From Owenia fusiformis (Eukaryota; Annelida; Polychaeta; Sabellida; Oweniidae), in assembly GCA_903813345.2 (NCBI GenBank), contig CAIIXF020000002.1, positions 18,736,813 through 18,800,812 of the forward strand: a DNA stretch of 64,000 bases, read 5' to 3'. Shown here in pieces: positions 1 through 64,000 of the stretch. Made by a program: the position numbers and the translations under genes. The notes beneath the pieces were generated by a model. The model made no database searches and was not told where the DNA came from. It was given only the letters and a program-made list of their open reading frames with translations. Numbering within the stretch: the first letter of the stretch is position 1; each line of letters opens with the position of its first letter.

Positions 1-815
1 CTATATGAATAATTTGTTCATTATCAGTTACAGTGAGATTTCTGTCTCCAAATAATAAAAATTGAATTTTTTCATGAGAGTTTAAATTTTGGAAACGATT
101 GAAAAATCCTAAGGTTTTTAGTCCTGCTAGGAGAGTGCATCTTTCTTGTTGCAGCAGAGGGCAGTTTAATAAAAAGTGATGCGTTGTTTGTTGTATGTCA
201 CCACATACGCAGAAAGGGTCATTTACTGTCACAAAGTTATGGGAATATAAATGAGCTTTTAGAATCAGTCCAGCTCTAAATCTATTGAACAGAATTTCAA
301 TTTTCCTTGGCATTGTCATATTCATTTTAGTAGTGGATACTCTGGAGTCAGGGCTCATATTTCCTCTTATTAACCTTTTAAATCTAGATATTGGTTGACC
401 TTTCCTGTCCTCATATGGTATGTCATCCCACAGGGTCATAGCCCTGATAATGGTTGACTTTTTGAACGAATTACTGATTGGAAAGGGTATTCTATAATGC
501 CTTGGTTGTCTTAGGGGCCGATTTGGAATATTCTCGTATGAACTAACTAAATCACAAATGAAAGGAGGGAAACAATGGTATCTAGCCTTGAAAGCAAAAA
601 TTTTAAGATGTTCTTCTCTCCTGGAAGCTAACGTTTTCCAGTTGAGTAATGATAAAACTTTCGATGTGTTTGAACTAATCAGGTTAGCATTATTATTAAA
701 GTAACCTGTATAAAAATACTTTGAATGTAAAAAAGACAGGAATGAATTGATGAAAATTGTCAAACTGCTAGTAATAAAGATTTCCTTTTCACTATTGATG
801 CTTGATTGATGTTGA
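1..815 (-). mobile_element. Non-LTR retrotransposon, 3' ORF2 fragment
   Basis: Reading the minus strand, one frame stays open from about 815 to the left edge of the window without a stop. It encodes the C-terminal tail of a LINE ORF2. A stretch of about 200 residues ends in a Cys/His motif at about 175-245 (CVCG, then TTHHF, then LNC), the usual C-terminal zinc-knuckle-like motif downstream of the reverse transcriptase in Jockey/CR1-group elements. The reverse transcriptase and endonuclease are absent, so the copy is 5'-truncated where it meets the minisatellite near 815. The true stop lies beyond position 1. It resembles the tail of the large element at 55362-58557 (CVCGKSATPKHLILQC) but is a different, diverged family member. 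No function is expected. Confidence 0.8.
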
Positions 816-819
816 ACAC

Positions 820-2853
820 AAAGCCACGCCCCTTTATCTTTGTTTCGCTTTTAATAACCTTAAACCACTCCACATTTTCGTTTTTTCGCTTTTTTAGGTA
901 AAGCAACGCCCTTCTATTGTATTTTTCTTCTAATTACCTTAAACCACGCCTCTTTTCGTTTTTTTTCGGTTTTTTAAACAAAGCCACGCCCCTTTATCGT
1001 ATTTTGCTTTTAATTACCTTAAACCACGCCTCTTTTTCGTTTTTTTTCGTTTTTTACTGTAAGCCACGCCCCTTTATCGTTTTTCGCTTTTAATTACCTT
1101 AAACCACGCCTCGTTTTCGAGTTTATTTCGTTTTTTACGCTAAGCCACGCCCCCTTTATCATTTTTCGCTTTAAATTACCTAAAACCACGCCTCTTTTTC
1201 GATTTTTCCTTTTATCAGTTTTTCGCTTTAAATTACCCTAAACCACGCCTCTTTTTCGATTTTTTCGTTTTTTACTGTAAGCCATGCCCCTTTATCAGTT
1301 TTTCGCTTTAAATTACCTTAAACCACGCCTCTTTTTCGATGATTTCGTTTTTTTAAGCTAAGCCACGCCCCCTTTATCAGTTTTTCGCTTTAAATTACCT
1401 TAAACCACGCCTCTTTTTCGAGTTTATCGGTTTTTTTTTACTGTAAGCCACGCCCCTTTATCGTTTTTTTCGCTTTAAATTACCTTAAACCACGCCTCTT
1501 TTTCGATTTTTTTCGTTTTTTAAGCTAAGCCACGCCCCCCTCTATCAGTTTTTTGCTTTAAACTACCCTAAACCACGCCTCTTTTTCGATTTTTTTTCGT
1601 TTTTATACTGTAAGCCACGCCTCTTTTTCGATTATTTCGTTTTTTTACTGTAAGCCACGCCCCTTTATCGTTTTTTTCGCTTTTAATTACCTTAAACCAC
1701 GCCTCTTTTTCGATTTTTTTTTAGTTTTTTACGCTAAGCCACGCCCCCTTTATCATTTTTTCGCTTTAAATTACCTTAAACCACGCCTCTTTTTCGATTT
1801 TTTAGTTTTTATACTGTAAGCCACGCCTCTTTATCGTTTTTTTCGCTTTTAATTACCTTAAACCACGCCTCTTTTTCGATTTTTTTTCGTTTTTTTACGC
1901 TAAGCCACGCCCTTTTTATAATTTTTTCGCTTCCATTACCTTAAACTACCCTAAACCACGCCTCTTTTTCGATTTTTTTTCGTTTTTATACTGTAAGCCA
2001 CGCCTCTTTTTCGATTATTTCGTTTTTTTACTGTAAGTTACGCCCCTTTATCGTTTTTTTCGCTTTTAATTACCTTAAACCACGCCTCTTTTTCGATTTT
2101 TTCGTTTTTTAAGCTAAGCCACGCCCCCTTTATCAGTTTTTCGCTTTAAATTACCTTAAACCACGCCTCTTTTTCGATTTTTTTTGTTTTTTTTACTGTA
2201 AGCCACGCCCCTTTATCGTTTTTTTCGCTTTTAATTACCTTAAACCACGCCTCTTTTTCGTTTTTTTTTTCGTTTTTTAAGCTAAGCCACGCCCCCTTTA
2301 TCAGTTTTTCGCTTTAAATTACCTTAAACCACGCCTCTTTTTCGATTTTTTTCGTTTTTTTTTACTGTAAGCCACGCCCCTTTATCGTTTTTTTCGCTTT
2401 TAATTACCTTAAACCACGCCTCTTTTTCGATTTTTTCGTTTTTTTTAAGTTAAGCCACGCCCCCTTTATCAGTTTTTTACTTTAAATTACCCTAAACCAC
2501 GCCTCTTTTTCGATTTTTTTTCGTTTTTATACTGTAAGCCACGCCTCTTTTTCGATTATTTCGTTTGTTTACTGTAAGCCACGCCCCTTTATCGTTTTTT
2601 CGCTTTTAATTACCTTAAACCACGCCTCTTTTTCGATTTTCTTCGTTTGAATACACTAAGCCACGCCCCTTTATCGTTTTTTTCGTTTTAATTACCTTAA
2701 ACCACGCCTCTTTTTCGATTTTTTCCGTCTCACACTAAGCCACGCCCCCTTTATTATTTTTTTCGCTTTAAATTACCTTAAACCACGCCTCTTTTTCGAT
2801 TTTCCGTTTTTTACATAAAGCCACGCCCCTTTATCGTTTTTATACAAAGCCCT
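820..2853. repeat. CCACGCC-rich dimeric minisatellite, copy A
   Basis: About 25 tandem units of roughly 80 bp. Each unit is a diverged dimer of two 40-bp halves, one reading AAGCCACGCCCCTTTATCG and the other AAACCACGCCTCTTTTTCG, separated by T-rich tracts and TTAATTACC. Unit length varies through poly-T tract changes. The opposite strand carries GGGCGTGG or GAGGCGTGG about every 40 bp, the core recognised by Sp/KLF-type zinc fingers. No coding potential is seen. The array begins at the truncated retrotransposon and ends at the low-copy DNA. The same array recurs, shorter, at 43321. Confidence 0.93.
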
Positions 2854-3113
2854 CTATGGTATTAACTGTATTCTTCTTTAATTTGGCGCTACTTCCTAAC
2901 ATCTGTCTTTATCTTGACATGAATTAACAAACTATTATATTAGGAAACATGCCAGAAATTAACATTATTTATTGATGGTCATCTTTACATCTCTTAACCC
3001 TGGGGTATTCCCCCTCTAAATTAATCTTTGTAAATGGCACAAGATTTTGATGACCTACTCCAACCATTTAAAAAGTAGTCAGATTCAATTTATTGTTTGT
3101 ATTTTGATTTCAG
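2854..3113. other. Low-copy DNA, intron-like
   Basis: AT-rich sequence with no open frame, duplicated at 44540-44799. It ends in a pyrimidine-rich tract and TTTCAG, a good 3' splice site for the exon-like block that follows. It may be the end of an intron. Confidence 0.5.
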
Positions 3114-3236
3114 ATTTTATAAATTGTATCATGATTTTCAAGTGCTCTTCAATAATCAGTCAATGGAGGATGAATTGATACGCTTGGTTGATGATATTAA
3201 AGTTCTCCAAATATTAGGGGAAGTATCCATTAATGG
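3114..3236 (+). pseudogene. Candidate exon 1 of a spliced gene fragment, copy A
   Basis: An acceptor (ATTTTGATTTCAG) is followed by 123 nt open in one frame and then a donor (GG|GTAAAA). The product includes MEDELIRLVDDIKVLQILGE, with an acidic helical look. Phase allows joining to the block at 3540. I do not recognise the protein family. The block is conserved at 44800-44922, but there the donor reads GG|TTAAAA, which would destroy this splice site. It may be the relic of a host gene or of a transposon gene with introns. No upstream exon was found in the window. Confidence 0.4.
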
Positions 3237-3539
3237 GTAAAACCAATAGATTTCATTATTTAAAATCTGTTTCTTGTTGGCAGTCAGGAACACTATCTGC
3301 AACAAATGTTACGCTTTTGTCACCCTTTTATATGAGTTATTTTACATTTTTGCTAGAACCAGAAAAATAGTGGAGCTGTTTTGTTACACTGTCAAATGAC
3401 AATTTTTGTCATTTTTAAAATGGCAGCCAATTTATGGCTGTTACCTAGTTATGAACTGTGAAGCATTATATTATCCTGCAATAAACTCCTTCCTTTTCAA
3501 ATAAAATCAGTGTCAATGTATATACTTAATATTTTCTAG

Positions 3540-3645
3540 GTGGGTTTACAGTCGGCAGTATACTTGTGGACCCCTATGTGTTAAGAGAGCAAGTGATAAG
3601 CCTTTAAAATTGAACCCTTCAATGACTGTATCATGTCCCACGTAG
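3540..3645 (+). pseudogene. Candidate exon 2 of the same fragment, copy A
   Basis: An acceptor (ATATTTTCTAG) precedes a frame that continues in phase from the 3114-3236 block and reads WVYSRQYTCGPLCVKRASDK. The frame stops at TAG 3643-3645. The same place also gives a possible donor (CCCAC|GTAGGA at 3642), which would splice with a 45-nt intron to the block at 3687. Such a short intron is possible but unproven. The copy at 45220 has the same frame. Confidence 0.35.
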
Positions 3646-3686
3646 GAGGGTAGGTGGGTATGAGGTAGGAAGTTTTTTATACCAAG

Positions 3687-3870
3687 CCGAGAGAGATGCA
3701 GCGAACACACCAAGTTAATGCGACAGCTGGATCAGTTTTTCGACAACTTTGTGCCATCAGATCCAGTCCAAGTAAACAGTATCATGGGCGAGAGGTGTTC
3801 GTGTTCCTGTCACTTACACCCCAGTCACATTTGTCGCACGGAGGCCGTGCGTCGATCGCAGATCAATTAA
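3687..3870 (+). pseudogene. Candidate exon 3, Cys/His-rich C-terminus, copy A
   Basis: After ATACCAAG (3' splice-like) an open frame in phase with block 2 runs to TAA at 3868-3870. It encodes a helical stretch (KLMRQLDQFFDNFVPSDPVQ) and then a Cys/His-rich tail (CSCSCHLHPSHIC), which suggests a metal-binding finger. I do not recognise the family. An ATG-initiated ORF at 3696-3878 is in a different frame and is not favoured. In copy B this block is split by a 436-bp MITE at 45456. Confidence 0.35.
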
Positions 3871-5165
3871 ATCAGTGAATTTCTGCGGCGAGCGTAGAAA
3901 AACTACGTTTGCCTTGCGGTCTCCGTCCGGCGTATCCAGTTTTTTACAGGCCGCAGGGTAGCCGTAGAAATTAAAACTCGGAGTTATAATATTTGTTCAT
4001 ATCTGCGATCCCCGTAGAAATCAACAGGCCGTTGCCAGACCACAGAAAGGTCCAACGATGGCCGCACGTCGGGTTCCGTTGACTTGCTTCTACTGTAGGG
4101 TTTGATGGGTAATGTACCTTTGGAAACAGTTTTTATGTCAGTTTTCGGTCATATATTTGCTGTAAACGCAACAAAGTACGTATACTTTTTGATGTAAGGC
4201 CAGCAACTTATATTTCACTTACACTTTTTATTTGATACTATATCCTAAGACTACAAACAACATTTATAAATCGTATTGATGTAGATAAAATAAAAAGAAC
4301 AATTAACGTTAAATCAACAGAAATTCAAAAACTCAGACTTATAATATTTGTTCATTTCTGCGGTCCCCGTAGAAATCAACAGGCCGTTGCCAGACCACAG
4401 AAAGGTCCAACGATGGCCGCACGTCGGGTTCCGTTGACTTGCTTCTACTGTATGGTTTGATGGGTAATGTACCTTTGGAAACAGTTTTTATGTCAGTTTT
4501 CGGTCATATATTTGCTGTAAACGCAACAAAGTACGTATACTTTTTGATGTAAGGCCAGCAACTTATATTTCACTTACACTTTTTATTTGATACTATATCC
4601 TAAGACTACAAACAACATTTATAAATCGTATTGATGTAGATAAAATAAAAAGAAGAATTAACGTTAAATCAACAGAAATTCAAAAACTCAGACTTATAAT
4701 ATTTGTTCATTTCTGCGGTCCCCGTAGAAATCAACAGGCCGTTGCCAGACCACAGAACAGTCCCACGGTTGCCGCACATTGACTTGCGTCTGCCGTAGTG
4801 TTTCGATGCGTGATATTCATTTGGAAACAGTTTTAGGTCAGGTTTGCTGTCGTATCTTTGCTGTAAACATAGCGTAATAGATATACTGTTGTAGATATAA
4901 CTGTTGTATTACCATAGCAACCTATACTACAAAAGATTAAGTTACTTATGGTCAATGTAATATCCAGCACTTTTATAAATTGAACTAATGTAAATGAATT
5001 AAAAATAAACAACGTTTATCAGCAGATATTCAAATTTCGCCGTGAAGCTGCCGCAGGAAATGTGACTGCAAAACTATCCTACCCCAGAAATTCTACGGAG
5101 AGCGACGTAGAAATGTTACTGACCGCAGAAATGACAAACCGCACGTTTGCCGTAGGAAATGTGAC
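3871..5165. repeat. CTGCGG/CCGTAG-motif region with 355-bp tandem repeat, copy A
   Basis: The region is peppered with short motifs such as CCGTAGAAAT, CTGCGGT and GCCGCAG in both orientations. A 355-bp unit is repeated, with unit starts at 3984, 4339 and 4694 (spacing exactly 355). The first two units are almost identical; the third diverges after about 85 bp. Copy B (from about 46094) has one unit fewer. Dense inverted short motifs resemble the subterminal repeats of DNA transposons, but no terminal inverted repeats were found. Confidence 0.75.
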
Positions 5166-5335
5166 TTGGGTGTTACTAACCAACCAACTAATGAACCAGA
5201 TAACCACCAGACCACCAAAAAGGGTAAAACTAACTAACCAATTAACTAATTAATCAACCAACTAACCAACACTCCATCCAACGAACAAAACAACCAACGA
5301 ACCAGACTGCAACAAACGAACCAGATGACCAAGAT
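5166..5335. repeat. (AACC/AACT)-rich low-complexity tract
   Basis: Repeated AACCAACC/AACTAACC words on the plus strand; shorter in copy B (46970-47100). No function inferred. Confidence 0.85.
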
Positions 5336-5349
5336 CATGGATCTAGTGT

Positions 5350-5415
5350 CTTGTATTGTATTGTATTGTTTTGAATTGTATTGCATTGTATTTTTTGTAT
5401 TGTATTTGTTTTTCG
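5350..5415. repeat. (TATTG)n microsatellite
   Basis: Imperfect pentanucleotide repeat with point changes, also present at 47125-47180. Confidence 0.85.
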
Positions 5416-5664
5416 TTGACCAATACTTACTCAGTAATGATTCAATTTCAAAGTTCACCTCAAGTACTACTCAAGATCTAAATTTTGAAGGTCTGAAGTC
5501 TTGTGTTCATTTTAGCTACAGTTGTAGATTGAAGGGTATTTTCTTTTGGGTGTAATTTTAATTTAAAGGTATTCATGTAAAATTGTTGGCTTAGTTTCGG
5601 GATTTTCTTTGTTTTTAATTGAATCATCTCTGATCTTTTCCTTAAATGTACTTTGAGGTGCATT

Positions 5665-5742
5665 CCTCTTGCCTTGGAGAAATTAAAGTGAAACATAAAA
5701 GAAAAAAACACAGAGAATCTACAATTTGTGCTACCCATCTGC
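5665..5742 (+). repeat. 5' copy of a long direct repeat flanking the retrotransposon, copy A
   Basis: About 80 bp starting CCTCTTGCCTTGGAGA matches 18938-19020, immediately after the retrotransposon's 3' tail, at roughly 80-85% by eye. The foldback element inserted in its last bases. It is best read as an old, unusually long target-site duplication. Confidence 0.65.
5737..5742 (+). repeat. 6-bp target-site duplication, left
   Basis: ATCTGC directly precedes the left inverted terminus. The same six bases follow the right terminus at 17491-17496, and the uninterrupted copy B site has them once (47516-47521). Confidence 0.9.
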
Positions 5743-6126
5743 TATGGTGTAAATTCTGTGTCAAAAGTATTACATACCTAATTCAGTAGTTTGGGTGCAC
5801 CAATATAAAAACCAGTGCCTATTTTCTATTCCTGACATATTTAGTGGAAAGTCCGGTACCTATCTCTATATTAGATGCCTGTTTAAAATTAGGTGACCCA
5901 ACTTTATTTTTCGGTCACCTAATTTTATCTGGTACCCGGATTCTGTACTATGATAAATATTTAGCTCAATTGTTCTCTCAATCGGTACTGGAATCAATTC
6001 CGTATCCAAAAACATTCATTACGTTAAAAAGTCCGGTACCCGAAAAAATTCCGTACGTCGAAAAATCGGGTGCCGGAAAAAATTCCGTACGTCGAAAAAT
6101 CGGGTGCCGGAAAAATTCCTGGACCC

Positions 6127-6415
6127 GATTATCGCCTCCGTTTATTAAAAGATGTCGTGGTAATCGAGCGTCCATGATTTCTTGATCCAAAAATATGGAT
6201 CCGATTATCGCCTCCCTTTGTTAAAAGATGTCGTGGTAATCGAGCGTCCATAATTTCTTGAACAAAAATATGGATCCGATTATCGACACCCTTTATTAAA
6301 AGATGTCGTGGTAATCGAGCGTCCATAATTTCTTGAACAAAAATATGGATCCGATTATCGCCTCCCTTTGTTAAAAGATGTCGTGGTAATCGAGCGTTCA
6401 GATATTTCTTGGCCA
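6127..6415 (+). repeat. 75-bp subterminal tandem repeat, left arm
   Basis: Four units start at 6127, 6203, 6278 and 6353, each containing GATTATCG and AAAAGATGTCGTGGTAATCG. Mirrored at about 16834-17110. The period is divisible by three, which explains the repetitive ORFs read through it. Subterminal repeats of this kind often bind a transposase. Confidence 0.88.
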
Positions 6416-7142
6416 AAGATAGGCTATGTACCTGATTGATTTTGAAAGAATTTCTGGCCAGGGGGGGGCAACCAAATTGGGGACGATGAAAAAAAGCCCC
6501 ATAATCATCATCAACATCTTGTTTAGGAGGGTGAGGTTTAGTCCTGTGTTATCCTCCCTTCTGGTTTGTTTAGTAACAGTGTTCATATTAGCGGTTCTAT
6601 CTTTGTTATTTTATATCCCAAAGACAATTGCACGTTGTGGGGGGAATGGCAGTTGTGGTGGGGGGCAGTTGCACCAAAATTTGGTGCAACCAATTGTAAT
6701 TGGACAAAAAACTGGACAAATAATGAAAGGCCCACCTGTTTTAGTGTCCAAAAAGATTTTGTAATTGATGATGATGATTGATGATGCAACTTTGAAATAG
6801 CCGCCAGTAAATCCATCCAATCAGGACTCTTGTAACAAATAACGCGTGGGCAAAGTGTCAAACAATCAAATTAAGGCTTACTTATTCCGGATGGCGGATA
6901 TAAAATTAATCTGTTATCGTACGGTTTTTGGGAGTGGTGACTTAGACAATGTCCTGAGACATCACCTGTAGTAAATACGCATATGTCATGCAATCTGTAT
7001 TAATGGTGAGAGGTCTCGTTCGGGGGGCCTGGGAGACAAGGTCTAGCAGCTAAGCTTCCCCTAACCACCGTCAGTACTCATGTGACGGGTCGTGTATATT
7101 TGTTAGATCCTAGGATAATGACATTGGTGTGTTAATTATCTT

Positions 7143-7279
7143 CATTCACGTAGAGAGAGGCCGGACATCCCGATCCTGTAGCGGATCTTCTCCCTTATGT
7201 TGGTCATTATAAGGGCCCAAGATGTTTCGAACTCATGGGGGTATCCCATGATTGTTCTTCCTCAGCGGCCGAAAGAATG
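7143..7279 (-). ncRNA. Type I hammerhead ribozyme motif, left arm (HHR-L)
   Basis: Read on the minus strand. Stem I has outer CATTC (7279-7275) with GAATG (7147-7143) and inner GGCCG (7270-7266) with CGGCC (7163-7159). The core is CTGAGGA (7265-7259). An extra A (7258) is followed by stem II: GAAC/GTTC plus CATGGG/CCCATG. Then comes GAA (7228-7226). Stem III is ACATC (7225-7221) with GATGT (7169-7165). The triplet is GTC, with predicted cleavage after C 7164. All invariant core bases are present. Stem III carries an insertion of about 50 nt that holds two further hairpins. An extra nucleotide after A9 is known from a natural viroid hammerhead. Self-cleavage has not been shown. Confidence 0.82.
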
Positions 7280-7689
7280 TTGTATGTGATTTGATTCTGA
7301 ATGATAATGCTGTTTTATTTCTATCATTCAGTTGTATTTTAATAGGTTTCCCGTATTCGTTTTTGGCGGGAGGGGTGGTTGTTTATGCGTATTGGTTTAT
7401 TGCATAAAGGTGCATTGTGGTCAGTTTATTGATAAATTTTGGTTTGGTTTGGTTTGTGGTTAGGCCATATGGTCGTGTATGTTATATGTTGATATTGTGT
7501 GTATTTAAATGGTTGTTGGCTTGTGCGTGTTCGGTTGTATCTTGTGGCATTTTGTGGTGTTTTCAATTTGTTGAGTTGGTGTGCGTTTGGCGGTGACTGT
7601 GGTAGGTTAATGGTGGGTGAATAGCTTTTTGGTAGTTCAGGTGGTTTTTTAGTGTTTCAGCTTTCCGTTGGTATATGTGATATGTTGCT

Positions 7690-8620
7690 AGTATATCTTG
7701 TTGTTGAGATATTAACTTAAATGTACCGTTTAGTGGTCCGTATTTCCAATATTTCGATTTTCTTGTATTTTGTTTTAATCGAACGCATATGCGTATTGGT
7801 TAATTGTATTGGGGTATGGTCAGTTCAGTGTTGGAATTTGGTTTGGTTGTTTATGCTCTTTGCGCTTCATTGTCATGTGTGTTTTGTGTTGATATTTTGT
7901 GTGTTTGAGGAGGCATTAATTTGTTCGTGTATGGTTGTATTTTTTATTTTCCGGCATTTTGCGGTATTTTCGATTTGTTAAGTCGGTTTGAGTTTGGTGG
8001 TGACTAGGATGGGTCTATGGTAGGTAAATTGTCATTTGATGGTTCGGGTGGCTTGTTTAATGTTTTAGCTTTCTGTAGCTAGGTATGTGCATTATGTTCG
8101 TGGCATGTTTTGTTGTTGAGATATTAACTTAAATGTAGGGTTTGATGGCCGTATTTCAAATATTTTGATTTTCCCATATTTGTGTTTATTGAGAGGGTGT
8201 ATGCGTATTGCTTAATTGCATCAGGGTATGGTCAGTTCAATGTCGTAATTTTATTTGCTTGTTTTGTTCATTGTTTCAGGTTCATGGTCATGTATATGTT
8301 ATGTTCATATTGTGTGTATTTGAAGAGTTGTTAGCTTTTCCGTGTTTGGTCGCGTTTTGGTGTTTTCGGCATTTTGCGGTATTTTCGATTTGTTAAGTCG
8401 GTTTGAGTTTGGTGGTGACTAGGATGGGTCTATGGTAGGTAAATTGTCTTTTGATGGTTCAGGTGGCTTGTTTAATGTTTTAGCTTTCTGTTGGTGTGTG
8501 TATTATGTTGGTGGTATATCATGTTGTTGAGATATTAACTTGAATGTAGGGTTTCGTGGTCCGTATTTCAAATATTTTGATTTTCCCATATTTGTTTATT
8601 ATGAACTTGTTTGCGCATAA
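7690..8620 (+). repeat. 411-bp tandem repeat, left arm
   Basis: The block around GAGATATTAACTTAAATGTA recurs at 7706, 8118 and 8529 (spacing 412 and 411), with a degenerate fourth near 8800. Mirrored on the right arm at about 14711, 15123 and 15533. ORFs such as 7721-7981 and 8208-8396 are shadows of this T/G-rich repeat. Confidence 0.8.
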
Positions 8621-9660
8621 CTGTTTTTTTGGTTTAATCTGAGTTTTGCGGTGTTTTGGTTTGTAGATGTGGTGTTGGTTTGGTGGCGTATGTGGTACGC
8701 ATTTGGTGGGTTAATTTGTTTAGAATGGTTTGGTTGTTCTGTGTTTTGTTTTGGCTTCGTGTTGGTGTGTGTGTTGTGTTGGAGGCATGTTTTGTTGTAG
8801 AGATATTGACTTGATTTTGGGGGCTGTCTTCCCGTATATGAATATTCTTGTTTTCCGTGTGTTGCTGAATTGTTGTCGGTTTTATAGGAAGACGTCGCAC
8901 TTTATTAATTCCCTTAAGTTTGGTTAAAAGGGGCGATATTTTTAAGATTGGTAGGTAAGATTGATTTTGGTGAGTTCGAAGTGTATCAATGAGTAAGGTT
9001 ATATTGTTGGTGTCGGTAGTTGTTATATGTATTTTTTTGTATATGTGTGTTTGTAATTGGTTGTTATATTCATTCATTCATTCATTCATACAGTCATACA
9101 TTGGTAGGTTATTTCAAGGAATTTGGGTTATAATTCATAAATGTAATAACTCGATCTTTTGGTAGAGATAGGTGGCCCTGAAAAGGGCCGGGGTTTGTTG
9201 AAGATTGTTATCTGCTGCGTTGCTTAGGTGTCGTGGCTTGTTTCCTTTTTGATTTGTATTCTGAAGCTGTGTTTCGTAGTTCTTTGGTTGTTTTCTCTGC
9301 TTCAGTTTTACCCATTGTACTGGCCAGTTTTTTTGTGAGGGTGTCCACCTGTTTTTTTGTGGAAGGCAAGTCTTGTTTGGCTGTGTAGGGTGGCCGCATC
9401 TTTCAAGTCGTTCCCGCATTTGTACAATATTGCGTCGAACAATTCTTTGATGTCAGTCGTGTCTTTTTCGGGTACCCCACATGGTATTTTGGGGATGAGC
9501 CCTTTTGGGATCCCCGAGAGCGAGTTGGTAATTGCAAGCTTCTGGTTTGGCTATTAGTTCCGGACAATTAGTTTTATTGTTTTAAATTTGTGTTTTCTTG
9601 TCTGTTTTAATGGCCTGTAGTTCTGCTTGTGGTGCGTTGTTTTGGGTTTGGGTGGTCTTG
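8621..9660. other. G/T-rich inner domain, left
   Basis: Strongly G/T-biased on the plus strand (TTGGTTTGT-like words), including an (ATTC)n microsatellite at about 9068-9092. The 147-aa minus-strand ORF at 8634-9077 is a low-complexity N/T/Q-rich shadow. I see no supported gene. The complementary A/C-rich domain lies at 13200-14300. Confidence 0.6.
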
Positions 9661-9985
9661 TTTTGTTTGTCCAGGGTTGTAGTTTAATAAGGTAATGAGA
9701 TCCAATGAACAACAAGAAAGTACCTCATCAGAACCAAAGAACAACGCAAGACTAACGCCCATCATTCCAGATGTACTTCTCACACTAGAGATCTCACTAT
9801 GTATGAATAGGTACCAAACCTATTACATATACTAACAATGTACACAAATACATTGAACTATTGACTCTACCAAGAATTAACAAATATACCTACAATATAA
9901 TACCCCAAACCACTAACTTGTATCTAAACTCCACGATACACCAAACAGGCCCGTCAGATGGGGGGGGGGGGGGTGCGATGGGTGC
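9661..9985. other. Foldback core, transition region
   Basis: The G/T bias ends at about 9690 and mixed sequence follows, ending in a G homopolymer of about 14 nt at 9961-9974. No gene seen. Confidence 0.5.
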
Positions 9986-11500
9986 GACCCCACCCCCACC
10001 CTTTGACACCCCCCAAAAAAAATTTAAAAATTAAAAAAGAAATTTTGAATTTTTTTTTTTTGGTAATTCTTTTTCATCATCTCATACACTTTTAAAGTGC
10101 CCAGAAAGCATCAAATAACATCTTAAAATTGTAAAATTTCCTAGAGGGAGTCGGCCACCCCTCACATCCCCCTCAATACAATGGAAAAGTTCTGAATTTA
10201 TTTTATGTATTGTCTCAGACACTTTTAAAGTGCCCAAGTGCCCACACATCATCACATAGCTCCTTGATATAGTCAATATTTCTGGGAGACTAACACTTGC
10301 TCCCCTTAGGGATCCCCATCCCACCTCCCCCTCTGGCACCCTCACCCCCCCTTGACACCCCTCCAAAAAATTTAAAAAAACTGTGATTTTCTCAATTTTT
10401 TAATTAACTCATACACTTTGAAAGTGCCCAGAGAGCACTAAATAGCGTTTTAAAATTGTAAAATTTTCTAGGGGGAGTGGACCACCCCTCACACCCCAAA
10501 AAAACAATTGAAAAGTTCTGAATTTATTTTATGTATCATCTCAGACACATGTAAAGTGCCCAGACATCATCAAATAGCTCCTTGATATAGTCAATGATTC
10601 TGGGAGACTAACACTTACTCGCCCTCTTGCATCACCACCCCACCTCCCCCTCTGGCACCCCCTCCCCTTTGACATCCCCCAAAATATTGTGATTTTTTCA
10701 AAATTTTTTTATCGTGTCATAGACTTCGAAAGTGCCCAAATAGCACCAAATAGCATCTTAAAATTGTAAAATTTTCCAGGGAAGTAGGCCAACCCTCACA
10801 TCCCCCACAAAACAATTGACAAAAATTCTGAATTTATTTCATGCATTGTCTCAGACACTTTTAAAGTGCCAAAACTTCATCAAATATCACCTTGATATGG
10901 TCAATGTTTCTGGGGGCAGATATGGGGGACAAACACTTGCTCCCCCTCTGGCACCCTAATCCCACCCTCCCCTCTGGCATCCCCTTTGACACCCCCAAAA
11001 ATTGAAAAAAATGTAATTTCGATTGACTCATACACTTTAAAAGTGCCCAGAAGCACTAAATATCATCTTAAAATTGTAAAATTTTCTGAAGGAGTTGGCC
11101 AACCCTCACACCCCCACAAAACAATTGAGAAAATTCTGAATTTCATGTATTGTCTCAAGACATTTTTAAAGTGCCCAGACATCATAAAATGGCACCTTGA
11201 TATGGTCATTGTTTCTTAGGGCAACCCCTCGCTCCCCCTCTGGCACTCCACACCACTTCACCCTCTCATTCTCTTTGACATCCTCAAAAAGAATTTGAAA
11301 AAAATTCACTTTTTATTGACTCATTCACTTTAAAAGTGCCCAGAAAGCACCAAATGGCATCTCAAAAGTGTAAAATTTTCTAAGGGGAGTGAGTCACTCC
11401 TCACAAGTTTGGAAGTTGCATTTGTTATTTTAAACACTTTAAAAGTGCCTAGAAGTCACCAAGTGACATAATGAAATCATAAAAACATACAAATTTCTGG
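9986..11500. repeat. 310-bp dimeric tandem repeat with CACTTT/AAAGTG palindromes
   Basis: About five units of 293-322 bp, becoming more diverged to the right. Each unit has two related halves, each holding a near-palindrome of the form CACTTTTAAAGTGCCCA. Occurrences include 10086, 10218, 10408, 10545, 10721, 10853, 11030, 11158, 11323 and 11430, with weaker ones near 11538 and 11660. Between them are CACCCC-rich tracts and TTAAAATTGTAAAATTTTC. The ORFs crossing it (10082-10366 minus, 10986-11219 plus) are not supported as genes. Confidence 0.88.
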
Positions 11501-13190
11501 CAGCCCACTCCAAAAACTAAAGCATTCATTTACTCAAACACATTAAAAGTGCTCAGCATTAACCAGACAGCAACTTGAATTAGTAAAATTTTCCTTGCTG
11601 CCCCCCTAAGAAGAAAATGATTGAAAAAAATCTGAATTTCGTATCAATAGATTCTATTTAAATTAAAACACCTTGAAAGGGTCCAGAAATCACTAAATGT
11701 GATCTTGAACTGCTAAAAGTTCTCGGGCATTTATGCCCTTCCAGTAAGAGGGGGAGAAACACCAGGGTTCAAAGATGATATACGCTTATAATGTAAATCT
11801 GTATTGAGATGACATCGTCGCCGATTGGTCAAAAGTCGACAAACAAATGACGTCATCAATGGCGGTTTCAAAATTTTCGAAATACGCTTCGAATAATATT
11901 ATGTTCATTTCTGGCGTGTTAACCAATATCGTAGCTTCTCATTTGACATCAAGATAAAGAAAGGTGTACGGAATATGCCTATATCAATCAAAACATCCCA
12001 TCGAAGTGTAGTATATGATTACTAGCCGATGAAATTATGAACGAACGAAGGTGGTTAGCAAGAGAGGTAATTATGTCTGTCATCTTTAAACTCTGGGGCT
12101 TTCCCTCCTCTTCTTCCAGTCGAAATGTTGAGGCATGCGCAGACCTCTATTTAGTGATATTTTCATTTCAAATATGGCGGCCAATCCGATGTCTGACGAC
12201 CCTTACAAAGAATCTAGGCAGTTTGCATTTTTACCTCCTGTGAAATAACAAGTGGAATTTAGTAGTTGTTTTGTGTTTTATTATCATTCTGCATCGTAAT
12301 TCTATGTGATGTGGTGTTGAAATGTCAGCAGAAATACATATCCATACGATAATCGAGTGAATCAGATAACAGATTTTTCGAAAACCCGTCTCGTGCTAAG
12401 AGTGTAAAAACTTGTATTAACATGCTCAAAAGTGCCAATGTGCACATCAATGTCAAGCTAAATCAATGTTGTGTCTAAAACAGGTACCCGATCTACTCAA
12501 AACAGCTTGTCATTCACGTATACACGCTTAGCAAACACGGCGAAATGACCTGAATCTTGGAATTTCGTTTAAGAGCTAGTAATGTTTGCTCCGGTCTTCG
12601 TCATAAGTGTTCATCAGATTTCACGCATGCGCAGGAGAAAAACCATAAACCAATTAGGTTTATAAATCAATTTTGCGCATGCGCCTTACAACGGTAAACA
12701 AATTCGTATTTATAAACGAACCAGTTTGAGATAACCCGATATCAGTCGGAGAAATCTGACGATCTACGAAACTCACTTCAAAAAATCAAATGCGGACTGA
12801 CGGCGTATTCTACTATGCTTGGATCTAAGATTTTCAGTATAGATAAAGTCTTTTATGATCTTTCGAATGAGGTAAGTCTCTAGTTCGAAAGACAATCGTA
12901 TCAACTTGAACAAAAGTTGAGTTTTGACGAAAAATGTTAACATGCGCAGAAGTCCCATTTTCGTTGTACCATATTGACTGCTTCTACAACCTCCCCCTAT
13001 TCCAGTGTTTCTCCAAATTTCTCATACAATATTCAGTCTAAAAACAATACGAAAACAATAAAATTCTACAAAATAACCGACCCCCTCCCCCCTTTGACTT
13101 ACGCAATTTGATTTATGCGGCAAAAAATTGACAATTTTATTTTCTCTTTAGTTAAAACCGCACCCCCCTTGGAGAAAAGTGTCTTACGGG
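11501..13190. other. Foldback unique core
   Basis: Apparently single-copy in the window. It holds an inverted CCAAT box (GATTGG, near 11823), a perfect CRE-like TGACGTCAT (11848-11856), an AATATGGCGGCCAATC stretch near 12171, several CATGCGCA motifs (near 12132, 12626, 12675 and 12939), and a 7-5-7 palindrome, ATAAACC/GGTTTAT, at 12645-12663. A 68-aa ORF (12037-12243) is unrecognised and weak. Promoter-like, but no transcript is demonstrated. Confidence 0.45.
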
Positions 13191-14310
13191 CCTGCCAAAA
13201 CACAATCCGGCATAACCTGCCTCTTAATACATAACCTATCACAACCAACCATTACAACTAAGCACAACCTAGAAGATCGCCAACAACGCAACAAAACCTA
13301 TGTCAGAAGAATCAGAACGCAACCTGACTCACAATTACCAAGAACACTGTCAAATTAGCACAACACAATTTGGCAATACCACACAACCAAACCAAACAAT
13401 CAAAACACAATCAGGAACAACCAAACTAGAATCCCAATACACACAACCAACTTTCTCGAACTGGAGATTACAACAATCACACAACACAATCGAACACAAC
13501 CAAATACTTCACCCGACTAGGCACAACCGACCACATATCATATCATAATCGGGCACAACCCGCCACCATCCATCATTAAACGATCAGGCACAACCAACCA
13601 CACAAAACAATCAGACATGACCTGATACCTCACCCGACTGAGCACAACCTTCCGCCCGACCAGAACAACACAATCACAACATAACACAACGCATTATGAA
13701 CACAATGAGGCACAGCTCGACACCAAGCTAAAACAAAACAACCAGACACAACCCAAATACAAACAAACAACACAATACGGCACAACCCAATACTACAACC
13801 TTATTTTTACCTCCGAAAACATATCCAATTGTCAAATATACGGCACAGTAAGATGAAATAAGATGAAGTAACCCGACCAACACAACACAATAACAACATA
13901 AGACATCCTTTGAAATTAACATAACTTAATGAGACACAACCCGATACCAAACTTACACAAGACAACCGGGCTCAACTAGACAAACAACCACCAAAACACA
14001 ATCGACTATCAAACTAACACAATCGAGCACAACCAAACAACAAACCGACAAAACACAACATAGCCAACGAGGCCAAACTCAAATCAGCCCATTGTTGAAT
14101 TAACACAACACAACCTGACACCAACCACCGCAACAGAACCAGTCACAACCCAATACTGAATCAATTATAAACTACACCATTAAATACAATTAGACACAAC
14201 CTGCAAACACAACTAAACTATGATACCAATTTACCTAGTACCCAACTAACTGTCTCCAACTGGAGACAATCCCAAAACAAACCAAAATCAGGGACAACCC
14301 ATCCCCCTCC
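13191..14310. other. A/C-rich inner domain, right
   Basis: Strong A/C bias on the plus strand (CACAACC, ACACAA words), the compositional mirror of 8621-9660. No direct alignment is obvious, so it is probably a decayed or low-complexity part of the fold. ORFs here are shadows. Confidence 0.6.
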
Positions 14311-14314
14311 TCCT

Positions 14315-14452
14315 CATTTAGGCTGCTGATGAAGAACATATCATGGACCACCAACCATGAGTTCGAAACATCTTGGGCCCTTACTGTGACTCACAAGTAA
14401 GGGAGAAGATCCACTACTGGATCGGGATGTCCGGCCTTTCTCTACACAAATG
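14315..14452 (+). ncRNA. Type I hammerhead ribozyme motif (HHR-R1)
   Basis: Stem I has outer CATTT (14315-14319) with AAATG (14448-14452) and inner AGGCTG (14320-14325) with CGGCCT (14432-14437). The core is CTGATGA (14326-14332). An extra A (14333) is followed by stem II: GAAC (14334-14337)/GTTC (14361-14364) plus CATGG/CCATG. GAA is at 14365-14367. Stem III is ACATC (14368-14372)/GATGT (14426-14430), with triplet GTC ending at 14431. Relative to HHR-L, the outer stem I pair C-G became T-A and an inner C-G became a T-G wobble, so pairing is kept. Two hairpins lie in the stem III insertion. This is the best preserved plus-strand copy. Confidence 0.82.
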
Positions 14453-14675
14453 ACACCACCAATGTCATCATTCTAGGATCAACTAAATATACTCTACCTG
14501 TCACATATTCGCTGACGGTGGTTCGGGGAAGCTTAGACACTAGTCTAGACTATGTCTCCCAGGTCCTCTAAACGAGACCGCTCACCATTTGACACAGATT
14601 GCATGACTTATGCGTGTTCAAAACGGGTGATGTCTCAAGACATGGTCTAAGTCAACCACTCCCAAAACTTTGAAA
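14315..14675 (+). repeat. LTR-like direct repeat 1 carrying HHR-R1
   Basis: It aligns with 15963-16320 from the ribozyme through CACTCCCAAAA, including TGACGGTGGTT, GGGGAAGCTTAG, TGTCTCCCAGG and CAGATTGCATGAC, with many point differences. Spacing between the two copies is 1,652 bp. Confidence 0.75.
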
Positions 14676-15962
14676 TACGGGCCATCAAACCTTACATTTA
14701 AGTTAATATCTCAACAACAAGATATGCCACGAACATAATACACATACCTACAGAAAGCTAATACATTAAACAAGCCACCTGAACCATCAAAAGACAATTT
14801 ACCTACCATAGACCCATCCTAGTCACCACCAAACTCAAACCAACATAACAAATCGAAAATATCGCAAAATGCAGAAAACACCAAAACGCGGCCAAACATG
14901 GAAAAAGTCAACAACTCTTATAATACACACAATATGAACATAACATTTACCTGACCATGAAGCTGAAACAATGAACAAAACAACCAAATTAAATTTCAAC
15001 ATTGAACTGACCATACCCTGATGCAATTAACCAATACGCATACACCCTCCCGATAAAACACAAATATGGGAAAATCAAAATATTTGAAATACGGGCCATC
15101 AAACCCGACATTTAAGTTAATATCTCAACAACAAAACATGCCACGAACATAATGCACATACCTACAGAAAGCTAAAACATTAAACAAGCCACCTGAACCA
15201 TCAAAAGACAATTTACCTACCATAGACCCATCCTAGTCACCACCAAACTCAAACCGACTTAACAAATCGAAAATACCGCAAAATGCCGGAAAATAAAAAT
15301 ACAACCATACACAAACAAATTAATGCCTCCTCAAACACACAAAATATCAACACAAAACACACATGACAATGAAGCACAAACAATGAACACAACAACCAAA
15401 CCAAATTCCAACACTGAACTGACCATACCCCAATACAATTAACCAATACGCATACGCGTTCGATTAAAACAAAATACAAGAAAATCGAAATATTTAAATA
15501 CGGACCACTAAACGGTACATTTAAGTTAATATCTCAACAACAAGATATACTAGCAACATATCACATATACCAACGGAAAGCTGAAACACTAAACAAATTA
15601 CCTGATCTACCAAAAAGCTATTCACCCACCCTTAACCTACCACCATCACCGCCAAACGCACACCAACTCAACAAATTGAAAACATCACAAAATGCCACAA
15701 GATACAACCGAACACGACCAAGCCAACAACCATTTAAATTCACACAATATCAACATATAACACGAAACGGCCATATGGCCTAACCACAAACCAAACCAAA
15801 CCAAAATTTATCAATAAACTGACCACACCTTTATGCAATAAACCAATACGCATAAACAACCACCCCCCCCCTCCCGCCAAAAACGAATACGGGAAACCTA
15901 TGAAAAAACAACTGAATGATAGAAATAAAACAGCATTATCATTCAGAATCAAATCACATACA

Positions 15963-16113
15963 ACATTCTTTCGGCCGCTGAGGAAGAACAATCATGGGAT
16001 ACCCCCATAAGTTCGAAACATCTTGGGCCCTTATAATGACCAACATATAAGGGAGAAAATCCGCTACAGGATCGGGATATCCGGCATGAAGATAGGGAAT
16101 AACACACGAATGT
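15963..16113 (+). ncRNA. Degraded hammerhead motif, right arm (HHR-R2)
   Basis: Mirror partner of HHR-L, with the same core: CTGAGGA (15978-15984), extra A, GAAC/GTTC stem II and GAAAC. Two changes weaken it. Stem III is GATAT (16076-16080) instead of GATGT, giving a C-A mismatch next to the cleavage site, and the 3' strand of stem I is CGGCA instead of CGGCC. The outer stem I pairing ACATTC/GAATGT (15963-15968/16108-16113) is kept but the loop is longer. Probably slow or inactive. Confidence 0.7.
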
Positions 16114-16833
16114 CATTACCCTAGGATCTAACAAATATACACGACCCGTCACATGAGTACTGACGGTGGTTAGGGGAAGCTTAGCTGCTAGACCTTGTCT
16201 CCCAGGCCCCCCGAACGAGACCTCTCACCATTAATACAGATTGCATGACATATGCGTATTTATTACAGGTGATGTCTCAGGACATTGTCTAAGTCACCAC
16301 TCCCAAAAACCGTACGATAACAGATTGATTTTATATCCGCCATCCGGAATAGGCAAGCCTTAATTTGATTGTTTGACACTTTGCCCACGCGTTATTTGTT
16401 ACAGGAGTCCTGATTGGATGGATTTACTGGCGGCTATTTCAAAGTGGCATCGTCAATCATCATCATCAATCACAAAATCTTTTTTGGACACTAAAACAGG
16501 TGGGCCTTTCATTATTTGTCCAGTTTTTTGTCCAATTTTAACCAAATTTTGGTGCAACTGCCCCCCCCCCCCACAACTGCCATTCCCCCCACAACGTGCA
16601 ATTGTCTTTGGGATATAAAATAACAAAGATAGAACCGCTAATATGAACACTGTTACTAAACAAACCAGAAGGGAGGATAACACAGGACTAAACCTCACCC
16701 TCCTAAACAAGATGTTGATGATGATTATGGGGCTTTTTTTCATCGTCCCCAATTTGGTTGCCCCCCCCCCCCCTGGCCAGAAATTCTTTCAAAATCAATC
16801 AGGTACATAGCCTATCTTTGGCCAAGAAATATC

Positions 16834-17110
16834 TGAACGCTCGATTACCACGACATCTTTTAACAAAGGGAGGCGATAATCGGATCCATATTTTTGTTCA
16901 AGAAATTATGGACGCTCGATTACCACGACATCTTTTAATAAAGGGTGTCGATAATCGGATCCATATTTTTGTTCAAGAAATTATGGACGCTCGATTACCA
17001 CGATATCTTTTAACAAAGGGAGGCGATAATCGGATCCATATTTTTGTTCAAGAAATCATGGACGCTCGATTACCACGACATCTTTTAATAAACGGAGGCG
17101 ATAATCGGGT
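16834..17110 (-). repeat. 75-bp subterminal tandem repeat, right arm
   Basis: Inverse of 6127-6415. A 165-codon ORF (16758-17255) reads through it as a 25-residue repeat containing ARLPRHLLTKGGDNRIHIF. This follows from the 75-bp period and is not by itself evidence of a protein. Confidence 0.85.
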
Positions 17111-17490
17111 CCAGGAATTTTTCCGGCACCCGATTTTTCGACGTACGGAATTTTTTCCGGCACCCGATTTTTCGACGTACGGAATTTTTTTGGGTACCGG
17201 ACTTTTTAACGTAATGAATGTTTTTGGATACGGAATTGATTCCAGTACCGATTGAGAGAACAATTGAGCTAAATATTTATCATAGTACAGAATCCGGGTA
17301 CCAGATAAAATTAGGTGACCGAAAAATAAAGTTGGGTCACCTAATTTTAAACAGGCATCTAATATAGAGATAGGTACCGGACTTTCCACTAAATATGTCA
17401 GGAATAGAAAATAGGCACTGGTTTTTATATTGGTGCACCCAAACTACTGAATTAGGTATGTAATACTTTTGACACAGAATTTACACCATA

Positions 17491-17496
17491 ATCTGC
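17491..17496 (+). repeat. 6-bp target-site duplication, right
   Basis: ATCTGC directly follows the right terminus and matches 5737-5742. Confidence 0.9.
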
Positions 17497-17499
17497 AGC

Positions 17500-18937
17500 A
17501 TTTGTATCTACATACCTCGGCAGGGAGATAATATTTCTCCGACATTATTCACAATCTTTGTAAATGATCTCGTTACGGAAATAAAAAGGCTTAATGCAGG
17601 TGTCGATATCGCAGGAGACAATGTAAGCATATTACTGTATGCTGATGATGTTGCATTGATCGCAACAACTGAATTAAAGCTGCAACAAATGCTGAACTGT
17701 CTTCATGATTGGATATATAAGTGGTGACTGACTGTAAATGTTGAAAAAACGAAAGTAGTGCACTTTAGGAGAGCGTCGACAATGTTAACAGAAACAATAT
17801 TTGTGCTAGGAGATGCAAAAATTGGAAAAATAAACTCTTATCGCTATCTGGGAGTTGTTATGAATGAGACTCTTGACTACACTGAAATGGTTTCCACTCT
17901 AGCTGATGCAAGTTCTCGATCCCTTGGCGCTCTTATTGGAAAATATTATTCGATTAATGGACTTCATTATTCGACATTCACAAAGATGTATAATGCAACC
18001 GTTATCCCCATCATGGATTACGGGGCTGGAGTTTGGGGCTATAAAGACTACGACAAACCAAATACTGTCCAAAACCATGCCATGAGAACATTTATGGGCT
18101 TAGGGAAATATGCTCCCATTCCAGCTATGTATGGAGATATAGGCTGGATACCACCATGTGTTAGGCACCATGTTGAAATGGTTCGTTTATTCATCCGACT
18201 TAGTAGAATGCCAAGAACAAGGATTACTCGAAGAATATTTGACTTTGACTATGCCAATGCTGAAAAATGCCATAGAGGATGGTGTAAAGAGGTCAAAGAT
18301 ATATTTAAAAATTCTAACCTGTTAGACCTCTATAATGAACGTTTCTTTAATAATTCAAGTGCAAGGTCAACATTTAAAACTGTAAAAGATTATGAAATGA
18401 ATCGCTTTATACATAAATGGACAGTTCAAATAACTACAATGCCAAAGTTACGTACATATAAGTTAATTAAAGACAATTTTGGTACAGAGGATTATATAAA
18501 ATTATTTTTATCAAGGAATCAAAGATCTGTTATTGCTAGAACTCGGTCAGGTACTCTTCACCTGAACATAGAAACTGGTCGATATAAAGGCCTTGCTGTT
18601 GAACAAAGACTCTGTGAGGCATGTAAATGTGGACATATAGAAACTGAGAAACATGTTTTTCTAGAATGCTCTTGTTACAAAGATTTGAGAAAAACTATAA
18701 TCAGACCCCCTATGGTTCATGATAATCAAGATTTACTGAAACATCTTCTTTCAAATAAAAATTGTGTAAAACTTACAGCAAAATTTATAATGTCAGCACT
18801 TGAAAAACGACAAAAAATTGTATAAATAACACACTGTAATTACATGTATATGTATTTGTATAATGCCTCATAAGCCTGATTAGGCTGGGTGCCGATTAAG
18901 GTGCGTGGCACTTAAATAAATAAATAAATAAATAATA
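17500..18937 (+). pseudogene. Non-LTR retrotransposon, 5'-truncated, copy A
   Basis: The frame opens within the reverse transcriptase at the RQGD.ISPTLF motif (block 5 region) and includes the catalytic LLYADDVALIA. It then continues through the thumb and a long C-terminal domain to a Cys/His motif (CEACKCGHIETEKHVFLEC) and a stop at 18823-18825. A TGA at 17725-17727 interrupts it; copy B has a sense codon there. The frame is otherwise open for 355 codons to 18825. The 3' UTR has hairpins GCCTGATTAGGC and GTGCC/GGCAC (18889-18911) and a (TAAA)n tail. The endonuclease and the first RT blocks are missing. It belongs to the Jockey/I group; the exact clade is uncertain. Dead copy. Confidence 0.88.
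18913..18937 (+). repeat. (TAAA)n tail of retrotransposon A
   Basis: Short tetranucleotide tail directly before the 3' flanking direct repeat; longer in copy B (48921-48951). Confidence 0.9.
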
Positions 18938-19020
18938 CCTCTTGCCTTGGAGAGAACAAGAAGAATTACAAAAGCAAAAACCACAGAGAATCTACAATTT
19001 ATGCTACCTATAATCTGCAG
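18938..19020 (+). repeat. 3' copy of the long direct repeat flanking the retrotransposon, copy A
   Basis: Matches 5665-5742: CCTCTTGCCTTGGAGA, then CACAGAGAATCTACAATTT, ending ATCTGCAG. The ORF at 18947-19183 begins here and is not supported as a gene. Confidence 0.65.
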
Positions 19021-20047
19021 CACGGTGAATGCTGCGCCTAGTATGCAGGGTATTGTAGGGGGAGACTTAACTACAATTGCATTGTTGACAATACATCACT
19101 CCCAAAACAATGAAGATGACTTAGGTAGAGAGTTTGGAACTGGAAAATTTATCAGTTTATCATTTATCTATGCAACAGACTAAGTAAACACAATTAACTG
19201 AACGATTATTTATATGTGTGAAAACCACATGCATTTGTATAGGGTAACTTCTGCGTTCAGGTTTACGTTTCGATTTGATAACTTAAGTCTCAAATGAGTT
19301 GACAATGTACAGATTACAACGATATTACATTTGCAATCACTAATCGATGAATATGCTTCACAACAAGCAAGGAAACTATTTTTGTCAATTGGGAAGAATT
19401 CATGAAAATCAAATTCAAATTTGTTTTAGTGTGACAAGACCGGACCCTTAAAGTACAAGTTTAGGTATATGTTTTCAAAACAACCTTATTCGCAACATCC
19501 TTTATCGAAACATCTCTGAGATTGAGTTATCGACTTTAATAAATCTAAGAATAACAGATCCTAGAGTAGCCCAGCTTAAAAGGCTTTCTACAGGCATCTC
19601 TATCATTCATTTGTATATGATTTTGTAACGAAGCTTTTCAAATCTGCTTCATGACCTTTTATTTTTCATTTTTATTTTTTATTTTATTTTTTTCATGACC
19701 TTTTATGGTTGTTATTAGAATATCAGTTACTTATTTGTAGATTGCGCTGAGTTGAACAGGAATATGTGTTTAAAATGAATTCTGAAAATGTATTTCATAA
19801 ATTATAGCTATAGATGATCATGATCTTCACTATGAAGGTATAGACGGCAACATGTATATACTATTAGAATCAATTACCAGGTTATACATTTTTATCAATA
19901 GACTTAAAATACTACCTAATATGATAGGTAAAGAACAAATTTTATGAGGAACTCAATTGCAAATCGCATCATAAAATGAGTAAGTAATGATAATGTACAA
20001 GGGGCGATCAACAAATAACGCAAATAGAGCCTTATCTCAGAAACTAA

Positions 20048-20240
20048 TTGGAGTTAGAACACCAAATTTGATACATCGTATCACCATATCATCGTATTGA
20101 CCTGCTTCAAGTACCCATACCACGGGTTACTATGGTAACTGCAACTTTGACATATATCAATGTTTGTGCCTGTACTTTTCTGGAAATATTGATGAATGTT
20201 TGAAGATACTATGTACAATTAAGTATTCTAACTCCAACTC
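20048..20240. mobile_element. Possible small MITE with TTGGAGTTAGAACAC ends
   Basis: TTGGAGTTAGAACAC at about 20048 has a nearly exact inverse at about 20226-20240 (the copy B version at 50226-50241 is exact), enclosing about 165 bp. No clear target duplication was seen, so it could also be a non-mobile inverted repeat. Confidence 0.4.
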
Positions 20241-20242
20241 TC

Positions 20243-20304
20243 GTGAGTAATATGATATATTCACTCGTTCCCTCCAGTCACTCGTGAATATATCATATAC
20301 TCAC
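20243..20304. repeat. 22-bp inverted repeat near the satellite edge
   Basis: GTGAGTAATATGATATATTC (20243 on) pairs with GTGAATATATCATATACTCA (20284 on) with one bulge and a loop of about 19 nt. Repeated at about 50246-50307. Confidence 0.75.
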
Positions 20305-20433
20305 TTGAGTATAAACACGATAAACGGAATCAACAATTATATAACCTCATACTATCCTGTTTGTTTTTCTTACTGTATGGTGAATGATGTAAGATGGAAA
20401 AAGATCAAGATTATGCACCATTCAAATCTTTGT

Positions 20434-23400
20434 GTGACCAATCAACAAGTCCTCGGTAGGGCAAATGTATAAATTTATCCTGGAACATCTCACTAAATAA
20501 CCAATATCATGCTGCAACCAGCGTTACGTACGACTGGTGCGAAAATTGACATTTCCTCCAGAGCACAAACTGAATCATAGATTTAAGACGAATTAGATAT
20601 AAAATATATCACGAACGGGAACACCATTCATTAAATCCATTCAAGAGCATACTCAAAAATATATACTTAAACGCCTGACAAAATTGCAAAGGACTGTCAT
20701 GTACCAGTGTGACATACGACTAGTCGGAAAATTGACATTTCGTCAAGAGCGCAAATTGCATAAGCGATTTAAGACAAATTGGATATTATATATCCCCCTA
20801 ACAGAGAAGCCAATCGATACATCCCTCTTTTGGGAAACGTAAATATATATACATAAACGTCTCACAATATATCAAAGTAGTCACTGCTACCAGAGCGATG
20901 TACAGCTGGTCCGAAAATTGACATTCCGTACATAGCCCAAAGTAAATTAGACTTGTATGACAAATTAGATACTCAATATCTCACGAATAGAAAGACCAAT
21001 CAACAAGTCCTCGGTAGGGCAAATGTAAAAATGTATCCTGAAACATCTCACTAAATAACAAATATCATGCTGCCACCAGCGTTACGTACGAGTGGTCCAA
21101 AAATTGACATTTCCTCCAGAGCACAAACTGCATCATATATTTAAGACGAATTAGATATAAAATATATAACGAACGGGAACATCATTCATTAAATCCATTC
21201 AAGAGCATACTCCAAAATATATACTTAAACGTCTCACAAAAAGGCAAAGGACTGGCATGTACCAGTGTGACGTACGACTGGTCGGAAAATTGACATTTCG
21301 TCAAGAGCGCAAATTGCATAAGCGATTTAAGACGAATTGGATATTATATATCTCCCTAACAGACAAATCAATCTATACATCCCTCCTTTGGCAAACTTAA
21401 AAATATATACATAAACGTCTCACAATATATCAAACTAGTTGCTGCTACCAGTGCGATGTACAGCTGGTCCGAACAATATATCAAACTAGTTGCTGCTACC
21501 AGTGCGATGTACAGCTGGTCCGAAAATTGACATTCCGTACATATCCAAAGGAAAATCAGACTTGTATGACAAATAAGATACTCGATATCTTACGAATAGA
21601 ATGACCAATCAACAAGTCCTCGGTTGGGCAAATGTAAAAATGTATCCTGAAACAAATAACAAATCTCATGCTGCCACCAGCGTCACGTACGACTGGTCCG
21701 AAAAGTGACATTTCCTCCAGAGCACACACTGCATCGTAGATTTAAGACGAATTAGATATAAAATATATCACGAACGGGAACATCATTCATTAAATCCATT
21801 CAAGAGCATACTCCAAAATATATACTTAAACGTCTCACAAAATTGCAAAGGACTGGCATGTACCAGTGTGACGTACGACCAGTCGGAAAATTGACATTTC
21901 GTCTAGAGCGCAAATTGCATAAGCGATTTAAGACGAATTGGATATTACATATCTCCCTAACAGACAAATCAATCGATACATCCCTCCTTTGGCAAACGTA
22001 AAAATATATACATAAACGTCTAACAATATATCAAACTAGTCGCTGCTACCAGTGCGATGTACAGCTGGTCCGAAAATTGACATTCCGTACAAAGCCCAAA
22101 GTAAATCAGACTTGTATGACAAATTAGATACTCAATATGTCATGAATAGAATGACCAATCAACAAGTCCTCGGTAGGGCAAATGTAAAAATGTATCCTGA
22201 AACATCTCTCCAAATAACAAATCTCATGCTGCCACCAGCGTTACGTACGACTGGTCCGAAAAGTGACATTTCCTCCAGAGCACAAACTGCATCATACATT
22301 TAAGACGAATTAGATATAAAATATATCACGAACGGGAACATCATTCATTAAATCCATTCAAGAGCATACTCCAAAATATATACTTAAACGTCTCAGAAAA
22401 TTGTAAAGCACTGGCATGTACCAGTGTGACGTGCGACTGGTCGGAAAATTGACATTTCGTCTAGAGCGCAAATTGCATAAGCTATTTCAGACGAATTAGA
22501 TATTATATATCTCCCTAACTGACAAATCAATCGATACATCCCTCCTTTGGCAAACGTAAAAATATATACATAAACGTCTCAAAATATATCAAACTAGTCG
22601 CTGCTACCAGTGCGATGTACAGCTGGTCCGAAAATTGACATTCCGTACATAGCCCAAAGTAAATCATACTTGTATGACAAATAAGATACTCAATATCTTA
22701 CGAATAGAATGACCAATCAACTAGTCCTCGGTAGGGCAAATGTAAAAATGTATTCTGAAACATCTCACTAAATAACAAATATCATGCTGCCACCAGCGAT
22801 GCGTACGACTGGTCCGAAAATTGACATTTCCTCCAGAGCACAAACTACATCATAGATTTAAGACGAATTAGATATAAAATATATCACGAACGGGAACATC
22901 TTTCATTTAATCCATTCAAGAGCATACTCCAAAATATATACTTAAACGTCTCAAAAAATTGCAAAGGACTGGCATGTACCAGTGTAACGTATGACTGGTC
23001 GGAAAATTGACATTTCGTCAAGAGCGCAAATTGAATAAGCGATTTAAGACGATATGGCGATAATATATATCCCCCTAACAGAGAAGTCAATCGATACATC
23101 CCTCCTTTGGCAAACGTAAAAATATATACATAAACGTCTCACTATATATCAAACTAGTCACTGCTACCAGAGCGATGTACAGCTGGTCCGAAAATTGACA
23201 TTCCGTACATAGCCCAAAGTAAATCAGACTTGTATGACAAATTAGATACTCAAAATCTCACGAATAGAATGAGCAATCAACAAGTCCTCGGTAGGGGAAA
23301 TGTAAAAATGTATCCTGAAACATCTCACTAAATAACAAATCTCATGCTGCCACCAGCGTTACGTACGACTGGTCCGAAAAGTGACATTTCCTCCAGAGCA

Positions 23401-23979
23401 CAAACTGCATCATAGATTTAAGACGAATTAGATATAAAATATATCACGAACGGGAACATCATTCATTAAATCCATTCAAGAGCATACTCCAAAATATATA
23501 CTTAAACGTCTCACAAAATTGCAAAGGACTGGCATGTACCAGTGTGACGAACGACTGGTTGGAAAATTGACATTTCGTCTAGAGCGCAAATTGCATAAGC
23601 TATTTAAGACGAATTGGATATTATATATCTCCCTAACAGACAAATCAATCAATACATCCCTCCTTTCGCAAACGTAAAAATATATACATAAACGTCTCAC
23701 TATATATCAAACTAGTCACTGCTACCAGAGCGATGTACAGCTGGTCCGAAAATTGACATTCCGTACATAGCCCAAAGTAAATCGGACTTGTATGACAAAT
23801 AAGATACTCAATATCTTACGAATAGAATGACCAATTAACAAGTCCTCGGTAGGGCCAATGTAACAATGTATCTTGAAACATCTCACTAAATAACAAATAT
23901 CATGCTTCCACCAGCGTTACGTACGACTGGTCCGAAAATTGACATTTCCTCCAGAGCACAAACTGCATCATAGATTTAA
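20434..23979 (+). repeat. 186-bp satellite in 558-bp trimer higher-order repeats, first block
   Basis: Three diverged monomer types alternate, each 186 bp: type a starts ACCAGTGTGACGTACGACTGG, written here as ACCAGTGTGACGTACGACTG then G; type b starts ACCAGTGCGATGTACAGCTG; type c starts ACCAGCGTTACGTACGACTG. In one clean unit they start at 22420, 22606 and 22792, and the next a at 22978. All share CTGGTCNGAAAATTGACATT. The array begins inside a b monomer. A 54-bp local duplication lies near 21430-21520. The recurring 74-90-codon minus-strand ORFs are products of the period being divisible by three. Confidence 0.97.
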
Positions 23980-24966
23980 AGTGTGCGCCTGACCCGGCTA
24001 CGTATAGCACAGAGTTTATACTGGCGGATTAGACTAGTTCATTTTTTATATGTGTGTGAAAGCTTTCTCTTATTTGCGTTTTTTCGTTTAGTACGGTTTT
24101 GTTATAATTGCCGAGGTCATATAACCGGGATGAAACAATGATTATCGTTGACTGCCCACACACAAAACATACGTTGAGTGAACAGTGTTATTACAAACAG
24201 CAGGCTTTAGAATACAAAGCCCAGTAGTGTGATAATAAGCTGTACACTACCACTGCTGCATGTACATATTAGTAGGGCTCCCAAAGAGTGGATACGGAGG
24301 TTATGTTTGTCACTTTTAAATTTTACATTTCAAAATTGTCATTTTACATGTCATAATTTGTTGGTTTCATTCGTTTAGCCAATCAAAACATTGTAAAACA
24401 ATAAATTGTCTGTTACGTACAATCAATTTTGTTCAGTTTTGATTAGTTGTCAGAATAAAGTTACGTTCATCTGAATCCATGTATCAAAACAAAAATCTTA
24501 TTTTCACTTCAAAATACTTCAGTGAGATCAATGCTCGGAATTGTCACATGCAATAACTTATTGTCGTATTCGTTATTTTATCTTCTCGATAGTAGCATTT
24601 AGTCGCACATTTGATGCCAGGTCACTTTGTCGCGTACCTCTTGGGGAGCCCCACATTTATGTGTGTACTCATGGAAGTAAATTCCCCGGTGTAGCCGAGA
24701 GCCACAAACTTTTCAACAGCTTCGAAATGGCCAATTTCTCTCATATATACTCTAAATATTTTATTATTTAGCACCTACAAAGTATTGCTAATAACCATAT
24801 GTAATTTCAATAAGGAAACTTATCTGGCTACATGTAAATTCAATATCAACACTAGCTGTTCTCTCAACACGCCCTGGCTTACCTTGTGGTGACAAACCCT
24901 GGATTTTCGCTATTTATAGTTTATCAACACCTGGACGCATGCGCATTTTATAGTTTATCGGGCACT
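23980..24966. mobile_element. 987-bp TTAA-flanked element in the satellite
   Basis: It interrupts a c monomer between GATTTAA and TTTAAGACG. TTAA (possibly TTTAA) is duplicated at 23976-23979 and 24967-24970. Ends are AGTGTGCGCC and, inverted, AGTGCCCGAT: a short, imperfect terminal inverted repeat. TTAA duplication is the signature of piggyBac and Kolobok transposons. No transposase fragment is seen (the 76-aa ORF at 24541-24771 is unrecognised), so it is a non-autonomous copy. Confidence 0.65.
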
Positions 24967-25060
24967 TTAAGACGAATTAGATATAAAATATATCACGAAC
25001 GGGAACATCATTCGTTGAATCCCTTCAAGAGCATACTCCAAAATATGTACTTAAATGTCT
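24967..25060 (+). repeat. Satellite remnant between two insertions
   Basis: The c monomer resumes exactly where it was cut (TTTAAGACGAATTAGATAT) and runs 94 bp to the next insertion. Confidence 0.95.
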
Positions 25061-26398
25061 TGTAACAGAAATGCACTATTTCTGTTTTATATTTATATTT
25101 TAGGGAAGTCAAAAATGTTTGGACTGGGTCATAATTAAATGTTCACTATTTTAGTGGAGTAAAATACAAATGTTGGTTTCATAAATTCCCAGTTCATAAA
25201 TCAATGCATGCAAATCTGAATTCAATGCTCTGACCATTATAGCACTTTGTCATAAAGATTCTAATGTTTGTAAAACAGAGCTGAATATTAAATTCACACG
25301 CTCAGTAGCATGTTGTTCAGATTTACTCTTTCACAAGAATTTATTAATTGCTACAAATCAAATGAGGCTGACATTTCATATTTTGTTCACTATCAATTTT
25401 ATCAATTTGGATGCCACTCTGAAATATTTAATTATAAAGCCTTTGTTTATTGGAAGACAAATATACAGCTATTGTCCCAAGGTGCACATGTACATCTGTG
25501 AGAATTCTCTCCTTGGTAAATTCATCCCACCCACAGACAAAGAATATTTTTTGATGGATGTAGTTTAGTACAACTAAATATGTATTTTTAAATGCTTGAA
25601 TATGCATTGTTTATTAACCATGTAAATGTAATTAGATGTTGTAACCAACTTTGATCTGATGTGTATCGACAGTTCCTGGAGAAACATTCATTTCTGACCA
25701 CAGGAATAGGTTATATTCACACCCCCCTCACTGCATCACTGTACACATTCCTTTGTTTGCCAATGCAGACACGTGTTTACAGGAGAGGCAAGGGAAGTGC
25801 CCCATAAATTAAACTGTCCCCAAAAATCTCTGTCCAATCAGATCAACCTGTTTAAATTGAGATCCGCCCTTATTCCAAGAACTCCAAGAACTGTATATAT
25901 ACTGATGTTTGACTTTTAAATAGAAGGATAGCTTTTAGCTTTTAAAGATATCATACAAGCTTCTTAGGACAATGTTACAATCATGAAGATGTGATTTTGA
26001 ATATAATAGCTTTTAGCTTTTTAAAAAAATATCATACACGCTTTTGAAAATATTATACAAACTTTGGAAGATGCTATCCAACATGGATATATAGTTAAAC
26101 ACGAAGATTAGCTTTCAGCTTTATTAAGAATGACGCAGATGAGTGGTCAGACAACCATAGTTTAAAAAAGAGGAACTATTTTAGCTTGATTAAAGAACAA
26201 TTTTGAGATGCATATAATATATAACAGTGCTCGAGATGAAATAACAATTATGCAAAATGTATCTTATACCAATTAAAAGGAAGATAGAATAAACTTAGAA
26301 GTTGTGTCATCTACACAAATTTTATGTTTAGTAATACTATTATGGACTGAAGCCGTGAACATTATTTTATTAACGTTTAATTCCCGTTAAATGTTACA
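25061..26398 (+). mobile_element. Probable solo LTR, 1,338 bp
   Basis: It starts TGTAACA and ends TGTTACA (perfect 7-bp inverted ends with TG...CA) and is flanked by GTCT on both sides (25057-25060 and 26399-26402). A TATA-like GTATATATAC lies at 25893-25902 and an AATAAA at 26288-26293, in the order expected of U3 and R. No internal region or second LTR is present, which fits LTR-LTR recombination. A DNA-transposon relic with TGTAACA ends cannot be excluded. ORFs at 25310-25568 are not supported. Confidence 0.6.
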
Positions 26399-29300
26399 GT
26401 CTCACAAAATTGCAAAGGACTGGCATGTACCAGTGTGACGTACGACTGGTCGGAAAATTGACATTTCGTCAAGAGCGCAAATTGCATAAGCGATTTAAGA
26501 CGAATTGGATATTATATATCTCCCTAACAGACGAATCAATCAATACTCCCTCCTTTGGCAAACGTAAAAATATATACATAAACGTCTCACAATATATCAA
26601 ACTAGTCGCTGCTACCAGTGCAATGTACAGCTGGTCGGAAAATTTCGTTAAGAGCGCAAATTGCATTAGCGATTTAAGACGAATTGGATATTATATATCC
26701 CCCTAACAGAGAAGTCAATCGATACATCCCTCCTTTGGCAAACGTAAAAATATATACATAAACGTCTCACAATATATCAAACTAGTCGTAGCTACCAGTG
26801 CGATGTACAGCTGGTCCGAAAATTGACATTCCGTATAAAGCCCAAAGTAAATCAGACTTGTATGACAAATTAGATACTCAATATCTCACGAATAGAATGA
26901 CCAATCAACAAGTCCTCGGTAGGGCAAATGTTAAAATGTATCCTAAAACATCTCACTAAATAACAAATCTCATGCTGCCACTAGCGTCACGTACGACTGG
27001 TCCGAAAAGTGACATTTCCTCCAGAGCACAAACTGCATCATAGATTTAAGACGAATTAGATATAAAATATATCACGAACGGGAACATCATTCATTAAATC
27101 CATTAAAGAGCATACTCCAAAATATATACTTAAACGTCTCACAAAATTGCAAAGGACTTGCACGTATCAGTGTGACGTACGACTGGTCGGAAAATTGATA
27201 TTTCGTCTAGAGCGCAAATTGCATAAGCGATTTAAGACGAATTGGATATTATATATCTCCCTAACAGACAAATCAATCGATACATCCCTTCTTTGGCAAA
27301 CGTAAAAATATATACATAAACGTCTCACAACATATCAAACTAGTCGCTGCTACCAGTGCGATGTACAGCTGGTCCGAAAATTGACTTTCCGTACATAGCC
27401 CAAAGTAAATCAGACTTGTATGACAAATAAGATACTCAATATCTTACGAATAGAAAGACCAATCAACAAGTCCTCGGCAGGGCAAATGTAAAAATGTATC
27501 CTGAAACATCTCAAAAAATAACAAATATCAAGCTGCCACCAGCGTTACGTACGACTGGTCCGAAAATTGACATTTCCTCCAGAGCACAAACTGCATCATA
27601 GATTTAAAACGAATTAGATATAAAAAATATATCACGAACGGGAACATCATTCATTAAATCCATTCAAGAGCATACTCCAAAATATATACTTAAACGTCTC
27701 ACAAAATTGCTAAGGACTGGCATGTTCCAGTGAGACGTACGACTGGTCGGAAAATTGACATTTCGTCAAGAGCGCAAATTGCATAAGCGATTTAAGACGA
27801 ATTGGATATTATATATCCCCCCAACAGAGAAGCCAATCGATACATCCCTCCTTTGGCAAACGTAAAAATATTTACATAAACCTCTCACAATATATCAAAT
27901 TAGTCGCTGCTACCAGTGCGATGTACAGCTGGTCCGAAAATTGACATTCCGTACATAGCCCAAAGTAAATCAGACTTGTATGACAAATTAGATACTCAAT
28001 ATCTCACGAATAGAATGACCACTCAACAAGTCCTCGGTAGGGCAAATGTAAAAATGTATCCTGAAACATCTCACTAAATAACAAATCTCATGCTGCCACC
28101 AGCGATACGTACGACTGGTCCGAAAAGTGACATTTCCTCCAGAGCACAAACTGCATCATAGATTTAAGACGAATTAGATATAAAATATATCACGAACGGG
28201 AACATCATTCATTAAATCCATTTAAGAGCATACTCCAAAATATATACTTAAACGTCTCACAATATTGCAAAGGACTGGCATGTACCAGTGTGACGTACGA
28301 CTGGTCGGAAAATTGACATTTCGTCTAGAGCGCAAATTGCATAAGCGATTTAAGACGAATTGGATATTATATATCTCCCTAACAGACAAATCAATCGATA
28401 CATCCCTCCTTTGGCAAACGTAAAAATATATACATAAACGTCTCACAATATATCATACTAGTCGCTGCTACCAGTGCGATGTACAGCTGGTCCGAAAATT
28501 GACATTCCATACATCACCCAAAGTAAATCAGACTTGTATGACAAATAAGATACTCAATATCTTACGAATAGAATGACCAATCAACAAGTCCTCAGCAGGG
28601 CAAATGTAATTATGAATCCTGAAACATCTCACTAAATAACAAATATCATGCTGCCACCAGCGTTACGTACGACTGCTCCGAAAATTGACATTTCCTCCAG
28701 AGCACAAACTGCATCATAGATTTAAGACGAATTAGATATAAAATATATCACAAACGGGAACATCATTCATTAAATCCATTCAAGAGCATACTCCAAAATA
28801 TATACTTAAACGTCTCACAAAATTGCAAAGGACTGGCATGTACCAGTGTGACGTACAACTGGTCCAAAAATTGACATTTCGTCAAGAGCGCAAATTGCAT
28901 TAGCGATTTAAGACGAATTGGATATTATATATCCCCCTAACAGAGAAGTCAATCGATACATCCCTCCTTTGCAAACGTAAAAATATATACATTAACGTCT
29001 CACAATATATCAAACTAGTCGCTGCTAACAGTGCGATGTACAGCTGGTCCGAATATTGACATTCCGTACAAAGTCAAAGTAAACCAGATTTGTATGACAA
29101 ATAAGATACTCAATATCTTACGAATAGAATGACCAATCGACAAGTCCTCAGTAGGGCAAATGTAAAAATGTATCCTGAATCATCTCACTAAACAACAAAT
29201 ATCATGCTTCCACCAGCGTTACGTACGACTGGTCCGAAAATTGACATTTCCTCCAGAGCACACACTGCATCATAGATTTAAGACGAATTAGATATAAAAT

Positions 29301-32300
29301 ATATCACGAACGGGAACATCATTCATTAAATCCATTGAAGAGCATACTCCAAAATATATACTTAAACGGCTCACAAAATTGCAAAGGACTGGCATGTACC
29401 AGTGTGACGTACGACTGGTTTGAAAATTGACATTTCGTCTAGGGCGCAAATTGCATAAGCTATTTAAGACGAATTGGATATTATATATCTCCCTAACAGA
29501 CAAATCAATCAATACATCCCTCCTTTGGCAAACGTAAAAATATATACATAAACGTCTCACTATATATCAAACTAGTCGCTGCTACCAGTGCGATGTACAG
29601 CTGGTCGGAAAATTGACATTTCGTTAAGAGCGCAAATTGCATAAGCGATTTAAGACGAATTGGATATTATATATCCCCCTAACAGAGAAGTCAATCGATA
29701 CATCCCTCCTTTGGCAAACGTAAAAATATATACATAAACGTCTCACAATATATCAAACTAGTCGCTGCTACCAGTGCGATGTACAGCTGGTCCGAAAATT
29801 GACATTCCGTACAGAGCCCAAAGTAAATCAGACTTGTATGACAAATTAGATACTCAATATCTCACGAATAGAATGACCAATCAACAAGTCCTCGGTAGGG
29901 CAAATGTAAAGACGTATCCTGAAACATCTCACTAAATAACAATTCTCATGCTGCCACCAGCGTTGCGTACGACTGGTCCGAAAAGTGACATTTCCGCCAG
30001 AGCACAAACTGCATCATAGATTTAAGACGAATTAGATATAAAGTATATCACGAACGGGAACATCATTCATTAAATCCATTCAAGAGCATACTCCAAAATA
30101 TATCCTTAAACGTCTCACAAAATTGCAAAGGACTGGAATGTACCAGTGTGACGTACGACTGGTCGGAAAATTGACATTTCGTTAAGAGCGCAAATTGCAT
30201 AAGCGATTTAAGACGAATTGGATATTATATATCCCCCTAACAGACAAATCAATCGATACATCCCTCCTTTGGCAAACGTAAAAATATATACATAAACGTC
30301 TCACAATATATCAAACTAGTCGCTGCTACCAGTGCGATGTACAGCTGGTCCGAAAATTGACATTCCGTACAGAGCCCAAAGTAAATCAGACTTGTATGAC
30401 AAATTAGATACTCAATATCTCACGAATAGAATGACCAATCAACAAGTCCTCGGTAGGGCAAATGTAAAGACGTATCCTGAAACATCTCACTAAATAACAA
30501 TTCTCATGCTGCCACCAGCGTTGCGTACGACTGGTCCGAAAAGTGACATTTCCGCCAGAGCACAAACTGCATCATAGATTTAAGACGAATTAGATATAAA
30601 GTATATCACGAACGGGAACATCATTCATTAAATCCATTCAAGAGCATACTCCAAAATATATCCTTAAACGTCTCACAAAATTGCAAAGGACTGGAATGTA
30701 CCAGTGTGACGTACGACTGGTCGGAAAATTGACATTTCGTCTAGAGCGCAAATTGCATAAGCGATTTAAGACGAATTGGATATTATATATCTTCCTAACA
30801 GACAAATCAATCGATACATCCCTCCTTTGGCAAACGTAAAAATATATACATAAACATCTCACAATATATCAAACTAGTCGCTGCTACCAGTGCGATGTAC
30901 AGGTGGTCCGAAAATTGACATTCCGTACATAGCCCAAAGTAAATCAGACTTGTATGACAAATAAGATACTCAATATCTTACGAATAGAATGACCAATCAA
31001 GAAGTCCTCGGTAGGGCAAATGTAAAAATGTATCCTGAAACATCTCACTAAATAACAAATATCATGCTTCCTCCAGCGTTACGTACGACTGGTCCGAAAA
31101 TTGACATTTCCTCCAGAGCACAAACTGCATCATAGATTTAAGACGAATTAGATATAAAATATATCACGAACGGGAACATCATTCATTAAATCCATTCAAG
31201 AGCATACTCCAAAATATATACTTAAACGGCTCACAAAATTGCAAAGGACTGGCATGTACCAGTGTGACGTACGACTGGTCGGAAAATTGACATTTCGTCA
31301 AGAGCGCAAATTGCATAAGCGATTTAAGACGAATTGGATATTATATATCCCCCTAACAGAGAAGTCAATCGATACACCCCTCCTTTGGCAGACTTAAAAA
31401 TATATACATAAACGTCTCACAATATATCAAACTAGTCGCTGCTACCAGTGTGATGTACAGCTGGTCCGAAAATTGACATTCCGTACAAAGCCCAAAGTAA
31501 ATCAGACTAAGGTATGACAAATTAGATACTCAATATCTCACGAATAGAATGAGCAATCAACAAGTCCTCGGTAGGGCATACTCCAAAATACATACTTAAA
31601 CGTCTCACAAAATTGAAAAGGACTGGTATGTACCAGTGTGACGTACGACCGGTCGGAAAATTGACATTTCGTCTAAAGCGCAAATTGCATAAGCGATTTA
31701 AGACGAATTGGATATTATATATCTCCCTAACAGACAAATCAATCGATACATCCCTCCTTTGGCAAACGTAAAAATATATACATAAACGTCTCACAATATA
31801 TCAAACTAGTCGCTGCTACCAGTGCGATGTACAGCTGGTCCGAAAATTGACATTCCGTACAAAGCCCAAAGTAAATCAGACTTGTATGACAAATTAGATA
31901 CTCAATATCTCATGAATAGAATGAACAATCAACAAGTCCTCGGTAGGGCAAATGTAAAAATGTATCCTGAAACATCTCTCTAAATAACAAATCTCATGCT
32001 GCCACCAGCGTTACGTACGACTGGTCCGAAAAGTGACATTTCCTCCAGAGCACAAACTGCATCATACATTTAAGACGAATTAGATATAAAATATATCACG
32101 AACGGGAACATCATTCATTAAATCCATTCAAGAGCATACTCCAAAATATATACTTAAACGTCTCAGAAAATTGCAAAGGACTGGCATGCACCAGTGTGAC
32201 GTGCGACTGGTCGGAAAATTGACATTTCGTCTAGACTGCAAATTGCATAAGCTATTTAAGACGAATTGGATATTATATATCTCCCTAACAGACAAATCAA

Positions 32301-35300
32301 TCGACACATCCCTCCTTTGGCAAACGTAAAAATATATACATAAACGTCTCACAATATATCAAACTAGTCGCTGCTACCAGTGCGATGTACAGCTGGTCCG
32401 AAAATTGACATTCCGTACATAGCCCAAAGTAAATCAGACTTGTATGACAAATAAGATACTCAATATCTTATGAATAGAATGACCAATCATTTAGTCCTCG
32501 GTAGGTCAAATGTAAAAATGTATCCTGAAACATCTCACTAAATAACAAATATCATGCTGCCACCAGCGTTGCGTACGACTGGTCCGAAAATTGACATTTC
32601 CTCCAGAGCACAAACTGCATCATAGATTTAAGACGAATTAGATATAAAATATATCACGAACGGGAACATCATTCATTAAATTCATTCAAGAGCATACTCA
32701 AAAATATATACTTAAACGGCTCACAAAATTGCAAAGTACTGGCATGTACCAGTGTAACGTACGACTGGTCGGAAAATTGACATTTCGTCAAGAGCGCAAA
32801 TTGCATAAGCGATTTAAGACGAACTGGCGATAATATATCCCCCTATTATAACAGAGAAGTCAATCAATACATCCCTCCTTTGGCAAACGTAAAAATATAT
32901 ACATAAACGTCTCACAATATATCAAACTAGTAGCTGCTACCAGTGCGATGTACAGCTGGTCGGAAAATTGACATTTCGTTAAGAGCGCAAATTGCATAAG
33001 CGATTTAAGACGAATTGGATATTATATATCCCCCTAACAGAGAAGTCAATCGATACATCCCTCCTTTGGCAAACGTAAAAATATATACATAAACGTCTCA
33101 CAATATATCAAACTAGTCGCTGCTACCAGTGCGATGTAAGCTGGTCCGAAAATTGACATTCCGTATAAAGCCCAAAGTAAATCAGACTTGTATGACAAAT
33201 TAGATACTCAATATCTCACGAATAGAATGACCAATCAACAAGTCCTCGGTAGGGCAAATGTTAAAATGTATCCTAAAACATCTCACTAAATAACAAATCT
33301 CATGCTGCCACCAGCGTCTCGTACGACTGGTCCGAAAAGTGACATTTCCTCCAGAGCACAAACTGCATCATAGATTTAAGACGAATTAGATATAAAATAT
33401 ATCACGAACGGGAACATCATTCATTAAATCCATTAAAGAGCATACTCCAAAATATATACTTAAACGTCTCACAAAATTGCAAAGGACTTGCACGTACCAG
33501 TGTGACGTACGACTGGTCGGAAAATTGATATTTCGTCTAGAGCGCAAATTGCATAAGCGATTTAAGACGAATTGGATATTATATATCTCCCTAACAGACA
33601 AATCAATCGATACATCCCTTCTTTGGCAAACGTAGAAATATATACATAAACGTCTCACAACATATCAAACTAGTCGCTGCTACCAGTGCGATGTACAGCT
33701 GGTCCGAAAATTGACTTTCCGTACATAGCCCAAAGTAAATCAGACTTGTATGACAAATAAGATACTCAATATCTTACGAATAGAAAGACCAATCAACAAG
33801 TCCTCGGCAGGGCAAATGTAAAAATGTATCCTGAAACATCTCAAAAAATAACAAATATCAAGCTGCCACCAGCGTTACGTACGACTGGTCCGAAAATTGA
33901 CATTTCCTCCAAAGCACAAACTGCATCATAGATTTAAAACGAATTAGATATAAAAAAATATATCACGAACGGGAACATCATTCATTAAATCCATTCAAGA
34001 GCATACTCCAAAATATATACTTAAACGTCTCACAAAATTGCTAAGGACTGGCATGTTCCAGTGAGACGTACGACTGGTCGGAAAATTGACATTTCGTCAA
34101 GAGCGCAAATTGCATAAGCGATTTAAGACGAATTGGATATTATATATCCCCCCATCAGAGAAGCCAATCGATACATCCCTCCTTTGGCAAACGTAAAAAT
34201 ATTTACATAAACCTCTCACAATATATCAAATTAGTCACTGCTACCAGTGCGATGTACAGCTGGTCCGAAAATTGACATTCCGTACATAGCCCAAAGTAAA
34301 TCAGACTTGTATGACAAATTAGATACTCAATATCTCACGAATAGAATGACCAATCGACAAGTCCTCAGTAGGGCAAATGTAAAAATGTATCCTGAATCAT
34401 CTCACTAAACAACAAATATCATGCTTCCACCAGCGTTACGTACGACTGGTCCGAAAATTGACATTTCCTCCAGAGCACAAACTGCATCATAGATTTAAGA
34501 CGAATTTGATATAAAATATATCACGAACGGAAACATCATTCATTAAATCCATTCAAGAGCATACTCCAAAATATATACTTAAACGGCTCACAAAATTGCA
34601 AAGGACTGGCATGTACCAGTGTGACGTACGACTGGTTTGAAAATTGACATTTCGTCTAGAGCGCAAATTGCATAAGCTATTTAAGACGAATTGGATATTA
34701 TATATCTCCCTAACAGACAAATCAATCAATACATCCCTCCTTTGGCAAACGTAAAAATATATACATAAACGTCTCACTATATATCAAACTAGTCGCTGCT
34801 ACCAGTGCGATGTACAGCTGGTCGGAAAATTGACATTTCGTTAAGAGCGCAAATTGCATAAGCGATATAAGACGAATCTGATATTATATATCCCCCTAAC
34901 AGAGAAGTCAATCGATACATCCCTCCTTTGGCAAACGTAAAAATATATACATAAACGTCTCACAATATATCAAACTAGTCGCTGCTACCAGTGCGATGTA
35001 CAGCTGGTCCGAAAATTGACATTCCGTACAGAGCCCAAAGTAAATCAGACTTGTATGACAAATTAGATACTCAATATCTCACGAATAGAATGACCAATCG
35101 ACAAGTCCTCGGTAGGGCAAATGTAAAGACGTAACCTGAAACATCTCACTAAATAACAATTCTCATGCTGCCACCAGCGTTGCGTACGACTGGTCCGAAA
35201 AGTGACATTTCCGCCAGAGCACAAACTGCATCATAGATTTAAGACGAATTAGATATAAAGTATATCACGAACGGGAATATCATTCATTAAATCCATTCAA

Positions 35301-38300
35301 GAGCATACTCCAAAATATATCCTTAAACGGCTCACAAAATTGCAAAGGACTGGCATGTACCAGTGTGACGTACGACTGGTCGGAAAATTGACATTTCGTC
35401 TAGAGCGCAAATTGCATAAGCGATTTAAGACGAATTGGATATTATATATCTTCCTAACAGACAAATCAATCGATACATCCCTCCTTTGGCAAACGTAAAA
35501 ATATATACATAAACATCTCACAATATATCAAACTAGTCGCTGCTACCAGTGCGATGTACAGGTGGTCCGAAAATTGACATTCCGTACATAGCCAAAAGTA
35601 AATCAGACTTGTATGACAAATAAGATACTCAATATCTTACGAATAGAATGACCAATCAACAAGTCCTCGGTAGGGCAAATGTAAAAATGTATCCTGAAAC
35701 ATCTCACTAAATAACAAATATCATGCTTCCTCCAGCGTTACGTACGACTGGTCCGAAAATTGACATTTCCTCCAGAGCACAAACTGCATCATAGATTTAA
35801 GACGAATTAGATATAAAATATATCACGAACGGGAACATCATTCATTAAATCCATTCAAGAGCATACTCCAAAATATATACTTAAACGGCTCACAAAATTG
35901 CAAAGGACTGGCATGTACCAGTGTGACGTACGACTGGTCGGAAAATTGACATTTCGTCAAGAGCGCAAATTGCATAAGCGATTTAAGACGAATTGGATAT
36001 TATATATCCCCCTAACAGAGAAGTCAATCGATACACCCCTCCTTTGGCAAACTTAAAAATATAAACATAAACGTCTCACAATATATCAAACTAGTCGCTG
36101 CTACCAGTGCGATGTACAGCTGGTCCGAAAATTGACATTCCGTACAAAGCCCAAAGTAAATCAGACTTGTATGACAAATTAGATACTCAATATCTCACCA
36201 ATAGAATGAGCAATCAACAAGTCCTCGGTAGGGCATACTCCAAAATACATACTTAAACGTCTCACAAAATTGAAAAGGACTGGTATGTACCAGTGTAACG
36301 TACGACCGGTCGGAAAATTGACATTTCGTCTAAAGCGCAAATTGCATAAGCGATTTAAGACGAATTGGATATTATATATCTCCCTAACAGACAAATCAAT
36401 CGATACATCCCTCCTTTGGCAAACGTAAAAATATATACATAAACGTCTCACAATATATCAAACTAGTCGCTGCTACCAGTGCGATGTACAGCTGGTCCGA
36501 AAATTGACATTCCGTACAAAGCCCAAAGTAAATCAGACTTGTATGACAAATTAGATACTCAATATCTCATGAATAGAATGAACAATCAACAAGTCCTCGG
36601 TAGGGCAAATGTAAAAATGTATCCTGAAACATCTAACTAAATAACAAATCTCATGCTGCCACCAGCGTTACGTACGACTGGTCCGAAAAGTGACATTTCC
36701 TCCAGAGCACAAACTGCATCATACATTTAAGACGAATTAGATATAAAATATATCACGAACGGGAACATCATTCATTAAATCCATTCAAGAGCATACTCCA
36801 AAATATATACTCAAACGTCTCAGAAAATTGCAAAAGACTGGCATGCACCAGTGTGACGTGCGACTGGTCGGAAAATTGACATTTCGTCTAGAGCGCAAAT
36901 TGCATAAGCTATTTAAGACGAATTGGATATTATATATCTCCCTAACAGACAAATCAATCGACACATCCCTCCTTTGGCAAACGTAAAAATATATACATAA
37001 ACGTCTCACAATATATCAAACTAGTCGCTGCTACCAGTGCGATGTACAGCTGGTCCGAAAATTGACATTCCGTACATAGCCCAAAGTAAATCAGACTTGT
37101 ATGACAAATAAGATACTCAATATCTTACGAATAGAATGACCAATCATTTAGTCCTCGGTAGGTCAAATGTAAAAATGTATCCTGAAACATCTCACTAAAT
37201 AACAAATATCATGCTGCCACCAGCGTTGCGTACGACTGGTCCGAAAATTGACATTTCCTCCAGAGCACAAACTACATCATATATTTAAGACGAATTAGAT
37301 ATAAAATATATCACGAACGGGAACATCTTTCATTTAATCCATTCAAGAGCATACTCCAAAATATATACTTAAACGTCTCACAAAATTGCAAAGGACTGGC
37401 ATGTACCAGTGTAACGTACGACTGGTCGGAAAATTGACATTTCGTCAAGAGCGCAAATTGCATAAGCGATTTAAGACGAACTGGCGATAATATATCCCCC
37501 TATTATAACAGAGAAGTCAATCAATACATCCCTCCTTTGGCAAACGTAAAAATATATACATAAACGTCTCACAATATATCAAACTAGTAGCTGCTACCAG
37601 TGCGATGAACAGCTGGTCGGAAAATTGACATTTCGTTAAGAGCGCAAATTGCATAAGCGATTTAAGACGAATTGGATATTATATATCCCCCTAACAGAGA
37701 AGTCAATCGATACATCCCTCCTTTGGCAAACGTAAAAATATATACATAAACGTCTCACAATATATCAAGCTAGTCGCTGCTACCAGTGCGATGTACAGCT
37801 GGTCCGAAAATTGACATTCCGTATAAAGCCCAAAGTAAATCAGGCTTGTATGACAAATTAGATACTCAAAATCTCACGAATAGAATGAGCAATCAACAAG
37901 TCCTCGGTAGGGCAAATGTAAAAATGTATCCTGAAACATCTCACTAAATAACAAATCTCATGCTGCCACCAGCGTTACGTACGACTGGTCCGAAAAATGA
38001 CATTTCCTCCAGAGCACAAACTGCATCATAGATTTAAGACGAATTAGATATAAAATATATCATGAACGGGAACATCATTCATTAAATCCATTCAAGAGCA
38101 TACTCCAAAATATATTCTCAAACGTCTCACAAAATTGCAAAGGACTGGCATGTACCAGTGTGACGTACGACTGGTCGGAAAATTGACATTTCGTCTAAAG
38201 CGCAAATTGCATAAGCTATTTAAGACGAATTGGATGTTATATATCTCCCTAACAGACAAATCAATCAATACACCCCCCCCCTTTGGCAAACGTAAAAATA

Positions 38301-41300
38301 TATACATAAACGTCTCACAATATATCAAACTAGTCGCTGCTACCAGACAGAGCGATGTACAGCTGGTCCGAAAATTGACATTCCGTACATAGCCCAAAGT
38401 AAATCAGACTTGTATGACAAATAAGATACTCAATATCTTACGAATAGAATGACCAATCATTTAGTCCTCGGTAGGTCAAATGTAAAAATGTATCCTGAAA
38501 CATCTCACTAAATAACAAATATCATGCTGCCACCAGCGTTGCGTACGACTGGTCCGAAAATTGACATTTCCTCCAGAGCACAAACTACATCATATATTTA
38601 AGACGAATTAGATATAAAATATATCACGAACGGGAACATCTTTCATTTAATCCATTCAAGAGCATACTCCAAAATATATACTTAAACGTCTCACAAAATT
38701 GCAAAGGACTGGCATGTACCAGTGTAACGTACGACTGGTCGGAAAATTGACATTTCGTCAAGAGCGCAAATTGCATAAGCGATTTAAGACGAACTGGCGA
38801 TAATATATCCCCCTATTATAACAGAGAAGTCAATCAATACATCCCTCCTTTGGCAAACGTAAAAATATATACATAAACGTCTCACAATATATCAAACTAG
38901 TAGCTGCTACCAGTGCGATGAACAGCTGGTCGGAAAATTGACATTTCGTTAAGAGCGCAAATTGCATAAGCGATTTAAGACGAATTGGATATTATATATC
39001 CCCCTAACAGAGAAGTCAATCGATACATCCCTCCTTTGGCAAACGTAAAAATATATACATAAACGTCTCACAATATATCAAGCTAGTCGCTGCTACCAGT
39101 GCGATGTACAGCTGGTCCGAAAATTGACATTCCGTATAAAGCCCAAAGTAAATCAGGCTTGTATGACAAATTAGATACTCAAAATCTCACGAATAGAATG
39201 AGCAATCAACAAGTCCTCGGTAGGGCAAATGTAAAAATGTATCCTGAAACATCTCACTAAATAACAAATCTCATGCTGCCACCAGCGTTACGTACGACTG
39301 GTCCGAAAAATGACATTTCCTCCAGAGCACAAACTGCATCATAGATTTAAGACGAATTAGATATAAAATATATCATGAACGGGAACATCATTCATTAAAT
39401 CCATTCAAGAGCATACTCCAAAATATATTCTCAAACGTCTCACAAAATTGCAAAGGACTGGCATGTACCAGTGTGACGTACGACTGGTCGGAAAATTGAC
39501 ATTTCGTCTAAAGCGCAAATTGCATAAGCTATTTAAGACGAATTGGATGTTATATATCTCCCTAACAGACAAATCAATCAATACACCCCCCCCCCTTTGG
39601 CAAACGTAAAAATATATACATAAACGTCTCACAATATATCAAACTAGTCGCTGCTACCAGACAGAGCGATGTACAGCTGGTCCGAAAATTGACATTCCGT
39701 ACATAGCCCAAAGTAAATCAGACTTGTATGACAAATAAGATACTCAATATCTTACGAATAGAATGATCAATCAACAAGTCCTCGGTAGGGCCAATGTAAC
39801 AATGTATCCTGAAACATCTCACTAAATAACAAATATCATGCTTCCACCAGCGTTACGTACGACTGGTCCGAAAATTGACATTTCCTCCAGAGCACAAACT
39901 GCATCATAGATTTAAGACGAATTAGATATAAAATATATCGCGAACGGGAACATCATTCGTTGAAGCCATTCAACAGCATACTCCAAAATATATACTTAAA
40001 CGTCTCACAAAATTGCAAAGGACTGGCATGTCCCAGTATGACGTACGAGTGGTCGGAAAATTGACATTTCGTCAAGAGCGCAAATTGCATAAGCGATTTA
40101 AGACGAATTGGATATTATATATCTCCCTAACAGACAAATCAATCAATACTCCCTCCTTTGGCACACGTAAAAATATATACATAAACGTCTCACAATATAT
40201 CAAACTAGTCGCTGCTACCAGTGCGATGTACAGCTGGTTGGAAAATTGACATTTCGTCAAGAGCGCAAATTGCATAAGCGATTTAAGACGAATTGGATAT
40301 TATATATCCCCCTAACAGAGAAGTCAATCGATACATCCCTCCTTTGGCAAACGTAAAAATATATACATAAACGTCTCACAATATATCAAACTAGTCGCTG
40401 CTACCAGTGCGATGTACAGCTGGTCCGAAAATTGACATTCCGTATAAAGCCCAAAGAAAATCAGTCTTGTATGGCAAATTAGATACTCAATATCTCATGA
40501 ATAGAATGACCAATCAACAAGTCCTCGGTAGGGCAAATGTTAAAATGTATCCTGAAACATCTCACTAAATAACAAATCTCATGCTGCCACCAGCGTTATG
40601 TACGACTGGTCCGAAAAGTGATATTTCCTCCAGAGCCCAAACTGTATCATAGCTTTAAGACGAATTAGATATAAAATATATCACGAACGGGAACATCATT
40701 CATTAAATCCATTAAAGAGCATACTCCAAAATATATACTTAAACGTCTCACAACATTGCAAAGGACTGGCATGTACCAGTGTGACGTACGACTGGTCGGA
40801 AAATTGACATTTAGTCTAGAGCGCAAATTGCGCAAGCGATTTAAAACGAATTGGATATTATATATCTCCCTAACAGACAAATCAATCGATACATCCCTTC
40901 TTTGGCAAACGTAGAAATATATACATAAACGTCTCACAACATATCAAACTAGTCGCTGCTACTAGTGCGATGTACAGCTGGTACGAAAATTGACTTTCCG
41001 TACATAGCCAAAGGAAATCAGACTTGTATGACAAATAAGATACTCAATATCTTACGAATAGAATGACCAATCAACAAGTCCTCGACAGGGCAAATGTAAA
41101 AATGTATCCTGAAACATAACAAATAATACGACTGGTCCGAAAATTGACATTTCCTCCAGAGCACAAACTGAATCATAGATTTAAAACGAATTAGATATAA
41201 AAAAAATATATCACGAACGGGAACATCATTCATTAAATCCATTCAAGAGCATACTCCAAAATATATACTTAAACGTCTCACAAAATTGCTAAGGACTGGC

Positions 41301-43320
41301 ATGTACCAGTGAGACGTACGACTGGTCGGAAAATTGACATTTCGTCAAGAGCGCAAATTGCATAAGCGATTTAAGACGAATTGGATATTATATATCCCCC
41401 TAACAGAGAAGCCAATCGATACACCCCTCCTTTGGCAAACGTAAAAATATATACATAAACGTCTCACAATATATCAAACTAGTCGCTGCTACCAGTGTGA
41501 TGTACAGCTGGTCCGAAAATTGACATTCCGTACATAGCCCAAAGTAAATCAGACTTGTATGACAAATTAGATACTCAATATCTCACGAATAGAATGACCA
41601 ATCAACAAGTCCTCCGTACGGCAAATGTAAAAATGTATCCTGAAACATCTCACTAAATAACAAATATCATGCTGCCACCACCAAATCTTCTTAAATCGCC
41701 TATTCAATTTTCGCTCTTGACAAAAAGTCAATTTTCCGACCAGTCGTACGTCAAACTGGTACATGCCAGTCCTTTGCAATTTTGAGGGACGTTTAAGTAT
41801 ATATTTTGGAGTATTCTCTTGAATGGATTTAATGAATGATGTTCCCGTTCGTGATATATTTTATATCTTATTCGTCTTAAATCTAAGATGCAGTTTGTGC
41901 TCTGGAGGAAATGTCAAGTTTCGGACCAGTCGTACGTAACGCTGGTGGAAAATTGACATTTCCTCCAGAGCACAAACTGCATCATAGATTTAAGACGAAT
42001 TAGATATAAAATATATCACGAACGTGAGCATCATTCATTAAATCCATTCAAGAGCATAATTCAAAATATATACTTAAACGTCTCACAAAATTGCAAAGGA
42101 CTTGCATGTACCAGTGTAACGTACGACTGGTAGGAATATTGACATTTTGTCAAGAGCGCAAATTGAATAAGCGATTTAAGACGAATTGGATATTATATAT
42201 AGCCCTAACAGAGAAGTCAATAGATACATCCCTCCTTTGGCAAACGTAAAAATATATATATAAACGTCTCACAATATATCAAACTAGTCGCTGCTACCAG
42301 TGCGATGTACAGCTGGTCCAAAAATTGACATTCCATACCTAGCCCAAAGTAAATCAGACTTGTATGACAAATTAGATATTCAATATCTCACGAATAGAAT
42401 GACCAATCAACAAGTCCTCGGTAGAGCAAATGTAAAAATGTATCCTGAAACATCTCACTAAATAACAAATATCATGCTGCCACCAGCGTTACGTTCGACT
42501 GGTCCGAAAATTGACATTTCCTCAAGAGCACAAATTGCATCATAGATTTAAGATGAATTAGATGTAAAATATATCACGAACGGGAACATCATTCATTAAA
42601 TCCATTCAAGAGCATACTTAAAATTATATGCTTAAACGTCTCACAAAATTGCAAAGGACTGGCATGTACCAGTGTGACGTACGACTGGTCGGAAAATTGA
42701 CATTTCGTCAAGAGCGCAAATTGCATAAGCGATTTAAGACGAATTGAATATTATATATCCCCCTAAAAGAGAAGTCAATCGATACATCCCTCCTTTGGCA
42801 AACGTGAAAATATATACATAAACGTCTCACAATATATCAAACTAGTCGCTGCTACCAGTGCGATGTACCGCTGGTCCGAAAATTGACATTCTGTACATAG
42901 CCCAAAGTAAATCAGACTTGTATTACAAATATGATACTCAATATCTTGCGAATAGAATGACCAATCAACAAGTCCTCAGTAGAGCAAATGTAAAAATGTA
43001 TCCTGAAACATCTCACTAAATAACAAATATCATGCTGCCAGCAGCGTTACGTACGACTGGTCCGAAAATTGACATTTCCTCCAGAGCACAAACTGCATCA
43101 TAGATTTAAGACGAATTAGATTTAAAATATATCACGAACGGGAACATCATTCATTAAATCCATTCAAGAACATACTCCAAAATATATACTTTAACGTCTC
43201 ACAAAATTGCAAAGGACTGGCATGTACCAGTGTGACGTACGACTGGTCGGAAAATTGACATTTTGCCAAGAGTGCAAATTGCATAAGCGATTTAAGACGA
43301 ATTGGATATTATATATCCCC
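26399..43320 (+). repeat. 186-bp satellite, main block (about 17 kb)
   Basis: Continues the same a-b-c trimer register after the LTR. It contains partial trimers, a repeated deletion junction (GGTAGGGCATACTCC at about 31575 and 36231), a 1,313-bp perfect or near-perfect duplication (37141-38453 and 38454-39766), a similar block pair about 4,658 bp apart (near 30.3-32.6 and 35.0-37.3 kb), and an inverted segment (41682-41947). It ends within an a monomer at ATATCCCC, where the minisatellite begins. No transcripts or proteins inferred. Confidence 0.97.
41682..41947 (-). repeat. Inverted satellite segment
   Basis: Within an otherwise uniform head-to-tail array, these bases read as the reverse complement of parts of c and a monomers. 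Both breakpoints lie near CCACC/GGTGG (GCTGCCACCACC on the left, GCTGGTGG on the right), suggesting a fold-back or template switch at a short inverted match. Confidence 0.85.
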
Positions 43321-44525
43321 CTGTAAGCCACGCCCCTTTATCATTTTTTCGCTTTTAATTACCTTAAACCACGCCTCTTTTTCGATTTTTTCGATTTTTA
43401 CGCTAAGCCACGCCCTTTTTATAATTTTTTCGCTTCCATTACCTTAAACCACGTCTTTTTTCGATTTTTTCGTTTTTATACTGTTAGCCACGCCCCTTTA
43501 TCGTTTTTTTCGCTTTTAATTACCTTAAACCACGCCTCTTTTTCGATTTTTTTCGTTTTTTACGCTAAGCCACGCCCCCTTTATCAGTTTTTTCGCTTTT
43601 AATTACCTTAAACCACGCCTCTTTTTCGATTTTTTCGTTTTTTAAGCTAAGCCACGCCCCCTTTATCAGTTTTTCGCTTTAAATTACCTTAAACCACGCC
43701 TCTTTTTCGATTTTTTCGTTTTTTTACTGTAAGCCACGCCCCTTTATCGTTTTTTCGCTTTTACTTACCTTAAACCACGCCTCTTTTCGATTTTTTCGTT
43801 TTTTAAGCTAAGCCACGCCCCCTTCATCAGTTTTTCGCTTGAAATTACCTTAAACCACGCCTCTTTTTCGATTTTTTCGTTTTTTTACTGTAAGCCACGC
43901 CCCTTTATCGTTTTTTTCGCTTTTAATTACCTTAAACCACGCCTCTTTTTCAATTTTTTCGTTTTTTAAGCTAAGCCACGCCCCCTTTATCAGTTTTTTA
44001 CTTTAAATTACCCTAAACCACGCCTCTTTTTCGATTTTTTTCGTTTTTTTTTACTGTAAGCCACGTCCCTTTATCGTTTTTTTCGCTTTTAATTACCTTA
44101 AACCACGCCTCTTTTTCGATTTTTTTTCGTTTTTATACAATAAGCCACGCCTCTTTTTCGATTTTTTTTTCGTTTATTACGCTAAGCCACGCCCCCTTTA
44201 TCATTTTTTCGCTTAAAATTACCTTAAGCCACGCCTCTTTTTCGATTTTTTCGTTTTTTTTTACACTAAGCCACGCCCCTTTATCGTTTTTTTCGCTTTA
44301 AATAACCTTAAACCACGCCTCTTTTTTGATTTTTTACGCTAAGCCACACCCCCTTTATCATTTTTTTCGCTTTTAATTACCTTAAACCACGCCTCTTTTT
44401 CGATTTTTCCGTTTTTACGCTAAGCCACGCCCCCTTTATTAATTTTTTCGCTTTAAATTACCTTAAATCACGCCTCTTTTTCGATTTTCCGTTTTTTACA
44501 TTAAGCCACGCCCGTTTATTGTTTT
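43321..44525. repeat. CCACGCC-rich dimeric minisatellite, copy B
   Basis: Same dimeric 80-bp unit as 820-2853 but about 15 units. It abuts the satellite directly, with shared CCCCT at the junction. Downstream flank is the same as copy A. Confidence 0.93.
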
Positions 44526-44799
44526 TTATACAAAGCCCTCAATGGTATTAACTGTATTCTTCTTTAATTTGGCGCTACTTCCTAACATCTGTCTTTATCT
44601 TGACATGAATTAACAAACTATTATATTGGGAAACATGCCAGAAATTAACATTATTTATTGATGGTCATCTTTATATCTCTTAACCCTGGGGTATTCCCCC
44701 TCTAAATTAATCTCTGTAAATGGTAGAAGATTTTGATGACCTACTCCAACCATTTAAAAAGTAGTCAGATTCAATTTATTGTTTGTATTTTGATTTCAG
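44526..44799. other. Low-copy DNA, intron-like, copy B
   Basis: Counterpart of 2854-3113, ending in the same TTTCAG acceptor. Confidence 0.5.
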
Positions 44800-44922
44800 A
44801 TTTTATAAATTGTATCATGATTTCCAAGTGCTCTTCAATAATCAGTCAATGGAGGATGAATTGATACGCTTGGTTGATGATATTAAAGTTCTCCAAATAT
44901 TAGGGGAAGTATCCATTAATGG
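44800..44922 (+). pseudogene. Candidate exon 1, copy B
   Basis: Same open frame as 3114-3236 with only silent or minor differences, but the donor is changed from GG|GTAAAA to GG|TTAAAA. If the block is an exon, splicing at this position is lost in this copy. Confidence 0.4.
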
Positions 44923-45219
44923 TTAAAACCAATAGATTATTTAAAATCTGTTTCTTGTTGGCAGTCAGGAACAACATCTGCAACAAATGTTACGCTTTTG
45001 TCACCCTTTTATATGAGTTATTTTACATTTTTGCTAGAACCAGAAAAATAGTGGAGCTGTTTTGTTACACTGTCAAATGACAATTTTTGTCATTTTTAAA
45101 ATGGCAGCCAATTTATGGCTGTTACCTAGTTATGAACTGTGAAGTATTATATTATCCTGCAATAAACTCCTTCCTTTTCAAATAAAATCAGTGTCAATGT
45201 ATATACTAATATTTTCTAG

Positions 45220-45326
45220 GTGGGTTTACAGTCGGCAGTATACTTGTGGACCCCAATGTGTTAAGAGAGCAAGTGATAAGCCTTTAAAATTGAACCCTTC
45301 AATGACTGTATCATGTCCCAAGTAGG
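45220..45326 (+). pseudogene. Candidate exon 2, copy B
   Basis: Counterpart of 3540-3645. The frame is kept and ends at TAG 45324-45326; the base before the possible donor differs (CCCAA|GTAGG). Confidence 0.33.
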
Positions 45327-45366
45327 AGGGTAGGTGGGTATGAGGTAGGAAATTTTTTATACCAAG

Positions 45367-45989
45367 CCGAGAGAGATGCAGCGAACACACCAAGTTAATG
45401 CGACAGCTGGATCAGTTTTTCGACAACTTTGTGCCATCAGATCCAGTCCAAGTAGCACTCCCCCCAGTTTTCTGCAAGTTAAAATGCTCAATTCTGCAAG
45501 TGAAATTAGTGAATTCTGCAAGAAGAAAGGGCTAATTCTGCAGAAATTCCGCGGATATTAATGGTTTTCGAACCAGTAAACGGGAAAATATCGTGATAGT
45601 CAGGTAGTCAGTCACTACATACATGCTGCCATCTAACGGCAGAAATCAAACGATGGCGTTTAGAATTTTCACTTCGCATAATTTGGGTTATTTCTGCAAG
45701 GGATTTGACTGAAAACGTGTCAAATTGTTACAGGTAAGACTGACTTTTTAAACTTTTGGAAAATATATGGATAAATATATGGATTCTGCGGAAAATTCCG
45801 CGGAAATTGACCAAAATAGTTGATTCTGCAATTCCGCGGGCAGAGGCAAATTCCGTCCGCGCTCTGCAAACACGGAATCCTGGGGGCAGTGAAGTAGACA
45901 GTATCATGGGCGAGAGGTGTTCGTGTTCCTGTCACTTACACCCCAGTCACATTTGTCGCACGGAGGCCGTGCGTCGATCGCAGATCAAT
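45367..45989 (+). pseudogene. Candidate exon 3, copy B, split by a MITE
   Basis: Counterpart of 3687-3870. A 436-bp insertion at 45456-45891 separates the helical part from the Cys/His-rich tail (CSCSCHLHPSHIC). The tail can be read from inside the MITE (ORF 45756-45992), but that is fortuitous. Confidence 0.4.
45456..45891. mobile_element. 436-bp MITE with CACT(C/G)CCCCCAG ends
   Basis: Absent from copy A at 3774. Ends are CACTCCCCCCAG and, inverted, CACTGCCCCCAGG, flanked by AAGTAG on both sides (45450-45455 and 45892-45897; the empty site in copy A reads AAGTAA). Inside are repeated ATTCTGCAA and ATTCCGCGG words near both ends, typical of subterminal repeats. No transposase. The superfamily is uncertain. 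Confidence 0.8.
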
Positions 45990-45999
45990 TAAATCAGTG

Positions 46000-46960
46000 A
46001 ATTTCTGCGGCGAGCGTAGAAAAACTACGTTTGCCTTGCGGTCTCCGTCCGGCGTATCCAGTTTTTTACAGGCCGCAGGGTAGCCGTAGAAATTAAAACT
46101 CGTAGTTATAATATTTGTTCATATCTGTGATCCCCGTAGAAATCAACAGGCCGTTGCCAGACCACAGAAAGGTCCAACGATGGCCGCACGTCGGGTTCCG
46201 TTGACTTGCTTCTACTGTAGGGTTTGATGGGTAATGTACCTTTGGAAACAGTTTTTATGTCAGTTTTCGGTCATATATTTGCTGTAAACGCAACAAAGTA
46301 CGTATACTTTTTGATGTAAGGCCAGCAACTTATATTTCACTTACACTTTTTATTTGATACTATATCCTAACACTACAAACAACATTTATAAATCGTATTG
46401 ATGTAGATAAAATAAAAAGAAGAATTAACGTTAAATCAACAGAAATTCAAAAACTCAGAGTTATAATATTTGTTCATTTCTGCGGTCCCCGTAGAAATCA
46501 ACAGGCCGTTGCCAGACCACAGAACAGTCCCACGGTTGCCGCACATTGACTTGCGTCTGCCGCAGTGTTTTGATGCGTGATATACATTTGGAAACAGTTT
46601 TAAGTCAGGTTTGCTGTCGTATCTTTGCTGTAAACACAGCGTAATAGATATACTGTTTGATGTATTACCATAGCAACCTATACTACAAAAGATTAAGTTA
46701 CTTATGGTCAATGTAATATCCAGCACTTTCTATTTGATACTATATACTAGCACTATAAATAACATTTATGAATTGAACTAATGTAAATGAATCAAAAATA
46801 AACAACGTTTATCAGCAGATATTCAAATTTCGCCGTGAAGCTGCCGCAGGAAATGTGACTGCAAAACTATCCTACCCCAGAAATTCTACGGAGAGCGACG
46901 TAGAAATGTTACTGACCGCAGAAATGACAAACCGCACGTTTGCCGTAGAAAATGTGACTT
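46000..46960. repeat. CTGCGG/CCGTAG-motif region, copy B
   Basis: Counterpart of 3871-5165 with one 355-bp unit fewer (repeat starts near 46104 and 46462). Confidence 0.75.
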
Positions 46961-46964
46961 GGGT

Positions 46965-47180
46965 GTTACTAACCAACCAACTAATGAACCAGGTAACCAC
47001 CAGACCACCAAAAAGGGTAAAACTAACTAACCAATTAACTAATTAATCAACCAACTAACCAAACAACCAACGAACCAGACTGCAACAAACGAACCAGATG
47101 ACCAAGATCATGGATCTAGTGTCTTGTATTGTATTGTATTGTTTTGAATTGTATTGCATTGTATTTTTTGTATTGTATTT
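46965..47180. repeat. AACC-rich tract and (TATTG)n microsatellite, copy B
   Basis: Counterparts of 5166-5415, shortened by loss of a few AACC words. Confidence 0.8.
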
Positions 47181-47443
47181 GTTTTTCGTTGATCAATACT
47201 TACTCAGTAATGATTCAATTTTAAAGTTCACCTCATGTACTACTCAAGATCTAAATTTTGAAGGTCTGAAGTCTTGTGTTCATTTTAGCTACAGTTGTAT
47301 ATTGAAGGGTATTTTCTTTTGGGTGTAATTTTAATTTCAATTTAAAGGTATTCATGTAAAATTGTGGGCTTTGTTTCGGGATTTTCTTTGTTTTTAATTG
47401 AATCATCTCTGATCTTTTCCTTAAATGTACTTTGAGGTGCATT

Positions 47444-47523
47444 CCTCTTGCCTTTGAGAAATTAAAGTGAAACATAAAAGAAAAAACCACAGAGAATCTA
47501 CAATTTGTGCTACCCATCTGCAG
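47444..47523 (+). repeat. 5' copy of the long direct repeat flanking the retrotransposon, copy B
   Basis: Uninterrupted here. It ends CCCATCTGCAG directly before the retrotransposon and pairs with 48956-49038. Confidence 0.65.
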
Positions 47524-48921
47524 CATTTGTATCTACATACCTCGGCAGGGAGATACTATTTCTCCGACATTATTTATAATCTTTGTAAATGATCTCGTTA
47601 CGGAAATAAAAAGGCTTAATGCAGGTGTCGATATCGCAGGAGACAATGTAAGCATATTACTGTATGCTGATGATGTTGCATTGATCGCACCAACTGAATT
47701 AAAGCTGCAACAAATGCTGAACTGTCTTCATGATTGGATATATAAGCGGCGACTGACTGTAAATGTTGAAAAAACGAAAGTAGTGCACTTTAGGAGAGCG
47801 TCGACAATGTTAACAGAAGCAATATTTGTGCTAGGGGATGCAAAAATTGGAAAAATAAACTCTTATCGCTATCTCCGAGTTGTTATGAATGAGATTCTCG
47901 ACTACACTGAAATGGTTTCCACTCTAGCTGATGCAAGTTCTCGATCCCTTGGCGCTCTTATTGGAAAATATTATTCGATTAATGGACTTCATTATTCGAC
48001 ATTCACAAAGATGTATAATGCAACCGTTATCCCCATCATGGATTACGGGGCTGGAGTTTGGGGCTATAAAGACTATGACAAACCAAATACTGTCCAAAAC
48101 CGTGCCATGAGAACATTTATGGGAAATATGCTCCCATTCCAGCTATGTATGGAGATATAGGCTGGATACCACCATGTGTTAGGCACCATGTTGAAATGGT
48201 TCGTTTATTCATCCGACTTAGTAGAATGCCAAGAACAAGGATTACTCAAAGAATATTTGACTTTGACTATGCCAATGCTGAAAAAGGCCATAGAGGATGG
48301 TGTAAAGAGGTCAAAGATATATTTGAAAATTCTAACCTGTTAGACCTCTATAATGAACGTTTCTTTAATAATTCAAGTGCAAGGTCAACATTTAAAACTG
48401 TAAAAGATTCTGAAATGAATCGCTTTATACATAAATGGACAGTTCAAATAACTACAATGCCAAAGTTACGTACATATAAGTTAATTAAAGACAATTTTGG
48501 TACAGAGGATTATATAAAATTATTTTTATCAAGGAATCAAAGATCTGTTATTGCTAGAACTCGGTCAGGTACTCTTCACCTGAACATAGAAACTGGTCGA
48601 TATAAAGGCCTTGCTGTTGAACAAAGACTCTGTGAGGCATGTAAATATGGACATATAGAAACTGAGAAACATTTTCTTCAAGAATGCTCTTGTTACAAGG
48701 ATTTGAGAAAAACTATAATCAGACCCCCTATGGTTCATGATAATCAAGATTTACTGAAACATCTTCTTTCAAATAAAAATTGTGTAAAACTTACAGCAAA
48801 ATTTATAATGTCAAAAACGACAAAAAATTGTATAAATAACACACTGTTATTACATGTATATGTATTTGTATAATGCCTCATAAGCCTGATTAGGCTGGGT
48901 GCCGATTAAGGTGCGTGGCAC

Positions 48922-48954
<33 letters not shown>

Positions 48955-48955
48955 A
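47524..48955 (+). pseudogene. Non-LTR retrotransposon, 5'-truncated, copy B
   Basis: Same truncated element as 17500-18937, inherited through the segmental duplication. The RT motifs RQGDTISPTLF and LLYADDVALIA are present, and the stop seen in copy A is absent. It has its own damage: a 7-nt deletion near 48122 that shifts the frame after RTFMG, and an 8-nt deletion near 48813 that alters the C-terminus. The frame resumes at 48145-48873 with the Cys/His tail (CEACKYGHIETEKHFLQEC). The 3' UTR hairpins and a (TAAA)n tail are kept. Non-functional. Confidence 0.88.
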
Positions 48956-49038
48956 CCTCTTGCCTTGGAGAGAACAAGAAGAATTACAAAAGCAAAAACC
49001 ACAGAGAATCTACAATTTATGCTACCTATAATCTGCAG
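48956..49038 (+). repeat. 3' copy of the long direct repeat, copy B
   Basis: Matches 47444-47523 with scattered differences and small indels. Confidence 0.65.
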
Positions 49039-50437
49039 CACTGTGAATGCTGCGCCTAGTATGCAGGGTATTATAGGGGGAGACTTAACTACAATTGCAT
49101 TGTTGACAATACATCACTCCCAAAACAATGAAGATGACTTAGGTAGAGAATTTGGAACTGGAAAATTTATCAGTTTATTATTTATCTATGCAACAGACTA
49201 AGTAAACACAATTAACTGAACGATTATTTATATGTGTGAAAACCACATGCATTTGTATAGGGTAACTTCTGCGTTCAGGTTTACGTTTCGATTGGATAAC
49301 TTAAGTCTCAAATGAGTTGACAATGTACAGATTACAACGATATTACATTTGCAATCACTAATCGATGAATATGCTTCACAACAAGCAAGGAAACTATTTA
49401 TGTCAACTGGGAAGAATTCATGAAAATCAAATTCAAATTTGTTTTAGTGTGACAAGACCCTTAAAGTGCAAGTTTAGGTATATGTTTTCAAAACAACCTT
49501 ATTCGCAACATCCTTTATCGAAACATCTCTAAGATTGAGTTATCGACTTTAATAAATCTAAGAATAACAGATCCTAGAGTAGCCCAGCTTAAAAGGCTTT
49601 CTACAGGCATCTCTATCATTCATTTGTATATGATTTTGTAACGAAGCTTTTCAAATGTGCTTCATGACCTTTTATTTTTTATTTTTATTTTTTTTTCATG
49701 ACCTTTTATGGTTGTTATTAGAATATCAGTTACTTATTTGTAGATTGCGCTGAGTTGAACAGGAATATGTGTTTAAAATGAAATCTGAAAATGTATTTCA
49801 TAAATTATAGCTATAGATGATCATGATCTTCACTATCAAGGTATAGACGGCAACATGTATATACTATTAGAATCAATTACCAGGTTATACATTTTTATCA
49901 ATAGACTTAAAATACTACCTAATATGATAGGTAAAGAACAAATTTTATGAGGAACTCAATTGCAAATCGCATCATAAAATGAGTAAGTAATGATAATGTA
50001 CAAGAGGCGATCAACAAATAACGCAAATAGAGCCCTATCTCAGAAACTAATTGGAGTTAGAACACCAAATTTGATACATCGTATCACCATATCATCGTAT
50101 TGACCTGCTTCAAGTACCCATACCACGGGTTACTATGGTTACTGCAACTTTGACATATATCAATGATTGTGCCTGTAATTTTCTGGAAATATTGATGAAT
50201 GTTTGGTGATACTATGTACAATTAAGTGTTCTAACTCCAACTCTCGTGAGTAATATGATATATTCACTCGTTCCCTCCAGTCACTCGTGAATATATCATA
50301 TACTCACTTGAGTATAAACACGATATACGGAATCAACAATTATATAACCTCATACTATCCTGTTTGTTTTTCTTACTGTATGGTGAATGATGCAAGATGG
50401 AAAAAGATCAAGATTATGCACCATTCAAACCTTTGTG
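49039..50437. other. Low-copy DNA, copy B
   Basis: Counterpart of 19021-20433, including the possible MITE (50051-50241) and the 22-bp inverted repeat. The 78-aa ORF at 48965-49201 is shared with copy A only because of the duplication. No gene supported. Confidence 0.6.
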
Positions 50438-53400
50438 TGACCAATCAACAAGTCCTCGGTAGGGCAAATGTAAAAATGTATCCTGGAACATCTCACTAAA
50501 TAACCAATATCATGCTGCCACCAGCGTTACGTACGACTGGTGCGAAAATTGACATTTCCTCCAGAGCACAAACTGCATCATAGATTTAAGACGAATTAGA
50601 TATAGAATATATCACGAACGGGAACACCATTCATTAAATCCATTCAAGAGCATACTCAAAAATATATACTTAAACGCCTGACAAAATTGCAAAGGACTGT
50701 CATGTACCAGTGTGACGTACGACTAGTCGGAAAATTGACATTTCGTCAAGAGCGCAAATTGCATAAGCGATTTAAGACGAATTGGATATTATATATCCCC
50801 CTAACAGAGAAGCCAATCGATACATCCCTCCTTTGGGAAACGTAAATATATATACATAAACGTCTCACAATATATCAAAGTAGTCGCTGCTACCAGTGCG
50901 ATGTACAGCTGGTCCGAAATTGACATTCCGTACATAGCCCAAAGTAAATTAGATTTGTATGACAAATTAGATACTCAATATCTCACGAATAGAAAGACCA
51001 ATCAACAAGTCCTCGGTAGGGCAAATGTAAAAATGTATCCTTAAACATATCACTAAATAACAAATATCATGCTGCCACCAGCGTTACGTACGACTGGTCC
51101 AAAAATTGACATTTCCTCCAGAGCACAAACTGCATCATATATTTAAGACGAATTAGAAATAAAATATATAACGAACGGGAACATCATTCATTAAATCCAT
51201 TCAAGAGCATACTCCAAAATATATACTTAAACGTCTCACAAAAAGGCAAAGGACTGGCATGTACCAGTGTGACGTACGACTGGTCGGAAAATTGACATTT
51301 CGTCAAGAGCGCAAATTGCATAAGCGATTTAAGACGAATTGGATATTATATATCCCCCTAACAGAGAAGTCAATCGATACATCCCTCCTTTGGGAAACGT
51401 AAATATATATACATAAACGTCTCACAATATATCAAAGTAGTCGCTGCTACCAGTGCGATGTACAGCTGGTCCGAAAATTGACATTCCGTACATAGCGCAA
51501 AGTAAATTAGATTTGTATGACAAATTAGATACTCAATATCTCACGAATAGAAAGACCAATCAACAAGTCCTCGGTAGGGCAAATGTAAAAATGTATCCTA
51601 AAACATATTACTAAATAACAAATATCATGCTGCCACCAGCGTTACGTACGACTGGTCCAAAAATTGACATTTCCTCCAGAGCACAAACTGCATCATATAT
51701 TTAAGACGAATTAGATATAAAATATATAACGAACGGGAACATCATTCATTAAATCCATTCAAGAGCATACTCCAAAATATATACTTAAACGTCTCACAAA
51801 AAGGCAAAGGACTGGCATGTACCAGTGTGACGTACGACTGGTCGGAAAATTGACATTTCGTCAAGAGCGCAAATTGCAGAAGTGATTTAAGACGAATTGG
51901 ATATTATATATCTCCCTAACAGACAAATCAATCTATACATCCCTCCTTTGGCAAACGTAAAAATATATACATAAACGTCTCACAATATATCAAACTAGTC
52001 GCTGCTACCAGTGCGATGTACAGCTGGTCCGAAAATTGACATTCCGTACATAGCCCAAAGTAAATCAGACTTGTATGACAAATAAGATACTCAATATCTT
52101 ACTAATAGAATGACCAATCAACAAGTCCTCGGTAGGGCAAATGTAATAACGTATCCTGACACATCTCACTAAATAACAAATATCATGCTTCCACCAGCGT
52201 TACGTATGACTGGTCCGAAAATTGACATTTCCTCCAGAGCACAAACTGCATCATAGATTTAAGACGAATTAGATATAAAATATATCACGAACGGGAACAT
52301 CATTCGTTAAAGCCATTGAAGAGCATACTCCAAAATATATACTTAAACGTCTCACAAAATTACAAAGGACTCGCAAGTACCAGTGTGACGTACGACTGGT
52401 CGGAAAATTGACATTTCGTCAAGAGCGCAAATTGCATAAGTGATTTAAGACGAATTGGATATTATATATCCCCCTAACAGAGAAGTCAATCGATACATCC
52501 CTCCTTTGGCAAACGTAATAAAAATATATACATAAACGTCTCACAATATATCAAACTAGTCGCTGCTACCAGTGCGATGTACAGCTGGTCCGAAAATTGA
52601 CATTCTGTACAAAGCCCAAAGTAAATCAGACTTGTATGACAAATAAGATACTCAATATCTCACGAATAGAATGACCAATCAACAAGTCCTCGGTAGGGCA
52701 AATGTAAAAATGTATCCTGAAACAAATAACAAATCTCATGCTGCCACCAGCGTCATGGTCGACTGGTCCGAAAAGTGACATTTCCTCCAGAGCACACACT
52801 GCATCATAGATTTAAGACGAATTAGATATAAAATATATCACGAACGGGAACATCATTCATTAAATCCATTCAAGAGCATAGTCCAAAATATATACTTAAA
52901 CGTCTCACAAAATTGCAAAGGACTGGCATGTACCAGTGTGACGTACGACTGGTCGGAAAATTGACATTTCGTCTAGAGCGCAAATTGCATAAGCGATTTA
53001 AGACGAATTGGATATTACATATCTCCCTAACAGACAAATCAATCGATACATCCCTCCTTTGGCAAACGTATAAATATATACATAAACGTTTCACAATATA
53101 TCAAACTAGTCGCCGCTACCAGTGCGATGTACAGCTGGTCCGAAAATTGACATTCCGTACAAAGCCCAAAGTAAATCAGACTTGTATGACAAATTAGATA
53201 CTCAATATGTCATGAATAGAATGACCAATCAACAAGTCCTCGGTAGGGCAAATGTAAAAATGTATCCTGAAACATCTCTCTAAATAACAAATCTCATGAT
53301 GCCACCAGCGTTACGTACGACTGGTCCGAAAAGTGACATTTCCTCCAGAGCACAAATTGCATCATACCTTTAAGACGAATTAGATATAAAATATATCACG

Positions 53401-55361
53401 AACGGGAACATCATTCATTAAATCCATTCAAGAGCATACTCCAAAATATATACTTTAACGTCTCAGAAAATTGTAAAGGACTGGCATGTACCAGTGTGAC
53501 GTGCGACTGGTCGGAAAATTGACATTTCGTCTAGAGCGCAAATTGCATAAGCTATTTAAGACGAATTGGATATTATATATCTCCCTAACAGACAAATCAA
53601 TCGATACATCCCTCCTTTGGCAAACGTAAAAATATATACATAAACGTCTCACAATATATCAAACTAGTCGCTGCTACCAGTGCGATGTACAGCTGGTTCG
53701 AAAATTGACATTCCGTACATAGCCCAAAGTAAATCAGACTTGTATGACAAATAAGATACTCAATATCTTACGAATAGAATGACCAATCAACAAGTCCTCG
53801 GTAGGGCAAATGTAAACATGTATCTTGAAACATCTCATTAAATAACAAATATCATGCTGCAAACAGCGTTACATACGACTGGTCCGAAAATTGACATTTC
53901 CCCCAGAGCACAAACTGCAGCATAGATTCAAGACGAATGAGATATAAACTATATCACAAACGGGAACATCATTCATTAAATCCATTCAAGAGCATACTCC
54001 AAAATATATACTTAAACGTCTAACAAAATTGCAAAGGACTGGCATGTACCAGTGTGACGTACGACTGGTCGGAAAATTGACATTTCGTCAAGAGAGCAAA
54101 TTGCATAAGCGATTTAAGACAAATTGTATATTATATATCCCCCTAACAGAGAAGTCAATCGATACATCCCTCCTTTGGCAATTGTAAAAATATATACATA
54201 AACGTCTCACAATATATCAAACTAGTCGCTGCTACCAGTGCGATGTACAGCTGGTCCGAAATTGACATTCCGTACATAGCCCAAAGTAAATCAGAATTGT
54301 ATGACAGATAAGATACTCAATATCTCACGAATAGAATGACCAATCAACAAATCCTCGATAGGGCAAATGTAAAAATGTATCCTAAAACATTTCTTTTAAT
54401 AACAAATATCAAGCTGCCACCAGCGTTACGTACGACTGGTCCGAAATTGACATTTCCTCCAGAGCACAAACTGCATCATAGATTTAAAACGAATTAGATA
54501 TAAAATATATCACGAACGGGGAACATAATTCATTAAAACCATACAAGAGCATACTCCAAAATATATACTTAAACGTCTCACAAAATTGCAAAGGACTGGC
54601 ATGTACCAGTGTGACGTACGACTGGTCGGAAAATTGACATTTCGTCAAGAGCGCAAATTGCATAAGCGATTAAGACGAATTGGATATTATATATACCCCT
54701 AACAGAGAAGTCAATCGATACATCCCTCCTTTGGTAAACGTAAAAATATATACATAAACGTCTCACAATATATCATCTAGTAGCTGCTACCAGTGTGATG
54801 TACAGCTGGTCTGAAAATTGACATTCCGTACATAGCCCAAAGTAAATCAGACTTGTATGACAATTAGATACTCAATATCTCACGAATAGAATAACCAATT
54901 AACAAGTCCTCGGTAGGGCAAATGTAAAAATGTACCCTGAAACATCTCATTAAATAACAAATATCATGCTGCCACCAGCGTTACGTACGACTGGTCCGAA
55001 AATTGACGTTCCCCCAGAGCACAAACTGCATCATAGATTTAAGACGAATTAGATATAAAGTATATCACGAACGGGAACATCATTCATTCAATCCATTCAA
55101 GAGCATACTCCAAAATATATACTTAAACGTCTCACAAAATTGCAAAGGACTGGCATGTACCAGTGTGACGTACGACTGGTCGGAAAATTGATATTTCGTC
55201 AAGAGCGCAAATTTCATAAGCGATTTAAGACGAATTGGATATTATATATCCCCTAACAGAGAAGTCAATCGATACATCCCTCCTTTTGCAAACGTAAAAA
55301 TATATACATAAACGTCTCACAATATATCAAACTAGTCGCTGCTACCAGTGCAATGTACAGC
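50438..55361 (+). repeat. 186-bp satellite, second locus
   Basis: Starts in the same b-monomer position as copy A (TGACCAATCAACAAGTCC) and is collinear with it at first (for example the AAAAAGGCAAAGG variant). It ends where the retrotransposon inserted in a b monomer. Trimers are mostly 558 bp. Confidence 0.96.
55352..55361 (+). repeat. 10-bp target-site duplication, left
   Basis: AATGTACAGC, repeated at 58558-58567. Confidence 0.85.
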
Positions 55362-58300
55362 ATTGATTTATGTTAGGCGGGAACTATTGGTGAAACCAAG
55401 ACCTGACCTAGATACCACAGACTGCATTTGGGTAGAGATTAAATATAGAAATACTAAAATTTTATATGGGATTTACTACAAATCTCCAAATTTAGATAAA
55501 AATCAAGAAAAGATATTTTTTGATACCGCTGAAAACACTTTTAAGCAGGCCTCTAAATGCCAGTGTGATTACCTACTGATAAATGGGGATTTTAACTCTA
55601 AGAACAAAAAATGGTGGTCTAAGGGGCAATCTGATTCAAATGGGGAAAGACTTGATGAAATTTTGATGGAATGTAACCTTGTTCAACTTATCCATGAAGC
55701 CACAAGAATAACTAATCAATCACGATCATGTATTGACCTAGCAATAACTAATTCACCTGATCTGATAAGGGAATCTAAAGTGACTCATCCAATAGGCTGT
55801 ACTGACCATTCAACATTGGAACTTACATTTCCAATGAAAATTTTAGGAACTTCAAAACATCAAAAACGTATTTGGAAGTATGACCAGTCTAACATAGAGC
55901 GAATAAACAGCCAAATATTTGACATAAACATTGAACAAAGATATAATGAATGCAATGATATTGACCAATTAACAGAAACATTTACTAGAGATGTATTTAA
56001 CATCTTTGAACAAAACATTCCAAATAAAATAACTACCTTTAATTCAAAAGATCAACCTTGGATAAATAACGATATTAAACACCTGATTAGGAAAAAATCA
56101 CAATTTTATGAACGGTTCAAAAATTCAAATAAGCAGATTGACCATGATAACTATAAACTTTTAGCTCAGCAAGTTAAAGATAAAATCACTGAAGCAAAAG
56201 AAAATTACCATTCCAAAATATGTGACAACCTTGAGGCAGAAAATAATGGAAACAACAAATACTGGGCAATCATTCAAAAACTTTTAAATAGAAAATACTA
56301 TACTGGATTTCCCTCTTTGATTTTTGGGAATCTACTTGCAACTACAAGCCTTGAAAAGGCAAATTTCTTTCTATCGTTTTTTACATCAAAGTATCACACT
56401 GACCACAATTTTGACCATTCACTCCCACAATTTAATAAAAGAACCCATATCAAAATGGATAACTTAAGCACATCATCAGAAGACCTTGACCTTATTATTA
56501 AATCACTAAAAAAGAATAAAGCAGCTGGCTTAGATAATGTAACCAATGATATGATCAAATTAGCTTCCCCATCACTATCAGTTAAGCTTGCTGACCTCTT
56601 TAATCTTATCTTCAAGACTGGAGAATTTCCAACTATATGGAAGGAAGGCAACACCATCCCCATCTTCAAAAAAACCGACAGATCAGCTATTGAAAATTAT
56701 AGACCTATAACTTTACTTCAAGGATTTTCAAAAATCCTGGAGACAGTTGTCCACTCTCAAATTACCGAGCATATTTTTAGAAACAAACTACTCTTTGCAA
56801 AACAATCCGGATTCTTAGCTGGTCATGATACTGAACTCCAAATTACGGCTATCATTGACTTTATTTTGAATGAATTCGAAAAAGGGAAATGTGTAAATGC
56901 CTGTTTCCTTGATATCAGTTCTGCGTTTGATTCTGTTCCGCACTCTCTACTTCTCCATAAACTAGAATCTTACGGAATTTCTGGTATGACCCTAACACTT
57001 CTTAAATCCTACCTCTCAGAAAGAAAAATCTGTGTAACAGTTGATGATGTAAAATCGAACTTTTCAAATATCGGATACATTAACACAGGAGTACCTCAGG
57101 GATCTGTCCTTGGGCCACTCCTATTTCTCATCTACATAAACGATCTTCCTGACAACCTCAGATCAGAATGTTATATTTATGCGGACGACACGTCAGCCTA
57201 TGCCTCTTTCAATATCGATGATAACCAAACCTTTGACCTGCAACATGATCTGAACATAATTGAACAGTGGTCTATTAAATGGCATTTACAATTTAAAGCA
57301 TCAAAAAGTGCTCACATGATATTCCAACCCAAGAATATTAATAATTTTGACATTATGCCCTTATTCTTTGAAGGTGTTGAAATCCCATACAAAACTTCCC
57401 ATAAACACCTGGGATTCACTTTTGACCACCGATTAAAATTTGATGTACATATAAGTGAACTTGCCAGCAAGGTGCAAAAACAACTCAATCCACTGAAATC
57501 ACTATCTTATAAATTAAAATCTAGGCACCTTGAACTTATATATAACTCCTTTATTTTACCACACCTGGACTATTGTAGTTCAATCTATGGCTCAAGCACA
57601 GCTCAAAATTTGATAAAACTAGACAGATTGCACTATAGAGCAGCACTCAGCTGCTCTGGGGCATTACATGGATCAAGTACTCTTAAAACTCTTGATTGCC
57701 TGAAGTGGAAACCACTTGAGTCCAGAAGGAGAGACAAAAATCTCATTATTATGTTTAAAATTTGTAGAAATATGGCACCCGATTATATTGTTGAATGTTT
57801 TGACCATTATAAATCTGAGCAAAGAAGGGTTCTCAGAACCCATAGACCTTTCCAAATACCGGTTAAATCAAGTGCACGACTAATTAATGGACCAGTGCTA
57901 AGATTGATCTCTGAATGGAATAAGTTATCACTAGAAGAGAGGTCTACTCCCACCATCTCTTTGTTCAAAAGTAAAATCAAAAAGAAATCTTCAAAGTTTA
58001 ATGACTTCAATACAACTTCTAAACTCAATCTTTCTCGAAAACAAGAAATTACCTTAAACAGAATTAGATGCGGACTCTATTTTGAATCTCAAAAGTTTGC
58101 TCATAATTTTCCCAACACAACTAATTTATGTGTCTGTGGTAAGAGTGCAACCCCTAAACACCTGATTCTGCAATGTAAGCGCCATTCAACACAAAGGAAA
58201 AACCTTGAAGAAACCCTTGAGCAGCAAAACCTTGAGACCCATCTCAGTGGACAAGACAAAATTGAATTTTTAATTTTCAAAAATTCATTCTCAATTCAAC

Positions 58301-58557
58301 AAGATTCTCAACTAAAAGGAAGGTTCGTTGATTTTATTCTTAGCTTAACCTAACCTATTTTATTTTGATTTACTTTTCACCATTAGGTGTAGGCTACTAG
58401 TTAGCACATTTATATGTATAACTCACTCAATTAATTAAATTAATTTAATTTATATTCATTTCAAAACGCTAGCCTGTAATGCACATTGCGCTAGGCAGCG
58501 ACCTGTGTAACTCTTTTGACTGCAATATGATTGAAATAAATGTATAATGAACCGAAA
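55362..58557 (+). mobile_element. Non-LTR retrotransposon nested in satellite
   Basis: Bounded by the 10-bp duplication AATGTACAGC, which is part of the b monomer, so both ends are exact. 3,196 bp, 5'-truncated within the endonuclease, with a 200-bp 3' UTR that ends AATAAATGTATAATG and has no poly-A. The satellite resumes in register. Confidence 0.9.
55363..58353 (+). CDS. ORF2: endonuclease (partial) and reverse transcriptase
   Basis: About 996 codons without a stop. Residues 1-160 are the C-terminal part of an APE-type endonuclease, with GDFNSKN, SCIDLAITN and the TDHSTLEL motif; the N-terminal catalytic part is missing. A linker follows. The reverse transcriptase runs from about 330 to 650, with NYRPITLL, KQSGFLAGHDTELQ, CFLDISSAFDSV, GVPQGSVLGPLLF, the catalytic YADDTSAY and the HLGFTFD block. 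The thumb is next, and the C-terminus has CVCGKSATPKHLILQC. The layout fits the CR1/Rex/Jockey group; the clade is uncertain. An upstream GTG at 55348 is satellite, not a true start. RT catalytic residues are intact, so this is a young insertion, but truncation makes it immobile. Confidence 0.93.
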   Translation: MIYVRRELLVKPRPDLDTTDCIWVEIKYRNTKILYGIYYKSPNLDKNQEKIFFDTAENTFKQASKCQCDYLLINGDFNSKNKKWWSKGQSDSNGERLDEILMECNLVQLIHEATRITNQSRSCIDLAITNSPDLIRESKVTHPIGCTDHSTLELTFPMKILGTSKHQKRIWKYDQSNIERINSQIFDINIEQRYNECNDIDQLTETFTRDVFNIFEQNIPNKITTFNSKDQPWINNDIKHLIRKKSQFYERFKNSNKQIDHDNYKLLAQQVKDKITEAKENYHSKICDNLEAENNGNNKYWAIIQKLLNRKYYTGFPSLIFGNLLATTSLEKANFFLSFFTSKYHTDHNFDHSLPQFNKRTHIKMDNLSTSSEDLDLIIKSLKKNKAAGLDNVTNDMIKLASPSLSVKLADLFNLIFKTGEFPTIWKEGNTIPIFKKTDRSAIENYRPITLLQGFSKILETVVHSQITEHIFRNKLLFAKQSGFLAGHDTELQITAIIDFILNEFEKGKCVNACFLDISSAFDSVPHSLLLHKLESYGISGMTLTLLKSYLSERKICVTVDDVKSNFSNIGYINTGVPQGSVLGPLLFLIYINDLPDNLRSECYIYADDTSAYASFNIDDNQTFDLQHDLNIIEQWSIKWHLQFKASKSAHMIFQPKNINNFDIMPLFFEGVEIPYKTSHKHLGFTFDHRLKFDVHISELASKVQKQLNPLKSLSYKLKSRHLELIYNSFILPHLDYCSSIYGSSTAQNLIKLDRLHYRAALSCSGALHGSSTLKTLDCLKWKPLESRRRDKNLIIMFKICRNMAPDYIVECFDHYKSEQRRVLRTHRPFQIPVKSSARLINGPVLRLISEWNKLSLEERSTPTISLFKSKIKKKSSKFNDFNTTSKLNLSRKQEITLNRIRCGLYFESQKFAHNFPNTTNLCVCGKSATPKHLILQCKRHSTQRKNLEETLEQQNLETHLSGQDKIEFLIFKNSFSIQQDSQLKGRFVDFILSLT

Positions 58558-58733
58558 ATGTACAGCTGGTCCGAAAATTGACATTCTGGACAAAGCCCAA
58601 AGTAAATCAGACTTATATGACAAATTAGATACTCAAAATCTCACGAACAGAATGAGCAATCAACAAGTCCTCGGTAGGGCAAATGTAAAAATGTATCCTG
58701 AAACACCTTACTAAATAACAAATCTCATGCTGC
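58558..58733 (+). repeat. Satellite remnant between two retroelements
   Basis: The b monomer continues from the 10-bp duplication to CTCATGCTGC, where the LTR element begins. Confidence 0.95.
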
Positions 58734-59364
58734 TGTTACCCTTGGAGGGGGTTGAATTATGATACATTACTTGTGTTATTGCATGTAGCATGCTATATAA
58801 TCTTGTATGTAACTTTGATGTAAGTCTGTATCTTTAACTTGGCTTCAAACCCTGATGCCTTCATTGGTTAAACTTAAAGCTGGGGCTATATTTAGCAAAG
58901 CCTGGAATATGATATAAATACAGATGTTTTAGTTCTGGTAAGAGGTTCCAAGTTGAGTTATTAGGAAGAAGACCGAGAGAGCTCTAGAGTCTGGGTCGAG
59001 AGGTCTGAAGTCTGAAGATCTCTCGGCCCAGGTTCTGTGCAAAGTATTGATACTGTAAAAAGAGTTGGTGCTATGAATAGAGATTGAAGCCAAGTAACTG
59101 AAGCAGACTATTGAATAAACTTGTACTTAGTGATTTAAAAAGGAAGAAATATTCTTATACAATATACTTGGATTGAACTGAATAACTGACTTGTTATGTT
59201 ACACTTGATGTGATGGAGTTTGGTTTGGATGAACATTGAACATTATAATTAGTAAACACCAACAGCTGAACTGAAGGACCATTCCACAAAAAAGTAATAG
59301 CACTTCAACAATTAATAATACAGAACCCATAAACAATAAAACAATAAAACCCTAGAAGGTACCA
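58734..59364 (+). mobile_element. 5' LTR of an LTR retrotransposon
   Basis: Starts TGTTACCCTT exactly where the satellite stops and ends GGTACCA, an imperfect inverse. TATAAATA at 58913-58920 may be the TATA box and AATAAA at 59114-59119 a poly-A signal (more AATAAA near 59336-59350). A 12-bp hairpin lies at 58991-59031. One base after the end is a candidate primer binding site. The matching 3' LTR would lie outside the window, so the right boundary rests on the PBS and end inverse only. Confidence 0.6.
58991..59031 (+). other. 12-bp stem-loop in the LTR
   Basis: CTGGGTCGAGAG (58991-59002) pairs with CTCTCGGCCCAG (59020-59031) with one G-U pair and a 17-nt loop. It may be a structured R/U5 leader element. 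Confidence 0.6.
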
Positions 59365-59365
59365 C

Positions 59366-59383
59366 TGGTGCCGTTGAGCCACG
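59366..59383 (+). promoter_or_regulatory. Candidate tRNA-His primer binding site
   Basis: TGGTGCCGT is the complement of the conserved 3' end of eukaryotic tRNA-His (ACGGCACCA). The match then breaks down. It is one base from the proposed LTR end. Confidence 0.4.
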
Positions 59384-59403
59384 ATCTCGAATTTGGGAAA
59401 CCG

Positions 59404-59655
59404 CGGACACAACGTAGGAGGACAATGCGTAGAGACGACAACGTGCAGAACGACAACGTGCACAGACAGAGAGCAGAGACGGCAACGCGCAGAGACGACA
59501 ACGTGCAGGACACAACGTAGGAGGACAACGTGCAGAGACGACAACGTGCAGAGAACGACAACGTGCAGAGACGACAACGTGCAGAACGACAACGTGTACA
59601 GACAGAGAGCAGAGACGGCAACGTGCAGAGACGACAACGTGCAACGTGCAGTTGA
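59404..59655. repeat. GACAACGTGCAG minisatellite in the LTR-element leader
   Basis: About 15 irregular units of 14-17 bp built from GACGACAACGTGCAGA. Long ORFs on both strands here (for example 59305-59784 minus) are repeat artefacts. Confidence 0.9.
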
Positions 59656-59885
59656 ACGCCCAAGAAATAAAGCGTGGACGCGGCTTTGAAAGTCTAAAGA
59701 CCCAAAGACAATATTGGTTAACAGTGAGAGACAAAGGCGAGAGACAAAGGAAGGGTGAGTTGATGTCCCTATAGTAACAGTCATATTAATAAACGCTCAA
59801 TTGTCAATAAATATTTTAGATCAAATAATTGCTCAAATAAAAATTAAAATTAAAACTTTGGTGAAAAAAATAATACAAAAGTACA

Positions 59886-60182
59886 ATGGATCAATCATTG
59901 AGTAAAATAGCAAAGGAATTCAAGGGGTTGAGAAAAGAAGATTCGACAGATAGTGAAATAGAATTTAAGGGGGCAAGTAAAGGGGAAAAGAAAGGTAATG
60001 AAACAAGTCCACCCAGCGCTCCCGCCTATACCCCGGGTGACCTTACAAAGTGGGATGAGTTAGGGTACCTCCGGGCAGAAGCCGAAGAACATAAGGTTTT
60101 GATAAGAGAGTTACAGAATCAATATAATACCGAGAGTAGGAAATGGGTTGATAAAATAAAAGTAGAGATTTTGGGTAAATAA
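59886..60182 (+). CDS. Small acidic/coiled-coil ORF of the LTR element (Gag-like?)
   Basis: 98 codons starting MDQSLSKIAKEFKGLRKEDS, with a Lys/Glu-rich N-terminal half, a PPSAPAYTPGD linker, and a helical C-terminal motif WDELGYLRAEAEEHK followed by LIRELQNQY. It lies about 500 bp after the candidate primer binding site, where gag would be expected. It is far too short for a full Gag and shows no CCHC knuckle or capsid signature. A diverged copy follows directly. The family is not recognised. An ORF used by a non-autonomous LTR element is the best guess. Confidence 0.5.
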   Translation: MDQSLSKIAKEFKGLRKEDSTDSEIEFKGASKGEKKGNETSPPSAPAYTPGDLTKWDELGYLRAEAEEHKVLIRELQNQYNTESRKWVDKIKVEILGK

Positions 60183-60190
60183 ATCTTAGT

Positions 60191-60420
60191 ATGGATCCTA
60201 CCTTGTCCAAATTGGAAAGGGGGTTGACGGGAATTGGTTCAGGTGAGGTGAAGACAAAGTAGGTCAATGGGACGAATTGGGGTATCTTAAGGCAGAGGCA
60301 GAAGATAATAAAATACTGATTAGGGAATTGCAAAAACAATATAAGGCCGCAGAACGTGAATAGGAAATTAGGTTTAGGGACTTGGAAACTAGATTAAAAG
60401 AAAAACTTAAATTAAATTAA
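60191..60420 (+). pseudogene. Tandem diverged copy of the small ORF
   Basis: Begins MDPTLSKLERGL, like the preceding ORF's MDQSLSKIAKEF. It is frameshifted near 60245-60256, and in the next frame reads WDELGYLKAEAEDNK and LIRELQKQY before a stop (TAG at 60361). It continues past the stop as ETRLKEKLKLN to TAA. The duplication of a whole small ORF is clear; this copy is broken. Confidence 0.7.
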
Positions 60421-61922
60421 TTTTGTAGATCTTTGCATCTCAATTTGTTTTTCTTGTTTATTTCTGTTAGGAAAGTTTCATAAATACCCGGGAAGGGGGA
60501 TTAAAACACGAGTATATTTCATTTTATATTTACTGGGTATCCTTTTTGGATTCCATATGTTTTATGATAACCAAAAGTAACCTCCTTTTAGGATGGAGGT
60601 CTTGGTAGTCCAGTAAATTTAATACTGATACATTTTTTTTTCTATTTGTATTGTATTGGTTCCTCCGTTTGGCACCATTTGGTCTGCCTCCTTTCTGGGA
60701 GTTTCCCTGTGGGGCTTTCCATGCTTTCGATTTCTGAATTTTTTTGTTTCGATTTGTGTTGCTTTGCCGGGTCATTGTCACGTTTGCTCCTTTTTGGATG
60801 CGGTTGCTGTTTGCGCTTGCAGTTCGCTTGTGATGTTTAGAGACTATTGGTTCGGGCGGTTTGTATTAGATGCTCATGTTCGGGAGTTATGTATACCTTT
60901 TATTTCAGTTCTGGATTAGGGAGTCAAATACTATGAGGGGTTTGTGAATAAGGGTAACTGGTACAGTTTCATTCCTTTACTATTTGTTAACACTGTCGAG
61001 CTGCTATGCGATGGAATAATGTGAATGTTTGAGTTTTTAAGACCTGAGTGTGCGTTGACAAGTGGTTTGGAATGCTTTGTGCCTCTAAACAATTAAAAAT
61101 GAAACCCAAGGTATCAATGTATATTTTTGTTATATGGCGGAGCTGCTTTGCGACGGAATAAAGTAAATGTTTGTGTATTATCATTTTCGACACGAGTTTG
61201 GATTAACAAATGCATTGAACTTTGCGGTTTGTTTCAAATAAGAGGTCCCGTGTATTGTTTAGATTATTTGTAAGGGTAAGATTCAAAGAAATTTGATTGC
61301 TTTGGTAATTCTGAAGGGTGAACCGGAAGTCGGATCTTAATTTCGAATTCAGATTCGAGCTCCTGAGAAAAATTCTTAGTAATGTATGGAAAATCTGGTA
61401 AATTAGAACATCTTACAATTCACTTTGTTTTGGGGAATAAGTCTCTCAAAATTGGTAACCTTTTCAGCACAACAGGATAAGGTAGTTGTCTGAAATAGAT
61501 AAAGGAATGTAGAGAATAATCTAGCGCAGGTGAATCCCAAATTCTGATAATGATAGGAATAATACAAGAAAAACATTAGATTCCAAGGTTTCATGTTGGT
61601 ACGTGGGTATAGACTAAATTAGACAAAAACCCTGACTAGTGATCGTTTCTCGCGAAGACGGACACGAGCCAGAGGTAAAGTAAGTGGTAAGGAAGGAAAT
61701 TGGGGAGTAAAAATAATTCCACACGAAATTGCCATATTTCCGCTCATGGCTCCTAGACTGAAACGTCTACACGGAGTAGTAGCGGAAAAGACAATTCTCA
61801 CATAGTTAAATAGAGGTAGCCAGCTACAATGTCAACTAAAAATGACAAACAACAGCAGACAGACCAGACATCTGGTAAAAGATGTCACTGCTAAGTAAAG
61901 AGATAGTAACAAGAATAAGATA
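60421..61922. other. Unrecognised region, likely LTR-element interior
   Basis: No supported gene. ORFs on either strand (such as 60530-60781 minus, 60656-60919 plus, 61619-61801 minus) are short and unrecognised. A diverged direct repeat of about 110 bp (CGAGCTGCTATGCGATGG at 60998, GGAGCTGCTTTGCGACGG at about 61138) has a 138-140-bp period. Confidence 0.5.
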
Positions 61923-64000
61923 GGATATAGTCCTGAGTAAGGACATTAGCGGTTACCGTTAGTGATTTGGTTTTCTGAATAAAAAGTCATTTTCTCCTTC
62001 CCTACCCCATTGGAGCGCCATCTAGCGTTTGGGAAGTGAATCGGGAATAAATATTTATAGGGTAGGTCCTAATTTATCTGAAAACATGTCAGAGTTCAGT
62101 GGGAAATCTCATTTTAAGCTGGCGGCGGAGTGATTTTGACCTTGGTGATTTTACCAGAATTCTCTGAGAAATCTGACGATAGAGGGGGTTAGTGTCTTCA
62201 AGTTTATTTATTTCAAAAATTCGGTGGACAACCCATGGTAAGATTGTTATAGCAGGCTAGGCGAGTCTCTCCCGAACACTGTGGTATGTTGCACTAGGCT
62301 TGGATACTAATCGTTAATAAGATACAGGGTAAAATGTTATAATGGCCACCTATGGGAAACTCTACTGTGATCTTCAACCTATTAGAAGGCGCTTTTTTGG
62401 GGCATTTTGAAGGTTTTATCCCTTTTTGAGGTTTTTTAGTTCATTGAGAAGCCTAATAGCGCATATGATATTAAAGGGCTGTATCTTAGCTGAACAATGC
62501 TACCAAAATCGTGACATTTTGAAGCAATTTTGGTGTTTTGGGGGCGAGGCAACTGTGCCAAGTACCCCGAATTCCATTCTCCCGTGCCATTCAATTGTTT
62601 TTGGGGCAGTTTTGAATGAACCTTTGTTTCTTCCTACCAATATGACGTCATAAGATGCAATTGAACGCCTTGGCATGGATATCACTTGAAAGATAGTAGA
62701 AATCGCCTTCCAATGATACCCCATATGGCCATGTTCACCTCAGTTGGGTGTCCTCAATCTGTGATGCAATCTGTGAGGTGTACCCCTACCCCAAAGAAAT
62801 TTCAAGAAATCTCAAAATCAAATTTCCTGAATTTTGCTAAAAGGACCTGTGTCTATAAGGATTGAATTTTCCTCCGTGCTTTTTCTCAAATATAGGATTG
62901 TTGTATACCATTGTGATCGGGATAATGCCTACAATGCTAATATAACCATGTTGGAAGAAAACAAACCAATTCAGTTTACTATTAGAAGGCGCTTTTTTGG
63001 GGCATTTTGAAGGTTTTATCCCTTTTTGAGGTTTTTTAGTTCATTGAGAAGCCTAATAGCGCATATGATATTAAAGGGCTGTATCTTAGCTGAACAATGC
63101 TACCAAAATCGTGACATTTTGAAGCAATTTTGGTGTTTTGGGGGCGAGGCAACTGTGCCAAGTACCCCGAATTCCATTCTCCCGTGCCATTCAATTGTTT
63201 TTGGGGCAGTTTTGAATGAACCTTTGTTTCTTCCTACCAATATGACGTCATAAGATGCAATTGAACGCCTTGGCATGGATATCACTTGAAAGATAGTAGA
63301 AATCGCCTTCCAATGATACCCCATATGGCCATGTTCACCTCAGTTGGGTGTCCTCAATCTGTGATGCAATCTGTGAGGTGTACCCCTACCCCAAAGAAAT
63401 TTCAAGAAATCTCAAAATCAAATTTCCTGAATTTTGCTAAAAGGACCTGTGTCTATAAGGATTGAATTTTCCTCCGTGCTTTTTCTCAAATATAGGATTG
63501 TTGTATACCATTGTGATCGGGATAATGCCTACAATGCTAATATAACCATGTTGGAAGAAAACAAACCAATTCAGTTTACTATTAGGATATAGTCCTGAGT
63601 AAGGACATTAGCGCTTACCGTTAGTGATTTGGTTTTCTGAATAAAAAGTCATTTTCTCCTTCCCTACCCCATTGGAGCGCCATCTAGCGTTTGGGAAGTG
63701 AATCGGGAATAAATATTTATAGGGTAGGTCCTAATTTATCTGAAAACATGTCAGAGTTCAGTGGGAAATCTCATTTTAAGCTGGCGGCGGAGTGATTTTG
63801 ACCTTGGTGATTTTACCAGAATTCTCTGAGAAATCTGACGATAGAGGGGGTTAGTGTCTTCAAGTTTATTTATTTCAAAAATTCGGTGGACAACCCATGG
63901 TAAGATTGTTATAGCAGGCTAGGCGAGTCTCTCCCGAACACTGTGGTATGTTGCACTAGGCTTGGATACTAATCGTTAATAAGATACAGGGTAAAATGTT
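61923..64000 (+). repeat. 1.66-kb tandem repeat with internal 600-bp duplication
   Basis: Block X (61923-62380) is followed by block Y (62381-62980), an identical Y (62981-63580), then X again (from 63585, cut by the window end). The X copies differ at one visible base (GCGGTTACC versus GCGCTTACC). The two Y blocks appear identical over 600 bp. Short ORFs repeated in Y (62426-62653, 63026-63253) are unrecognised. Confidence 0.95.

What the first reader, a model, noticed from the sequence alone, without database searches (positions are those of the whole stretch)
7143..14452. Hammerhead ribozymes in the arms of a giant foldback element
Two sites, 7143-7279 (minus) and 14315-14452 (plus), have every invariant hammerhead part in type I order: CUGANGA, stem II, GAAA, stem III, GUC, stem I. 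Between them the outer stem I pair changes from CATTC/GAATG to CATTT/AAATG and an inner C-G becomes U-G, so helices are kept while sequence changes. Hammerheads are established in Penelope-like elements, retrozymes and schistosome satellites. I know of none in a DNA-transposon-like foldback, though I could not search.
Basis: partly seen in the sequence, partly recalled or inferred. Interest (0 to 1): 0.92.

Follow-up and report, generated by a model that had tools for sequence, protein, structure and literature searches.

The report
Hammerhead ribozymes inside a DNA transposon
A piece of animal DNA that looks like a transposon moving as DNA rather than through an RNA copy appears to carry sequences shaped like self-cutting hammerhead ribozymes, which in animals are known mainly from RNA-copied elements; whether these cut has not been tested.

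Summary
The two hammerhead motifs are real at sequence level: unbroken core, stems I-III and a GUC triplet, plus one extra A after A9. In 5,000 shuffled windows the same descriptor hit 27 times, none as good. Rfam finds no hammerhead. With the full downstream sequence added, the predicted fold loses stems I and III, so cutting would have to happen during transcription.

The host is an 11,748-bp insertion (5743-17490) with 2.8-kb inverted arms, TATGGTG...CACCATA ends and a 6-bp duplication (ATCTGC); the empty site survives in a paralogous flank at 47516-47521. TA..TA ends with 6-bp duplications match the published description of IS3EU/GingerRoot DNA transposons. No transposase was found.

Corrections: only the 7143 copy lies in an arm. 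Its true mate, 15964-16100, is broken, and the 14315 copy sits just inside the arm boundary. The claimed outer stem I covariation depends on the alignment.

Best reading: a non-autonomous, IS3EU-like foldback transposon carrying a hammerhead cassette that moved with it, probably of retroelement origin. There are no cleavage data, and no other genomic copies could be examined.

The parts
5737..5742 (.). left target-site duplication ATCTGC
   Evidence: left and right flanks overlap by 6 bases in the paralogous empty site 47516-47521
17491..17496 (.). right target-site duplication ATCTGC
5743..17490 (.). whole foldback element, 11,748 bp, ends TATGGTGTAAATTC...GAATTTACACCATA
5743..8572 (+). left terminal inverted arm (95% to the right arm; outer part differs at 3 of 897 aligned bases)
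14669..17490 (-). right terminal inverted arm
7143..7279 (-). hammerhead copy 1 (intact core; CTGAGGA 7265-7259, extra A 7258, stem II 7257-7254/7232-7229, GAAA 7228-7225, GTC 7166-7164, predicted cut after C7164)
14315..14452 (+). hammerhead copy 2 (intact core; CTGATGA 14326-14332, extra A 14333, stem II 14334-14337/14361-14364, GAAA 14365-14368, GTC 14429-14431, predicted cut after C14431)
15964..16100 (+). hammerhead copy 3, broken (GTC to ATC, 3' strand of stem I lost); the arm mate of copy 1
6926..7142 (-). conserved domain downstream of copy 1; folding no better than shuffles (z -0.32)
14453..14667 (+). conserved domain downstream of copy 2; folding only slightly better than shuffles (z -1.74)
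7335..8618 (-). about 414-bp tandem repeats, A/C-rich and G-poor on this strand, upstream of copy 1
14668..15857 (+). about 414-bp tandem repeats between copies 2 and 3
9946..13194 (.). nested insertion with CAGGCCCGT...ACGGGCCTG ends, in the centre of the foldback
47516..47521 (.). pre-insertion (empty) site in the paralogous flank copy

Best explanation
The element is a non-autonomous, IS3EU/GingerRoot-like foldback DNA transposon that carries a roughly 350-nt cassette: a type I-order hammerhead followed by a conserved downstream domain. One intact copy lies in the left arm, one intact copy just inside the right arm, and one broken copy in the right arm. The cassette was inside the element before it inserted here and moved with it as DNA. 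In transcripts running outward from the centre, the two intact hammerheads should cut after C7164 and C14431 as soon as they emerge, before downstream RNA refolds them, releasing the RNA before it reaches the element ends. Shown: motif, order, copy number, TIRs, TSD, empty site, arm divergence. Inferred: origin of the cassette from a retroelement, transcription, cleavage, and mobilisation in trans by an absent transposase.
For: Two intact cores with 4-bp stem II, 8-bp stem III and 5-6-bp stem I; 0 of 27 hits in 5,000 shuffles are as good. Folded alone the hammerhead is the minimum or within 0.1 kcal/mol of it. 2.8-kb TIRs, 6-bp TSD and surviving empty site. TA..TA ends with 6-bp TSDs are published IS3EU/GingerRoot features (PMC10045372 passages). 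Substitutions between arms are 56 of 1182 in the inner part and 26 of 634 around the cassette, against 48 of 2910, 18 of 939 and 17 of 968 between the paralogous flanks, so the arm differences look older than this insertion.
Against: No Rfam hammerhead hit. The extra A after A9 is non-consensus, and PMC3088659 (passages) reports that some natural core insertions, such as after A6 or near C3, cut cleavage strongly, while one in GAAA is tolerated. With downstream sequence the predicted fold loses stems I and III. The arm mate is broken. Covariation is not significant. No transposase and no Pfam family above its cut-off in six frames (one hit below cut-off, Reo_sigmaC_M 15.9 bits against 25). Only one element was seen; the genome search did not complete, so other copies could not be checked. 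Gene conversion could mislead the dating.
Confidence: 0.58

Rival explanations
1. The cassette is a fossil of a retrozyme or Penelope-like retroelement that inserted into the foldback and was duplicated with its arms; the transposon makes no use of it.
For: Most classical type I hammerheads of animal genomes are reported to lie in retrozymes (PMC7229834 abstract), others in Penelope-like elements (PMC6155905 passages). Two direct copies 1,652 bp apart in the right half would release a monomer if both cut. One of three copies is broken.
Against: No reverse transcriptase or other Pfam family above its cut-off in six frames of the element. No boundary or TSD of such an element was recognised. Published animal units are 150-450 bp with a helix III of two base pairs in invertebrates, and Penelope hammerheads usually lack helix III, unlike the 8-bp branched stem III here.
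Confidence: 0.45
2. The motif resembles a hammerhead but is inactive: a chance or decayed structure in a non-coding repeat.
For: No Rfam hit; extra A in the core; no covariation support; stems I and III lost in longer folds; one of three copies dead.
Against: All core letters are kept in two copies that differ at 18 of 134 aligned positions, and hits this good were absent from 5,000 shuffles. A natural hammerhead with an extra core nucleotide has been described (De la Pena and Flores 2001, title seen in reference lists; that the extra base sits at the same place and that the ribozyme is active is recalled).
Confidence: 0.25
3. The inverted structure is an assembly or sequencing artefact (false palindrome).
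For: Near-perfect outer arms (3 substitutions in 897 aligned bases).
Against: Precise 6-bp TSD, clean empty site, and inner arms that differ at 56 of 1182 bases.
Confidence: 0.02

Closest known systems
Metazoan non-LTR retrozymes with type I hammerheads (Cervera and de la Pena 2020, PMC7229834; abstract, section 13 and passages seen)
   Same: type I order, canonical core letters, animal genome, tandem repeats nearby
   Different: published units are 150-450 bp, with a two-base-pair helix III in invertebrates; here helix III is 8 bp and branched, there is an extra A, the two direct copies are 1,652 bp apart, and the host is a TIR element with a 6-bp TSD
Penelope-like elements / Terminons (PMC6155905 and PMC6431247, passages seen)
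   Same: hammerhead within repeated parts of a large element
   Different: their hammerheads are usually minimal and lack helix III; no reverse transcriptase was found inside this element
IS3EU/GingerRoot DNA transposons (PMC10045372, passages seen)
   Same: TA..TA ends and 6-bp TSD
   Different: no transposase left; 2.8-kb foldback arms with tandem repeats; hammerheads, which the passages I saw do not mention
Foldback transposons such as Tetris and Galileo (search listing only; arm structure partly recalled)
   Same: long inverted arms containing tandem repeats
   Different: no hammerhead mentioned in the listings seen

Membership tests
Hammerhead ribozyme | core CUGANGA...GAAA...NUH flanked by three helices | tested here: met
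   2 of 3 copies, with one extra A between A9 and stem II
Hammerhead ribozyme | match to a curated hammerhead covariance model | tested here: not met
   no Rfam hammerhead hit at gathering score or E<=10
Hammerhead ribozyme | hammerhead fold favoured in the predicted RNA | tested here: inconclusive
   favoured or nearly so when folded alone; stems I and III lost with downstream sequence
Hammerhead ribozyme | compensatory changes in helices | tested here: inconclusive
   2 of 45 pairs changed on both sides; 82 of 500 shuffles reach this
Hammerhead ribozyme | self-cleavage after NUH | not testable with these tools
   needs in vitro transcription
IS3EU/GingerRoot | TA..TA termini | tested here: met
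   TATGGTG...CACCATA (feature)
IS3EU/GingerRoot | 6-bp TSD | tested here: met
   ATCTGC on both sides, single copy in the empty site
IS3EU/GingerRoot | related DDD/E transposase | tested here: not met
   no Pfam family above its cut-off in six frames of 5743-17490; a non-autonomous copy would look the same, so membership is suggested, not shown
Foldback element | long inverted arms with internal tandem repeats | tested here: met
Metazoan retrozyme | tandem units of 150-450 bp, each with a type I hammerhead | tested here: not met
   two direct copies 1,652 bp apart; no hammerhead found in the 414-bp repeats
Penelope-like element | reverse transcriptase with hammerheads in the terminal repeats | tested here: not met
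   no RT domain in six frames of the element

The most novel reading that the evidence does not exclude
A DNA transposon family has adopted hammerhead ribozymes as working parts. Outward-facing ribozymes near each arm cut the element's own transcripts as they emerge and before they run through the inverted ends, for example to avoid double-stranded RNA from the arms and so silencing, or to give unpolyadenylated RNA ends. The downstream domain may act as a switch that later shuts the ribozyme. The extra A and branched stem III are then a hammerhead subtype that Rfam models miss.
Probability: 0.17. Interest if true: 0.85.

Novelty: new variant of a known kind. Interest (0 to 1): 0.56.

Why it matters
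Hammerheads in animal genomes are explained mainly by retroelements that spread through self-cut, circularised RNA. One inside an element that moves as DNA would separate the ribozyme from RNA-mediated spread and ask what else it does for mobile DNA. It would also suggest that a branched stem III with an extra core A escapes current covariance models, so more such motifs may be overlooked.

Tried and rejected
Rfam at gathering score on the whole window, and at E<=10 on three stretches (5000-17000, 14290-14690, 6900-7300): no hammerhead. First descriptor without an extra core nucleotide: 0 hits. One-mismatch core scan: the same 2 hits. My own covariance model, built from the three copies, finds just those three in the window, which says nothing about other hammerheads. 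Exact pattern scans of viral contigs (2) and prokaryote genome contigs (1) gave 0 matches, as expected for animal DNA. A degraded reading frame at 9311-9550 (-) had no homologue at E<=1. The LINE at 55336-58353 found 118 proteins with E<=0.001, best 39% identity, so the host species was not identified. That the downstream domain is a stably folded RNA was my first view; z-scores of -1.74 and -0.32 do not support it, though 5 of 96 pairs in the RNAalifold consensus of the whole alignment change on both sides. Polinton was considered because it also has 6-bp TSDs; TA..TA ends fit IS3EU better (Polinton ends are recalled). Assembly artefact rejected. Covariation as proof rejected.

Full report
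Observation. The minus strand at 7279-7143 and the plus strand at 14315-14452 each hold, in order, a stem I strand, CTGANGA, an extra A, GAAC...GTTC (stem II, continued by a longer hairpin), GAAA, an 8-bp stem III enclosing two further hairpins, GTC, and the other strand of stem I. The predicted cut sites are C7164 and C14431. A descriptor with stems of at least 4 bp and 0 or 1 extra nucleotide hits the window only at these two places. In 600 dinucleotide shuffles there were 2 hits and in 5,000 shuffles 27 hits; none of the 27 reaches stem III >=8 with stem I >=5, and 2 of 27 reach stem III >=6 with stem I >=5. The extra nucleotide was allowed after a first scan without it found nothing. Folded alone, the 14k copy has the hammerhead as its minimum (-41.5 kcal/mol; 0 of 200 shuffles fold as well); in the 7k copy the hammerhead is 0.1 kcal/mol above the minimum and 16 of 200 shuffles fold as well; for the broken copy it is 59 of 200.

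Against it. No Rfam hammerhead model reaches even E=10. I think the extra A and the long branched stem III explain this, but I could not test a trimmed version against Rfam. Covariation across the three copies is weak: 2 of 45 pairs change on both sides, matched by 82 of 500 shuffles; sliding the partners by 1-3 columns drops the cells paired from 89.5% to 29-49%, but the structure was derived from one of the sequences. Longer folds speak against the hammerhead at equilibrium: the RNAalifold consensus of 459 columns keeps stem II and two hairpins but not stems I and III. In single-sequence folding, stem I pairs have mean probability 0.90 (7k) and 0.86 (14k) when the RNA ends at stem I, and about 0.01 for both at full length; stem III falls from 0.53 and 0.37 to 0.00 and 0.01. 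So cleavage would have to occur as the RNA emerges, or the downstream part switches it off. PMC3088659 (passages) reports natural core insertions that lower cleavage strongly and one that is tolerated; none of the passages I saw covers the position found here.

A third copy. 15964-16100 (+) is the inverted-repeat mate of the 7143 copy and is broken: GTC has become ATC and the 3' strand of stem I is lost. The 14315 copy lies just inside the right arm's inner end (14669), so only one intact copy is in an arm. A covariance model made from the three copies finds exactly these three in the window.

The host element. The arms are 5743-8572 and 17490-14669, 95% identical. The flanking DNA has a paralogous copy at 44-50 kb that lacks the element. 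The left flank aligns up to 47521 and the right flank from 47516, so ATCTGC is the target-site duplication. The ends are TATGGTGTAAATTC...GAATTTACACCATA, and the 18-base end occurs, with up to 3 mismatches, only at these two places in the window. PMC10045372 (passages) states that complete IS3EU families have TA..TA termini and usually 6-bp TSDs, and that GingerRoot families have 6-bp TSDs and mostly TA..TA ends. No Pfam family above its cut-off was found in six frames at E<=0.1 (one hit below cut-off, Reo_sigmaC_M, 15.9 bits against 25), so membership in that superfamily is suggested, not proved.

Timing. Substitutions between the flank copies are 48 of 2910, 18 of 939 and 17 of 968. Between arms they are 3 of 897 in the outer part, 26 of 634 around the cassette and 56 of 1182 in the inner part. 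If rates are alike, the inner arm differences are older than the insertion, so the element arrived with its cassettes already diverged. The outer arms may have been homogenised. The 7k and 14k copies differ at 18 of 134 positions in the hammerhead and 37 of 208 in the downstream domain.

Architecture. The cumulative A+C minus G+T count turns at 9685: the left half is A/C-rich and G-poor on the minus strand, the right half on the plus strand, and the three hammerhead copies read outward. A nested insertion with CAGGCCCGT...ACGGGCCTG ends (9946-13194) interrupts the centre. Downstream of each hammerhead is a conserved domain of about 215 nt. Alone it folds little or no better than shuffles (z -1.74 with 13 of 200, and z -0.32 with 71 of 200). 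Its function is unknown.

Mechanism. My best reading is a non-autonomous DNA transposon that carries hammerhead cassettes as cargo or as a working part. Outward transcripts would be cut at C7164 and C14431. A transcript crossing the whole element would have its arms paired, which would probably hide the ribozymes; this is inference. The origin of the cassette in a retroelement is likely because that is where animal type I hammerheads are mostly reported. Its stem III differs, though, from the two-base-pair helix III of invertebrate retrozymes, from Penelope hammerheads that usually lack helix III and from the very short stem III of schistosome W-element hammerheads.

Literature. Searches listed no paper that I recognised, from title, start of abstract or opened passages, as reporting a hammerhead inside a TIR DNA transposon. 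The library is open-access only. Searches showed 20 of 24, 20 of 188 and 10 of 655 papers; the others showed all that matched. In PMC6431247 (passages) hammerheads and foldback elements are mentioned in separate contexts, and PMC12477314 (passage) speaks of Terminons. Precedent for an extra core nucleotide is the title of De la Pena and Flores 2001, seen in reference lists; that it lies at the same place as here is recalled.

Limits. The genome search tool did not answer in 13 attempts, the species is unknown, only one element was seen, and no activity was measured. That the DNA is animal is inferred from its LINE reverse transcriptases and their matches and the histone-type stem-loop.

Noticed in passing
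9149-9194 (-): Histone 3' UTR stem-loop-like hairpin, 33.5 bits against a gathering score of 34, E=1.4e-6, on the same strand as and upstream of the 7k hammerhead; it follows a degraded basic-tailed reading frame. A neighbouring frame had no homologue.
   Followed up: partly
9946-13194: Nested 3.2-kb insertion with CAGGCCCGT...ACGGGCCTG ends, a 310-bp tandem array and a possible 5-bp CCAAA duplication; hAT-like by recall only.
   Followed up: partly
7280-9684 (-), 13171-14314 (+) and 14668-15857 (+): Strongly A/C-rich, G-poor (about 9-12% G) strands upstream of the hammerheads, turning at 9685; unexplained.
   Followed up: partly
6926-7279 (-) and 14315-14667 (+): Predicted refolding: the sequence downstream of each hammerhead displaces stems I and III in longer folds, which could be a switch or a sign that the motif is not used.
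   Followed up: partly
7297-7331 (-): 10-bp perfect hairpin CTGAATGATA...TATCATTCAG just upstream of the 7k hammerhead (read by eye).
   Followed up: no
20513-55350: Long arrays of a 186-bp satellite, for example 79 copies at 26399-41115.
   Followed up: no
2801-5742 with 17491-20500, and 44486-50503: Segmental duplication that preserves the empty insertion site; contains a truncated reverse-transcriptase frame.
   Followed up: partly
55336-58353 (+): Long open frame with endonuclease and reverse transcriptase domains (LINE); best protein match 39% identity.
   Followed up: partly
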